Positions 1-64,000 of a stretch of DNA of 64,000 bases are shown in pieces. The stretch spans positions 164,563 to 228,562 of the forward strand of contig JADYZM010000004.1 of NCBI GenBank assembly GCA_020853105.1, written 5' to 3'. The notes below the pieces were generated by a model. That model worked only from the letters and a program-made list of their open reading frames with translations, did not search any database and was not told where the DNA came from. Positions within the stretch are counted from its first letter, which is position 1, and every line of letters begins with the position of its first letter. Position numbers and translations under genes: made by a program. Source of the DNA: Flavobacteriales bacterium. Its GTDB lineage: Bacteria; Bacteroidota; Bacteroidia; Flavobacteriales_E; Vicingaceae.

Positions 1-299
1 AATGAGCTTTTTTCTTTTGAAGGATGATAATGCCCGTGTTCGATACCTTTAGAAAAATATTCAAGTAAAATTTGAAGCAAAAAACCAATGAGTATAAATA
101 TTCCAATGCTGTAAGAATATTCGTGGTATAGCTCCGGTATTAAATGCAAAAAGCAGATTGCCAACAAAAATGAACCGCTAAACGACAATAACATTTTTAG
201 ATTAACGGTTATTGGCGTTTTAAAATAAGTAATTATCCAACCCGATAAAAGAGGAAGCAGAAAGAGTAAAGTATATGTTGTTGGCTCGTTAAATTCCAT
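1..299 (-). CDS. ZIP-family metal transporter, N-terminal part (truncated by window edge)
   Basis: Not in the ORF track. The reverse complement from ATG at 299 reads MEFNEPTTYTLLFLLPLLSGWIITYFKTPITVNLKMLLSFSGSFLLAICFLHLIPELYHEYSYSIGIFILIGFLLQILLEYFSKGIEHGHYH..., a multi-TM protein with ZIP-like HLIPE and EHGH motifs. Open to position 1. Confidence 0.72.
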   Translation of the reverse strand, partial: MEFNEPTTYTLLFLLPLLSGWIITYFKTPITVNLKMLLSFSGSFLLAICFLHLIPELYHEYSYSIGIFILIGFLLQILLEYFSKGIEHGHYHPSKEKSS

Positions 300-1041
300 T
301 TTTTTTTGATATAATAATTAATCTGTCAGAATCAACTGAATTGAAAGGGCGTAAAGAATAATCCCCAAAAAATTCTTCAATTTTTAGTTTAGCAAGTTTA
401 TGATATCTATAAAAATCGTCTAACGACAATAGTTTAACTCGCTCGGTAAAATGGTATTCTTTCGAGTTTTGAGTAAAACGTATATGTTTTACTACGAATC
501 CTTGTTCAATTTCTTTGTTTATCTTAAATTCTATTCCATTGATAATTTTTGTTTCAGATGGATTTAAGTTAGACTTTACTTTTTCCGAATTAAAAAAATC
601 AATGACAAAAACTCCATTTTGTTTTAAACTTGAAGCAATTGATTTGATTGCCCTTGTATTATCTATATCATCATCAAAATAGCCGAAGCTGGTAAATAAA
701 TTGAGAGCATAGTCGTAGGTTTCTTCGTTCAATGGGATTCTGATATCATTTACATAAAATTTTAGTGTTGCATTTTCGTTTTGTTTAGCATCTTTTATAC
801 TGTTTTCAGACAAATCAAACCCATCAGTGGTGTATCCCATTTGGTTAATATATACGGAGTGCCTTCCTTTGCCACAAGCAACATCTAGAACTTTTGAGTT
901 CAACGAAGGATTTAGATATGAAAAAATGTTTTTTATAAAAAATTCAGCTTCTATTTGATTTCTTTCTTTATATAATTGGTGGTAAAAAGGGGAATCAAAC
1001 CAAGTTTTGAACCATTCGTTATTTGAATTATTTTGTTGCAT
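289..1041 (-). CDS. Class I SAM-dependent methyltransferase
   Basis: VLDVACGKGRHSVYINQMGYTTDGFDLS motif I; overlaps the ZIP gene start by 11 nt. Confidence 0.85.
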   Translation of the reverse strand: MQQNNSNNEWFKTWFDSPFYHQLYKERNQIEAEFFIKNIFSYLNPSLNSKVLDVACGKGRHSVYINQMGYTTDGFDLSENSIKDAKQNENATLKFYVNDIRIPLNEETYDYALNLFTSFGYFDDDIDNTRAIKSIASSLKQNGVFVIDFFNSEKVKSNLNPSETKIINGIEFKINKEIEQGFVVKHIRFTQNSKEYHFTERVKLLSLDDFYRYHKLAKLKIEEFFGDYSLRPFNSVDSDRLIIISKKNGI

Positions 1042-1061
1042 TAAGTAAGCAGCAATTAGAT

Positions 1062-3104
1062 TTAGTTAATGTTTACTAATAAACCGGCTCTTTTAAGTAG
1101 TGCATCATTTTCGGGCTTTTTACCTCTAAATTTAACATATAGCTCCATTGGATGTTCGGTTCCACCTTTGCTCAATATGTATTCTTTAAATTTATTGGCA
1201 ATTTCAGTATTAAAAATACCGTTTTCTTTAAAAAAATAGAAAGTATCTGCATCTAAAACCTCTGCCCATTTATAAGAATAATATCCGGCAGAGTATCCAC
1301 CTTGGAATATATGTGAAAATGAAGTGCTTACACAGGTTCCATCAATTATAGGGGTTAGTTGAGTATCTTGAGTTGATTGTTTTTCAAAATCAAATACTGA
1401 GGTAATGTTTTCTGGATTTGTAGTGTGCCATTTCATGTCTAAAATTCCAAAGTTAAGTTGACGAACAATGTTTGTCGCTTCCATAAAATTTGCTGAAGCT
1501 TTGATTTTTTCAATCAATTCAAAAGGAATGATTTCTCCTGTTTGGTAATGTTTGGCAAACAATTTTAAGGTTTCTTCTTCGTAGCACCAATTTTCCATCA
1601 CTTGGGAAGGGAGTTCTACAAAATCTCTAAAAACATTGGTTCCGGAAAGGCTTGGATAAATCGTATTTGCTAACATTCCATGAAGTGCATGTCCAAATTC
1701 ATGAAAGAGTGTAGTAACTTCTCCAAAATTTAACAACGATGGTTTTGTTTCAGTAGCACGGGTAAAATTACATACATTAGCTACATGTGGTCTGTTGTTT
1801 ATTCCATTTTTAATAAATTGGCAGTTGTAGGTAGTCATCCAGGCACCGTTTTTCTTTCCTGGTCTTGGGTGAAAATCCGCATAAAAAACGGCAATAAAAT
1901 TGTTGTTTCTATCAAAAACCTCATAAGTAAAAATTTCAGAATGGTATTTTTCAATTTGTGAGCTTTCTTTAAATGTTAATCCAAAAAGTTTATTAGCTAC
2001 TGCAAAAGCACCGGAAACTACATTTTTTAATTCAAAATAAGGTTTGAGTTTTTCATCATCTAAATCAAATAGTTTTTGTTTTAATTTTTCTCTATAAAAG
2101 GCAGTGTCCCATGCTTGAAGCTTTCCTTCAAATCCAAGAGAATGAGCAAAATCAGTAAGTTTTTCGAGTTCTTTAAGTGCATAAGGTTTTGCTTTATCCA
2201 ATAATTCATTTAAAAACGAAAAAACTGTATTCGGATGGTTTGCCATTTGTTCTTCCAATACAAAATGTGCGTGATTTTTGTATCCCAACAAATTGGCACG
2301 TTGAAAACGTAGTTCAACAATTCGCTTAACAATATTTTGATTGTCAAATTCATCGCCTTTACATGATTTTGTTGCGTTTGCCAAATATAACTTTTCTCGA
2401 AGTTCGCGTTTTTCAGAGTAAGTCATAAAAGGAATATAACTTGGATAGGCTAATGTAAATACCCAACCTTCTTTATTTTTTTGTTTTGCAGTAATTGATG
2501 CTGCCTCAACAACTCCATCGGGTAAACCTACCAAATCTTGTTTGTTGGTTATATTCAATTCGTATTTGTTTGTTTCTGCCAAAACATTGTTTCCAAATTG
2601 CAATGAAAGTTGTGATAATTCCACATCAATTTTTCTGAGTATATCTTTATCATTTTCGTTCAAATTAGCCCCGTTTCTAACAAAACCTTTGTATGTTTTA
2701 TCTAACAACATAAATTGTTCTGTTGTTAAATTTTGTCGTTCTTCTTTGTTGTTGTAAATGGTCTTTATTCTTTCAAATAAATGTTGGTTAAGAGCAATGT
2801 CATTGCTAAATTCTGTAAGTATTGGCGAAACTTCTGTGGCAATTTGCTGCAATTCTTCGCTGGTTTCTGAAGAAGTTTGATTGAAAAATATAGAAGTGAT
2901 TGTATTCAACAGATTTCCGCTAAAGTCTAAAGCCTCAACCGTGTTTTTAAAAGTAGGAGAGTCTTGGTTGTTGATTATCAAATTAATTTCATTACGACTT
3001 TCTTCTATTGCTTTTTCAATAGCAGGTTTGTAATGTTCGTTTTTTAGTAGAGAAAAAGGTGGTGTTTTATGTAAGGTTGAAAATTCTAATAATAACGGAT
3101 TCAT
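1062..3104 (-). CDS. M3 family metallopeptidase (oligopeptidase A / dipeptidyl carboxypeptidase type)
   Basis: TLFHEFGHALHGML (HExxH) zinc site; full-length M3 architecture, 680 aa. Confidence 0.92.
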   Translation of the reverse strand: MNPLLLEFSTLHKTPPFSLLKNEHYKPAIEKAIEESRNEINLIINNQDSPTFKNTVEALDFSGNLLNTITSIFFNQTSSETSEELQQIATEVSPILTEFSNDIALNQHLFERIKTIYNNKEERQNLTTEQFMLLDKTYKGFVRNGANLNENDKDILRKIDVELSQLSLQFGNNVLAETNKYELNITNKQDLVGLPDGVVEAASITAKQKNKEGWVFTLAYPSYIPFMTYSEKRELREKLYLANATKSCKGDEFDNQNIVKRIVELRFQRANLLGYKNHAHFVLEEQMANHPNTVFSFLNELLDKAKPYALKELEKLTDFAHSLGFEGKLQAWDTAFYREKLKQKLFDLDDEKLKPYFELKNVVSGAFAVANKLFGLTFKESSQIEKYHSEIFTYEVFDRNNNFIAVFYADFHPRPGKKNGAWMTTYNCQFIKNGINNRPHVANVCNFTRATETKPSLLNFGEVTTLFHEFGHALHGMLANTIYPSLSGTNVFRDFVELPSQVMENWCYEEETLKLFAKHYQTGEIIPFELIEKIKASANFMEATNIVRQLNFGILDMKWHTTNPENITSVFDFEKQSTQDTQLTPIIDGTCVSTSFSHIFQGGYSAGYYSYKWAEVLDADTFYFFKENGIFNTEIANKFKEYILSKGGTEHPMELYVKFRGKKPENDALLKRAGLLVNIN

Positions 3105-3176
3105 AATATTAATTTAATTGTTGATTTAAATTTTTTTGATTGCAAAATTAAGGCTTTATTTTTCGAATAAGTGAAT

Positions 3177-3677
3177 CTAAACACGTTTTCCCAATTCAAT
3201 AACCTCCATGTCTTTAATACTATATCCATCAATGACAAACCTTACCAAAGTTTTTACCTGATGAAAACCAGATTTTCCACATGCACCAGGATTAATGTGT
3301 AAAGTTTTAATTTTTTCATCAAAAATTATTTTTAAAATGTGAGAATGTCCGCAAATAAAAAGTTTTGGAGGATTTTTATACAATTCATTTTTTATTTCGG
3401 GGGTGTATCTGTTGGGATATCCTCCAATGTGAGTAATTAAAACATCAACCTGTTCACAATAAAAACGAAGTGTTTTTTGGAATGACTTTCTAATGCTTTG
3501 TCCGTCAATATTTCCATATACTCCTTTTACGACAGGGCAAATTTTTTCCAAACATTCAATTACTTTATAATCTCCAATATCTCCGGCATGCCAAATTTCA
3601 TCACATTCAGCAAAATATGTATTGATTTTTTCATCAAAATACCCGTGAGTGTCTGAAAGTAGTCCAATTCTTTTCAT
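3177..3677 (-). CDS. YfcE/MJ0936-type metallophosphoesterase
   Basis: MKRIGLLSDTHGYFDEK...WHAGDIGD...GNIDG...ITHIGGYP...CGHSHI. Start reassigned to the internal ATG at 3677, because the ORF-track N-terminus precedes the conserved domain. Confidence 0.88.
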   Translation of the reverse strand: MKRIGLLSDTHGYFDEKINTYFAECDEIWHAGDIGDYKVIECLEKICPVVKGVYGNIDGQSIRKSFQKTLRFYCEQVDVLITHIGGYPNRYTPEIKNELYKNPPKLFICGHSHILKIIFDEKIKTLHINPGACGKSGFHQVKTLVRFVIDGYSIKDMEVIELGKRV

Positions 3678-3812
3678 AATTGTAAAAATAGTTTTTACTT
3701 CATTAAAAAATAGGATTATTAGTAACATTTGGCTTAATTTCGGTGTTTCAACAATAAAAAATAAGATTGTGAGTTTTTTCAACTTGATAAATATTTAAAA
3801 TAAAAAATTACA

Positions 3813-4565
3813 ATGAAACATACCGTATTGATTTTTGCTCTAGCTTTCGGCTTATTTAAAAATAGCTATTCACAAAACGACACACTAAAAGCTCAAAAAG
3901 GCGACTGGGGTTTGTCTATTAATATTTCAGGATTAATCAACAACATTATGATTCAGAATCCAAAAGACGGTAACGGGAACTATACGCTTTTTGGTAGAAA
4001 ATACCTCAAAGATGATGTGGCTGTTCGATTTGGGTTTAATATTAACGTAGATAATCAATCGTGGAAAATGGAGGATAGCATAACAATTTCTTCTGGAAAC
4101 ACTGCTTTACGAACAATAGACTCATCGATGAGTCGCTTTGATTTCTCTGTAATTGCCGGATATGAAAAACATTTTGGAAAAACAAAACGCTTAGATCCTT
4201 ATTTTGCAGGTGATATTGCTATTGGTAGAATAGGTAATACTAAAATACAAGCAGACACAGATATTGAAGATGTTACAGGAAAAGACAAAACACAACACAT
4301 TATTCAGTATGACGGTGGAATGTTTTTTTCTATGGGAGTTTTTGCTGGATTTAATTATTTTATAGCACCAAAACTAAGTTTAGGAGCTGAATTTGGCTAT
4401 TCATATCAATTTACAAATGTTGGTGGCGACTTTAATGAAAGTACTGTTAACACTCCCGTTAGTGGTGCCCAAACATCAAAGTTTACTAGAGGTAAAAATG
4501 AACAGATTTCGAACAACTTGAATGTTCGTTCAACGGCATCAATAATGTTGTCGTATTTCTTTTAG
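3813..4565 (+). CDS. Outer-membrane beta-barrel protein with signal peptide
   Basis: N-terminal signal peptide, alternating hydrophobic strands, C-terminal ...ASIMLSYFF typical of OM barrels. Confidence 0.75.
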   Translation: MKHTVLIFALAFGLFKNSYSQNDTLKAQKGDWGLSINISGLINNIMIQNPKDGNGNYTLFGRKYLKDDVAVRFGFNINVDNQSWKMEDSITISSGNTALRTIDSSMSRFDFSVIAGYEKHFGKTKRLDPYFAGDIAIGRIGNTKIQADTDIEDVTGKDKTQHIIQYDGGMFFSMGVFAGFNYFIAPKLSLGAEFGYSYQFTNVGGDFNESTVNTPVSGAQTSKFTRGKNEQISNNLNVRSTASIMLSYFF

Positions 4566-4607
4566 TTCAAATTCTTAACTTTCACTAATTTGGAAAAGCA
4601 ATCCAAT

Positions 4608-4817
4608 TTATTCCGGTTTGTTTGAATCGGGCTTATAAAGCACCGAAAAAATAAACAACATCACAGCGGCAGATACAAAAATGATTAAAAGTGTAGTGAG
4701 TGTTTTGCTGATGATGTGTTCAATATTAATGATATCCCAAACGGCAAGTATAGATATAACAGTGAAAAACAATGCAAGGATGGACAACAATATTGCAATT
4801 CCTCTTCTAAATAACAT
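4608..4817 (-). CDS. Small two-TM membrane protein
   Basis: 69 aa with two hydrophobic helices. Confidence 0.55.
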   Translation of the reverse strand: MLFRRGIAILLSILALFFTVISILAVWDIINIEHIISKTLTTLLIIFVSAAVMLFIFSVLYKPDSNKPE

Positions 4818-5143
4818 AGTCTAAAATTTTAAGGTTTAGACCAAGTTAAACTTTTTTTTTTATAGATATAAATTTCTATATGTTAAGGTTTGTTAAATGA
4901 AATTTAAAATGAACTCTTTTAACAATTTGTTTATTTTCACAAGTGGTGTTTTAATATTGAACATAAATATCTATTCTACATCAATAAGTTTCTTGTTACA
5001 CTTTAATCAGTTTTAAATTTCGTAGATTTAGTTTTAAGTAAAAGTTTAAACACAAAATTGTTTTAGCAAGGCTAATCATTATCCCTTATAAAATTTGTAA
5101 TCTTGCAATTCTTTGCTGGCTACACCTAGCAATAAAAAAATAG

Positions 5144-6748
<1,605 letters not shown>

Positions 6749-6877
6749 TTTGTATTGCTATTTTTCATTGTACAGTTAGTCTAAATTTTTGAGTTCGCTT
6801 TAAAGTAGTAACCCCTTAAAATCTTTTCTTTCGAACTTTGATTCTTTTGTATATTTGGCTTTTATAACAACTTAAAC

Positions 6878-7237
6878 ATGGAAAAAAAACGTTGTAAAGA
6901 ATGTGGAGAATCATTTTCAGGAAGATCCGACAAGAAATTTTGCTCCGATGCTTGTAGAAATTCATACAACAATCATATTAACAAAGATGTTATAAACTTT
7001 ATTCGCAACACAAATAACCGACTACGAAAAAATTGGAGAATTTTAGAAGAAATTAATCCTTCCAATAAAATAAAAACAACTAAAAAACATTTGCAAAACA
7101 AAGGATTTGATTTTAGCCTTTTCACAAGCATCTATAAAACCAAAGATAATTCTGTATATTATTTTTGCTATAATCAAGGGTATCTTGAACTTGAAAATGA
7201 TATGATTCTAGTTGTAAAAAACAACAATACAGAATAA
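6878..7237 (+). CDS. Zinc-ribbon hypothetical protein
   Basis: N-terminal CKECGESFSGRSDKKFCSDACRNSYNN zinc-binding motif. Confidence 0.75.
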   Translation: MEKKRCKECGESFSGRSDKKFCSDACRNSYNNHINKDVINFIRNTNNRLRKNWRILEEINPSNKIKTTKKHLQNKGFDFSLFTSIYKTKDNSVYYFCYNQGYLELENDMILVVKNNNTE

Positions 7238-7319
7238 AAAGTTTATTAAAACTGAAATGTTGATAACTGAAAACAGAAATGATGTAACATTTTGTTAAAA
7301 AATACGTTACTTTATAACC

Positions 7320-8276
7320 ATGAAAAAAGTTGCAATAAATAGTACTCTTTTGATTTTTTTACTCTTGACGGTATCGTTTTACAACCCTTCGTTGGAAAAA
7401 GTAGAGCTAATGTCTGTTTCAGGAATAAGTGATACCACTAATTATACCTTTGTAAAAGCCAGTCAAATATACTCAGAGCGTTGGGACACTTTAAGTCAAC
7501 CCAATTTTTGGAGAACTTTAATGGGTATGCACCATGATTCAGCATTAGTTAATATCAGTACCACACGACAAATTATTAAAAAGGTATCTCTCAAAGAGTG
7601 GAATGCTATTTCTGATATAGAAAAAGACTGCTTTAGAGATAGCGTAAGAAGTTATTATTCACTTCCAAGTGAAACAAGAATTTTTGTTACAACCGGAAGG
7701 CAATTTTTTTATGATTTTGACAGAGTGATACCTGTAATTAGCCGTGGAATAGAAATATTTAAGGAAAACAAAGTTGATCCGTTCTATGCTCAAGCCATTT
7801 TGCTTATTGAAAGTCCAAATAAAATGCAAAAGTCAGAAGTAGGAGCGTATGGTTCCTTTCAATTGATGAAAGGAGTAGCTCTTAATATGGGATTAAAAGT
7901 TAATAAATATATTGATGAACGCAGAGATTTTGATAAATCTGCATGGGCTGCTGCAAAATTAATCAGAACCATTTGTATTCCTGAATTAAATAAAATACTA
8001 AACGAAAAGTGCATTTCATACAACCCAAATGATTTATGGTACAGATTAATGGTGATGCATGTATATCATGCGGGAGCAGGTAATGTAAAAAAAGTTTTAG
8101 AAGTTATCAATCCTTCAGTTGGAGATAAAGAATTAATAACTACAATGTGGCAAACAGAAGCCGGAGGATTTAGAAATGCCTCACAAAACTATTCTCAACT
8201 TGTAGTGGCAAGCATGATTGAGCTTGATCATATTATATACAACCGTTGCCATACAATTTATTCAGACAACTTTTAA
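7320..8276 (+). CDS. Lytic transglycosylase (SLT-type)
   Basis: AILLIESPNKMQKSEVGAYGSFQLM catalytic-site pattern (ES...GAxGxxQ). Confidence 0.82.
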   Translation: MKKVAINSTLLIFLLLTVSFYNPSLEKVELMSVSGISDTTNYTFVKASQIYSERWDTLSQPNFWRTLMGMHHDSALVNISTTRQIIKKVSLKEWNAISDIEKDCFRDSVRSYYSLPSETRIFVTTGRQFFYDFDRVIPVISRGIEIFKENKVDPFYAQAILLIESPNKMQKSEVGAYGSFQLMKGVALNMGLKVNKYIDERRDFDKSAWAAAKLIRTICIPELNKILNEKCISYNPNDLWYRLMVMHVYHAGAGNVKKVLEVINPSVGDKELITTMWQTEAGGFRNASQNYSQLVVASMIELDHIIYNRCHTIYSDNF

Positions 8277-8290
8277 TAGTAATTTCAATA

Positions 8291-8334
8291 AAAAATAAAA
8301 CAGTCATTGATAATTCAATGACTGTTTTATTTTG
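8291..8334 (+). terminator. Rho-independent-like terminator
   Basis: AAAATAAAACAGTCATTGA TAAT TCAATGACTGTTTTATTTT, perfect stem with T tract after the lytic transglycosylase gene. Confidence 0.85.
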
Positions 8335-8430
8335 ATTTTAGTGATTTATTTATAATTTCGTCTATTGTTTTTTTTTGAGTCATTCAAATCAAAACATTCT
8401 CACTTTATAATAACATAAAATCAGAGAGGT

Positions 8431-9978
8431 ATGAAAGTTGGCATTCCATCAGAAATTTCACCAAATGAACTGCGTGTAGCAGCAACTCCAAAAACTGTAA
8501 AAAGACTTATAAAGCAAGGTTTTGAGGTTTTTATTCAAGATGGAGCAGGAGTTAAATCAAATTTTTCAAATACTGAATTTAAAGAGGCTGGTGCAACAAT
8601 AGTTGATTTTGCAAAGGATATTTACTCAAATTCAGATATAGTTTTAAAAGTACAAGGACCGACAAATCAAGAGATTGATATGATGAAAGAAGGGTTGGTG
8701 TTGTTAAGTTATCTGTGGCCGGCACAAAATCCAGATTTATTACAAAAATTAGCCAATCAAAAGGTAAATGCCATTGCAATGGATTCAATACCCCGTATTT
8801 CCAGAGCACAAAAAATGGACGTTCTTTCGTCTATGGCAAACATTGCCGGATATAGAGCAGTGATAGAAGGTTCGTTTTATTTTGGACGATTTTTGAATGG
8901 ACAAATAACAGCTGCCGGAAAGGTAGAACCAGCTAAAATATTAGTTATTGGAGCTGGAGTAGCTGGTCTTGCAGCAATTGGTGCTGCAAATTCATTAGGA
9001 GCAATAGTTAGAGCTTTTGACACCCGAAAAGAAGTAGCAGAACAAATAGAATCCATGGGAGCAAAATTTCTTACTGTTGAAATTGACGAAGATGGAGCAA
9101 CATCTTCTGGGTATTCAAAAGAAATGAGTGCAGCTTTTATTGAAGCCGAAATGCAATTGTTTTTAGAACAAGCTGCCGATGTTGATATCGTTATCACTAC
9201 AGCTCAAATACCCGGAAAACCTGCTCCAAAATTGTGGCTAGATTATCATGTGGCTGCCATGAAACCAGGTTCAGTAGTGGTGGATTTAGCTGCATCAACA
9301 GGTGGAAATTGTACTCAAACAAAAAATGGAGAAATTTGTAAAACTGAAAACGGAGTTACTATCATTGGTAAACTCGATCAATTACCAACTCAAGCATCTC
9401 AACTTTATGGAAACAACTTATGCCATTTGCTCGATGACATGGGAAAAGCCGAAAAATTTAAAATTGATATGGAAGATGCCATTGTTTCTCGAGCAATGGT
9501 TACTTATAACGGAAAAATCAATTGGCCGCCAGCGCCACTTCCTGTTAGCCCCACAGCAGGAGGCAATGTAAAAAAAGTAACTGCTCCAACTGCCGAAGAA
9601 ATAAAACAATCTGAAGAAGAAAAATCAAAAAAAGCAGCTTTATCAACATTAATAAGTCTGTGTGTAGTAGGAGGACTGTTGCTGTTTGTGGGAGCTTTTG
9701 CTCCATCTGCATTCATACAACATTTTACTGTATTTGTTTTAGCAGTATTTGTTGGTTGGCAAGTAATCTCAAATGTTTCTCACGCATTGCATACCCCGTT
9801 AATGGCTGTAACCAACGCAATTAGTGGAATTATTGTAATAGGAGGGCTTCTTCAAACTAAAAATAATGTCAGCAACATAATGACTATTCTTGCTTTTATA
9901 GCAATTTTGGTTGCAAGCATTAATATTGTTGGTGGGTTTTTCGTTACACACAGAATGTTAAAAATGTTTAAAAAATAA
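8431..9978 (+). CDS. pntA: NAD(P) transhydrogenase alpha subunit
   Basis: [20 protein letters not shown]..., [20 protein letters not shown] Rossmann motif, C-terminal TM helices. Confidence 0.95.
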
Positions 9979-9990
9979 GATTTGTAAATT

Positions 9991-11394
9991 ATGCACATAA
10001 TAAAAGAAATACAAACAGCAGCATACTTATTTGCAAGTATCTTGTTTATTTTAAGTTTAAGTGGATTGTCATCACAAGAATCTGCAAAACGTGGAGTTTT
10101 ATACGGAATAGTAGGTATGATTGTAGCTATAATTGCTACGGTAATGGGACAAGGAGTTGAAGGTCATGTTTATATTATGATTGCTATTGCCATTGCTTCT
10201 GTTGTTGGAATAATGGTAGCTCGCAAGGTAGAAATGACTGCAATGCCTCAATTGGTTGCAATACTTCATAGTTTTGTTGGCTTGGCTGCTGTTTTAGTCG
10301 GCTTTGGTTCGTATTTAGACCCGAAATCACATGAATTGACTGGTGCTGAACACATGATTCATCTTGTAGAAGTTTTTATCGGAATTTTCATAGGAGCCAT
10401 CACTTTTACAGGTTCAATAATAGCATGGGGTAAATTAGACGGTAAAGTACCTTCAAAACCTTGGAATTTTGCAGGACTTCAAATCATGAACCTGATTTTA
10501 CTTTTGATTTGTATTGCTTTAGGTGTATTTTTCTGTGATGCTGAAGGAACTGAAGGTATGTTATTTTTAGGAATAATGACTGCAATAGCATCATTTATTG
10601 GTGTTGTACTTGTAATGGCAATTGGAGGTGGTGATATGCCTGTGGTAGTATCTATGTTGAACTCATATTCAGGCTGGGCTGCATCTGCGGCTGGTTTCAT
10701 GCTAAGAAATGATTTGCTGATAGTTACCGGTGCGTTGGTAGGAAGTTCTGGGGCAATTCTCTCTATGCACATGTGTCATGCAATGAATCGGTCATTCTTT
10801 TCTGTAATTTTTGCCAGTGGTGGCAGTGGATCTTCTAAAGGTGGTGAGAAAAAAGCAATTGAAGGAGAAGTTACATCTTTAAACCACGATGAAGTAGCAA
10901 CACTATTAAAAGAAGCTAAATCTGTAGTAATAGTACCTGGTTATGGAATGGCTGTTGCAAAGGCTCAATATCCTATTTATGAATTGGTTCAGATATTACG
11001 TAAACAAGGAAAAAACGTACGGTTTGCCATTCACCCAGTTGCCGGTCGCTTACCAGGTCACATGAACGTCCTTTTAGCTGAAGCAAATGTACCTTATGAT
11101 GTTGTCTTAGAAATGGATGAAATTAATGAAGATATGCCTGAAACTGATGTTGTTATGGTTATTGGAGCAAATGATGTGGTTAACCCTAGTGCTCAAGATG
11201 ATCCGGCAAGTTCTATTTATGGAATGCCTGTTATAGAAGTGTGGAAAGCTGAAAAGGTTATAATTATGAAGCGTTCAATGAGTGCTGGATATTCAGGGGA
11301 GGATAACCCATTGTTTTATAAGTCAAATTCAGAAATGCTATACGGTGATGCCAAAGACAGTGTAGATAAAATTTTAAATAATTTAAAGAAATAG
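9991..11394 (+). CDS. pntB: NAD(P) transhydrogenase beta subunit
   Basis: Multi-TM N-terminus; [19 protein letters not shown]...[23 protein letters not shown] domain III signature. Confidence 0.96.
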
Positions 11395-11403
11395 AACCAA
11401 CAC

Positions 11404-11439
11404 AAAAAAAATGCTATCAGTCCGATAGCATTTTTTTTT
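11404..11439. terminator. Bidirectional terminator between convergent genes
   Basis: AAAAAAAATGCTATC AGTCC GATAGCATTTTTTTT, A and T tracts on both flanks, between pntB (+) and the ACT-like gene (-). Confidence 0.85.
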
Positions 11440-11452
11440 AACAAATTATAAA

Positions 11453-12112
11453 TTACCCTTTGTTTAGATTTTTAAGAATTGTAAAAGCTCTGTCAATACA
11501 ATCGTCTTCAACAATAATTGTAAACTCATGCATGGTTGAAATAATATCTAAAATATTTATTCCTTCCCAAGCAATTTTTTTGAGTATAAAATAATAAATA
11601 CCGGAAACATCAGCATTTTCACTGGGTAATTTAATTGTTAATGAGGAAAGATTTTTTGTTTCTTGTATCAAAGTTTCGTGTTTGAACAAATTGTCTATAT
11701 CATCATGTTCTGAATCACTAAGTATAATGGTAGTTTCATAAACACCTTGCGAAAAAGCAAAAAATGCATCTTTTTTTCCTTTGATTTTTTTTAATAAATC
11801 AGCTTGTCTATCAACTATTGTTTCTGAATTTTTAAAAGTATAATAAGTAATTCTTGAACGAACAGTAATATCTCCTAATTTACTGATAACTTTTTTTACT
11901 TTGATTTTTAAATTCGGATCAAATTTTGGTGAAAGCCTTTTCAGAGCCATAACAATAGCTCCAATTTGCACATCTTTTTTAGTTAATTCGTCAATTTCTG
12001 GTTTTATTTGTCTTGAAAGCGATGATAGGTTAATTATATTTTCAGCTAAAGCTTCTTCTAAAAAAGGTGATTTCTTAATTATTTCTTCTACTAATACGTG
12101 AGTTGCTTTCAT
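11453..12112 (-). CDS. ACT-domain-like regulatory protein
   Basis: Two repeated ~75-aa beta-alpha-beta modules; GINILDIISTMHEFTIIVEDD resembles aspartokinase-type ACT domains. Confidence 0.6.
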   Translation of the reverse strand: MKATHVLVEEIIKKSPFLEEALAENIINLSSLSRQIKPEIDELTKKDVQIGAIVMALKRLSPKFDPNLKIKVKKVISKLGDITVRSRITYYTFKNSETIVDRQADLLKKIKGKKDAFFAFSQGVYETTIILSDSEHDDIDNLFKHETLIQETKNLSSLTIKLPSENADVSGIYYFILKKIAWEGINILDIISTMHEFTIIVEDDCIDRAFTILKNLNKG

Positions 12113-12463
12113 ACAATTTTTTTTATTTTTCCCTTATTATTTAATACTGTTAGTTAATTTTTAGATAATTCAAATTTTCGTTTGATTTTCGATTGCAAAT
12201 TTATGAAACCAATAATGAAGTTAAATTTTTAACACAGAAAATTGATATTAAACAATCTGTAGTTTTTTATTTAAGCATTCCAATTTTCAAACAAAATGAG
12301 AATAAAATTTTAGATTTTAAAAATAATAGAAGTTCAACAATAATTTTTTGACATAAGTCAAATCTGTTTTTTATAAACTTGAAAAATTGTTGAAATCATT
12401 TTACAGAAATTTGAAATACTGCATTAAAATTTTAGTTTCTTTATGGGGGATAATAGTAATTAA

Positions 12464-13294
12464 ATGAATTATATTGAATTAAGCATTGAGGTAACACCAA
12501 TAGAACCCGGAAGAGATATTTTAATTGCAGAATTAGCGGAAATCGGTTTTGAAAGTTTTGTTGAATTCGAACTCGGAGTAAACGCATATATACAGGAGAG
12601 TTTATTCAATGAAGATGAAATGAAGCAATTGTTTTCATTCAACAGTAGTGAATTTAAAGTAAGTTATCACCAAAATAGAATAGAAGATCAGAATTGGAAC
12701 GAAGTTTGGGAGAAGAATTTTGAACCGATAAATGTGAACCAACAATGTTATATCAGAGCCCCATTTCATGAAAAGAAATCCAATATTGAATATGATATTG
12801 TCATTGAGCCTAAAATGTCTTTTGGAACAGGACACCACGAAACTACCTATCTGATGATTGAAGAATTACTTAAAATGGAAGTTAAGTCAAAAAAAATACT
12901 GGATATGGGTTGTGGAACCGGAGTTTTGGCAATTTTGACTGAGAAACTAGGAGCATCAGAAATTGTGGCAATAGACATTGATGAATGGGCTTATGAAAAT
13001 ACAGTAGAGAATATCAAAACGAACAATTGTTCCAAAATTAAACCTCTGCTGGGAGGTGCAGAGTGTATTGCTCCTCACAAATTTGATATAGTAATTGCAA
13101 ATATCAATAGAAACATATTGACTAAAGACATGGATAAATATGCTGATTCGCTTTGCTCAAATGGACATCTTTTATTAAGCGGTTTTTTTGATTCAGACAC
13201 AGAACTATTAATAAATCATGCAGAAAAACTACAGTTAAAAATAAAGAGCAAATCCATTAAAAACGAATGGACCTTACTTCATTTAATCCGTTAA
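12464..13294 (+). CDS. prmA: Ribosomal protein L11 methyltransferase
   Basis: EPKMSFGTGHHETTYLM...ILDMGCGTGVLAILTEKLGA...IANINRNIL. Confidence 0.94.
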   Translation: MNYIELSIEVTPIEPGRDILIAELAEIGFESFVEFELGVNAYIQESLFNEDEMKQLFSFNSSEFKVSYHQNRIEDQNWNEVWEKNFEPINVNQQCYIRAPFHEKKSNIEYDIVIEPKMSFGTGHHETTYLMIEELLKMEVKSKKILDMGCGTGVLAILTEKLGASEIVAIDIDEWAYENTVENIKTNNCSKIKPLLGGAECIAPHKFDIVIANINRNILTKDMDKYADSLCSNGHLLLSGFFDSDTELLINHAEKLQLKIKSKSIKNEWTLLHLIR

Positions 13295-13299
13295 AAAAG

Positions 13300-16200
13300 A
13301 TGAGAAAAAAATTTATACTTCTGATTTATATTTGTTTAGCAAGCATTTCCTTATTGGCACAAACAAAGATTAAATCGTTTTCTGCAGACTCCTCAGCATT
13401 TTTTAAAGAAATGGAAGAATTCTTATCCGCTTCAAGAAAAGAAGAAGGAAAAGCAGTTATGGATGAATTTTCTTGGGATTGGTTTGGTGGTAAATTTTCA
13501 AATGAACAACGAACTGGTGTTTACAAAATGGCAAATCTGATGCTTGATAAAAAAAGAAAACCATTTCCGGATTTTAGAAACTACCTTTTTACTATATCAA
13601 AATTCGTTAACAGTAAATATCAAACCCCTGAATCTTTTGTGGCGTGGCAAGCAATATTGCAACAATTGGTTGACGACAAAAACAAAAATAATTTCACAAA
13701 CTATTTAGAATCATGTAACTCACTGTTTGATGAAAATGCAATATATAAATCTGCTGCTAATACATGGAAAGCCAATAACAGCAATTATAAATTTGGGTTT
13801 GACAGTTTGCCAACTATCGAATTTAGTGCATTAACATTAACGTGTTATTCGAAAGAAGATAGCTCAGTAATTCATAATACCAAAGGTAAATTTTATCCAA
13901 CCCTAGGAATTTGGTATGGAGAAGGAGGAAAAATCACATGGGAAAGAGCCGATTACTCACCAGATTCTGTTTATGCAGAAATAAACAATTACTCCATTGA
14001 ATGTAAAACACCTGCTTATGAAATAGAAAATGTAACATTCTACGATTACACACATTTTCAGAAACCATTGAAAGGAAAATTGTTTGAAAAAGTTTTAGCA
14101 GGTGTAACTACCGAAAATGCAACTTACCCAAGATTTGAGTCAAACGACAAACGTATTAAAATTAGCAATATAGCCAAAGGGGTTGATTATATTGGTGGAT
14201 TTGCACTTCACGGCAGAAAATTTATTGGCAGAGGTGATGCAGAACAAGACGCCTTTTTTGTTTTCTACAGAAAAGAACAACCTTTTATGAAAATCGGTTC
14301 AAAAGCCTTTGTAATACGACCCGAGAAAATAGTTTCAGATGTAGCTTCCGCAACCATCTATTTAGATAAAGACTCTATTTACCACCCCGGATTATCGTTT
14401 AAATTCTTTCAAGAAGAACGCAGATTAACCCTGATTAGAGATAATCAGGGAATTAAAATAACACCTTACTATAACTCCTTTCATCAAGTGGATATGGACT
14501 TTGAAATGCTAACATGGAATTTAGAAGACCCTCTCATTCAATTTGGAAACTTGGTTGGAGGTACCAAAACCGATGCTACATTTTCTTCATCAAACTTTTT
14601 TAAATTAAATATTTATCAGGATATGACAGGACTTTCCGACCAAAACCCGTTGTATCAAATAAAAACCATGGTTCAACAATACGATACTAATTTTTTAACT
14701 GTAGAACAAGTTTCTAACTTCATGCGATTATCAAAAGAGCAATCAGTGTCTTTGTTATTAAACCTTACTTATGCTGGTTTTGTGTTGTTTGATTATGATA
14801 ACATGAATTTTATTGTAAAAAATAAACTGTTAGACTGGGTAAAATCTAGTGCAGGAAAATTAGATTATGATGTAATAAACTTTTTTTCAAACATTAAAGG
14901 TGCATCAAACGGAACATTAAGTTTGTTGAATTATGATTTAACGCTCAGGGGAGTAAATAGCATTCATTTGAGTGATTCTCAACAAGTAACAATCTATCCC
15001 GACAATCAAACCTTGATATTGAAAAAGAATAGAGATTTTGATTTTAATGGTGTTGTACAAGCTGGTAGATTTGATATAATGGGAAGCAACTTTTCATTCA
15101 AATACGATAATTTTAAAATCAATATGCCAAATGTGGATTCTCTGCGTATTTATGCCGAAACCGGACAGGTTGATGATTTAGGAAAGCCAATTATCAAGCC
15201 GGTAAAAACTGTAATCAATAATATAAATGGCGAATTATTGATTGATAAACCCAACAATAAATCCGGAATAAAACCTGTTCCTGAATATCCTATTTTGAAC
15301 AGTTTTAAAAATTCATATGTTTTTTATGATAGCAAATCGATTCAAGAGGGAGCTTATAAAAGAGATAATTTTTATTTTGATGTAAAACCTTTCACCATAG
15401 ATAGTTTGGATAACTTTACTAATGCATCACTTCAATTTGAAGGTTCGTTAAAATCAGCAGGAATATTTCCTGATTTCGATGAAGTATTAAAACTTCAACC
15501 CGACCATTCTTTGGGATTTGTGAGAAAAACACCTCCAGATGGATATCAAGTATATGGTGGAAAAGGAAAATTCACAAATGAAATTAATCTAAGTCATAAT
15601 GGTTTGAAAGGAGATGGAAAAATAAATTATATCGCATCAACAACATATTCAAATGAATTTATTTTCTTACCTGATTCAATGATTGCAGTAGCACAAAATT
15701 TTGTAGTAGAAGCAAGCCCGGTAAAAGTAGAATTTCCACCGGTTGAAGGCAAAAATGTGAAAACAACTTGGGTACCGAAAAAAGACTTTATGATTCATAA
15801 ACAAATAACAGAGCCAATCCGAATGTATGATATGAAATCGGTAATGCACGGACAAACCAAAATTACTCCCGATGGTTTATCCGGAAAAGGAACATTTGAA
15901 TTTGAAAAAGCCGAAATGATTTCAGAAGAAATACAATTCAAGTTTCATGAGTTTTTTGCAGACACAGCTGACTTTAGATTAAAAGATACCGAAACTGCAG
16001 GTGAACTTTCGTTTTCAACTAAAAATGTAAATGCTCACGTTAGTTTTAAAAATAGAAACGGACATTTTAAATCTAACGGAGGAGGTTCTGTTATTGAGTT
16101 TCCACAAAATCAGTACATCTGTTTTATGGATGAATTTATTTGGTATATGGACAGAGATGACATAGAACTAACTGCCGGAGAAAGTAAAGAAAAAGATGCA

Positions 16201-17742
16201 AGTGATGTTAAACTGGAAGGAGCTCAGTTTATTTCTGTTCATCCGCAACAAGACTCGTTGAGTTTTTTCTCAACAAAAGCAACATACGACTTGAAAAAGA
16301 AAATTATTGATGCAAAAGGAGTTAAGTTTATGAATGTTGCTGACGCAATGGTTTATCCCGATAGCGGTCAAGTAGTGATTGATAAGTTGGCAAAAATGAG
16401 AACTCTACACAATTCAAAAGTTGTTGCCAGTTATGTTACACAAAACCATCATATATATAACTCAACTATTAATGTTTTTGGACGAAGAAAATATGCAGGC
16501 AGTGGATTTATTGACTATGTAGATGAATTAGAAGGAAGACAAACTATTTATTTGGAAAATATTGGAGTTGACACAACCGGTCAAACATACGCAACAGGTG
16601 AAATTGCAGATACTGCAAACTTCAAGTTAAGCCCATATTTTGAATACCAAGGTAAATTAAAACTATTTGCTAACAATGAATTTCTAACTTTTTCCGGAAA
16701 AAGCAGAATAGTACACGATTGTAACTTGCTTCCAAGAGAATGGTTTACTTTTGAATCTCAAATAAATCCGAAAGAGATTTATATACCTATCGATAGTAAT
16801 ACTCGAGATGCAAATAATAATCCATTGTATGCAAGTGTTTTCAGTAGCCCTGACTCATTAGGAGTTTACACATCATACCTAAATTATAAAAAATTCCACT
16901 CACATATTGAAGTACTCAGAGCAACAGGATTTTTATTTTACGACAAAGAAAACAGCGAATATAAAATCTCAAATAAAGACAAATTACAAGAGATGTCATT
17001 TACCGGGAATTATTTGAGTTTAAATACCAAAAATTGCAAGTCTTATGCCGAAGGAAAAATCAATTTAGGTGCTGAATTCGGTCAGGTAAAAATAGACGCA
17101 GCAGGAACTCTTACTCAAAATTTAATTGACAATGATGTTGTATTTGATTTGGTGGTTTTGATGGATTTTTTCTTTAGCGACGATGCACTTAAAAATATTT
17201 CAAAAAAAATTCAACAAGCAGGTTCACTTGACCCGGTTAAATTAGATAGACCTGTGTTTGAAAAAGGATTAAGAGATGTGATTGGTAAAACTGAAGCTGA
17301 TAAACTTATAGCCCAACTCAACTTGTATGGTGAATTTAAAAAGTTACCCGAAGAGTTGAAAAAGCCATTTGTTTTGAATGACATTAAATTCAAATGGGAT
17401 GATGTAAACAGAAGATATAAATCATTAGGAAAAGTAGGAATTAGCAATATAGGAAAGGAACAAATCAATAAGTACGTTGATGCAAAAATTGAAATCATAA
17501 AAAAACGAAGCGGAGATATTTTAAACATGTATATTGAAATTGACAAAAACAATTGGTATTTCTTTAATTATACCAGAGGCATAATGCAAACAATTTCATC
17601 AGACGCTGATTACAATACTTTAATTCAAGAAATGAAACCGGACAACAGAAAGTCTAAGGCAGAAAGAGGTGAGGAACCATACCAATTTATGTACTCTTCA
17701 GACAAGAAAAAAGTTGATTTTTTACGAAAATTTGATGAATAG
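13300..17742 (+). CDS. Very large secreted/envelope hypothetical protein (~1480 aa)
   Basis: Signal peptide MRKKFILLIYICLASISLLAQ; start moved from 13267 to 13300 so the signal peptide is N-terminal and the prmA overlap disappears. Confidence 0.8.
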   Translation: MRKKFILLIYICLASISLLAQTKIKSFSADSSAFFKEMEEFLSASRKEEGKAVMDEFSWDWFGGKFSNEQRTGVYKMANLMLDKKRKPFPDFRNYLFTISKFVNSKYQTPESFVAWQAILQQLVDDKNKNNFTNYLESCNSLFDENAIYKSAANTWKANNSNYKFGFDSLPTIEFSALTLTCYSKEDSSVIHNTKGKFYPTLGIWYGEGGKITWERADYSPDSVYAEINNYSIECKTPAYEIENVTFYDYTHFQKPLKGKLFEKVLAGVTTENATYPRFESNDKRIKISNIAKGVDYIGGFALHGRKFIGRGDAEQDAFFVFYRKEQPFMKIGSKAFVIRPEKIVSDVASATIYLDKDSIYHPGLSFKFFQEERRLTLIRDNQGIKITPYYNSFHQVDMDFEMLTWNLEDPLIQFGNLVGGTKTDATFSSSNFFKLNIYQDMTGLSDQNPLYQIKTMVQQYDTNFLTVEQVSNFMRLSKEQSVSLLLNLTYAGFVLFDYDNMNFIVKNKLLDWVKSSAGKLDYDVINFFSNIKGASNGTLSLLNYDLTLRGVNSIHLSDSQQVTIYPDNQTLILKKNRDFDFNGVVQAGRFDIMGSNFSFKYDNFKINMPNVDSLRIYAETGQVDDLGKPIIKPVKTVINNINGELLIDKPNNKSGIKPVPEYPILNSFKNSYVFYDSKSIQEGAYKRDNFYFDVKPFTIDSLDNFTNASLQFEGSLKSAGIFPDFDEVLKLQPDHSLGFVRKTPPDGYQVYGGKGKFTNEINLSHNGLKGDGKINYIASTTYSNEFIFLPDSMIAVAQNFVVEASPVKVEFPPVEGKNVKTTWVPKKDFMIHKQITEPIRMYDMKSVMHGQTKITPDGLSGKGTFEFEKAEMISEEIQFKFHEFFADTADFRLKDTETAGELSFSTKNVNAHVSFKNRNGHFKSNGGGSVIEFPQNQYICFMDEFIWYMDRDDIELTAGESKEKDASDVKLEGAQFISVHPQQDSLSFFSTKATYDLKKKIIDAKGVKFMNVADAMVYPDSGQVVIDKLAKMRTLHNSKVVASYVTQNHHIYNSTINVFGRRKYAGSGFIDYVDELEGRQTIYLENIGVDTTGQTYATGEIADTANFKLSPYFEYQGKLKLFANNEFLTFSGKSRIVHDCNLLPREWFTFESQINPKEIYIPIDSNTRDANNNPLYASVFSSPDSLGVYTSYLNYKKFHSHIEVLRATGFLFYDKENSEYKISNKDKLQEMSFTGNYLSLNTKNCKSYAEGKINLGAEFGQVKIDAAGTLTQNLIDNDVVFDLVVLMDFFFSDDALKNISKKIQQAGSLDPVKLDRPVFEKGLRDVIGKTEADKLIAQLNLYGEFKKLPEELKKPFVLNDIKFKWDDVNRRYKSLGKVGISNIGKEQINKYVDAKIEIIKKRSGDILNMYIEIDKNNWYFFNYTRGIMQTISSDADYNTLIQEMKPDNRKSKAERGEEPYQFMYSSDKKKVDFLRKFDE

Positions 17743-17846
17743 AACGAGCTATCAAAATCTAATTCGAAAGAAAAAAATGGTAAAAAAATCAAATAATGAA
17801 TCTATATTGTATATTCGTAAATTTGTCGGTTGACCATTTTAAATAA

Positions 17847-20800
17847 ATGAAACTAGAAGTTATTTTTAACAGATTCATTCTTACAGGATTTATTCTGTTG
17901 GTTTTTAATGCCAAGTCATCAGCACAATTTGCTTCACAAGAAGAGTTAAAAAAAACTGCTGAAACTTATTTTGTTCAAGAAGAATATGACAAAGCCCTAC
18001 CATTATACACACAATTATTGAGCAATTACCCCAAAGACCCTGACTATAACTTTAGATACGGAACTTGTTATTTTTTCGCAAATAGAGACAAAGAAGGAGC
18101 TCTTAAATATTTAAATTTTGCAGCCTCAAAACCTAACATCAATCCTCAAGCTTTTTATTTTCTGGCATTAGCACTTCATCACGAATATCAATTTTCAGCA
18201 GCCGAATCAAACTACAATAAATTTAGACAACTTGGGTTAGCTAAAGATATTCAAGAGTTTCAAGTGGATAGAAAAATTGAAATGTGTAGAAATGGAGCAA
18301 CACTTCTAAAAAGTATGACCGATATTGGTGTACTTCAAAAGAAAGAAATTAAAACAACAGAATTTTTCAGAAGTTATGATTTAAAAGGCATTGGAGGAAA
18401 AGTAGTTGTTAAACCCGATGAGTTTAAAACCAAATACGATATAAAAAAGAAAGAATCATCAATTGTTCATATTGGCGATAACGCAAATATGGTTGTTTTT
18501 TCATCGTATGGAAATGATGGTAAAAACGGAAAAGATATTTTTAAAGTGGTGAAACTACCCAATGGAGAATGGAGTAACCCCTCTGTTTTTCCTGATATCA
18601 ACACCAAATTTGACGAAGATTATCCTTTTCTCCATCCTGACGGACAAACCTTATATTTCAGTTCAAAAGGATATAACAGTATGGGTGGGTACGACATTTT
18701 TAAGTCAACATTTGATGCGAATACCGGAAGGTGGAGTTCTCCGGAAAATATAGATTTTCCTATAAACACACCCGATGATGATATATTGTTTATTTCTGAC
18801 ATAGATAATCAATTGGCATATTTTGCATCTTCACGAGCAAGCAAATTAGGAGAGTTGACTGTTTATAAAGTAAAAGTGGATAGAGTACCCTCTGAAAACA
18901 CTATTGTTAAAGGAATTTTTATTGCCGAATCAAACCCCAATCAGAAGTCAGCCACTATTTCAATTTTAGATACAGAAAAGAATAAAAAATATGGGGTTTT
19001 CACTACACAAAAAGAAACGGGAGAATATGTATTGGTTTTCCCTGGTAATGGAGGAAAATTTAAGTTATTGGTTGAAACAACAAACACAGCTCCAGTACAT
19101 TCAGCAGTGGTTGAGTTACCTCAATTAGATGGTTTTAGGGCATTGAAACAAGAATTAAGATTGGTAGGAGAGGGAAGCAGCGAAAAATTAGTTGTAAAAA
19201 ATTTATTTGACGAATCTGATGAATTTGACTTTAACGACCCACTTATTGTTGAAAATTTATTAAAATATAAAGCAAAAATGGATGTTAACATTTCTGAAGA
19301 TGAAATTTCAAATAACACTGCAATTGCTAACAAAACTTCCTTAGAAAAATTTTCAAACGAAGAGCTGAAGTCTGAATCTCAAAAAACAAATACCAAGTTG
19401 ACAGAAAATGCTAAGTTATCTAAATCTCAAGCCAATTTTTCCTATGACTTAGCTATGCAAAAAGCAACAGAAGCTAAACAATTGTTTGTTCAATCCGAAC
19501 AACAGAAAAAAATTGCCAGTGAATCACAAGTTTCTGACGAAAAAATTGCTGCATTTTCAAAATCTGAACAATTAAAATTAGATGCAGCAAAATTGGTAAA
19601 CGAATCTGTTACTGCTATCAACATTGCAAAATCATTAGAAAGTGAAGCAGTTGAAAGAGAAAGTGACATAAAAAAATCGAATGAACTTAACCAAACCGTA
19701 TCTTCAAAAATACTTGCAGGAAACAGAAAAGACGCCGAAATTGCATACAATGAATTAGCAGAAATTGCTGATGCAACCTACAATAAGGAGTCGGCTGTTG
19801 AAAAAGAAAAAGAATTAGCAACAAAAAAATTGGAAGAAAAAGAAGTTCAATTTTCAAAAACAAGAAACAAAGCATTAGAATTATCAAACCGCCAGAACGA
19901 AATAAATGAACAAATCGACGCATTAACAACTAAACTAAACAAATCATCAAAAAAATCGGAAAAAGAAGCTTTTCAATCTGAAATAGATGCTTTAAAAATT
20001 GATTTAGAAGATGCAAAATATGACTTAGGTGTTGCGTTAGATGAAGAGAAAAAATTAAATAATGAATTAGCTGAGATTAGAAATTCAACAACCACAACAG
20101 AAAATATACTTGATGAAGTTGGAAAAGTTACGACCAATACTACTTCAAAAATCATTGATAAAACAGCTTTAAACAATGAAATTGCTTTTTTTGAAAAACA
20201 AGGTTTAGTTGGCTTGTATCCAACAACTACAGTAGAAACTAAAGAACTTGCCGGTTCATTTGACTTAACAAAACAAAAAGAAAATTACACAATTATTTCT
20301 GACGATGGTAAAGTGATTGACTACTCTACAAAGCACAGTGCAAAAATGGTCGATGCTCAACAGTTGACTACAGAACCAGAACGTTCTACAGAAATGGCAG
20401 CAATACATAATCAATGGGTTGCTGATATTAAAGAAGAGCTTGAAATTCGTCAGAAACAATTGGAAAGCACTTCAAATTTAAATGACAAAACAAAATTACA
20501 AAGTAGAATAGAGGTATTAAAAAATCTTCAAACTGAAAAACAAAAAGAAGCAGATAAATATTCATTATTGGCTCAACAAAATTCAACTGAGAATACTACT
20601 ACAACAGCTATTACTGATTCTAATGGAAATATCACCAATTACAATCAAGATTTCGAAAAGAAAATTACTGCTTTAGACAGCAAAGAAAATTCTAAAAATG
20701 TAATTCAAGAGAAAATTAAAGTATATGAAGAATGGAACAAAGCAGGAAACCAGGAGCTGCTTTTGAAAAAAATTGAATTGAATAATGCTGAAGGTGAAGA

Positions 20801-23800
20801 TAAACTTTCTATTGAATCAAGGGTAGAGGAATTAAATGACCTAATAAAAAATAACAATGAATATATAGCCCTATACACCGATAAACTCAATGAATTCACA
20901 GAAACCAATTCTAACTCAACAATAGCTGCAATTGCCACTGAAAATAAAGACGACAGTAAAACCACCAATACACCGATAGATTATTCAAAATACGACTCAA
21001 AAATCATAAGTTCAAATGGCGAGGTAGCTGATTATTCAACAGATTTTAATAGTCAACTATCAAAATCTGACGGAATTACTGACCCGCTTTTAGCAAGTAA
21101 AGAAAAAGAAAAAATTACACAAGAATGGATTGAGGCTGTTGACCAAGAAATAGAATATAGAAACGATTTGCTCGTAAGAGCTTCAGAAAGTGAAAAACCG
21201 GAAATTTCAAGAAAAATTGCCGAACTAAAATCAGAAAAAACCTCTTTAACTGAACAGTTATCAGACATTCAGTTGGGTAGAACCCAACAAGAAAGTATGT
21301 TAGCTTCAAAATCCAATGTTCAAAATCAACCGACAAATTTGAACTCCGAAATATCATCTAAAAATAGCCGTGAAGCTGTTGAAACAACCAATGGAGATTT
21401 TTATGTTTCTGAAAATGCAAAAAAAGAGTTTTTGGCAATAAATTCTCAACAATCGGATTTAGATAGATTAAAACAACAACTCGAACAAAAATCTGTACAA
21501 GCATCACAAACTACTAATGAAGCAGAAAAAACACAATTGGTTTCAGAGATTAGCAACATAGAAAATCAAATTGAACAAAAAGAAATTGAAATTGCTCAAA
21601 CAATTGAAAAATCAAATAAAGCAGAATATTACAACAACCAAGAAATACTCTCTAAATACAAACCCAATCAAAGTTCAACTGACAACAATTTAATGATTGC
21701 TGAGATGAAACAAGATGAAGCTGTTACCTATTTTGAAAAAGCACAGGAAGAACGAGAAAAAGCGGCAAATATTCAATCTGATAGAGAAAAGAAACAATTC
21801 ATGACTAAAGCCGGAGAGTTAGAAAAAACGGCAATTGAAAAACAAAAAAATGCAATTGAAATTTATAAAGACAGTTCAGTTGAATTGGCTGTTTCTACAG
21901 AAAAACAACAATCTTTGCCGAACAACACAAATACACCGAATTTAAAATCTGAACATTCAAATAATAACATCAACAATCAAACTCTTGAGATTGAAAATTT
22001 AACCGAAGATGAAAAACAGGTGCTAGCAACTTTATCCCCAATTCAAATAGAAGAAATAAAATCATCACCGGAATATAAAGAATATCAAGAAGCAAAAAAC
22101 AGTTCCAGAAGACTGTACAAAGAAGCAGAAGTTGATTACGTTCAAGCAGCAAAATTTGAAGAAGAAGCAAACGATCAAAAAATTCTTGACAATAGTTTGA
22201 GCAAGATGGCAGAAGCAACTACCTACGAAGCTGCTAAAACCAAACTCAAAGGTCAGTTGGTGAAGTTGGCAAATATGATTAAAGAAAACGAAGCAAAATC
22301 ATTGGCTTTAAATACACAAGCAGCATCAAAGAAAAATGAAGCAGAAGCTAGTAATATAAAAGCAGAACAGATTGTTTCGAACAAGTCAAACGCCAATGAA
22401 ATTAAAGCAATAGAAAAAGCAGAATCGAAAAATGTTGATTTAACTGCAATGATAAACAACCGAAAATCTTCTGAACCTAACAATACTAATGAGGAAAACA
22501 ACACACTCGCAGCTAACCAGCAAAATACTACCAATCAACCTGCTTTAAACAACACAGAATCCACAAATTCTAATTTGAATAACAAACAACAAATTCCAAC
22601 TGAGACTAAAAATACTACAACTCAACAAAATAGCGATAATAGTACAGTTATAACTGAAAACACTTCAATAAACCAAGAATCAACCGATTCAAACCAAAAT
22701 CAAGACAATAATTCCCAGTCAATTCCAAAAAATGAAAACGTTAATAATACTACTGACAATACAGAAAAAGCAGTAACAACAACCGAAAATAGTAATACTG
22801 AAGAAATTCAACCGATTGATAATAATATAAATATTGAATCTACCCAAAATAGTAGCAAACTACCAACTTCTACAGAATCTAACAACGCTGAACAAACAGC
22901 AAGCAACAACACAAATACACAAAATAATCAATCAGAAACAGTATTGTCTAATCAGCAACAAATACCATTATCAAAAATTAATGAAATCCCTGATGTTTTA
23001 ACCTCTCCAATTTTTGTGTTAACTCCAAACAACTCACCGGTTTACAGTGAAACAAACAAAATACCAGCTACGACTAAGCTTCCTGAAGGTTTGATTTTTA
23101 AAGTACAAATTGGAGCATTTAGAAATCCAATTCCACAAGATCACTTCAGAGGTTTTGCTCCAATAATGACTGAAGATGCAGGAAATGGAATTACCAGATA
23201 TACCGCTGGACTTTTCAATACTTTCAATATGGCAAACGAAGCAAAAAATGCGATTCGAACCATAGGCTATCCAGACGCGTTTGTGGTTGCATTTTATAAC
23301 GGAAAAAGAATCAACATCAATGAAGCAAGAGCAATGGCTTCTGGTGGTGCTCCAATAGCTTCAAATGAATCGAATGAAACCAATGCCACGTCAAATCAAA
23401 ACACTAATAACCAAGTAAGTTCTTTAGTTGGAAAAACAACTAAAATTCCTGAAACAAGAACGAATGTGGAGTTGGTTAATGATGGAAGATCAACAGATGT
23501 AAACAAAATAAAAGGAGTTTTCTTTACAGTTCAAGTAGGTGTTTATTCAAAACCCATTACATCAGAACAATTGAATAACGTAACTCCTCTCAATAGTGAA
23601 AAAACTCAAAATGGATTAATACGCTATACCTCTGGAAATTATAAAAACATAAACGACGCTACTATTGCCAAAGACCGAATTAAAGGAATGGGAATAACTG
23701 ATGCATTTGTTGTAGCCTATGCAAATGGAAATCGAGTGTCTGTGAATGATGCCTTGAGTTTTATCAACAATGAAAACCAAACTACTTCAAATCCTGTAGA

Positions 23801-24245
23801 AACGAACGAAACTACTAGTTCACAAACATCTAGCACAATAACAAATCCAACTACAAACGAAAACTCAACGAATACATCTATACAAACAACTCAAAACAAT
23901 ACAGAAACACCTGGTAACAATCAACCAAAAGAACCTATCAATCAAAAGGAAATCGGAGAAAAATTAAATTTAGTATTTAAAGTATTATTGGGTGAATATG
24001 AAGAAGAAGTACCTGTTGATGAAGCTGCAGTTTATCTTAAAATTCAAAGCAGAGGAGTTAAAATAAGCGAAGAAAACAACAAAACTATTTATTCAATTGG
24101 AGAATATCCAGATTATCCATCAGCGTTGGATATGCAAATTGAAATGAAAACAGAAGGTGTTAAAAAACCTAAAGTAATTGCATTTAAAAATGGCACACCA
24201 ATTGAAGTAAACGAAGCACTAGAATTAGTTAAAAACAACAAATGA
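17847..24245 (+). CDS. Giant TPR / PD40 beta-propeller / CRD-like / coiled-coil / SPOR-like envelope protein (PorE-like front end)
   Basis: TPR-like N-terminus (AETYFVQEEYDKALPLYTQLLSNYPKDPDYNFRYGTCY), PD40 (FDEDYPFLHPDGQTLYFSSKGYNSMGGYDIF), ~1200-aa K/E/Q/N-rich coiled-coil, three C-terminal SPOR-like repeats. Confidence 0.85.
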   Translation: MKLEVIFNRFILTGFILLVFNAKSSAQFASQEELKKTAETYFVQEEYDKALPLYTQLLSNYPKDPDYNFRYGTCYFFANRDKEGALKYLNFAASKPNINPQAFYFLALALHHEYQFSAAESNYNKFRQLGLAKDIQEFQVDRKIEMCRNGATLLKSMTDIGVLQKKEIKTTEFFRSYDLKGIGGKVVVKPDEFKTKYDIKKKESSIVHIGDNANMVVFSSYGNDGKNGKDIFKVVKLPNGEWSNPSVFPDINTKFDEDYPFLHPDGQTLYFSSKGYNSMGGYDIFKSTFDANTGRWSSPENIDFPINTPDDDILFISDIDNQLAYFASSRASKLGELTVYKVKVDRVPSENTIVKGIFIAESNPNQKSATISILDTEKNKKYGVFTTQKETGEYVLVFPGNGGKFKLLVETTNTAPVHSAVVELPQLDGFRALKQELRLVGEGSSEKLVVKNLFDESDEFDFNDPLIVENLLKYKAKMDVNISEDEISNNTAIANKTSLEKFSNEELKSESQKTNTKLTENAKLSKSQANFSYDLAMQKATEAKQLFVQSEQQKKIASESQVSDEKIAAFSKSEQLKLDAAKLVNESVTAINIAKSLESEAVERESDIKKSNELNQTVSSKILAGNRKDAEIAYNELAEIADATYNKESAVEKEKELATKKLEEKEVQFSKTRNKALELSNRQNEINEQIDALTTKLNKSSKKSEKEAFQSEIDALKIDLEDAKYDLGVALDEEKKLNNELAEIRNSTTTTENILDEVGKVTTNTTSKIIDKTALNNEIAFFEKQGLVGLYPTTTVETKELAGSFDLTKQKENYTIISDDGKVIDYSTKHSAKMVDAQQLTTEPERSTEMAAIHNQWVADIKEELEIRQKQLESTSNLNDKTKLQSRIEVLKNLQTEKQKEADKYSLLAQQNSTENTTTTAITDSNGNITNYNQDFEKKITALDSKENSKNVIQEKIKVYEEWNKAGNQELLLKKIELNNAEGEDKLSIESRVEELNDLIKNNNEYIALYTDKLNEFTETNSNSTIAAIATENKDDSKTTNTPIDYSKYDSKIISSNGEVADYSTDFNSQLSKSDGITDPLLASKEKEKITQEWIEAVDQEIEYRNDLLVRASESEKPEISRKIAELKSEKTSLTEQLSDIQLGRTQQESMLASKSNVQNQPTNLNSEISSKNSREAVETTNGDFYVSENAKKEFLAINSQQSDLDRLKQQLEQKSVQASQTTNEAEKTQLVSEISNIENQIEQKEIEIAQTIEKSNKAEYYNNQEILSKYKPNQSSTDNNLMIAEMKQDEAVTYFEKAQEEREKAANIQSDREKKQFMTKAGELEKTAIEKQKNAIEIYKDSSVELAVSTEKQQSLPNNTNTPNLKSEHSNNNINNQTLEIENLTEDEKQVLATLSPIQIEEIKSSPEYKEYQEAKNSSRRLYKEAEVDYVQAAKFEEEANDQKILDNSLSKMAEATTYEAAKTKLKGQLVKLANMIKENEAKSLALNTQAASKKNEAEASNIKAEQIVSNKSNANEIKAIEKAESKNVDLTAMINNRKSSEPNNTNEENNTLAANQQNTTNQPALNNTESTNSNLNNKQQIPTETKNTTTQQNSDNSTVITENTSINQESTDSNQNQDNNSQSIPKNENVNNTTDNTEKAVTTTENSNTEEIQPIDNNINIESTQNSSKLPTSTESNNAEQTASNNTNTQNNQSETVLSNQQQIPLSKINEIPDVLTSPIFVLTPNNSPVYSETNKIPATTKLPEGLIFKVQIGAFRNPIPQDHFRGFAPIMTEDAGNGITRYTAGLFNTFNMANEAKNAIRTIGYPDAFVVAFYNGKRININEARAMASGGAPIASNESNETNATSNQNTNNQVSSLVGKTTKIPETRTNVELVNDGRSTDVNKIKGVFFTVQVGVYSKPITSEQLNNVTPLNSEKTQNGLIRYTSGNYKNINDATIAKDRIKGMGITDAFVVAYANGNRVSVNDALSFINNENQTTSNPVETNETTSSQTSSTITNPTTNENSTNTSIQTTQNNTETPGNNQPKEPINQKEIGEKLNLVFKVLLGEYEEEVPVDEAAVYLKIQSRGVKISEENNKTIYSIGEYPDYPSALDMQIEMKTEGVKKPKVIAFKNGTPIEVNEALELVKNNK
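20286..21300 (+). repeat. Three degenerate ~100-aa coding repeats inside the giant envelope protein
   Basis: IISDDGKVIDYSTKHSAKM.. / AITDSNGNITNYNQDFEKKI.. / IISSNGEVADYSTDFNSQL.., each followed by W-containing helix and 'E(I/L)xxRxxxL' coiled-coil. Confidence 0.75.
23085..24240 (+). repeat. Three SPOR-like domains separated by N/T/S-rich linkers
   Basis: IFKVQIGAFRNPIP..ITRYTAGLFNTFNMANEAKNAIR..DAFVVAFYNGKRI; FFTVQVGVYSKPIT..LIRYTSGNYKNINDATIAKDRIK..DAFVVAYANGNRV; VFKVLLGEYEEEVP..YSIGEYPDYPSALDMQIEMK..KVIAFKNGTPI. Confidence 0.8.
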
Positions 24246-24511
24246 AAACAAAGTCGATAGAAAAAATTTCAGGTAAAGAAAAAACGAGCAAATTGTGTCA
24301 GTTAATTCTATTTAATGATGATATAAATACTTTTGATGATGTAATTGAATTGTTAGTAAAATACTGCAACCAAAACGAAATTCAAGCCGAACAATGTGCA
24401 ATGCTTGTACATCACACAGGCAGATATTCAATCAAAGAAGGTTCTTTTGAAGAATTATTTTTAATTGGAGAAATGTTGTCAGTTAATGGGCTTACTGTTG
24501 AAATAAAATAA
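24242..24511 (+). CDS. clpS: ClpS-like Clp protease adaptor
   Basis: LILFNDDINTFDDVIELLVKYCNQNEIQAEQCAMLVHHTGRYSIKEGSFEEL; ATGA overlap with the upstream gene. Confidence 0.85.
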   Translation: MKTKSIEKISGKEKTSKLCQLILFNDDINTFDDVIELLVKYCNQNEIQAEQCAMLVHHTGRYSIKEGSFEELFLIGEMLSVNGLTVEIK

Positions 24512-24519
24512 CCTTAAAA

Positions 24520-25329
24520 ATGATAAACAAGAAATTAGCAATATCAATTCTCATAATTGTTGGAATAATTGCTTGCAACAAAGTTCCAATTTCAGGAAGA
24601 AGACAAATGAACCTATTGCCCGAAAGCCAATTGATGGGAATGAGTTTGACACAATACAACCAGTTTCTTGGGGAAAATCCACCGGTTTCAGAACAAATTG
24701 AAGATACTAAGCTTATAAAAAAAGTTGGTAATAAAATTGCCAGAGCTGTTGAAAAATATATGAAAGACAACGGTATGGGGAATCAAATTTCAGGATACAA
24801 ATGGGAATTTAACTTGGTTGACCAAAAAGTGATTAACGCTTGGTGTATGCCAGGTGGAAAAGTAGTTGTTTATACTGGAATTTTACCTGTAACGCAATCT
24901 GAAGCTGGATTAGCTGTTGTTATGGGTCATGAAATTGCACATGCTATTGCACGTCATGGAAACGAAAGAATGAGTCAAGGAATTGTGGCTGCTGCCGGAG
25001 CAGCAGGGTTGGCTATTTCATTAAAAGAAAAACCTGCTGAAACTCAACAATTATTTTTATCTGCTTATGGAGTTACTACAGGAGTAGGAATGTTGGCTTA
25101 TGGCAGAAATCATGAAAGTGAGGCTGATAAATTAGGAATGGTTTTTATGGCAATGGCAGGATATCAACCATCAGAGGCAATTCCATTTTGGGAAAGAATG
25201 AAAGCTGCATCTGGTGGAGGGGGTACACCTGAATTTTTAAGCACTCACCCGAGTCATGATACTAGAATTGAAAGAATTAAAGAATGGTTGCCAACAGCAG
25301 AATCATACTTTGTTAAGGCTGTTGATTAA
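24520..25329 (+). CDS. M48 family metalloprotease (lipoprotein-like)
   Basis: VVMGHEIAHAIARHGNERMSQ zinc motif; N-terminal lipobox-like IIACNK. Confidence 0.93.
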   Translation: MINKKLAISILIIVGIIACNKVPISGRRQMNLLPESQLMGMSLTQYNQFLGENPPVSEQIEDTKLIKKVGNKIARAVEKYMKDNGMGNQISGYKWEFNLVDQKVINAWCMPGGKVVVYTGILPVTQSEAGLAVVMGHEIAHAIARHGNERMSQGIVAAAGAAGLAISLKEKPAETQQLFLSAYGVTTGVGMLAYGRNHESEADKLGMVFMAMAGYQPSEAIPFWERMKAASGGGGTPEFLSTHPSHDTRIERIKEWLPTAESYFVKAVD

Positions 25330-26503
25330 TTGCTTCAAGGATAATATCACAGGCAAATTTAATTTCACTCTCAGTTATTATTAACGGTGGAGCAATGCGT
25401 AAAGAGTTACTATTGAATAAAAACCAATCGGTTAAAACTCCTTTGGTTATGCAACAATCAATCACTGATTTATTGAATTCAAAACTTTCAAACTCAAGAG
25501 CAATCATCAATCCAAAACTTCTGAATTTTTTTATTTTAGGATGAATCAAATTTCTTTCGAATAATTTTCTTTTTTCTTCTACACCTGTAATTAATGATTT
25601 GTCGGCAATCAAAGTTTGAAGATTTGCTAAAGCAGCAACACAACTGATTGCGTGTCCACCAAAAGTTGTAATATGACCGAGAACAGGATTATTTTTTAAA
25701 CAACTCATGATTGAGTTAGATGAAACAAAGGCACCAATAGGAAAACCACCGCCCATTGCTTTAGCAATTGTCAAAATATCAGGAACTACCTGAAAATGTT
25801 CAAAAGCAAATAATTTACCGGTACGACCAAACCCGGTTTGAATTTCATCAAAGATTAATAAACTACCGGTTTCATCACATTTTTTTCGTAGTTTCAGTAA
25901 AAAATCATTTTTGGGAATAATTATTCCTGCTTCTCCCATTATAGGTTCAACAATAACACACGCCGTATTTTTAGAAATTTTTTCAATGTCTTTTTCACAG
26001 TTAAAATCAAGTTGGATTATTGATGGGAGTAGGGGTTTAAATGAATTTTTATATTCATCACTGCCAATAATACTCAAACATCCCTGAGTGCTACCGTGAT
26101 ATGCATTCTTAAAACTTATAATTTCTTGTCGTCCGGTGTACCTTTTAGCCAACTTCATTGCTCCTTCGTTAGCCTCACTTCCTGAGTTAACAAAATAACA
26201 CGAATCCAGCGGAGATGGTAACTGACTGATAAGTAACTGGGCTAATTTCACTTGAGGAGATTGAACAAACTCACCATAAACCATTAAATACGTATATTTT
26301 TCAAGTTGTTCTTTAACTGCATTAATAATTGCAGGATGTCTGTGTCCCAAATTGCTTACAGAAATACCCGAAATCAAATCAAGATAAGTTTTGTTGTTTA
26401 TATCGGTTAGATACATTCCTTCTGCTTTTTCTATTTCTAAACAAAGTGGAAAATCACTAGTTTGAGCAACATGTTGAAGAAATAATGTGCGTTGACTAAT
26501 CAT
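25313..26503 (-). CDS. Class III PLP-dependent aminotransferase (acetylornithine aminotransferase-like)
   Basis: GSEANEGAMKLAKRYTGR...LLIFDEIQTGFGRTGKLFAFEHFQVVPDILTIAKAMGGGFPIGA. Confidence 0.92.
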   Translation of the reverse strand: MISQRTLFLQHVAQTSDFPLCLEIEKAEGMYLTDINNKTYLDLISGISVSNLGHRHPAIINAVKEQLEKYTYLMVYGEFVQSPQVKLAQLLISQLPSPLDSCYFVNSGSEANEGAMKLAKRYTGRQEIISFKNAYHGSTQGCLSIIGSDEYKNSFKPLLPSIIQLDFNCEKDIEKISKNTACVIVEPIMGEAGIIIPKNDFLLKLRKKCDETGSLLIFDEIQTGFGRTGKLFAFEHFQVVPDILTIAKAMGGGFPIGAFVSSNSIMSCLKNNPVLGHITTFGGHAISCVAALANLQTLIADKSLITGVEEKRKLFERNLIHPKIKKFRSFGLMIALEFESFEFNKSVIDCCITKGVLTDWFLFNSNSLRIAPPLIITESEIKFACDIILEAINQQP

Positions 26504-26805
26504 AAAATTTCTATTTTTTCAACAATAATACTGTTAACACTCCAAGCCTCTGGAGGAGAAGCAAATAAAGGTTTTGTTTTTGACCAAATGGATTTAAATA
26601 AATCTGAATTTCTGTAATTTTCTAAATCTTGTTCTGAACACCAGAAACTATATGTAAAGAATATAGTTGGTTTATTAATATCTCTTAACAATTCCAAATG
26701 ATTGACACCTTTAAAATTTCTAATCTTTGTTTTATTTTCATTAAATAGATTTAAAAAAGTATCTACATTTTCAGGCTTAAAGTTCATTTTTACAATTCTA
26801 ATCAT
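26500..26805 (-). CDS. Antibiotic biosynthesis monooxygenase-like (ABM) domain protein
   Basis: MIRIVKMNFKPENVDTFLNLFNENKTKIRNFKGVNHLELLRD...; start moved to the internal ATG at 26805. Confidence 0.7.
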   Translation of the reverse strand: MIRIVKMNFKPENVDTFLNLFNENKTKIRNFKGVNHLELLRDINKPTIFFTYSFWCSEQDLENYRNSDLFKSIWSKTKPLFASPPEAWSVNSIIVEKIEIL

Positions 26806-27580
26806 GAAAAAGAATATCAAATTTTTCCATCGTTTTTAAACCAGAAAGTTTGTTTAAATTTCCATTACGCATAGCAATTTCTAAATATCCGGAAGAATTA
26901 AATAATGCTAACACTCCAGATTTTTCAACATCGGTATATCTTTTAGATAATATTTTCACATCAGCTGTTCTACTTTTTAAAAATATTCCAAAAGGTCTGT
27001 TTTTTCCTACACTTTTAAAAAGAGATTCATGAATGTTGGAATGTAAGTTTCCGTAATGGTCAATATAACTTATCATGCCTTGAATACTATTTGCTGTATT
27101 GGTTGGGGCAAAATTGATTTTTCGATTGAGTTCAGATTTTGGTTTACCTATGACTTCTATTGGTTCTCTTTTTGCAAGGTTACAAGCTGCTTTTACATAA
27201 ATATCTTTTACTGGGAAACATTCTTTATCTGCTTCTTGTTGAATTGATATCTCAAAAGCTTTTTCCGGTGGTGTGTCAAAAATCAATGATAATATTCCAT
27301 TATCAGGGCATATAAAATATTGTTTGTGATTATAGACAACAACATGAGAATTGTGTTTTTCATTTTGAGGTTCAACTCCAATTATATGAATAGTACCATC
27401 AGGAAAATCTTGGTAACAATTACGAATAATATGTGCAGTTCTTATTATGTCAGATAACGGTATATCGTGAGTGATATCGACAATCGTAACTTCTGGAACT
27501 AATTTTAGTATTGTTCCTTTAATTGATGCAACGTAATGATCAATAGTTCCAAAATCTGTAGTAAGTGTTATTATTGGCAT
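26798..27580 (-). CDS. SAM hydroxide adenosyltransferase family (DUF62)
   Basis: MPIITLTTDFGTIDHYVASIKGTI...VDITHDIP...CPDNGILSLI. Confidence 0.93.
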   Translation of the reverse strand: MPIITLTTDFGTIDHYVASIKGTILKLVPEVTIVDITHDIPLSDIIRTAHIIRNCYQDFPDGTIHIIGVEPQNEKHNSHVVVYNHKQYFICPDNGILSLIFDTPPEKAFEISIQQEADKECFPVKDIYVKAACNLAKREPIEVIGKPKSELNRKINFAPTNTANSIQGMISYIDHYGNLHSNIHESLFKSVGKNRPFGIFLKSRTADVKILSKRYTDVEKSGVLALFNSSGYLEIAMRNGNLNKLSGLKTMEKFDILFHD

Positions 27581-27690
27581 CTGACATACTTTGTTAATAA
27601 TTAATTCAAATAGAATTTAATTGTTGCATTCTAATTATTGAAATTTACAGTTACAATAAAGACCAAAGTTAAAAATTAAATACTAAATTT

Positions 27691-28641
27691 TTGAACGAAA
27701 AAATCATTGAAATTTCAAGTGTTAGCCCAGTTGAATTATTTGGAGTAAATGAAACAAACCTAAGTTTAATTAAGTCATTCTTTCCAAAAATCAAGGTAAT
27801 ATCAAGGGGCGATAAGCTAAAAGCAATCGGAGAAGATAAAGAGTTAGCATTGTTTGAAAAAAAAATTGCACTTTTAATTGAACATTTGCTAAAATACAAA
27901 CAATTAAATGAAAACCATATAGAAAGACTTTTGGAAGAAAAACCAAACATAGAAAGTCAAACTCTTGAACATGATTCAGAAGTTCTTGTTTTTGGTAATT
28001 CCGGTTTGGTTGTTAAAGCTAGAACAGCCAATCAACGAAAACTAGTAAAAGAATGTGAAAAAAATGACCTTGTTTTCGCTGTTGGACCAGCAGGTACAGG
28101 TAAATCATATACTGCTGTAGCATTAGCAGTACGTGCATTAAAAAATAAAGAAGTAAGAAGGATAATTTTAACCAGACCAGCCGTAGAAGCCGGAGAACAT
28201 TTAGGATTTTTACCCGGCGATTTAAAAGAAAAGTTAGACCCATATCTACAACCATTATATGATGCACTAAGAGATATGATTCCTATTGAGAAACTAAAAG
28301 AAATGCTTGAAGATGGAACAATCCAAATAGCTCCACTTGCTTTTATGCGTGGAAGAACACTAGATAGGGCTTTTGTGATTTTAGATGAAGCTCAAAATGC
28401 CACGAAAAGTCAGTTCAAAATGTTTTTAACCAGAATGGGTAAATCAGCAAAATTTATAATCAATGGCGATGAAACTCAAGTTGATTTACCTAGAAACCAG
28501 CAATCAGGATTAACCCAAGCAATAGGTCTATTAGATAAAGTAAAAGGAGTCTCAATTGTTCGATTTGATGAAAAAGACGTAATTCGACACGATTTAGTTA
28601 AGAAAATAATATTGGCTTATAAAAACCATTCTGAAAATTAA
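27691..28641 (+). CDS. phoH: PhoH family ATPase
   Basis: VFAVGPAGTGKSYTAVALAV...RPAVEAGEHLGFLPGDLKEKLDPYLQPLYDAL...RGRTL; TTG start codon. Confidence 0.95.
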   Translation: MNEKIIEISSVSPVELFGVNETNLSLIKSFFPKIKVISRGDKLKAIGEDKELALFEKKIALLIEHLLKYKQLNENHIERLLEEKPNIESQTLEHDSEVLVFGNSGLVVKARTANQRKLVKECEKNDLVFAVGPAGTGKSYTAVALAVRALKNKEVRRIILTRPAVEAGEHLGFLPGDLKEKLDPYLQPLYDALRDMIPIEKLKEMLEDGTIQIAPLAFMRGRTLDRAFVILDEAQNATKSQFKMFLTRMGKSAKFIINGDETQVDLPRNQQSGLTQAIGLLDKVKGVSIVRFDEKDVIRHDLVKKIILAYKNHSEN

Positions 28642-28653
28642 AAAATTCTCACA

Positions 28654-29037
28654 ATGAACTTTGAAACAATTAAATACGATAACTATACATTGATTAGTTT
28701 TCAATCAGAAAAATTAGATTCTCTTGTAGCTCCAGATTTAAAATCTGAATTCGTACATATCAACAAACAAAAAGAACGAAATATTTTAATGGATATTAGT
28801 AATGTTAAATATTGTGATTCGTCGGGGCTAAGTGCTTTGTTAATTGCTAACCGAATTTGTAAAGAGGCTAAAGGTTCATTTATCATTTGTGGAATTCAAC
28901 CCATGGTAAAAAAACTACTAAAAATATCACAATTGGACAAAATATTAATCCAAACCCCAACACTTCCGGAGGCCATAGATTATTTATATATGGAAGAATT
29001 AGAACGAAACCTGGGTGGAGATGATTTAGATGACTAA
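28654..29037 (+). CDS. STAS-domain anti-sigma factor antagonist-like protein
   Basis: NILMDISNVKYCDSSGLSALLIANRICKEAKGSFIICGI. Confidence 0.88.
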   Translation: MNFETIKYDNYTLISFQSEKLDSLVAPDLKSEFVHINKQKERNILMDISNVKYCDSSGLSALLIANRICKEAKGSFIICGIQPMVKKLLKISQLDKILIQTPTLPEAIDYLYMEELERNLGGDDLDD

Positions 29038-29959
29038 GTTCAGTATTTTAATATTAGGAAGTGCTTCAGCATCTCCAACTTTGAATAGAAATCCGAGTTC
29101 ACAGCTAATTAATATCAATGAAAATTATTTTTTAATTGATTGTGGGGAAGGAACTCAATACAGACTTAGAGAACATAAGATAAAATTTCAGCGTATTCAC
29201 CATATTTTTATCAGTCATCTTCATGGCGATCATTATTTTGGGCTTCCTGGACTGCTGCAAACCATGAGTTTATTAGGTAGGAAATTACCATTAAATCTAT
29301 ATGGACCACCACAATTGAAAGAAATTTTAGAATTGAATTTTAAACATTCGCAAAGTTTTTTAAAATTTCCATTGAATTTTTATGCTACAAACTCTCAACA
29401 ACAAGAAGTCTTGTTAGAAAATGATTTCCTTACTGTCAGCACTGTAATATTAGACCACAGAATTCCATGTACAGGTTTTATTTTTAGAGAGAAGCAAAAA
29501 CCTTTTAAAATTAACCCTACAGCAATTAAACACTTTAAAGTTCCTCACTATCTAATTTCAGATATTAAATTGGGTTCTGATTTCTATTCTTCAGAAGAAA
29601 ATAAACTCATAAAAAATGGCCTTTTAACCTTTCAACCCGATAAATCTTTTAGCTATGCATACTGTTCTGACACTAAATATAATGAGCAAGTAGCACTTCA
29701 AATAAAAGATGTTGTTGTCCTTTATCACGAAGCAACATTTATAAACAAGGACAACAAAAGAGCTTCAGAAACATTTCATAGCACAGCAGAACAAGCAGCA
29801 AAAATTGCAACAATAGCAAATGCTAACTTATTGATTATCGGTCATTTTTCAAATAGATATTCAAATTTGAATATTCTCTTGGAAGATGCAAAATTGATAT
29901 TTGAAAACACATTGTTAGGTATAGATAATACCTTTATTGATATGTCAAAAATTCAATAA
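29030..29959 (+). CDS. rnz: Ribonuclease Z
   Basis: LILGSASASPTLNRNPSSQ...FLIDCGEGTQYRLREHKIKFQRIHHIFISHLHGDHYFGLPGL. Confidence 0.95.
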   Translation: MTKFSILILGSASASPTLNRNPSSQLININENYFLIDCGEGTQYRLREHKIKFQRIHHIFISHLHGDHYFGLPGLLQTMSLLGRKLPLNLYGPPQLKEILELNFKHSQSFLKFPLNFYATNSQQQEVLLENDFLTVSTVILDHRIPCTGFIFREKQKPFKINPTAIKHFKVPHYLISDIKLGSDFYSSEENKLIKNGLLTFQPDKSFSYAYCSDTKYNEQVALQIKDVVVLYHEATFINKDNKRASETFHSTAEQAAKIATIANANLLIIGHFSNRYSNLNILLEDAKLIFENTLLGIDNTFIDMSKIQ

Positions 29960-29998
29960 ATTCGGTGTTAATAGCTTGTTGATAACTATTAGAGGTGC

Positions 29999-30031
29999 TT
30001 TGTTATTGATTTTATAAAACTATTACATTTG
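29999..30031 (+). promoter_or_regulatory. Bacteroidota-type promoter of the HU gene
   Basis: TTTG (29999-30002) - 21 nt - TACATTTG (30024-30031), matching TTG / TAnnTTTG. Confidence 0.6.
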
Positions 30032-30071
30032 ATGAGTAAACATTAATATTAACTTTTAAAAATTAAAAAAA

Positions 30072-30344
30072 ATGAACAAAGGAGAATTAATCGACGCAAT
30101 CGCTAAAGGTGCTGGTTTAACTAAATCTGATGCAGGAAATGCTATCAACGCATTTGTTGCTGCTGTTTCTAAATCTTTGAAAAAAGGTGATTCAGTTCAA
30201 TTGATTGGTTTTGGAACTTTCTCAGTTTCTAAAAGAGCTGCTAGAACAGGAAGAAACCCACAAACTGGAAAAGAAATCAAAATTGCTGCTAAAAAAGTTG
30301 CAAAATTCAAAGCTGGAAAAGCTTTAGCTGATGTTGTGAAATAA
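30072..30344 (+). CDS. HU family DNA-binding protein
   Basis: [28 protein letters not shown]...[26 protein letters not shown]. Confidence 0.97.
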
Positions 30345-30362
30345 TTAATTTCTGACAGAAAC

Positions 30363-30395
30363 AAAAAAACCCTTGCTGATGCAGGGGTTTTTTAT
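30363..30395 (+). terminator. Rho-independent-like terminator of the HU gene
   Basis: AACCCTTGC TGAT GCAGGGGTT followed by TTTT. Confidence 0.85.
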
Positions 30396-30411
30396 TTATA
30401 ATAAATTAAAA

Positions 30412-32064
30412 TCAATTGATTTTAACTTGCTTTAATGATAACATGTTAATTGGGTTGATTCCTAACTCACTAACGTTATTCTGAACCAAACGCACTACTT
30501 CATCATAATACAAAATAACTACAGGAGCTTCTTCAATCAGAATTTTATCCATCTCTTGATACAAATGAAAACGAATGGAGTCATTAATTTCTGTTTGAGA
30601 TTTTTCATAAAGTTTATCGAATTCAAAATTCTTGAAATGAGTGTAGTTTGGACCGTGTGGAGTAAAGTTTTTACTGTAAAAAAGAGCTAAATAATTTTCT
30701 GCATCAGGATAATCAGCAATCCAAGATTTTCTGAAGAAGTTCAATTCTGACCTGGCAACCAATTCTCTATGAGTGGTAGCTGGCAAAATATCAACTTTAA
30801 GTTTAATTCCGATTTCACCGAGTTGATGCTGAATGAACTCGCACAAATCAACATAACCAGCAGTTGTGTAAATAGTAATTTCAGGCAATCCTTTTCCATT
30901 TGGAAAACCTGCTGAATAAAGTAATTCTTTTGCTTTTTCAGGGTTGTAAGTATATCCTTTTACATTGTTTTCATCGAATGAAGGCATTCCTTTGGGAATA
31001 AACCCTGAATTTGCCGGAGTTCCAATATCTTTTCTTAGGTAGGAAATCATTTGTTCTCGATTAAACCCATAATTGATTGCCTGACGAATCATTTTCTTTC
31101 TTAGTGGGCTGTTTTTAACAACTTCTAGGTTATCATCAACTAAAATACCAAGATATTCTGTATTCAAATACGGGTTAGTCATCATGTGTATTTTTCCTTT
31201 GTATTTTTCTTTAAGTTCACCTTTTGCCGTAAAAATTTCTTCCTTATAACTTCCTTCTCTTCCGGAAACAAAATCCAAATCTCCGTTCAGAAATTTTAAA
31301 AATTCAATTTCTTCATCTTTAATAAAGGTAATGGCAATGGCATCAATATAAGGAAGAGAATTACCTACGCTATCTTTTTCAAAATAATTGTCGTTTTTCA
31401 AGAAAACCATTTTATTGCCTTCGTCCCACATTTTAAATTTGAAAGGACCTGTTCCTACTGGATTTGATGAGTAATCGTTTTTATAATACTCAACCACTTC
31501 ATGTGGCACAACTGAGCAATATTGCATGGTTAATATACCTAAAAATGGAGGAAAAGGCTGGTTCAAATAAATTTTGAGGGTTGTATCATTTACAGCTTCA
31601 AAAGGTGAAAAATTATTTTCTTCTAAAAAATCCAAGTTATTGAATATCCACGCTCCGGGTGAAGCAACTTTTGAATCGATAATTCGATTAAAACTATACA
31701 CAAAATCATGAGCTGTTACATTTCTGCCTTTTCCATCTTTAAACTTTTCGTGGTCATGGAATTTGACATTATTTTTTAGAAAAAAAGTATAGACTTTCCC
31801 ATCTTCAGAAATTTCCCATTGATTTGCAATGCAAGGAATTATATTAAGTTTATTATCCATTTGAACCAAGCCATTATATAATTGGTTGCATGCCCAAATG
31901 TTTTCAATATTTCTTGAAAAAGCAGGGTCTAAAGATGTTACACCTGCAGATTCATTGTATCGGAATATTTTTTTATTGGCTAAACTTTCAGAATTGTTAG
32001 CATTTTCACAACTTACAAAAATTAGGGTAACCGATGCAAGTAGTATTAATGATATATTTCTCAT
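30412..32064 (-). CDS. ABC transporter oligopeptide/dipeptide-type substrate-binding lipoprotein
   Basis: Lipobox-like FVSCEN; SLDPAFSRNIENIWACNQLYNGLVQ... SBP family 5 pattern. Confidence 0.92.
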   Translation of the reverse strand: MRNISLILLASVTLIFVSCENANNSESLANKKIFRYNESAGVTSLDPAFSRNIENIWACNQLYNGLVQMDNKLNIIPCIANQWEISEDGKVYTFFLKNNVKFHDHEKFKDGKGRNVTAHDFVYSFNRIIDSKVASPGAWIFNNLDFLEENNFSPFEAVNDTTLKIYLNQPFPPFLGILTMQYCSVVPHEVVEYYKNDYSSNPVGTGPFKFKMWDEGNKMVFLKNDNYFEKDSVGNSLPYIDAIAITFIKDEEIEFLKFLNGDLDFVSGREGSYKEEIFTAKGELKEKYKGKIHMMTNPYLNTEYLGILVDDNLEVVKNSPLRKKMIRQAINYGFNREQMISYLRKDIGTPANSGFIPKGMPSFDENNVKGYTYNPEKAKELLYSAGFPNGKGLPEITIYTTAGYVDLCEFIQHQLGEIGIKLKVDILPATTHRELVARSELNFFRKSWIADYPDAENYLALFYSKNFTPHGPNYTHFKNFEFDKLYEKSQTEINDSIRFHLYQEMDKILIEEAPVVILYYDEVVRLVQNNVSELGINPINMLSLKQVKIN

Positions 32065-32233
32065 ACAATTTGTTATTTAATATGTAATGTTAACCATATC
32101 CAAGAAAGGAAATAATATGCTGAAGCTGTTGTTTTCAACACATTTTTTAACATACTATATTAAAAATGAAAAAGCTATCAGAAAACAAATCAAATTAGCA
32201 ATTCCCATATATTTGCAAACTTAAAAAAATGAT

Positions 32234-33331
32234 ATGGGACTAAAATGTGGAATTGTAGGCTTACCAAATGTCGGTAAATCTACCTTGTTTAATTGTCTGT
32301 CAAATGCAAAAGCACAGTCAGCAAATTTTCCATTTTGTACCATTGAGCCAAATGTGGGAGTAATTACTGTTCCAGATAATAGGTTGGAAATGCTGGAAAA
32401 ATTAGTCGTTCCTGAGAGGGTAGTCCCAACAACAATAGAAATTGTTGATATCGCCGGATTGGTTAAAGGAGCTAGCAAAGGCGAAGGGTTAGGTAATAAA
32501 TTTTTAGCAAATATCAGAGAAACAGATGCAATCATTCACGTACTAAGGTGTTTTGATGATGGAAATGTTGTTCACGTTGATGGTTCTGTTAACCCTGTAA
32601 GAGATAAAGAAATAATTGATATCGAATTGCAGTTAAAAGATTTTGAAACTGTAGAAAAGAAATACGATACAATTAAGAGAAAAGTTCAAACAGGAGATAA
32701 ATCAGCAGTTAAAGAAGGCGAACTCTATCAACGGATTCTCAAGACTTTAGAACAAGGAAAGTCTGTTCGAACAATTGAATTTACGGAAGAAGAAATGGAG
32801 TTTGTAAAACCTATGTTTTTAATAACCCAAAAGCCTGTTTTATATTTATGTAATGTAGATGAGGGTTCTGTAAAGAATGGCAATGCACATGTAAATGCTG
32901 TTAAAAACGCTGTAAAAGATGAAGGTGCAGAAGTATTAATTATTGGCGCTCAAATTGAAGCGGATATTGCTGAGCTAGAAACCTATGAAGAAAGAAAAGA
33001 ATTTTTAACCGATTTAGGCTTAGAAGAAGCTGGGGTTAACAAATTAATACGTGCAGCATACAAACTACTTGAGCTATATACTTATTTCACTGCAGGTGTA
33101 AAAGAAGTAAGAGCATGGACAATAAAAAAAGGAATGACAGCACCACAAGCAGCAGGTGTAATACATACCGATTTTGAAAAAGGATTTATCCGGGCTGAAG
33201 TTATAAAATATGCTGATTTTATAAAGTATGGTTCTGAATCTGCTGTAAAAGAAGCCGGAAAATTAGGTGTTGAAGGAAAAGAGTATGTGGTTGAAGATGG
33301 AGATGTTATGCACTTTAGATTTAATGTTTAA
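32234..33331 (+). CDS. ychF: Redox-regulated ATPase YchF
   Basis: MGLKCGIVGLPNVGKSTLFNCLSNAKAQSANFPFCTIEPNVG; C-terminal TGS-like GKEYVVEDGDVMHFRFNV. Confidence 0.97.
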   Translation: MGLKCGIVGLPNVGKSTLFNCLSNAKAQSANFPFCTIEPNVGVITVPDNRLEMLEKLVVPERVVPTTIEIVDIAGLVKGASKGEGLGNKFLANIRETDAIIHVLRCFDDGNVVHVDGSVNPVRDKEIIDIELQLKDFETVEKKYDTIKRKVQTGDKSAVKEGELYQRILKTLEQGKSVRTIEFTEEEMEFVKPMFLITQKPVLYLCNVDEGSVKNGNAHVNAVKNAVKDEGAEVLIIGAQIEADIAELETYEERKEFLTDLGLEEAGVNKLIRAAYKLLELYTYFTAGVKEVRAWTIKKGMTAPQAAGVIHTDFEKGFIRAEVIKYADFIKYGSESAVKEAGKLGVEGKEYVVEDGDVMHFRFNV

Positions 33332-33342
33332 TCATATAAACT

Positions 33343-33909
33343 ATGGCTGGAGATTTTAATTATTACAGTTGGGTGATACTACCAATTATCATTTTTATTT
33401 CCAGAATGACAGATGTAAGTTTAGGTACACTGCGACATGTTTTTATCTCTAAAGGATACAGAAAACTTGTCCCATTTTTAGGTTTTTTTGAGGTACTTAT
33501 ATGGATTATTGTTGTTGCCCAAGTCATGCAACATCTCTCAAACTGGGTTTGTTATATTGCTTATGCAGGGGGATTTGCCGCAGGAACGTATATGGGCTTA
33601 CTTATAGAAGAGAAGTTGGCTTTAGGTTTACAAGTAATTCGGGTGATAACCAATCAAAATAGTGATGAGTTAATTGCCGAACTAAAAAACAGCAATCATG
33701 GAATAACCATTGTTGATGCTCAAGGGGCATACGGTCCTGTAAAAATGATTTTTACAATTATTAAACGTAAAGATGTACCTCAGGTTGCTTCGAAAATTGC
33801 CACATTTTTACCTAATGCATTTTTCACGATTGAAGATATAAAAAACACCAACCAAGGGGTGTTTAATAATAAACCCAGATACAATTGGTTGTATAGAAAA
33901 TCAAAATAA
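33343..33909 (+). CDS. DUF2179/UPF0316-type membrane protein
   Basis: RMTDVSLGTLRHVFISKGYRKLVPFLGFFEVLIWI multi-TM plus YGPVKMIFTIIKRKDVPQV C-terminal domain. Confidence 0.85.
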   Translation: MAGDFNYYSWVILPIIIFISRMTDVSLGTLRHVFISKGYRKLVPFLGFFEVLIWIIVVAQVMQHLSNWVCYIAYAGGFAAGTYMGLLIEEKLALGLQVIRVITNQNSDELIAELKNSNHGITIVDAQGAYGPVKMIFTIIKRKDVPQVASKIATFLPNAFFTIEDIKNTNQGVFNNKPRYNWLYRKSK

Positions 33910-33910
33910 A

Positions 33911-35269
33911 TCAACTGATTAATTTTTTTCCGAAATCATTCAGATTTATTCCATCAAAATTTCCTGAACTCATTAATAATAAAACAGTTTCATTATAATT
34001 TTTTGATTTTAAATGGTCAAATAAGTCGTTTGAATTGTTATAAACCTTCACGTTTTGAGTTCCAAAAGCATTTTTTACTTCGTCTGATGTAATAGGAGAT
34101 AGTTTTTTGTGTTCAATTGTGTGTGGATTGTAATACACAAAAGCCTCATCAGCATTTTCCATGCTATTTTTATATTCACTCAAAAAGTTTTTATTTAAAC
34201 TACTAAAAGTGTGTAGCTCCATGCAGGCAATCAATTTTCTTTTGGGATATTGTTTTTTAACTGCTTCGGTTGTTGCTTTTAATTTTGAAGGAGAATGTGC
34301 AAAATCTTTATAAATAGCAGTATTCGTTGATTTAGCAATTAACTCCAAGCGTTTTGCAGCACCTTTAAAACTTTGAATAGCTTCATAAAATTGGGTATCA
34401 TCAATTTTTAATTGATTACAAACCAACCTGGCTCCCTCGATATTCTGTAAATTATGATCGCCAAAAACTTCAAGAGGAATTTTATTTCCATGTATTAATA
34501 AAGATGTAATTCCGTTTTCAATAGTATTTTCAGGTGTTTGGTACCCAATTCTTTCTATATCTGAATTAGGAGTTACAAGAGCAATTTTGTTCACTTCAAT
34601 ATCTGATTTACAATAAATCAAAACTCCATCTTTTTCAATGAGTTTGATGAATATGCTAAATTGTTCAACGTAGTTATCAAAAGTTGGGAAAACATTTATA
34701 TGATCCCAAGCAATACCGCTAATTAATGCAACGTGTGGATGATAGAGGTGAAACTTAGGTCGTAAATCAATAGGTGAGGATAAATATTCATCACCTTCAA
34801 GAACAATAATTGGTGCATCAGTAATTTTTACCATAGTATCGAAGCCTTCAAGTTGTGCACCGACCATATAATCAAAATTAATTTTTAAGAATTTCAAAAC
34901 ATGTAGAATCATTGAAGTTATTGATGTTTTGCCATGACTACCACCAATAACTACACGTTTTTTGTTTTTAGATTGTTCATAAATATATTCTGGATACGAA
35001 TAAATTTTAAGTCCAATTTCCTGTGCTTTAAGCAACTCTGGGTTATCTTTCCTTGCATGCATACCAAGGATAATAGCATCAATATCAGAAGTTATTCGGT
35101 TGGTATCCCATCCAAATTTTTCAGGTAAAAGTCCATACGATGCAATCCTACTTTTACTAGGTTCAACAATTTCGTCGTCAGAACCTGAAATTTTATATCC
35201 TTTTTTGTGTAACGCAATAGCTAAGTTGTGCATTGCACTTCCACCAATTGCAATAAAATGAACTCTCAT
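33911..35269 (-). CDS. Mur ligase family protein (Mpl / MurC-like)
   Basis: HFIAIGGSAMHNLAIALHKKGYKISGSDDE...VVIGGSHGKTSITSMIL...VLEGDEYLSSPID...AHSPSKLKATTEAV. Confidence 0.9.
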   Translation of the reverse strand: MRVHFIAIGGSAMHNLAIALHKKGYKISGSDDEIVEPSKSRIASYGLLPEKFGWDTNRITSDIDAIILGMHARKDNPELLKAQEIGLKIYSYPEYIYEQSKNKKRVVIGGSHGKTSITSMILHVLKFLKINFDYMVGAQLEGFDTMVKITDAPIIVLEGDEYLSSPIDLRPKFHLYHPHVALISGIAWDHINVFPTFDNYVEQFSIFIKLIEKDGVLIYCKSDIEVNKIALVTPNSDIERIGYQTPENTIENGITSLLIHGNKIPLEVFGDHNLQNIEGARLVCNQLKIDDTQFYEAIQSFKGAAKRLELIAKSTNTAIYKDFAHSPSKLKATTEAVKKQYPKRKLIACMELHTFSSLNKNFLSEYKNSMENADEAFVYYNPHTIEHKKLSPITSDEVKNAFGTQNVKVYNNSNDLFDHLKSKNYNETVLLLMSSGNFDGINLNDFGKKLIS

Positions 35270-35348
35270 GGCTTTTTTATGTTTTTGCTAACTTAATAAT
35301 ATATCTATATCGGCATTTTCTTGAATCGAATCAATTTTCAACAACAAG

Positions 35349-35378
35349 TTGTTATTTCACTTCCTAGCCTTAAATTTG
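35349..35378 (+). promoter_or_regulatory. Bacteroidota-type promoter
   Basis: TTG (35349-35351) - 19 nt - TAAATTTG (35371-35378), 22 nt upstream of the ATG at 35401. Confidence 0.65.
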
Positions 35379-35400
35379 AGGTAAATTACAAAAATAAAAA

Positions 35401-36240
35401 ATGAAAATTTATCCAATAAATACAGGAAATTTTAAGCTCGATGGCGGAGCAATGTTTGGTGTTGTTCCTAAAACAATTTGGCAAAAAACAAACCCTGCAG
35501 ATGAAAACAACATGTGCAACTGGAGTATACGTTGTTTGCTAATTGAAAATGATAATAAACTGATTTTAATTGATAATGGCATCGGAAACAAACAAGACGA
35601 AAAATTTTTTAGTCATTACTATTTACATGGACAAGATACATTGGAAGGAAATCTTAAAAAACTGGGTTTTGGATTAGATGAGATTACCGATGTATTTTTA
35701 ACTCATCTTCACTTTGACCATTGTGGTGGAGGAATTAGTTGGAATAAAGAGCATACTAAATTTGAGGCTACTTTTAAAAATGCCAACTACTGGACTAACA
35801 GTAGGCATTGGAAATGGGCTACAGAACCAAACCCAAGAGAAAAAGCTTCATTTTTAAAAGAAAATATTCTACCAATGCTTGAACTTGGTCAAGTTAAATA
35901 TACTGATAAAGAACAGTTTAATAATTTTGATTTTTTATTGGTTGATGGTCATACCGACGCTATGATGATTCCTCATATTCAATATCAAGGTAAAACAGTA
36001 GTGTTCATGGCAGACTTGTTGCCATCTGTTGGACATATTCCACTACCTTATGTGATGGGCTATGATACCCGACCATTAATTACTATAGAGGAGAAGGACA
36101 AATTCTTGAAATTGGCTGCAGAAAAGGAATATATATTATTTTTTGAACACGACTCGATAAATGAATGCTGCACACTTCAACAAACAGAAAAAGGAGTTCG
36201 GCTTAAAGAAGCTTTCAAATTCAGCGATATTTTCAGCTAA
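35401..36240 (+). CDS. MBL-fold metallo-hydrolase
   Basis: DVFLTHLHFDHCGGGISWN; LVDGHTDAMMIP; FMADLLPSVGHIP. Confidence 0.92.
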   Translation: MKIYPINTGNFKLDGGAMFGVVPKTIWQKTNPADENNMCNWSIRCLLIENDNKLILIDNGIGNKQDEKFFSHYYLHGQDTLEGNLKKLGFGLDEITDVFLTHLHFDHCGGGISWNKEHTKFEATFKNANYWTNSRHWKWATEPNPREKASFLKENILPMLELGQVKYTDKEQFNNFDFLLVDGHTDAMMIPHIQYQGKTVVFMADLLPSVGHIPLPYVMGYDTRPLITIEEKDKFLKLAAEKEYILFFEHDSINECCTLQQTEKGVRLKEAFKFSDIFS

Positions 36241-36243
36241 TCC

Positions 36244-37008
36244 ATGGATAGAAAATTTTCAATCTTTTTTTGTATTCTATTTATTTTTATGGAGCTGACG
36301 GCACAAGATGCTTCTATATTAATTAAAAGTATTGATACATCTAGATTTTATGTGAGGATAAATTCAAATCTAATATCGGAATCACCTCTGAAATCAGTAA
36401 AAATAAATGGTTTTAATGTTCAAGGAAAATATACTCTTGAAATTGAAAATTCAACAGATACCCAAAGATTTAATACTCAGATTTTTATACTCGATAAAGG
36501 ATTCTGTCATTTTTATATAGTTGATAAAAAAGGTATTACATTAAAAAAAATAGCTCCTGATATTGAAAATATAGATTTAGAAACTCAAATTATTCAACTG
36601 GGAGTGAAACCTGATGAGTTTGTAAAAAACGATACTGTTTTAAAAGATTCATCTCAAGTCAAGGCAGAAGAACATTATAAACTAGAAGGCTATACAGGAA
36701 AAATAGGTTGTTCGTTTCCAATAAAAGAAGAAGACTTTAATGGTATATTGGTAAAAATTAAAAGTCGAAATTTAGAAAACGACAAACTGCAAGCAGCAAA
36801 GGAGCTGTGTGAAAATAAATGCATTTTAACCAAACAAGTTTCTGAAATTTTAACTACATTTGAATATGAGGAAACAAAACTGGATTTTGCTTTTTTCATC
36901 TATCCCGAGTTGTTTGATGTCGATAATTTTATAACAACACTCAAACCCAACTTCAAGTTTGAGAACAGTATAGACCAACTAAAACAGCAATTTCAAATTA
37001 AGAAATGA
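36244..37008 (+). CDS. Hypothetical exported protein (DUF4476-like C-terminal region possible)
   Basis: Signal peptide; C-terminal helical stretch FNGILVKIKSRNLENDKLQAAKELCENKCILTKQVSEILTTFEYEETKLDFA. Confidence 0.65.
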   Translation: MDRKFSIFFCILFIFMELTAQDASILIKSIDTSRFYVRINSNLISESPLKSVKINGFNVQGKYTLEIENSTDTQRFNTQIFILDKGFCHFYIVDKKGITLKKIAPDIENIDLETQIIQLGVKPDEFVKNDTVLKDSSQVKAEEHYKLEGYTGKIGCSFPIKEEDFNGILVKIKSRNLENDKLQAAKELCENKCILTKQVSEILTTFEYEETKLDFAFFIYPELFDVDNFITTLKPNFKFENSIDQLKQQFQIKK

Positions 37009-37943
37009 AAAAAACAGCATTAAAATTCGCTTTTATACTTGTGAGCTTTGTCAATACTGTTCAATTCTCATATTCACAAACTGTAACCGACTCAAGCGAT
37101 TATTATCAAAAAACTGTTGTTTTAGAAACCTTTAACGGTGGAGAATTTGTTGGGAAAATTTTAAAAAATGACGAAAGAGAAATATTGATTGAAACTAAAG
37201 ATAAAGGCAAAATTATTATACCAAAATTTGAAGTAAAATCAATAAAAGATTTGACAGATGGAGATTTAAACTCAAAGGGTGAATACGTAGGGGAAGAGGT
37301 TTTTTCTACGCGATATTTTATAACAACCAATGCACTTCCAATCCGAAAAGGAGATCATTATGTATTGTGGAATTTATATGGTCCGGAACTGCAATTTGGA
37401 GTTAAAAAAAACTTAGGTTTAGGGATTATGACAACATGGATTGGAACCCCAATTGTAGGCTCTATTAAATATACTTCTCAACTATCAGAAAACTCGAGTA
37501 TTGGCTGTGGAGCGTTAATAGGCACTGGGGCTTGGTTTGCTTATGATTTTTATCTAGGATTACCCTATGGTGTTTACACCTATGGAAACCGCAAGCAAAA
37601 CATTAGTTTTTCTGCTGGTTATGGAATAATTGGGTATGAAGGAACCGCTGATGGAAATGTTTTACTAGCAGTTGGAGGAATGAAAAAAGTAAGTAAAAAA
37701 ATAAGCTTGGTATTCGATTCTTTTATTTTACCTCAAGTAAGAAACAACACTTCAGCTTTTGACCCTACAACAAATACCTATTACAATACGACAACATATA
37801 GCCCAGTAGCATTATTATTACCGGGAATTCGTGTGCATGGAGGAGTAAAAAGTGCTTTTCAATTTGGTTTTGCAGGTATATATGCAGATAATAATATGGC
37901 TCCACTGCCAATTCCTTTTTTACAGTGGTATGTGAAACTATAA
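37005..37943 (+). CDS. Hypothetical outer-membrane/exported protein
   Basis: Signal peptide FVNTVQFSYSQ; beta-rich; ATGA overlap with the upstream gene. Confidence 0.68.
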   Translation: MKKTALKFAFILVSFVNTVQFSYSQTVTDSSDYYQKTVVLETFNGGEFVGKILKNDEREILIETKDKGKIIIPKFEVKSIKDLTDGDLNSKGEYVGEEVFSTRYFITTNALPIRKGDHYVLWNLYGPELQFGVKKNLGLGIMTTWIGTPIVGSIKYTSQLSENSSIGCGALIGTGAWFAYDFYLGLPYGVYTYGNRKQNISFSAGYGIIGYEGTADGNVLLAVGGMKKVSKKISLVFDSFILPQVRNNTSAFDPTTNTYYNTTTYSPVALLLPGIRVHGGVKSAFQFGFAGIYADNNMAPLPIPFLQWYVKL

Positions 37944-37947
37944 ACTA

Positions 37948-38745
37948 TTATTCTAAGATTTCGTTGAGTTTTACTTGATATAGTTCAAACGAATTGAGAT
38001 TGCTGTGCGAACCGTGTTCTATAGGGAAAAAAGAAATTTTTTTATTCAATTTACTTAATCTGACACTAGAGTTGAATGGTATTGTTTCATCTTCGGTTCC
38101 ATGAAAAATATAAATGGGAATATGTATTTCGGGTAAAAACTTATTGTTTTTAAACTGATAGTGAAGCAAAATAGAAGTAGGTAAATATGGATAATGGAAT
38201 TTAGAAACATCAAAAAAGTTAAAATAAGGAGTTTCTAAAATCAGTATCTTAGGATTATTTTCATGAGCCAATCGTGTGGCAATCCCTGTTCCCAATGAAA
38301 TCCCAAAAACTACTATTTGATTTTCAGTAAACTTTGATGTCCAAATCTTATAAATCAATAAGGCATCTTCATAAATCATTTTTTCGTTTCTAATAGAGCC
38401 TGTACTTTTTCCAAACCCTCTGTAATCAAACATCAACACATCATAACCCAACTTCAAAAAGTCGAATGCTCTATTTCCCCAATAATCAAGATTACCAGCA
38501 TTTCCATGTAAATAGAAAATTAATCCTTTCGGGTTTTTAACTTTAAAATGAAGTGCATTCAAAACATTTCCATCGGGTGTGGTATAATTGAGTTCTTCAA
38601 ACTCAGAATCAAAATTGAAAACGAATTTAGAAGATAATTTTTCCGGATGAAATATTAGCTTCTCTTGAAAATAGTACAATGCAAAACCCAAACTCAGAAC
38701 AACTGATGGAACGATAATTGAAAGGTATAGAATGTAGTTTGGCAC
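37948..38745 (-). CDS. Alpha/beta hydrolase (serine aminopeptidase-like)
   Basis: LIFYLHGNAGNLDYWGNRA; VFGISLGTGIATRLA nucleophile elbow; FHGTEDETIPF; EHGSH. Confidence 0.9.
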   Translation of the reverse strand: MPNYILYLSIIVPSVVLSLGFALYYFQEKLIFHPEKLSSKFVFNFDSEFEELNYTTPDGNVLNALHFKVKNPKGLIFYLHGNAGNLDYWGNRAFDFLKLGYDVLMFDYRGFGKSTGSIRNEKMIYEDALLIYKIWTSKFTENQIVVFGISLGTGIATRLAHENNPKILILETPYFNFFDVSKFHYPYLPTSILLHYQFKNNKFLPEIHIPIYIFHGTEDETIPFNSSVRLSKLNKKISFFPIEHGSHSNLNSFELYQVKLNEILE

Positions 38746-38829
38746 GTTAAATGTCTGTTAAATCTGAATTATCAAAAAAGAAGTAGAAATTAATATTACT
38801 AAATTTGAAAACTAAATTTTTATAAAGTT

Positions 38830-40284
38830 ATGAAGAAACTCTTTGTTTTTACTATCCTTTTGCTATTTTGTTTGGTTACATTTTCAGCAAATGATGCTTA
38901 TAAAATAAAAATAAAATTCAACGGTCTCAAAGATACCACTTGTTTTTTAGGTAATTACTATGGAGACAAACAATATTATAAAGACACCGCCAGAGTTGAT
39001 TCAAAAGGATATTGTGTGTTTGATGGAAGCGAACCATTAAAAGCCGGTATTTACAGTATAATTATAAACAATACTCTTTTGTTTGAACTGGTAGTTAACG
39101 AACCACTAATTGAAATTGAAACCGACACGGCTAATTATGTGAAAAAACTGGTTGTACTAAAGTCTGAAGAGAATAAACTTTTTTACAAGCAGCTGTTTTT
39201 TGTTGCAGATAAACAGGTACGTACTGTTGAGTTACAAAAAGAAATTTCAGACACAACAATTTCCAGCTTAGCCAAAAGTGAGGCTAAAAAAGAAATGGAG
39301 AAGATAGCCGATGAAATCAAAGAATACAGACTTCAATTGATAAAAAACAATCCTAAAACTTTTGTGGCTAAAATTCTAACAGCTAAGAAAGAACCCGATG
39401 TTCCTGAGTTTTCAGAGATAAAAAATGACTCCATACAAAGGGTTGAAAAGTATTTTTACAATAAAAACCATTATTGGGACGAATTTGATTTCACCGATTC
39501 CAGAATGGTACGAACTCCTATCTATCACTCTAAACTCGATAGATTTTTTAATAAAATTGTAATTCAAAATCCGGATAGCATTATCCATGAAGCAGATATT
39601 ATTATTGCTAAAACCAAATCGGATTCTGATATGTTTAAATTCACGGTTCACTACATAACGAACAATTTTGAGAAATCAAAAATTATGGGCATGGAAAGTG
39701 TTTTTATTCACATGGGCTTAAAATATTATACACACGAACTGGCAACATGGTTGGATTCAGCTCAAATAGAAAAAATTAGAGATAGAGCAAAAGTTATGGA
39801 GCCACTTCAAATAGGTAAAAAAGCAATAAACCTCTCTTTAATGGACACATCGGGTCATTGGCAAAATTTTTATAGCCTTAAAACCGATTATACTATTTTG
39901 GTCTTTTGGGATACAGAATGTGGACACTGTAAAAAAGAAATTCCTCAACTGGTTGAGTATTTTAAAACCATTAAGAATCAAAGTGTTTCAATATTCACAG
40001 TTAATCAAAACAACGAAGATTCATGGAAAAAATTCATAAAAGATTACAATATGGATTTCGTTAATGTTGCCGTACCGGTTGAAGTTTATACTGACCAAAA
40101 TAAAGTGAATGAATATGTTTTAAGTGGAAAAACAGATGTAAAAAGTTTAAATTTTCATATTACTTATGATATATACAGCACACCTCAGATATATTTGCTG
40201 GATAAAAACAAAACAATTATTGCTAAAAAATTGGACATCGGACTGTTGAAACAAGTGTTAGAAACCAGGTATAACATAAAATAA
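38830..40284 (+). CDS. Thioredoxin-like (TlpA/redoxin) protein with DUF4369-type N-terminus
   Basis: TILVFWDTECGHCKKEIPQLVEYF CxxC motif; signal peptide. Confidence 0.88.
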   Translation: MKKLFVFTILLLFCLVTFSANDAYKIKIKFNGLKDTTCFLGNYYGDKQYYKDTARVDSKGYCVFDGSEPLKAGIYSIIINNTLLFELVVNEPLIEIETDTANYVKKLVVLKSEENKLFYKQLFFVADKQVRTVELQKEISDTTISSLAKSEAKKEMEKIADEIKEYRLQLIKNNPKTFVAKILTAKKEPDVPEFSEIKNDSIQRVEKYFYNKNHYWDEFDFTDSRMVRTPIYHSKLDRFFNKIVIQNPDSIIHEADIIIAKTKSDSDMFKFTVHYITNNFEKSKIMGMESVFIHMGLKYYTHELATWLDSAQIEKIRDRAKVMEPLQIGKKAINLSLMDTSGHWQNFYSLKTDYTILVFWDTECGHCKKEIPQLVEYFKTIKNQSVSIFTVNQNNEDSWKKFIKDYNMDFVNVAVPVEVYTDQNKVNEYVLSGKTDVKSLNFHITYDIYSTPQIYLLDKNKTIIAKKLDIGLLKQVLETRYNIK

Positions 40285-40928
40285 TGAAAAGACTACTACC
40301 TTCAATTGTTGTAGTTGTTACTGGAATGATTATAGCCTATTTTTTAATTAAACCTAAACAGTTGCCAATTTATAACCCTTCAGACATTAACCCTAAATTG
40401 GTTGATTCATCTATACAAGGAGTTACTCAGAATCATAGAATAGGGGAGTTCAAACTCATAAATCAAAACGGGAAAGTCATTACTCAAAACGATTTTAAAG
40501 ATAAAATTTATGTTGCTGATTTCTTTTTTGTAACCTGCCCTACAATTTGCCCTAAAATGACAAAACAAATGACAAGAGTATATCAAAAATTTGAGCAAAA
40601 CTCCGAAATAATGCTTCTTTCTCATACAGTTATGCCGGAACACGATTCGGTTTCAGTACTCAAAAACTATGAGAAAAAAATTGGTGTTTCAGATAAAAAA
40701 TGGCATTTTGTAACCGGAGATAAAAAACAAATTTACAACTTAGCAAGAAAAGCTTATTTTGCAGCTATAACCGATGGTGATGGAGGTCTTGAAGATTTTA
40801 TCCATACCGAAAATTTCGTGTTGATAGATAAAGATAAAAGAATACGTGGTTTTTATGATGGAACTTCAGAACAAGAAGTGGACAGACTAATTAGTGATAT
40901 TTCTACGTTAATTAATGAATACGATTAA
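40284..40928 (+). CDS. SCO1/SenC family protein
   Basis: VADFFFVTCPTICPKMTKQMTRVYQKF CxxxC motif; downstream HTENFVLIDKDKRIRGFYDG. Confidence 0.92.
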   Translation: MKRLLPSIVVVVTGMIIAYFLIKPKQLPIYNPSDINPKLVDSSIQGVTQNHRIGEFKLINQNGKVITQNDFKDKIYVADFFFVTCPTICPKMTKQMTRVYQKFEQNSEIMLLSHTVMPEHDSVSVLKNYEKKIGVSDKKWHFVTGDKKQIYNLARKAYFAAITDGDGGLEDFIHTENFVLIDKDKRIRGFYDGTSEQEVDRLISDISTLINEYD

Positions 40929-41280
40929 ATCTACCATAATGAATAAAATATTTTTTTTAATTATTTCCAGTATAACTATTTTTTCTTGTAACAAAGGAAT
41001 AAACCAAAACAATATGTTTAAAGGTAGAGAGGTTACAAATAATAAAAAAGGAACTTTCGACACCGGAGTTCGTCGAAATAAACCCATGAGTGTTCAGTAT
41101 GCTGAAGAAGCTCAAAAAGAAAATAAAGATGCAACCAACCCTAAAAAAATGGCAAAAGAAGCTGAAAAAGAGCTTTATCAAAAGAAAAAAGCCATGATTA
41201 AGCATAATTCCCAATTTGCAAAAAAGAAAAAACATAATGTTAAAACCACTAAAGAGCTGCCTAAAGACAATGCAGAATAA
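40915..41280 (+). CDS. Small lysine-rich lipoprotein
   Basis: IFSCNKG lipobox-like; a better start may be the internal ATG (MNKIFFLIISS) at 40939. Confidence 0.6.
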   Translation: MNTIKSTIMNKIFFLIISSITIFSCNKGINQNNMFKGREVTNNKKGTFDTGVRRNKPMSVQYAEEAQKENKDATNPKKMAKEAEKELYQKKKAMIKHNSQFAKKKKHNVKTTKELPKDNAE

Positions 41281-41310
41281 TTTTTAAGTAATTTTAATTA
41301 CTTATTAATA

Positions 41311-41614
41311 TGTCCTATAATGGATTGCATTATGTTAATATAGCTTAGGTTTTTAAAGAATTAATTCTTTAAAAAGGGCAAAAAAAATTATTAAAAAATT
41401 TCATGTAAGGGTTTAAAATTTGCTATTTTTCATAGCAATTTTAAACGCTTACCTACCGCTTTTTTTAGCAAAAAATGGGTAAAGCTTTTTCTGCTTTACT
41501 TATTTTTTAGCTGCGTGAGGGATAGAAGCGGCATCCTTTCTGTTTTTCACAGAAAGATACAGCGGATAGCCCGACCTTTAGGGCACGCCCAAATCATCTA
41601 ACTTTGCCTTAATA
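41311..41614 (+). repeat. 304-bp structured intergenic element, copy 1
   Basis: Near-identical, equal length to 50720-51023; contains a 26-bp palindrome, two hairpins and the conserved GCGTGAGGGATAGAAGCGGCATCC...CACGCCC module. Confidence 0.9.
41513..41590 (+). ncRNA. Structured RNA module, resembles Flavo-1 RNA (family name from memory)
   Basis: GCGTGAGGGATAGAAGCGGCATCCTTTCTGTTTTTCACAGAAAGATACAGCGGATAGCCCGACCTTTAGGGCACGCCC: GCGTG/CACGC closing stem plus CTTTCTG/CAGAAAG hairpin. Confidence 0.6.
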
Positions 41615-41631
41615 GAATTTTAGAAACTTTT

Positions 41632-41847
41632 CTATTTAATTTCTCCCTCATTTTTCAAATTATCTATCATTTGAAGATATACTTCTTCCCAAGAATTGCC
41701 TGTAACACCAAAATAAGAATATTGGTTAACATCTTTATAGTTAATTGATTTTACTCCATTATTTTCCTGACAATCAAGAAAAACCTCAATGTTATCTTTA
41801 ATGATTAATCTACCAATTAATTTATTGATAACTTCCGAGCGAGTCAT
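41632..41847 (-). CDS. Small hypothetical protein (71 aa)
   Basis: Good amphipathic composition, own intergenic context; no recognised family. Confidence 0.5.
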   Translation of the reverse strand: MTRSEVINKLIGRLIIKDNIEVFLDCQENNGVKSINYKDVNQYSYFGVTGNSWEEVYLQMIDNLKNEGEIK

Positions 41848-41974
41848 TTAGATTCCTTTTAAATTATTTTTGTAACTTCAAAATTGGTAATTTTAAAATA
41901 TATTTGTATCAAATTAAAAACTAAAAAATATAAAAGAAAACTAAATTAAAATATTGTATAGCGTTAAGCTGTAT

Positions 41975-42099
41975 TACTTGCTAGAGAAAATTGGGAATTT
42001 CAAACGCAACAAGTTATACAGGCAAAACGCTCACCGCTTGGGGTGGGCTTTGCTTGTTTTGTTGTGTGGGTATCCCAATACCTCTCTAGCAGACAAGTA
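41975..42099. repeat. ~125-bp long imperfect inverted repeat
   Basis: TACTTGCTAGAGA...ATTGGGA...CGCAACAA / TTGTTGTG...TCCCAAT...TCTCTAGCAgaCAAGTA. Confidence 0.75.
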
Positions 42100-42153
42100 T
42101 TTGTTCCACCCCTCTTTTTTTTGAGGGGATTTATTAACTAAAGTAACCTCGTT

Positions 42154-42525
42154 ATGATTAAAATATTATTGGTTGATGATAGTGCTGTCATCAGAAAATC
42201 TATCAAGTTTGTTCTCGATGGTCAACCTGAAATACAAGTAATTGGCGAATGTGCTGATGGCAATCAGGTAATCCCTTATTTACAAAATAATAATCCCGAT
42301 GTAATCATAATGGATTATCGTATGCCAATACTTGATGGCGTTGAAGCTACCAAACTGGTAAAAGACTTATTTCCCGAAATAAAAGTGATTGGTTTTTCGT
42401 GCAATGATGATATAATTACCAAAGAATCTTTTCTTAAAAATGGAGCGACTGGTTTTTTGTCTAAATATGAAGCCGACAATAAAACTATTATTGAAGAAAT
42501 AAATACCTGCTATTTAACTACCTGA
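42154..42525 (+). CDS. Stand-alone response regulator receiver (REC) domain protein
   Basis: MIKILLVDDSAVIRKSIKFVLDGQPEIQVIGECADG...VIIMDYRMPILDG..., no output domain. Confidence 0.9.
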   Translation: MIKILLVDDSAVIRKSIKFVLDGQPEIQVIGECADGNQVIPYLQNNNPDVIIMDYRMPILDGVEATKLVKDLFPEIKVIGFSCNDDIITKESFLKNGATGFLSKYEADNKTIIEEINTCYLTT

Positions 42526-42711
42526 GTGTTTATAGGCGTTTCAAGAATAAAACTATTTATCTAAATTTATCCATCAGAAGAAAACATGAAAATAAATTTT
42601 TATTTATTGATAATTTTTATTTACTTTTAAATATCTATTCTTTTTTGAATTAGAGAGAACTTATTATAATAAAATGAATAAATGTACTAACTAACCCTAA
42701 AACTTTATATT

Positions 42712-45700
42712 ATGAAAAAAATAGCCCTAATCTTTTTGTTTGCTATGATAGCAAATTTTGTGTACAGCCAATCTGCACAACCACAAGTAAATTCAAATCA
42801 GCAACCATTATGGCAAACTGGAAAACTTTATGTTAAGATTGACAACATTTCAAATTTAGATTTAAGTACTTATCCTAGTATATCAAATCAGGATTTGGCT
42901 AATATAATGGCTCAATATGGTGTTACAAAAGTAGAGAAGCCGTTCGCTGCATTAAATACTCCTGAATTTGACAGAATATATCGGTTCACTTTTACGGATA
43001 CCTTAAATACGGATAGTTTTATTGTCCATCTACTATATCTAAATGATATTGAATATGCCGAGAAAGTACCTATGATGTACCAGCAAATTATTCCAAATGA
43101 CCCGATGCTAGGAAGCCAGTATTATTGGAATATGATTAATGCTGATGGGGCTTCAACTATTTACCAGACTAATCCTAGTCCGTTGAATACAATTGTTGCT
43201 ATTGTAGATGATGCTGTTATGACTACACATGAAGATTTAGCTGCTAATATTTTTACATTAAACAGAGATGTTGCCAATTTGGATAATAACCCTAACCCTC
43301 CATTTAGCGGTATTGCTGCTACCAATGGAACAAGATTTTCTCATGGAACTCATGTTGCAGGTATTGCCAGTGCGGTAACCAACAATAATTTAGGTGTTGC
43401 TTCTGTTGGTTGGAGTAATAATATTATGGCTATTAAAACAAGACTTGATAATGACCCCTCTACAGCTATCCCTTTTGGATATGATGGTATAGCTTGGGCA
43501 GCAGCTAATAATGCAAGAGTAATTAATATGAGTTGGGGTGGTGCGGCTTTCAGTCAGGCAGAATATAATGTTATAGTTGCAGCTCGAAATTTAGATATTG
43601 TACTCGTAGCATCTGCTGGTAATAATTATTCTCCAAATAGCAATTATCCTGCTGCTTACGGAGAAGGAAGCACAGGTCAATCTTGGGAAGTAATTGATAG
43701 AACATTAGTTATTGCAGTAGCCGCTCTTGATATTAATAATGACAAGTCATTTTGGGGATACAATGGTTTTGGACAACCTATGGGGTCTAATTTTGGACAA
43801 TGGGTGGATATTTCAGCTTATGGTACAGCTATACTTAGTTCTATTTCTAACTCTTCTTTTGGATTACCTATAATTAATTAATATGCAAATTATGATGGAA
43901 CTTCTATGGCTGCTCCAATGGTTTCTGGAGTGGCGGGAATTATGAGGTCGTTTAATACATCAGCTACTGCAACTGATATTTATAATTGCCTTGTTTATTC
44001 AGCTAACCCAGATATTTATAATGCTATTTTACATCCAACAAATAATGCAGGAACAATGGGATATGGGAGGTTAGATGCAGAAGCTGCCCTAAAATGTTTA
44101 GGAGTACCTTGTTCCAATAATCCTATTGCCGTAATTACTCCTAGTTCAACCAGTATTTGTCCTGGAGGAACAGTTACATTAACAGCCAATCAAGGAATAG
44201 CATATTCTTGGTCAACAGGAGCTACAACTCAAGGTATTACCATAAATACATCGGGTATTTATTCAGTAACAGTAACTTTTGCTGGTGGCTGTACTGCAAC
44301 TACTTCTTTTAATTTACAGACCGCAGATACACAAGCACACTTAGTCGTTACAGAAAATTCAGGGTTATTGCCTAATGATGGTATATTATGTGGACAAGAT
44401 ATGCTTCAACTTTCTTCATATTTTGGATTAAGTTACCAATGGAGTGCATTTGGTGCAACTACACCAGGAATACCAGGTACGATTAATGCCGGTCCAAATA
44501 GTAATTTACCTTTTACATGGAATTATTGGGTAATTATTTCAGGTGTTGGAGGGTGTTCAGGAGTTGTTGATACAGCTTTTGGAACTGCTATTTGGAATTT
44601 ACCTCCAACAATTACTGTAACATCATCATCACCAACAATTTGTATAGGGGAATCTACTAACCTTACTGCAAGCGGTGCTAATACCTATATATGGAGTCCT
44701 GCTACGGGATTAAGCAGTACAACAGGTTCAACAGTTACTGCTAGCCCAACAACAACGATAACATATACTGTTACAGGCACTGATGTAAATGGATGTGAAG
44801 GTGTAACAACAGTTACAGTTACAGTAAACCCTTTACCTACTGTTGTTGCAACTGCCAGTCCCTACACAGTATGCACAGGACAGTCATCAACATTAACAGC
44901 AAGTGGTGCTTCAACTTATACTTGGAGTCCTGCTACTGGATTAAGTGCTACAACTGGTTCAACAGTAACAGCAACCCCATCGGTAACAACCATTTATACA
45001 GCAACAGGAACAGACGCTAATGGATGTTCAGCAACAGACACTGTAATTGTAAATGTTACCACATGTAGTACGAATCCCGATTGTGCTTTACCTACAACAT
45101 TAACTATTCCAACATCAGGGGCAACTTCAAGTACATTCTCCATACCTAATGGTTCAGTAGTAGATGTTTTAGGCAATTTTACTATTGATAATAATGTAAT
45201 ATATACTGGTGTTAAGTTTAGAATGGCAGCAGGAACTCAGATTGATATATTGACAGGTAACACCCTCACATTATCAACTTGTCATTTATTTTCTTGTACA
45301 CAACTTTGGGAAGAAATTAATGTGCCTAATGGTGCAAACCTAATTGTAAAGAGCTATTCAATTATAGAAGATGCAAAAATTGCAATTAATTGGGTGAATG
45401 GAGGTACTGTTAAAACAGAAAATTCTGTCTTTAATAAAAATGGTGCAGGATTAGCGTTAAGTAACACTATAAGTATTGCTACTAATAATATTGATGTTAG
45501 TAATACTGTATTTACATGTCGTGATTTCCCTAGCTTTGTATATACTGTTACGATTAATCCATTTATATTTAATCTGATTAAAGCAGCTTTATACAATGAT
45601 ATTGTTACGTTTGCTCCATATTCTAGTTTACTATCTCCTGCACCTGCTAATACAAGAAGTTTATACGGAGTGTATAGTAATCGAATAGAAACTACCATTG

Positions 45701-47787
45701 GTACTGCTGGAAATATTAATATAGCTAATTTATTTGACTATTTAGATTATGGTATTTCTGTTAATCATGCTTCTTTCAATGTAATTAATAACCGATTTGC
45801 TAATTGTTTTGGAGATAACTCAAGTACAAACCCTGTTGGTGTGGGTGTTTTTGCCTTAACAAAAGATACTAACAGAATTTATATAGGCGGTAACATACCC
45901 AATCAAGGTAATACATTTAGAAATTGTTACAGAGGAGCTCATATTAATAAGTACTTAAAAGTTGATTTTATCAATAACAAAGTATTAAATACTCAAACAT
46001 CTCCTAATTTTTCAGGTGTAGGTAGCTTTATTGGACATTATGGGCTGGCAATATTTACAGGTCTAAATTTAGGTAGTAATACAGTAACCGATTTCCATAT
46101 CAATAAAAATACCATTAACAACTGCGAAACAGGTGTGTATATTAATCGAAACTGGAGCAATATAGAAACCATTGCTTTAGAAATACATGATAATAACATT
46201 GATGTAACAGGTTCTGGAACTTATTGTAACAGAGGTTTCTGGATACAGGATGTGGCAGGTAATACAGCCATTTCTACTCCACCTACGGCAGTAAATGTAC
46301 AAAACAATACTATCAGGAATTGTGAAATTAATGCCATGTTGTTTGATAATGTAAAACGAAGCTTATTAGTAAGAGACAACAACGAATTATCTGTAAAACT
46401 ATCTGCACCACAAAGCCGACAAGTGATAAGATTAAATGCTTGTGATTATGGAATAGTTAGAGAAAATACAACTATAAAAACTACCAACAATACAACAATT
46501 CCTGTTGGAGCTACAACAAGTAATTTTATTACTGGTATATGGGTAAGTCAAAGTCCTAATAGTAACGTGATATGTAATACAGTAAATTATGTAGATGCTT
46601 GTTTGTTATTTGACCAGCCAAGTCCTAATAGTAATGTTACTAGAAACATAATGGACAAAGCTCGTATTGGTTTAGTGTTAGCCAATGGAGGAGAAATAGG
46701 TACACAAGGAAGTCCTACCAGCCCTAGTGGAAATAGTTGGGGAGCATTTAATAGCAGTCATATTAATCTTGCACATACCTATACTTTTAATACCTTTAAT
46801 GCTAATACTAACTCCATATTGTATTGCCGCCCAAATACTTCTCCTTGTAGTTTTGGTGCTTTTAAATCGTTCCCTTGTGTAAATCAAACATTTAATCCAA
46901 GTTTCCAATACGCATCAGGAAGTGGCTTACAAACGGCAACAGGATTAAATTTGGCGTGTGCTATCATAGTTATTGGACCTCCTGTATTTAAAATGGCTGA
47001 TGTAGTAAATGCCATTACCGATAATACTGCTAATGGTAGTTTTATTCAAAACATACGATTCAAACAGAAAAGATTTGGATTTACCAGTACCAAAGAAGAC
47101 AATACTGGAACTTTAATGAGTAACAGTACTATCAATACCTTTTATAACCAAACCCAACCTCAGAATATCGGATTATTAACGACTACCGAAGATTTAATTA
47201 ACCAAAAACAATACAGTAGTGCAAAAATGAACAATCTTGCTGCACCTGTTACCAATACGGTAGAAGCTAATTATCAACTGGTATATGATAAAGTATTAGA
47301 GCAACTGGTGGATACAGGTTATGTTTACACTCCTACTGATATTTTACAGATAGAAAATGTGGCTCAATTGTGTATGCAGGAAAATGGAGAAGCCGTTACG
47401 ATGGCAAGAGCTTTACTGGCATCCATAAGAAAAGAAGGAGTAAGTTATAATAACGATTGTATAGAAATGCCTTTTGAAAATAATGGTAATCGTTTGATGC
47501 AACAAGAAGAAACAAATCATATAGCCTCAGAAGTTAGCGATGTATTAATTTATCCTAATCCAAACAAGGGAACATTTACGGTTCAATATGAAACAAATGA
47601 AGAAGAACAGTTGACATTGACTATTGTTGAATTGACTGGAAAAATAGTGCATCAGGAAACATTACCTGTAGGATTTCAGGAAAAAGAGATTATTACTGAA
47701 AATATAGGAACTGGATTTTATTTCATAACTATCAAAACAAAATCGGGTATTTTAACCTATTCTACAAAAATGAGTATTGTAAAATAG
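42712..47787 (+). pseudogene. S8 subtilisin-like T9SS-secreted protease / beta-helix giant, split by one in-frame TAA (43879-43881)
   Basis: ORFs 42712-43881 and 43906-47787 are in the same frame. Asp (IVDDAV) and His (SHGTHVAGIAS) lie before the stop, Ser (GTSMAAPMVSG) after. Then Ig-like repeats, parallel beta-helix-like region and T9SS CTD (IYPNPNKGTF...). Confidence 0.8.
44620..45062 (+). repeat. Two tandem Ig-like (PKD/CHU-type) repeats
   Basis: SPTICIGESTNLTASGANTYIWSPATGLSSTTGSTVTASPTTTITYTVTGTDVNGC.. / SPYTVCTGQSSTLTASGASTYTWSPATGLSATTGSTVTATPSVTTIYTATGTDANGC.. Confidence 0.88.
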
Positions 47788-47792
47788 TAGTA

Positions 47793-49001
47793 ATGTTTAA
47801 CATAAAACATATACTATTGTTTCTAATTCTGGGAGTATCAAATGGGTACTCCCAGAATTTAATACTTAATTATTCGTTTGAAAATATTAATCAATGCCCT
47901 GATATGGTTAACTTTGGAAGTGTTGATAGTTGTATTGCATCGTGGGAAGACCCAACTGATGGTACTTCTGATTGTTATAATACATGTGTAGCTGCATTAC
48001 CTTTTTCAACAATCCCTTCTCATAATAATGGATATGGGTATCAATTTCCAAGAACAGGAAATGGGTATGCTGGTATTTTTGTTTATCAAGGTGCATCAAT
48101 GTATAGAGAGTATATTCATTCTAAACTATTAGATAGTTTGAAACAAGATAGCTGCTATTATATGGAGTTCTATGTTAATAAAATGAACATGGCAAGGTAT
48201 GCAGTTAATTTAGGATGTTACTTATCTAATATAACAATAAACAATAGTTCAGGACCTTTTTTTTTACTTAATTATACTCCACAAATCGAGCAGCCTAATT
48301 CTTCAATGTTAACTGATACGTTAAATTGGGTTAGAATTAACGGCGTTTATAAGGCAAATGGGGGAGAACAATTTATTACCATCGGTAATTTTAATAACAA
48401 TACAACAATAGATACTCTAACTGTTGGGGATACTGGAAATAATGGAGCATATTATTATGTAGAAGATGTTATTTTAAAACTAATCCCAAACAATATTAAT
48501 GTTGCTGATGCAGGAAATAATCAAAATATTATTCAAGGGGATAGTGTACAAATAGGAAATAATTCTTTAAGCGATGCTGTTTACAGTTGGTATCCAAGTG
48601 CAGGGTTAAATGATACAACATTGGAAAACCCTATTGCTAAACCAACAGTTACAACTACCTACTACTGTATAAAAGATGCCTGTAACAGTCAAACCATTGA
48701 TAGTGTAACAGTAACAGTACAGCCTAATGGTGTAGAAAATTATTACAATAATAAAAACTTTAAAATATACCCTAACCCTAATAACGGTATTTTTAATATC
48801 TCACACAACCTTAATGAAGAAAATTACGTCTTGGAAATAACAGATATAACAGGAAAAGTTGTTTATCATCAATATTTTAATAACATGAGAAATACTGAAA
48901 CAATAATAATTAATTCTTTAGAAACAGGATTTTATTTTGTAGGGATTTCTGATAATCAGAAAAGATTATTGTACTTAACAAAAATGAGCGTTATTAACTA
49001 A
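47793..49001 (+). CDS. T9SS type A sorting domain protein with jelly-roll-like N-terminal domain (cassette 1, gene 2)
   Basis: NLILNYSFENINQCPD...; CTD IYPNPNNGIFNISHNL...LETGFYFVGISDNQKRLLYLTKMSVIN; paralog of 57072-58265. Confidence 0.88.
   Translation: MFNIKHILLFLILGVSNGYSQNLILNYSFENINQCPDMVNFGSVDSCIASWEDPTDGTSDCYNTCVAALPFSTIPSHNNGYGYQFPRTGNGYAGIFVYQGASMYREYIHSKLLDSLKQDSCYYMEFYVNKMNMARYAVNLGCYLSNITINNSSGPFFLLNYTPQIEQPNSSMLTDTLNWVRINGVYKANGGEQFITIGNFNNNTTIDTLTVGDTGNNGAYYYVEDVILKLIPNNINVADAGNNQNIIQGDSVQIGNNSLSDAVYSWYPSAGLNDTTLENPIAKPTVTTTYYCIKDACNSQTIDSVTVTVQPNGVENYYNNKNFKIYPNPNNGIFNISHNLNEENYVLEITDITGKVVYHQYFNNMRNTETIIINSLETGFYFVGISDNQKRLLYLTKMSVIN
47825..47859 (+). promoter_or_regulatory. 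13-bp perfect hairpin in the signal-peptide coding region
   Basis: AATTCTGGGAGTA tcaaatggg TACTCCCAGAATT. Confidence 0.7.
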
Positions 49002-49012
49002 AAACAGTAATT

Positions 49013-49570
49013 ATGAAAACATTAAAAACTATCATTCTTATCATTGCTTTTTTACCTTTAAAGTTTTATGGTCAATGTTTTTCTTATGTTGTAATAACAA
49101 CTCCTCCGAGTTGTCCATCTTGTTGCGATGGTTCTATTACAATTGATAGCCTTACAGGAGGATGCCCTCCATATTCTTATACATGGTCAAACGGAAGTAA
49201 TACACCAATTATTTATCCAATATGTTTCGACTCAACTTTTTCATTAACAATTACTGATGCAGGGCAATGCTGTCCAGACACTTCTTTTAATCTTAAAATT
49301 GCATCATCAACAAGTTTAAATGAGTATGAGATACTTTACAATAGCTTTATTGTTACTCCCAACCCTAACAATGGGAGTTTCACTATTGATATAGATAATA
49401 TTGAAAATGCAACTATTGAAATCTATAACATTTCAGGGCAACTTATTTTAAAGGAAGCATTATTGAAAAGCATTACACCAATTAATTTAAAAGAAAATCC
49501 AAAAGGAATCTATTTTGTGAAAATAGAAACTGAAAATAAAGCAATTGTCAGAAAGATTACCTATCAATGA
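49013..49570 (+). CDS. SprB-repeat-like T9SS type A sorting domain protein (cassette 1, gene 3)
   Basis: TTPPSCPSCCDGSITIDSLTGGCPPYSYTWSNGSNT; CTD VTPNPNNGSFTIDIDNIENATIEIYNISGQLILKE. Confidence 0.87.
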   Translation: MKTLKTIILIIAFLPLKFYGQCFSYVVITTPPSCPSCCDGSITIDSLTGGCPPYSYTWSNGSNTPIIYPICFDSTFSLTITDAGQCCPDTSFNLKIASSTSLNEYEILYNSFIVTPNPNNGSFTIDIDNIENATIEIYNISGQLILKEALLKSITPINLKENPKGIYFVKIETENKAIVRKITYQ

Positions 49571-50317
49571 ATTTACTAATGAGGTGAGTGTTAAAATTTT
49601 TTCAATATAAGAGAGTAGGGGGTAGCAAAAGAAGCTCCCTTATAAAGAGAGCGAAGAGCAACCAAGCTCGAACCAAAGAAACTGAATGTAGAAAACATAA
49701 AGCCACTTATTGCGAATATAAACGAACTTAAAACCACACTTACGATAATAACCTAGCCAAAACCAAGATTTTACACGATAATGACCTAACCAGAAACAGC
49801 CTTTAATAGGACTAATACAGGTATTAATAAGAATACATAACATAATTAAAAATTTAAATGAACCCTTGGCAATACGCCAAGTTAGGCGTTCACAATGGTT
49901 TTGAGTGAGGCAAATGCAAGGAGTAAAGCGGTTTACGGTGTGGTAGCAAAGTGTAGGGCTAAATAGCTTTACTACATTTTATCCTTGCAATTTCCCGAAC
50001 CAATAACCATAACTTTGCTGCAACTTGTGTGTGTCAACCCCAAATCATCAAGCTAATAATTATTGAAACATAGAATTATGTTAAATAGAAAGGCGTGTTG
50101 GCAGGAAAGAAATGCGAGCAAGCGTTTGGCGTGAATGAATAAATGCGTAAAAACAAACAAAAGGGGCTTGTTCTTTTGTTGCGTAGCAAACAATTACTTT
50201 TGTATTGTTTTAGCATTTGTACAGAGAGCGAAGATAGCATATTTCTTTCTTGATTTTTTGGTTCTTTTTTATCAAGAAAAAAGAACAAATAAAACCACGA
50301 CAGTGAACGCAGCATAG

Positions 50318-50363
50318 AAAAATGCGAATAAAGCCTTAAAATTATTAAGGCAAACGCATTTTT
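50318..50363. repeat. Conserved hairpin in repeat A
   Basis: AAAAATGCG..GCCTTAA aatta TTAAGGC..CGCATTTTT; same stems in copy B at 59849-59889 with a shorter loop. Confidence 0.7.
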
Positions 50364-50445
50364 TGTATGCAAGTGAACTACCATATAATTTTTTTGAGCG
50401 AGGGCAAAAAGAATAAATTTTTTAAAAAAGAAAGGCAATGTGCGG

Positions 50446-50751
50446 CTATTTACACATAATGTCTAATTATAAGACAAAATGATATACCGAATAAATTCTA
50501 ATCGCTTTAGAATTCAATATTTTTAAATTTGTGGAGAATTATATTGAATACGAAATCCTTCGATACAATTCCGATGAAAAATCGGAATCACTCAGGATGA
50601 CAGTCAGAGCGATGGAATGTGCGTTCTATTTACCCGCCAGGGCGAAACGAAGTGGAGACATAATAAGAATTATAAGAAAAAACGAACTAAAAACATACCA
50701 CTAAAAAACAATATCGTTTTGTCTTATAATGTATTGCGTTATGTTAAATAG
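50446..50751. mobile_element. MITE-like element A with ~38-bp imperfect terminal inverted repeats
   Basis: Left CTATTTACACATAATGTCTAATTATAAGACAAAATGATAT; right ATATCGTTTTGTCTTATAATGTATTGCGTTATGTTAAATAG. No transposase. Confidence 0.65.
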
Positions 50752-51023
50752 TCTTAGGTTTTTAAAGAATTAATTCTTTAAAAAGGGCAAAAAAAATTAT
50801 TAAAACAAAATCAAGTAAGGGTTTAAAATTTGCTATTTTTCATAGCAATTTTAAACTCTTACCTACCGCTTTTTTTAGCGAAAAATGTGCCCCGCTTTTT
50901 GGCGGGGCTTATTTTTTAGCTGCGTGAGGGATAGAAGCGGCATCCTTTCTGTTTTTCACAGAAAGATATAGCGGATAGCCCGACCTTTAGGGCACGCCCA
51001 AATCATCTAACTTTGCCTTAATA
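50720..51023 (+). repeat. 304-bp structured intergenic element, copy 2
   Basis: Near-identical to 41311-41614, with a compensatory stem swap at 50889-50908. Confidence 0.9.
50922..50999 (+). ncRNA. Structured RNA module, resembles Flavo-1 RNA, copy 2
   Basis: GCGTGAGGGATAGAAGCGGCATCCTTTCTGTTTTTCACAGAAAGATATAGCGGATAGCCCGACCTTTAGGGCACGCCC; differs from copy 1 at one base. Confidence 0.6.
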
Positions 51024-51140
51024 AAAATCTCTTTTGTTATTCTTTCAGTATATTTCTGATTAGTAACTAAAGGTCTATTATTTAGATACATTCTAAATTA
51101 CAAACAATATGTTTAATATCAATTTTTTTTATATAACTTC

Positions 51141-51167
51141 GGGTTAATTTCTCTTTTTTATTAACCC
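51141..51167 (+). promoter_or_regulatory. 5'-UTR hairpin 17 nt before the ATG of the metzincin giant
   Basis: GGGTTAAT ttctctttttt ATTAACCC. Confidence 0.5.
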
Positions 51168-51183
51168 CTAATATTCCATAATT

Positions 51184-54100
51184 ATGAAAAAAATTATATC
51201 TATCGTAAGTCTATTGGTATTTATAACCAGTTTAAATGCACAAAATTATAGATTACCTACTACAAATGCAGATAGTATACCTGATATGGTGGTTTATGAT
51301 AGGGAAGGTAATTTATATAATGTAAATGATTTACGATTTTCTTTACCCAATCCAAACAACCCACAGTTACAAACAATTTCTCCTACATGTAATGCAGGCA
51401 TCTTTAGACTTCATTTTGTTGATGCTGGACTAAATAGCGGGTTTGATGATCCTATTTTAGGACCTCAAAGACAGGCTGTTGCTTGTCAGGTTTTTACAGA
51501 TTTAAGCCAACTTATAAATGAAGCTAATAGCCCATATTCCTCTATTCCAAATTTAGGGAATGGTAATTCTTTTGTAGAAATTGAAGTAAGACAATCAATT
51601 AATACTTTATCTAACCCAATGTTAGGGATGGCTGGTCAATATTATTTGTCTTCATCATCTGGTATTGTCCATGGTACAGTATGGGAGACTATTAATACTG
51701 GAATAGATTCATGGTTTGGAGTTAATAATAGTAACCTTGGAAATTTTGGAATTTATCATGGATTAATGCAAATAAATTTTGGACATCCTTTTTATTTAGG
51801 AAATAATCCATCAGCTATTCCTTCTGGTGATTTTGATTTATATACAGTGATTTTGCATGAAGCTCTCCATGCTTTAGGTATAGGCTCTCTAATTAATCAA
51901 AATGGCACAAGTAAAATTACCAATACAAATCCAGGTATATATAGTATTTATGATACATATTTAACAGATAATTTGACTGGAAATAAATTAATTAATACAA
52001 CAAATTGCTATAATTCTCAAGCAACTATTTTACCTTTATCGAAACTAACAACCCCTTGTTCTATTACTTTTGATGGAACATCTACAACCTTTGTGTCATC
52101 CGATGCAATTTGGTCTAATGGCACCAGTCTAAGTCATTATCCAATTGGCTCGTGTTCTAATAGTGGAAATTATGTTATGAACCCTTCTTTAGCACCAGGG
52201 ATAACTAGAAGATTCCCTAATATAGAAGAAGTAACAACTCTCTGTGATATAGGTTATTCAACTTCCGGTATTTATGCTTCTACTACTTATCCGTCAATAG
52301 GTAATTGTGGAACAAGAGTGGCTGGTGTTAATGATTATGCTACTTACACAAGTTCAGCTCCCGGAGTAAATTTTCAGACAGCGTTTAATACACCTTTTAA
52401 TTTTTCAAGTTCCGATATATTAGGAAACGATGAAAATGCAACCTATTATGAATGTTTGGAAGTAGTAAATGCCACAGGTATATTAACAGGATTGCTTTCA
52501 GGAAGTGTAGGAAATACAATTACGTTTACTCCAAATACTGGCTATTCAGGTGTTGCCATTTTAAAATATATTCCAAGAGCCAGTGCTACTGGTATTAAGG
52601 GAAATACTACTTACATTTTTATCTTGGTAAGCCCTCCTCCTTTGCCACCATGTACTCCTAACCAATGTGAAATGATTTGTTATGGAGGTTTTGAGGAATT
52701 TACAAGTCAGTTGCAGTATGATTTATATACTCAAGGTGGTTTTGCTGCTGGATGGGCAAACTCTTTTAGTTTCGTACCCCAACCATTTTCTGATAATTCT
52801 CCAGATTTCAGAAATACTACAATTAATTTTCCACTTTACAATGCTTGTTCTGGAGTTTTCACAGCAATTTCTGCTCATTCAGGAATTTCATACATAGGGT
52901 TAATTTTAAGAAATTTTAGTAATGGGGATAATAATCCAGAAGGTCCGTCACTACCATTAAACTCACCATTACTACCTGGAGAAACAGTTACTGTCACGTT
53001 GTGGGCAAGGCTTAATAACAGTCTTTGTCAGGGCGGTATCCAAGCTAGATTTACTAATATGCAACCTTGTCAAAATAATACTTTTCTAGGTAACTGTACA
53101 GGATTAATACAATCTCCAATAATTTCTTCTCCAATAATTACTTCTAATGGTAATATATGGCAACAGCTCACATTAAACTATACAAATAGTACAACTACAA
53201 CTTTTACTCATCTATTAATTAATTCCTTGCCTGCAACAACTGCGGTTTTTCCTATTAATCCAATTTATATTGACGATGTAAGTTGCATTAAAAACACACC
53301 AAATATTACTATTACAAAAACAGCACCTTCAAATGCTTGTCCTAACGATGTAATTACATATACTATTGATGTTTGTAATACCTCTACTTTTCCAGCCAAC
53401 AATGTTCAAATAACCGATGTTTTATCGAATGGATTAACAGTTGTTTCAGGTGGTTCTTTTACTTATCCCACTCAAACTATTTCTAGTTTACCAGCCGGAG
53501 GATGTCAAAGTTTCACTTTAAATGCACAAGTTAATGTTTCTACAGGAACAGTAAGCAATACTGCAACTGTTTCGTCTGGTGGATGTCTGTCTAATATTAC
53601 TACAAATACCACCACCACCACAATCAGTCAACCTACTTTAAACATTACTCAGGTTGCTAGTAGCACCAATCCTATAAGTGGAAGTACAATAAATTTAACT
53701 ATTGATGTTTGTAATAGCACTCCAAATACAGTAAATAATATTATTGTAGAAACGACTGTTCCAAGTGGCAATACCATTTTACCAGGATCTGGATATACAG
53801 TCTTAGGTAATGTTATAACTTTTAATTCTTTTAACTTACCAGCAGGAACAACTACCTCACCATCATGTTTAACTTTTATAATTCCTATTACTGTTAATTG
53901 TAGTGGTTCGGGTTCTATTTGCACATCTATTTTGTCTGGGGGTAATAGTTGTCTATCACAAAATAATTGCACAAACATCAATGTTGTTTCATCAGCTAAT
54001 CTTACTGTTTCGCCATCATCCCCAACGATATGTTCAGGACAATCAACTACATTAACTGCTAGTGGTGCAAATACGTATGTGTGGAATCCCGGAAATTTTT

Positions 54101-57054
54101 CAGGTAATCCTTATGTTGTTTCACCTACAACTACCACGACTTATACTGTTACCGGTACAGATGTTAACGGATGTTCTGCCACTTCTTCGGTTACTGTTAC
54201 CGTTGACCCCAATTGTTGTGGAAGCCTATGTAACCCTTTACCTGCACCATCAGGCATATTATCTGCAACACCACCTCCTTTTCAAAACTATTGCATCAAT
54301 AATAATATTACAGTTGTTGGAAATGTAACACTCCTTTTGAATGAGATTCAAATAGACCCTAATGTTATCATAACTGTTGATAATAATGCTGTATTAACTA
54401 TTGCAGGTTCACATTTGTATGCTTGTGATAAAATGTGGCAGGGAATTGTAGTGAAACCCGGTGGAAGAGTGGTTGTCCAATCTTTTGTTTTAGGTAATTT
54501 CTTTAATCGTTCTTCCTTAATAGAAGATGCTTTTATTGCGATTGATGTTCAGGGAGACCCCTTAATTAACAACAATCCCTTAACGGTAAGCGATGCTACT
54601 TTTAACCGAAATGAAATTAGCATTCAGATTACTGATTATTCTACTATTATAGGTTCTACTACTTATCCAATGACTATAATCAATACTGTATTTACTTCTC
54701 GTGATATTCCTTTCACACCTGGTTCGCTAATTTGGACGAATACCAATGCGATTAAAGCAACTGCCACTGTACCCATACTGCAATCACCTTATATTAATAA
54801 TGCTACTTATTCTCCGTCTAATGTAAATGCGTATTTAAAACTTCCATTTATTGCAGGAACAAGAAAACCATTGGCAGGAATAAGATTAATAAGAGTCGGG
54901 GAGACACAAACTCCTCTAACACCCATCTACCACGAAATTAAAATTGGAGCTCCGGGAAAACCTAGATTTAATGTTTTTGATAATTTATTGATAGGTATAG
55001 ATGCTCATAGTACTAATTTTACGTGTGTCAACAATGTGTTTCAAAATAACCCAGCGAACCAAAAATTAGCTGTTGCCATTAACGCTATTGCAGAAAACCT
55101 TACCAACAACAGGTTAAGAGTTATTCCTGCCGCAGGGAAAAATTTTGCCAATCGTTTTTATGATGTAGGCAGAGCAATCAATTCCATAGATTATTACGAA
55201 AACATAGCTACTTATTGTGATGTTCGCAGTTCATGGAATACTACTGCTCCTATTACTTCACCCTTTGTATTTAATGGTAAGTATGGGTTTATTATAGAAA
55301 CCAACCGATTTAAAATGGTTAATTTCTCCAATAATAGTATGTACAATATAGAAAATGGAATTACTCTTTTCGGTAATTTCGGACCATTTCAAGGTGGCGG
55401 ACCTATATTTAATGGTCAATATTCAGGGCAAATCAATATCAACAACAATACTATACGCCCACATTTACCTGGAAATACGGTTACAACCCAATATGTTGCG
55501 AATGCCATTAGCGTTAGTAATGTGGTTAATGCCAACATCTTTTTTCTTCCTAACTCTACCATTAATGTAAATAATAATAAACTTACGGAGGTATATCGTG
55601 GTATAGGCATAAGTACTTGGACAAAAAAAGATGTAAAAACCAATAACAATACTATTTCGTTGTTAGAAGATGCGTTTACGGCTACCAACCCAACTCCATT
55701 ACAATATGGTATAGCACATCAAGGCAACCGTGCAGCTACCAACTTTGGCAACAGCATTGCCGAAAATGTGGTAAATGGTTTTGGCATTACAGGCAGTGTA
55801 GTTTCAGGAAACCCAAATGTAAGGGCAATAGTTACGGCATTGTGCGGTAATCAGGTGGTGCGTTGTAACAACGTAAACAACACTTTTAAAGGCATTGAGT
55901 TTAGGGGCGATAATTTTCCTACCTCATTTACCAATAACAGCATGACCACCCACCGCTATGGTTTTGTGTTAGACAATGCCGGGTTTATTGGTGTACAAGG
56001 TAATACCACTAGCCCTACCGATAACCGATGGGTAGGTACTTGGACTGCTCCTAACTTTAAAACTGCAACATTGGCAAACCCTACAGCCTCCACTGCCATT
56101 GGCTCGGAATTATGGGTGCGGAATACCTCTAGCATATTTAACCCGAATGGATCGGGATTTGTTCAGGTAGGTTTAGCCTTACAAGATGATTATTTTAACA
56201 ATGGAAGTGCTAATAGTACCTTAAAATATGTTACCAGTAATCCAATAGTTATTGCCTGTAATAGCATATCGCCCTGCTGCCCAAGTACAGGAAAAATAGC
56301 CCGAATGGAACAGGTGATTCAGGAACAAGAACTGTTGGTAAACAACATTGTTGAAACTCGTTACATCAACAAAAATAAAGTGTATCGAATGTTACGAACT
56401 GAACCTGATTTATTGGATAGTTCGATAGTGTTGTCAGACTTCTACAACAACCGATTAACGAGTAACAGTGAAACAATGGCTGCGGTGGAAGAAGATTTTA
56501 TGCTGCCCGATGTGTTCGCTGCCCAATCCAAAACTTCTGGTATGATGGCAACCAACAGCATAGAACAAAACTACCTTACCTTTTTTGAAAGTTACATTAA
56601 ACACCAAACCGATACCATTAACGCTTCGGATAGCTTAACCCTTAGAACACTGGCTATGGGTTGCCCTTTTACTGATGGAGAAGTGGTGTATCAGGCAAGG
56701 GCTTTGTTCAATGCCATTTATATGAGCAATGTTATTTTTGAGGACAATTGTTCTTCTGGAAATGCCCGTATGATGGGTTTTACAGAAAACAATGCAAACA
56801 CAGCATCAACTGATTTGCAAGTTACTATTTACCCGAACCCAACAACCGGTGAAACAACATTGGTTATGGAGGGAGAAGATAATAATTGGTTCATTGCTGT
56901 TTCGGATATTCAAGGGCGAAAAATACACCAAAAAGCCTATACTACTAACAAAATTAACTTAAAATTAGAAGCTGATAACGGGGTATATTTTGTTCACATA
57001 ACAAACAACATTACCAATAAAACAATAACTAAAAAACTAATCATTAATAAATAA
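51184..57054 (+). CDS. Metzincin-like (leishmanolysin-type zinc ligand arrangement) T9SS-secreted giant with DUF11, Ig-like and beta-helix domains
   Basis: VILHEALHALGIGSL, then SLSHYPIGSCSNSGNYVMNPSLAPG (third His and Met-turn candidate). DUF11 repeats (ITKTAPSNACPNDVITYTIDVCNTS...). C-terminal half homologous to 43906-47787; T9SS CTD IYPNPTTGETTLV. Confidence 0.88.
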   Translation: MKKIISIVSLLVFITSLNAQNYRLPTTNADSIPDMVVYDREGNLYNVNDLRFSLPNPNNPQLQTISPTCNAGIFRLHFVDAGLNSGFDDPILGPQRQAVACQVFTDLSQLINEANSPYSSIPNLGNGNSFVEIEVRQSINTLSNPMLGMAGQYYLSSSSGIVHGTVWETINTGIDSWFGVNNSNLGNFGIYHGLMQINFGHPFYLGNNPSAIPSGDFDLYTVILHEALHALGIGSLINQNGTSKITNTNPGIYSIYDTYLTDNLTGNKLINTTNCYNSQATILPLSKLTTPCSITFDGTSTTFVSSDAIWSNGTSLSHYPIGSCSNSGNYVMNPSLAPGITRRFPNIEEVTTLCDIGYSTSGIYASTTYPSIGNCGTRVAGVNDYATYTSSAPGVNFQTAFNTPFNFSSSDILGNDENATYYECLEVVNATGILTGLLSGSVGNTITFTPNTGYSGVAILKYIPRASATGIKGNTTYIFILVSPPPLPPCTPNQCEMICYGGFEEFTSQLQYDLYTQGGFAAGWANSFSFVPQPFSDNSPDFRNTTINFPLYNACSGVFTAISAHSGISYIGLILRNFSNGDNNPEGPSLPLNSPLLPGETVTVTLWARLNNSLCQGGIQARFTNMQPCQNNTFLGNCTGLIQSPIISSPIITSNGNIWQQLTLNYTNSTTTTFTHLLINSLPATTAVFPINPIYIDDVSCIKNTPNITITKTAPSNACPNDVITYTIDVCNTSTFPANNVQITDVLSNGLTVVSGGSFTYPTQTISSLPAGGCQSFTLNAQVNVSTGTVSNTATVSSGGCLSNITTNTTTTTISQPTLNITQVASSTNPISGSTINLTIDVCNSTPNTVNNIIVETTVPSGNTILPGSGYTVLGNVITFNSFNLPAGTTTSPSCLTFIIPITVNCSGSGSICTSILSGGNSCLSQNNCTNINVVSSANLTVSPSSPTICSGQSTTLTASGANTYVWNPGNFSGNPYVVSPTTTTTYTVTGTDVNGCSATSSVTVTVDPNCCGSLCNPLPAPSGILSATPPPFQNYCINNNITVVGNVTLLLNEIQIDPNVIITVDNNAVLTIAGSHLYACDKMWQGIVVKPGGRVVVQSFVLGNFFNRSSLIEDAFIAIDVQGDPLINNNPLTVSDATFNRNEISIQITDYSTIIGSTTYPMTIINTVFTSRDIPFTPGSLIWTNTNAIKATATVPILQSPYINNATYSPSNVNAYLKLPFIAGTRKPLAGIRLIRVGETQTPLTPIYHEIKIGAPGKPRFNVFDNLLIGIDAHSTNFTCVNNVFQNNPANQKLAVAINAIAENLTNNRLRVIPAAGKNFANRFYDVGRAINSIDYYENIATYCDVRSSWNTTAPITSPFVFNGKYGFIIETNRFKMVNFSNNSMYNIENGITLFGNFGPFQGGGPIFNGQYSGQININNNTIRPHLPGNTVTTQYVANAISVSNVVNANIFFLPNSTINVNNNKLTEVYRGIGISTWTKKDVKTNNNTISLLEDAFTATNPTPLQYGIAHQGNRAATNFGNSIAENVVNGFGITGSVVSGNPNVRAIVTALCGNQVVRCNNVNNTFKGIEFRGDNFPTSFTNNSMTTHRYGFVLDNAGFIGVQGNTTSPTDNRWVGTWTAPNFKTATLANPTASTAIGSELWVRNTSSIFNPNGSGFVQVGLALQDDYFNNGSANSTLKYVTSNPIVIACNSISPCCPSTGKIARMEQVIQEQELLVNNIVETRYINKNKVYRMLRTEPDLLDSSIVLSDFYNNRLTSNSETMAAVEEDFMLPDVFAAQSKTSGMMATNSIEQNYLTFFESYIKHQTDTINASDSLTLRTLAMGCPFTDGEVVYQARALFNAIYMSNVIFEDNCSSGNARMMGFTENNANTASTDLQVTIYPNPTTGETTLVMEGEDNNWFIAVSDIQGRKIHQKAYTTNKINLKLEADNGVYFVHITNNITNKTITKKLIINK

Positions 57055-57061
57055 TTTAACT

Positions 57062-57137
57062 CTAAAATTAAATGCACAAACTTTTAATCTTTGTGCATTT
57101 AATTTTAGGTTTATTAAGTCTAAAATTAAATGCACAA
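57062..57137 (+). promoter_or_regulatory. Three-copy (+,-,+) repeat forming two mutually exclusive hairpins over a start codon
   Basis: CTAAAATTAAATGCACAAA (57062-57080), TTTGTGCATTTAATTTTAG (57090-57108), CTAAAATTAAATGCACAA (57120-57137); ATG at 57072-57074 lies in arm 1. Confidence 0.75.
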
Positions 57138-58265
57138 TATAATTTAGTACCAAATTCGAGCTTCGAGATTTATTCAAGTTGCCCGACAACTTCAGGTCAA
57201 ATTATGTTTGCCACACCTTGGCAAATTCCTAATAATGGTACTCCTGACTACTTTCACAGGTGTTCTTCCACATTTGGAGTTCCATCTTATTGCAATTGTA
57301 GTTCAGTCTATCAACAACCTAATTTAGGTGATGCTTATGTGGGTATATGGTGTTGGAATTATATAACGGATACTAGAGAATATATTCAAATTCAATTATT
57401 AGACACCTTAACTATTAATGATTGTTACGTAATTTCATTTTATACTAATCTTGTAAATTGGGCTAAAATTGCTTGTAATAACATTGGTGTTTATCTTTCT
57501 GATACTGCGATAAATTCTACTTCTTTACTAATGGAATACCCAACTCAGATAAAAAACTTTAATAACGAAATAATTACAGATACATTAGATTGGCATAGAA
57601 TAGAAGGGATATATGTTGCTAATGGAAGTGAATTATTTTTAACGATTGGCAATTTTAATAATGATTTAACAACAGACACATTAACAGTAAATTTCTCAAA
57701 TTCTAATGCTGCTTATTACTTCATAGACGATGTATCAGTAATATCCATAGACAGCATACCAGGTGGCATGCCTGCTTATGCAGGAGCAGATACCAATGTG
57801 ATAGTAGGAGATAGCGTATTTATTGGGCAAAAAATAAGTAACTTAAACTGCAATTGGTACAATGCAATAGGTAGTTTAATAGCAAGTGGTACTTCGGGCA
57901 TTTATGTAAACCCTACCGCCAGTACATTTTATGTGGTAGAACAAAACTTATGTGGTGTTATTACGTACGATACCGTAAATGTAACCGTATTGCCAACAAG
58001 TGTTTATGAACTACAAAATGAAAACAACATAAGGCTTTATCCCAACCCTAACAATGGGAGTTTTACTATCATACACAACCTTGAGGGCAAAAATTACGTT
58101 TTAGAAATAATTGATTTAATGGGTAAAATAGTGCATAGCGAAAACATTACTGCTGCCCAACAGGAAATTAGTACGCAACAGTTAAGTAAAGGATTGTACC
58201 TTGTTAATTTAAAAACAAATACAGATAAATTGGTGCATATAACAAAGATGAGTATTGTCCGTTAA
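57072..58265 (+). CDS. T9SS type A sorting domain protein, jelly-roll-like N-terminus (cassette 2, gene 2)
   Basis: NLVPNSSFEIYSSCPTTSGQ...; paralog of 47793-49001; CTD LYPNPNNGSFTIIHNLEGKNYVLEIIDLMGKIVH. Confidence 0.88.
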   Translation: MHKLLIFVHLILGLLSLKLNAQYNLVPNSSFEIYSSCPTTSGQIMFATPWQIPNNGTPDYFHRCSSTFGVPSYCNCSSVYQQPNLGDAYVGIWCWNYITDTREYIQIQLLDTLTINDCYVISFYTNLVNWAKIACNNIGVYLSDTAINSTSLLMEYPTQIKNFNNEIITDTLDWHRIEGIYVANGSELFLTIGNFNNDLTTDTLTVNFSNSNAAYYFIDDVSVISIDSIPGGMPAYAGADTNVIVGDSVFIGQKISNLNCNWYNAIGSLIASGTSGIYVNPTASTFYVVEQNLCGVITYDTVNVTVLPTSVYELQNENNIRLYPNPNNGSFTIIHNLEGKNYVLEIIDLMGKIVHSENITAAQQEISTQQLSKGLYLVNLKTNTDKLVHITKMSIVR

Positions 58266-58310
58266 GGAATGATGTTATGCCAAGATGCTATAACTAAAAA
58301 ACTAAGAGCT

Positions 58311-59108
58311 ATGAAAAAAAAATTATACTTACTTCTCTTTTTATTTTGTGCATATTCAACCCTATCAGCACAACAGCAAGTTACATGCGGAGTTTTTACC
58401 TTTGATGTTTTAATAACACCTGTTACATGTAATGGTGATTGTGATGGTGCTATTCAAATTACTAATATATCAGGAGGAACTCCTTCCTACACCACTTTTT
58501 GGTCAACAGGGAGTACAGTTCCAAGCATTTTTAATTTATGTGCCGATGATTATACGATATTTATATCTGATGCTATGGGTGATACATGCTCTATGACATT
58601 TACTGTTCCACAACCTGCACCAATTCAGGTATCAGAAATTGTTACTGATGCTTCTTGTCCCACATGTTGTGATGGAGCTATTGTATTAACGCCCACTGGA
58701 GGAACACCTCCTTATACTTATACACTATATGATTCATTAGCAAATTCATTTTTTCCTCCTTATTCTAATCTTTGCCCAAGCACTTACAACTGGTGTGTTA
58801 GTGATGCTAATGGCTGTATTACTTGTGATACGCTAGTGTTGTCATTTCCAACCTCTATAATAAGCAATAATATCGTTACTGATTTTTCTATTTATCCTAA
58901 CCCTAACAATGGGAATTTCACTATTGATGTAGGGAATTTTGAAAATGTAACTATCGAAATTTACAACATTTCAGGGCAACTTATTTTAAAGGAATTATTA
59001 TTGAAGAGCATTACACCAATTAATTTAAAAGAAAATCCAAAAGGAGTTTATTTTGTGAAAATAGCAACCGACAATAAAGCTATTGTCAGGAAGATTGCCT
59101 ATCAATGA
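58311..59108 (+). CDS. SprB-repeat-like T9SS type A sorting domain protein (cassette 2, gene 3)
   Basis: Start moved from 58269 to 58311 (signal peptide MKKKLYLLLFLFCAYSTLSAQ). Two SprB-like repeats (VTCNGDCDGAIQITNISGGTPSYTTFWSTG / ASCPTCCDGAIVLTPTGGTPPYTYTLYDS); CTD almost identical to 49013-49570. Confidence 0.87.
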   Translation: MKKKLYLLLFLFCAYSTLSAQQQVTCGVFTFDVLITPVTCNGDCDGAIQITNISGGTPSYTTFWSTGSTVPSIFNLCADDYTIFISDAMGDTCSMTFTVPQPAPIQVSEIVTDASCPTCCDGAIVLTPTGGTPPYTYTLYDSLANSFFPPYSNLCPSTYNWCVSDANGCITCDTLVLSFPTSIISNNIVTDFSIYPNPNNGNFTIDVGNFENVTIEIYNISGQLILKELLLKSITPINLKENPKGVYFVKIATDNKAIVRKIAYQ

Positions 59109-60229
59109 ATTTGCTAATGAGGTGAGTATTAGAAGGTTTTTCAAAATGAGAATAGGAGGGAGTAGCAAAAAAGCTCCCTTATAAAGAGAGCGAAGAGCAA
59201 CCAAGCTCTAACCAAAGAAACTGAATGTAGAAAACATAAAGCCACTTATTGCGACTATAAACGAACTTAAAACCACACTTGCGATAATAACCTAGCCAAA
59301 ACCAAGATTTAACGCGACTTAACCAAAAGAACCATTTAATAGGATTGATACGAGCATTAATAAGAACACATAACATAATAAATAATTTAAATGAACCCTT
59401 GGCAATACGCCAAGTTAAGCGTTCACAATGGTTTTGAGTGAGGTAAATGCAAGGAGTAAAGCGGTTTACGGTGCGGTAGCACAGCGTGTTAGCTAAATAG
59501 CTTTACTACATTTTATCCTTGCAATTTCCCGAACCAATAACCATAACTTTGCTGCAACTTGTGTGTGTCAACCCAAAATCATCAAACTAATTATCGAAAC
59601 ATAGAATTATGTTAAATAGAAAGGCGTGTTGGCAGGAAAGAAATGCGGGCAAGCGTTTGGCTGTGAATGTGCAAATGCTTAGTAATACATGAAAGGCGTT
59701 TACGTTTCCCGATGAAAATCGGGACTACTTTAATAGTATTACTAGCATTTGTACAGAGAGCGTTGAAGCATATTTCTTTCTTGATTTTTTGGTTCTTTTT
59801 TATCAAGAAAAAAGAATAAATCAAACCAATCCAGTGAACGCAGCATAGAAAAATGCGAAATGAAGCCTTATTAAGGCAAACGCATTTTTTGTATGCAAGT
59901 GAACTACCACATAATTTTTTTGAGCGAGGGCAAAAGAATAAATTTTTTAAAAAAGAAAGGCATGTGCGGCTATTTAATATAATGGCTAATTATAAGGACA
60001 AAACGATAACCTTATAAAAATCTAAACTTCCTGAGAATCGAATATTTTTAAATTTACGGAGAATTACCTTGAATACGAGAATTAAGAAGCGTTGGAATGT
60101 GCGTTCTATTTACCCGCCAGGGCGAAACGAAGTGGAGACATAATATTCATTATAATTGACAAAACGAATTAAATACACCAATAAATAAACACTATCGTTT
60201 TGTCTTATAATTAATATTATGTTAAATAG
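59109..60229. repeat. Composite non-coding repeat, copy B (~1.12 kb)
   Basis: Collinear with 49571-50751, including ...GAACCCTTGGCAATACGCCAAG..., TTATGTTAAATAG twice, and CCCGCCAGGGCGAAACGAAGTGGAGACATAATA. Confidence 0.9.
59970..60229. mobile_element. MITE-like element B with imperfect terminal inverted repeats
   Basis: Left CTATTTAATATAATGGCTAATTATAAGGACAAAACGATAA; right CTATCGTTTTGTCTTATAATTAATATTATGTTAAATAG. Confidence 0.65.
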
Positions 60230-60307
60230 AAACAAAATAAATTGTAATTATTCCAAGACTATATTGATTTATTCTAAAACGAAAAATTTATTCAATAAAT
60301 TTGTTTC

Positions 60308-62794
60308 ATGAGTAATAATAAGATATTTATTGATGTAATTCTCCCCGTTTCTGTACCAAACACATTTACTTATTACTACTACAAAAAAAATAATGAAAAT
60401 GAAAATTTAATAGTTGGGCAACGTGTTGTGGTTCCTTTTGGAAAAGGAAATAAATTATACACGGCTATAGTAAAAAAAATCCATCAAATTGAGCCAACAG
60501 AATATTTGGCAAAAGAAATAAACAGCATATTGGATAATGCTCCAATTGTTAATACGTATCAATTTCAACTTTGGGAATGGATATCAGACTATTACATTGC
60601 CAATCTGGGCGATGTTTTTAACGCGGCTTTACCAAATGCTTTCAAAATAAATATTGAAACAAAGATTTATAAAAACCTGAATTATGAAGGTGATCCTATT
60701 AACGATTTAAGTGATACTGAATATCTTATTTATGAAGCTCTTGAGGTTAGAAATACATTAGAAATGATTGAAATTTCTGAAATATTATCAGGAATTTCCA
60801 TTCACAAAACCATAAAATCTTTAATTGAAAAACGAGCTGTAGTACTTGGCGAAGAGTTAAAAGAAAAATACAAACCAAAGTTAATACCATTTGTTCGATT
60901 ATCAAGCTATGCAAACGAAGAGCAAAACCTTAAAATTATATTTGAAAACCTTTCAAAAAAGCCAAAACAAACTGAAATCCTGCTGTCTTTTTTAAAACTA
61001 AACAATAGGTACCACTCTCCTACTCTGGAAGTTAATAAAATTGAGTTACAAAAAACTACAAATGCTACATCAGTTGCCATAAATCAGATGGTAGAAAGCG
61101 GAATATTTGAAATTTACGAAAAAGAAGATAGTCGGTTAAAATATGAATTTCAACAAAGTAATGGTGAAGTTACACTGAATGAACACCAGCAACAAGCGTA
61201 CAAACAAATCAAAGATAGTTTTAATGAAAAAGATGTTACTCTACTTTTTGGAATTACCGGTTCCGGAAAAACCGAAATTTATATTAAATTAATAAAAGAT
61301 GCTATTTCAGATGGAAAACAAGTGTTATATCTGCTACCTGAAATTGCTTTGACTACTCAACTCATTGTTCGACTACAAAAAGTATTTGGAAATCGAATTG
61401 GAGTGTATCATTCTAAGTTTAATGAAAATGAAAGGGCAGAAGTGTGGAACGAAGTTCTTAAAAACAATAATGAGAAGTTTCAAATCATTATGGGAGCACG
61501 CTCTGCTTTGTTTTTACCCTTTAGTAATTTGGGGTTGATAATTGTTGACGAAGAACATGAAACATCATACAAACAGTTTGATCCGGCTCCACGCTACCAA
61601 GCTAGAGACACATCTATTGTACTGGCAAAACTACACAACGCAAAGATTCTTCTGGGCTCTGCAACCCCGTCAGTAGAAAGTTATTACAATGCTTTACAAA
61701 AAAAATACGGATACGTTGAATTGAATAATAGATTTGGAGGGATGCTTCTTCCACAGGTATTTTGCTCCGATGTTAAGGAAGCTACACGAAAAAAACAAAT
61801 GAAGTCTCATTTTACCCCTGAAATGATTCAACATATTGATGAAGCAATAAAAAATAAAGAGCAAATAATACTTTTTCAAAACCGACGCGGATATGCTCCC
61901 TTTATGGTTTGCGAAGATTGCGGACAAGTTCCAAATTGTAAGCATTGCGATGTTTCATTAACCTACCATAAAGCCAGCAATCAGTTGAAATGCCACTACT
62001 GCGGAAGTAGCAAAAAAATGGTTAGTTCTTGCCCTGCATGTGGAAGCAATAGAATAGTTTTAAAAGGATTCGGAACCGAACAAATTGAGGAGGAATTGGA
62101 AATCTATTTTCCGTCTATTCGAATTGCTAGAATGGATGCAGATACAACCCGAAACAAAAATGCCTATCGCCAGATAATCAATACTTTTGAAGACCGTAAC
62201 ATTGATGTGTTGGTAGGAACCCAAATGGTAACAAAAGGTTTGGACTTTGACAATGTAGCTTTGGTCGGAATCTTAAATGCAGATTCTATGCTTCATTTCC
62301 CTGATTTTAGAGCTTTTGAAAGAGCTTTTCAACTCATGTGTCAGGTTAGTGGTAGAGCCGGTCGAAGAAACAAACGCGGAAAAGTATTGATTCAAACCTA
62401 TGAGCCTTTTCACACAGTCATTCAGCAAGTAATAAAAAACGATTACAAAGGAATGTACGAGTACGAAATTTTACAACGACGAAATTTTAATTATCCTCCT
62501 TTTGTTCGAATAATTTTATTCACATTGAAACATGTGTCGGCTGACCAATTAAATCAGGGTGCTGATGAATTTGCAAATGAGTTGAAATCAAGTTTTGGAA
62601 ATCGTGTTTTAGGACCCGAGTTTCCTATAATTTCTCGCATAAAAAATCAATACCAAAAAAATATCCTTTTAAAAGTTGAACGGACATTTTCTGTCGAAGC
62701 TACCAGAAGTTTAATATTAGCTGTTAAAAATAAATTTGAGGTATCCAGTAAATACAAATCTGTTAAAATTCAAATAGATGTTGACCCGTACTAG
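60308..62794 (+). CDS. priA: Primosomal protein N' (replication restart helicase PriA)
   Basis: LLFGITGSGKTEIYIKLI, VDEEHETSYKQFDPAPRYQARD, paired zinc-binding CxxC motifs, C-terminal helicase motifs. Confidence 0.97.
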   Translation: MSNNKIFIDVILPVSVPNTFTYYYYKKNNENENLIVGQRVVVPFGKGNKLYTAIVKKIHQIEPTEYLAKEINSILDNAPIVNTYQFQLWEWISDYYIANLGDVFNAALPNAFKINIETKIYKNLNYEGDPINDLSDTEYLIYEALEVRNTLEMIEISEILSGISIHKTIKSLIEKRAVVLGEELKEKYKPKLIPFVRLSSYANEEQNLKIIFENLSKKPKQTEILLSFLKLNNRYHSPTLEVNKIELQKTTNATSVAINQMVESGIFEIYEKEDSRLKYEFQQSNGEVTLNEHQQQAYKQIKDSFNEKDVTLLFGITGSGKTEIYIKLIKDAISDGKQVLYLLPEIALTTQLIVRLQKVFGNRIGVYHSKFNENERAEVWNEVLKNNNEKFQIIMGARSALFLPFSNLGLIIVDEEHETSYKQFDPAPRYQARDTSIVLAKLHNAKILLGSATPSVESYYNALQKKYGYVELNNRFGGMLLPQVFCSDVKEATRKKQMKSHFTPEMIQHIDEAIKNKEQIILFQNRRGYAPFMVCEDCGQVPNCKHCDVSLTYHKASNQLKCHYCGSSKKMVSSCPACGSNRIVLKGFGTEQIEEELEIYFPSIRIARMDADTTRNKNAYRQIINTFEDRNIDVLVGTQMVTKGLDFDNVALVGILNADSMLHFPDFRAFERAFQLMCQVSGRAGRRNKRGKVLIQTYEPFHTVIQQVIKNDYKGMYEYEILQRRNFNYPPFVRIILFTLKHVSADQLNQGADEFANELKSSFGNRVLGPEFPIISRIKNQYQKNILLKVERTFSVEATRSLILAVKNKFEVSSKYKSVKIQIDVDPY

Positions 62795-62808
62795 TTTTTT
62801 GAGTCTTG

Positions 62809-64000
62809 TTATTTGATTTTTCGCATACGCAAGCTTAATGGGGTAACTTCCAGATACTCATCTGCTTGTATGTATTCCATAGATTCTTCTAATGAAAATT
62901 TAATCTTTGGAGCAATTTTAGTCCCTTCATCTGAGCCTGTGGCTCTCATGTTAGTTAGTTGTTTTCCTTTGATTACATTCACTTCCAAGTCGTTGTCTCT
63001 TGTATGTTCTCCAATTACTTGACCTTTGTATAAATTTTCACCCGGGTCAACAAAAAAACGACCCCGGTCTTGCAGTCTGTTTATAGCGAAAGCAGTTGCC
63101 GGTCCTGATTCTAGAGAAATTAATGAACCTTTTATGCGTTCAGGAATAGGTCCTTTAAAAGGTCCGTACTCTCTAAAACGATGAGTCATAACCGCATTTC
63201 CTGATGTAGCTGTTAAAATATTGTTTCTCAAACCGATTAGACCTCTTGAGGGAATATCAAATTCAAGATGAAGTAAATCTCCTTTAGGTTCCATTACTTG
63301 CATTTCGCCTTTTCTTTGTGTAACCAAATCAATTGCTTTGCTCGAAAACTCCTCAGGAACACTAATCACCAATGTTTCATAAGGCTCGTGTTGTTGTCCG
63401 TTAATTTCTTTATATATTACCTGTGGTTTGCCAACTTGAAGTTCATAGCCTTCTCTTCTCATCGTTTCAATCAAAACAGAAAGGTGAAGCACGCCGCGTC
63501 CAAACACATTAAATTTATCTTCGGTTCCAGTATCTTCAACACGCAAAGCCAAGTTTTTTTCAAGTTCTTTATACAGCCGGTCTCTCAAGTGTCGAGATGT
63601 TACAAATTTTCCTTCTTTCCCAAAAAATGGAGAAGTATTGATTGTGAACAACATACTCATAGTTGGCTCATCAATGGCAATTCTGGAAAGTTCTTCAGGA
63701 TTGTTTAAGTCGGCAACAGTATCGCCAATTTCAAAATCTTCGATACCAACAATTGCGCATATATCTCCACTTCTTGCTTTTGTAACACGAGTTCTGCCCA
63801 TACCCTCAAAAACATAAAGCTCTTTAATCCTGACTTTCTTTTTGATACCACCATTTTTACACAACATGTAATCTTTCCCTTCTTCCAAATCTCCCCTAAA
63901 AATTCTTCCAATTGCAATTCGTCCGACAAATTTTGAATAATCTAATGACGTAATTTGCATTTGTGCATCGCCGGGCTTGTAGGGTGCCTCCGGAATATTA
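62809..64000 (-). CDS. typA: Translational GTPase TypA/BipA, C-terminal part (5' end beyond window)
   Basis: QMQITSLDYSKFVGRIAIGRIFRG...VMTHRFREYGPFKGPIPERIKGSLISLESGPATAFAINRLQDRG; frame stays open through 64000. Confidence 0.95.
   Translation of the reverse strand, partial: NIPEAPYKPGDAQMQITSLDYSKFVGRIAIGRIFRGDLEEGKDYMLCKNGGIKKKVRIKELYVFEGMGRTRVTKARSGDICAIVGIEDFEIGDTVADLNNPEELSRIAIDEPTMSMLFTINTSPFFGKEGKFVTSRHLRDRLYKELEKNLALRVEDTGTEDKFNVFGRGVLHLSVLIETMRREGYELQVGKPQVIYKEINGQQHEPYETLVISVPEEFSSKAIDLVTQRKGEMQVMEPKGDLLHLEFDIPSRGLIGLRNNILTATSGNAVMTHRFREYGPFKGPIPERIKGSLISLESGPATAFAINRLQDRGRFFVDPGENLYKGQVIGEHTRDNDLEVNVIKGKQLTNMRATGSDEGTKIAPKIKFSLEESMEYIQADEYLEVTPLSLRMRKIK

What the first reader, a model, noticed from the sequence alone, without database searches (positions are those of the whole stretch)
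50889..50908. Four consecutive compensatory base-pair changes between the two element copies
Copy 1 stem is GTAAAGC tttttct GCTTTAC (41479-41499); copy 2 is GCCCCGC tttttg GCGGGGC (50889-50908). The four middle pairs T-A, A-T, A-T, A-T become C-G, C-G, C-G, C-G while flanking sequence is almost unchanged. A T-rich TTATTTTTTAG follows both, resembling a terminator. In the preceding hairpin, a mismatch in copy 1 becomes a G.U pair in copy 2. This supports selection on RNA structure.
Basis: seen in the sequence. Interest (0 to 1): 0.72.

Follow-up and report, generated by a model that had tools for sequence, protein, structure and literature searches.

The report
Folded left end of Xer-inserted gene island
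The paired stem is real: it sits in the ~300-base left end of a 9.4-kb gene island that appears to have been inserted at the chromosome's dif site by the host's own Xer recombinases, much as the cholera phage CTXphi inserts itself, and related islands in this bacterial family often carry anti-phage defence genes.

Summary
Observation confirmed: the stems, coordinates and four T/A-to-C/G pair swaps are as described, and across 17 distinct copies the two hairpins covary (0/500 shuffles). Interpretation only partly right. The T-rich tail is the 3' strand of the lower stem, not a terminator tail; the four swaps are probably one event; and RNA is not shown, only that the top strand folds (13 G.T, 0 A.C).

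The ~310-nt repeat ends in Rfam Flavo-1 and begins with a dif-like site with a 9-nt centre. Each copy is the left end of a ~9.4-kb unit that ends in an inverted dif-like site (7-nt centre), followed by the next unit or the chromosome's true dif (60200-60227). This is the CTXphi attP1/attP2 layout; the two ends are complementary and would fold as single-stranded DNA. In nine relatives with element and dif on one contig, all elements lie on the same side and strand. Two relatives share flanks but hold different restriction-modification cargo. Window cargo is T9SS-secreted proteins.

Best reading: CTXphi-type IMEX (integrative mobile element exploiting Xer) islands in which no phage genes were recognised. 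Whether the P3/P4/Flavo-1 part acts as single-stranded DNA or RNA is unresolved.

The parts
41310..41340 (+). attP1-like dif site of unit E1, 9-nt centre TGGATTGCA
   Evidence: dif-arm scan
41311..41617 (+). left end of unit E1 (copy 1 of the repeat)
   Evidence: 92% identical to copy 2
41405..41452 (+). hairpin P3, copy 1
41505..41580 (+). Flavo-1 (RF01705), 63.2 bits against cut-off 42
41321..50729 (+). unit E1 (9,409 bp): left end, cargo, right end, ending with its XerC arm
   Evidence: boundaries inferred from sites
42154..49570 (+). E1 cargo: response regulator receiver, S8 subtilase, proteins with T9SS sorting tails
50449..50477 (-). attP2-like inverted dif site of E1, 7-nt centre TTAGACA
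50719..50749 (+). attP1-like dif site of unit E2, 9-nt centre TGTATTGCG
50720..51026 (+). left end of unit E2 (copy 2 of the repeat)
50815..50862 (+). hairpin P3, copy 2
50889..50908 (+). stem P4, copy 2 (the finding)
50914..50989 (+). Flavo-1 (RF01705), 64.1 bits against cut-off 42
50730..60210 (+). unit E2 (9,481 bp)
   Evidence: boundaries inferred from sites
51184..59108 (+). E2 cargo: large secreted protein and further proteins with T9SS sorting tails
59972..60000 (-). attP2-like inverted dif site of E2, 7-nt centre TTAGCCA
60200..60227 (+). chromosomal dif, 6-nt centre TTAATA
   Evidence: about one exact match per family genome; GC skew flips at the matching site in G006
60308..62794 (+). 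PriA, core gene right of dif (outside the array)

Best explanation
The stem is hairpin P4 in the left end of a 9.4-kb mobile unit that sits, with a second unit, in an array at the chromosomal dif site. In a circular single-stranded form the right-end inverted site (attP2) would pair with the left-end dif-like site (attP1) and about 60 nt beyond, giving a folded attP, and host XerC would exchange one strand with dif, as in CTXphi. The expected product is what is seen: a left junction with an over-long 9-11-nt centre, and a right junction that is again a normal 6-nt dif, open to the next unit. P3, P4 and Flavo-1 form a strand-specific folded region just inside attP1; I think it most likely acts in a single-stranded DNA stage (for example second-strand start or transfer), with a leader RNA of the cargo operon as the main alternative. 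Shown: sites, layout, end complementarity, covariation, folded strand, different cargo at one site. Inferred: the single-stranded intermediate, XerC exchange, irreversibility, and the role of P4 and Flavo-1. The confidence given is for the IMEX reading; for a DNA rather than RNA role of P4 alone it is about 0.5.
For: Canonical dif-like site about once per genome and GC skew flip at it in G006. In all nine genomes with a Flavo-1-type element and dif on one contig, elements are on dif's strand and XerC side. Left sites have 9-11-nt centres and inverted right-end sites have 7-nt centres (controls). The 60-nt flanks of the two ends are complementary far beyond shuffles in 8 of 9 elements. G013 and G022: same flanks, different restriction-modification cargo between attP1 and dif. 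XerC-arm variants right of a unit match that unit's attP2 in the simple cases. The genome has an XerD above cut-off and a best-hit XerC, and no tyrosine recombinase on the window's contig. CTXphi layout as reviewed in PMC4246890.
Against: No single-stranded form, excision or transfer is shown. No empty site was found in a close relative, because gene order around dif differs between genera. Type C elements have almost no left end, so P3/P4/Flavo-1 are not required for attP. G021_E1 flanks are not more complementary than shuffles. In five sites the attP2 XerC arm is shifted by a base. XerC scores below its curated cut-off. How 9-23-kb units move without recognised transfer genes is unknown.
Confidence: 0.8

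Rival explanations
1. The left end is a structured RNA: a 5' leader or small RNA carried by the island that controls the cargo operon, and P4 is selected as RNA. The island can still be an IMEX.
For: Top strand folds (13 G.T, 0 A.C), also expected for a + strand transcript. Flavo-1 is filed by Rfam as sRNA. The first cargo gene mostly reads away from the left end on the same strand, often within 30-200 nt.
Against: In some units the first gene is antisense (window E1, G013). In F. psychrophilum, Flavo-1 hits lie indifferently sense or antisense to transcripts and many are untranscribed (PMC9723704).
Confidence: 0.35
2. The units are ordinary double-stranded Xer modules (VGJphi, TLCphi, GGI or Acinetobacter pdif type), and the hairpins play no part in integration.
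For: Same host enzymes and site type; PhiCjT23-like ssDNA prophages in Flavobacterium are flanked by putative normal dif sites (PMC9719478).
Against: Left junctions consistently have 9-11-nt centres and a second inverted site with a 7-nt centre is retained, complementary over about 60 further nt, as in CTXphi (PMC4246890).
Confidence: 0.12
3. The stem is an intrinsic terminator ahead of a Flavo-1 RNA.
For: Hairpin followed by TTATTTTTT in both window copies.
Against: The T-run is the paired 3' strand of the lower stem and is not conserved as a T-run in relatives; most copies have an A/T-rich stem.
Confidence: 0.04
4. The four swaps are neutral: a template switch copied one arm onto the other, with no selection for pairing.
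For: Eight substitutions of one kind in 14 bases between otherwise near-identical copies.
Against: This may explain the W1/W2 event but not the pairing kept across 17 copies with several other double changes.
Confidence: 0.1

Closest known systems
CTXphi-type IMEX of Vibrio cholerae (PMC4246890, PMC5357621)
   Same: Integration at dif; attP1 with an over-long centre; inverted attP2 with a short centre; ends that can fold in single-stranded DNA; a normal dif restored on one side; tandem arrays
   Different: No phage genes recognised in the proteins scanned; units 9-23 kb; centre 9-11 nt rather than 12; loop about 60-400 nt rather than 90; extra ~250-nt folded region with Flavo-1; Bacteroidota host
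Flavo-1 RNA motif (RF01705; PMC2864571)
   Same: Both copies score 63-64 bits against a cut-off of 42
   Different: Usually a solitary dispersed motif with no dif nearby; here it is the 3' part of a dif-linked ~310-nt end
Integron cassette arrays with attC sites
   Same: One fixed active site, an array of gene cassettes, folded single-stranded sites, defence and other accessory cargo
   Different: No integron integrase at the array; sites are dif-like; units are many kb long
dif modules (pdif) of Acinetobacter plasmids (PMC6449649) and the gonococcal genetic island
   Same: Accessory genes linked to host Xer and dif-like sites
   Different: As described for those systems the sites act as duplex; no folded double site with unequal centres (GGI from PMC5357621; the rest from general knowledge)
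PhiCjT23-like ssDNA prophages of Flavobacterium (PMC9719478)
   Same: Elements at dif in Bacteroidota
   Different: Phage genomes of 6-8 kb flanked by putative normal dif sites

Membership tests
CTXphi-type IMEX | Located at the chromosomal dif in the terminus | tested here: met
CTXphi-type IMEX | attP1 with an extended centre | tested here: met
   9-11 nt
CTXphi-type IMEX | Inverted attP2 with a short centre near attP1 in the circular form | tested here: met
   7 nt; not found for type B elements within 700 nt
CTXphi-type IMEX | attP1 and attP2 can pair to a folded hairpin in one strand | tested here: met
   (prediction only)
CTXphi-type IMEX | Normal dif restored at one junction only | tested here: met
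CTXphi-type IMEX | Host XerC and XerD present, no own integrase | tested here: inconclusive
   XerD above cut-off, XerC best hit but below cut-off; no tyrosine recombinase on the window contig; one G060 unit carries its own
CTXphi-type IMEX | Integration of single-stranded DNA by XerC alone | not testable with these tools
   needs biochemistry
CTXphi-type IMEX | Filamentous phage genes | tested here: not met
   none among the scanned cargo proteins; not every ORF was scanned; GGI shows IMEX need not be phages
Flavo-1 (RF01705) | Score above the gathering cut-off | tested here: met
Flavo-1 (RF01705) | Expressed as RNA | not testable with these tools
   literature doubtful, PMC9723704
Integron | Integron integrase gene next to the array | tested here: not met
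Intrinsic terminator | Hairpin followed by a free, conserved T-run | tested here: not met

The most novel reading that the evidence does not exclude
A gene-capture platform in Bacteroidota that uses the housekeeping Xer/dif machinery as its integrase and folded single-stranded ends as its cassette sites, and in which Flavo-1, a widespread motif of unknown function, is a single-stranded DNA element rather than an RNA.
Probability: 0.3. Interest if true: 0.85.

Novelty: new variant of a known kind. Interest (0 to 1): 0.7.

Why it matters
It suggests how defence systems and secreted proteins can be exchanged at one fixed chromosomal spot without a dedicated integrase, extends the CTXphi integration layout to islands without recognised phage genes in another phylum, and gives a testable setting for what Flavo-1 does. 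Draft contigs often break in these repeats, so such arrays are easily missed.

Tried and rejected
Weak Rfam matches over P3/P4 (RsaE, Spot 42 and others) lie far below their gathering scores. The order-level search returned the same 46 genomes and adds nothing independent. An empty site by synteny between genera failed because gene order around dif differs. A consensus fold of the full alignment was blurred by loop inserts, so arms were aligned by hand. No tRNA or tmRNA in the window. Flavo-1 outside the dif-linked element had no dif nearby. Most attP1-like matches in other families lacked attP2, G297 excepted. Literature searches found no description of these islands.

Full report
The observation. 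Both stems lie at the stated coordinates and the four middle pairs differ as described. The eight substitutions are concentrated in the arms (8/14 against 19/294). Because all eight are A/T to G/C between otherwise near-identical copies, I read them as one event, such as arm replacement or template switching; this is inference.

What the repeat is. Each repeat is about 310 nt (41311-41617 and 50720-51026) and contains Flavo-1, RF01705, near its 3' end. The genome holds only these two full copies. Matches occur in 25 of 46 genomes of the family, many of them partial. I place the family as Vicingaceae-like from one named record (L087, isolate KA17).

Covariation. From 19 full elements, 17 distinct sets of P3 and P4 arms give 9 pairs with changes on both sides and 93.4% paired cells, with 0/500 shuffles as high and clear loss on sliding. 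The arms were extracted by hand, so some lean toward the structure is expected. The T-run pairs with the upstream A-run and changes with it, which removes the terminator reading. Wobbles are 13 G.T and 0 A.C, so the top strand is the one that folds, as RNA or as single-stranded DNA.

Link to dif. The 5' end of the repeat is dif-like: TTGTCTTATAA, a 9-nt centre, TTATGTTAAAT. The same arms with a 6-nt centre, TTAATA, occur at 60200-60227. The pattern, with up to one mismatch, is found in 40 of 46 family genomes, and the exact form is about single-copy. GC skew changes sign at it in G006 (+0.02 to +0.13 on the left, -0.06 to -0.09 on the right). I take it to be the chromosomal dif.

Array layout. 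In all nine genomes with a Flavo-1-type element and dif on one contig (G000, G006, G009, G013, G019, G021, G022, G024, G060) the elements are on dif's strand and on its XerC side. Near the right end of many units lies an inverted dif-like site with a 7-nt centre, mostly TTAGNCA, before the next attP1 or dif. Random stretches of the same loci gave no equal score in 11 of 12 cases; the twelfth is in the window, where the other attP2 site can fall among the controls. The window thus holds units E1 (41321-50729) and E2 (50730-60210).

Folding of the ends. The 60-nt flanks beyond attP2 and attP1 pair with about -10 to -20 kcal/mol against about -6 to -7 for shuffles; 8 of 9 elements are at or beyond 1/200, G021_E1 is not. 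These shuffles kept base composition only. The whole junction folds somewhat better as top than as bottom strand. This is the CTXphi attP(+) plan as reviewed in PMC4246890. The model predicts that the XerC arm right of a unit came with the unit and should match its attP2. Simple cases agree (TTGTCC in L167, L242, L247, L251; TTGTCT at window 50719 and in L233, L236, L248), including G013 against G022, whose flanks are otherwise alike. Sites whose attP2 arm is shifted or degenerate were not scored.

Cargo and turnover. G013 and G022 share about 9 kb of left and 10 kb of right flank at 92% identity but differ in the unit between. G019 contig C23 matches the sequenced part of G006's second unit at 99%, and G019 has another unit next to dif with the same right flank; contig breaks leave the order of units inferred. 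First cargo genes in relatives include type I, type IIG (MmeI, Eco57I) and C5-methyltransferase systems, a Z1/MzaC gene, an OLD-like ATPase and YhcG. The ten proteins scanned were picked because they looked like defence genes, so this is not an unbiased enrichment; other units carry secreted proteins or an RND efflux system. The window units carry a subtilase and T9SS-tailed proteins; right of dif lie PriA and BipA.

Enzymes. The genome encodes an XerD (above cut-off) and a recombinase whose best match is XerC (below cut-off), and none of its five tyrosine-recombinase matches is on the window's contig.

What remains open. Three left-end types exist: A with Flavo-1, B conserved without Flavo-1, and C about 20 nt long. 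So P3, P4 and Flavo-1 are not part of the minimal attP. Their place just inside the site, strand-specific fold and exchangeability suit a single-stranded DNA function or a leader RNA. Antisense first genes in some units and the transcript data in PMC9723704 weaken the RNA case without excluding it.

Distribution. An attP1/attP2 pair with a type A-like start also occurs in G297, of another family. The literature library held no account of these islands, but most subscription papers are not in it.

Noticed in passing
L039, L040, L042 (window relatives), also L051 and L055: Related inserts of about 50-60 nt (TTCAC...GTTCATGA...) sit in the loops of P3, P4 or Flavo-1, as if only loops tolerate insertion.
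   Followed up: partly
L226, L227, L228, L168:16609: A second left-end type (B) follows attP1: conserved ~270 nt with GGAACACTTTT...AAAGTGTGTGAAGTAGGGGAGG and no Flavo-1 above cut-off.
   Followed up: partly
L236:4309-4879, L173:11142-11278: A third type (C) with 11-nt attP1 centre, only ~20 nt of similar left end, and attP2 60-75 nt away.
   Followed up: partly
window 49346-50730 and 58884-60211: The right ends of E1 and E2 share ~1.1 kb of conserved noncoding DNA with further hairpins; similar right ends occur in relatives.
   Followed up: partly
window 41931-42160: Conserved noncoding stretch with hairpins, 74% alike next to an element in G015 (L047).
   Followed up: no
L063-L127, Flavo-1 loci of other Bacteroidota: Solitary Flavo-1 tends to lie upstream of genes: 17 divergent gaps against 4 convergent of 38, with no sense bias.
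   Followed up: partly
L163:15322-16149: One G060 unit carries its own tyrosine recombinase like XerA or an integron integrase, below curated cut-offs.
   Followed up: partly
L295 (G297): attP1-like and inverted attP2-like sites with a type A-like start in another family of the class.
   Followed up: partly
window 41641-41850, - strand: A 69-aa open frame antisense to the left end is the first one after it in E1.
   Followed up: no
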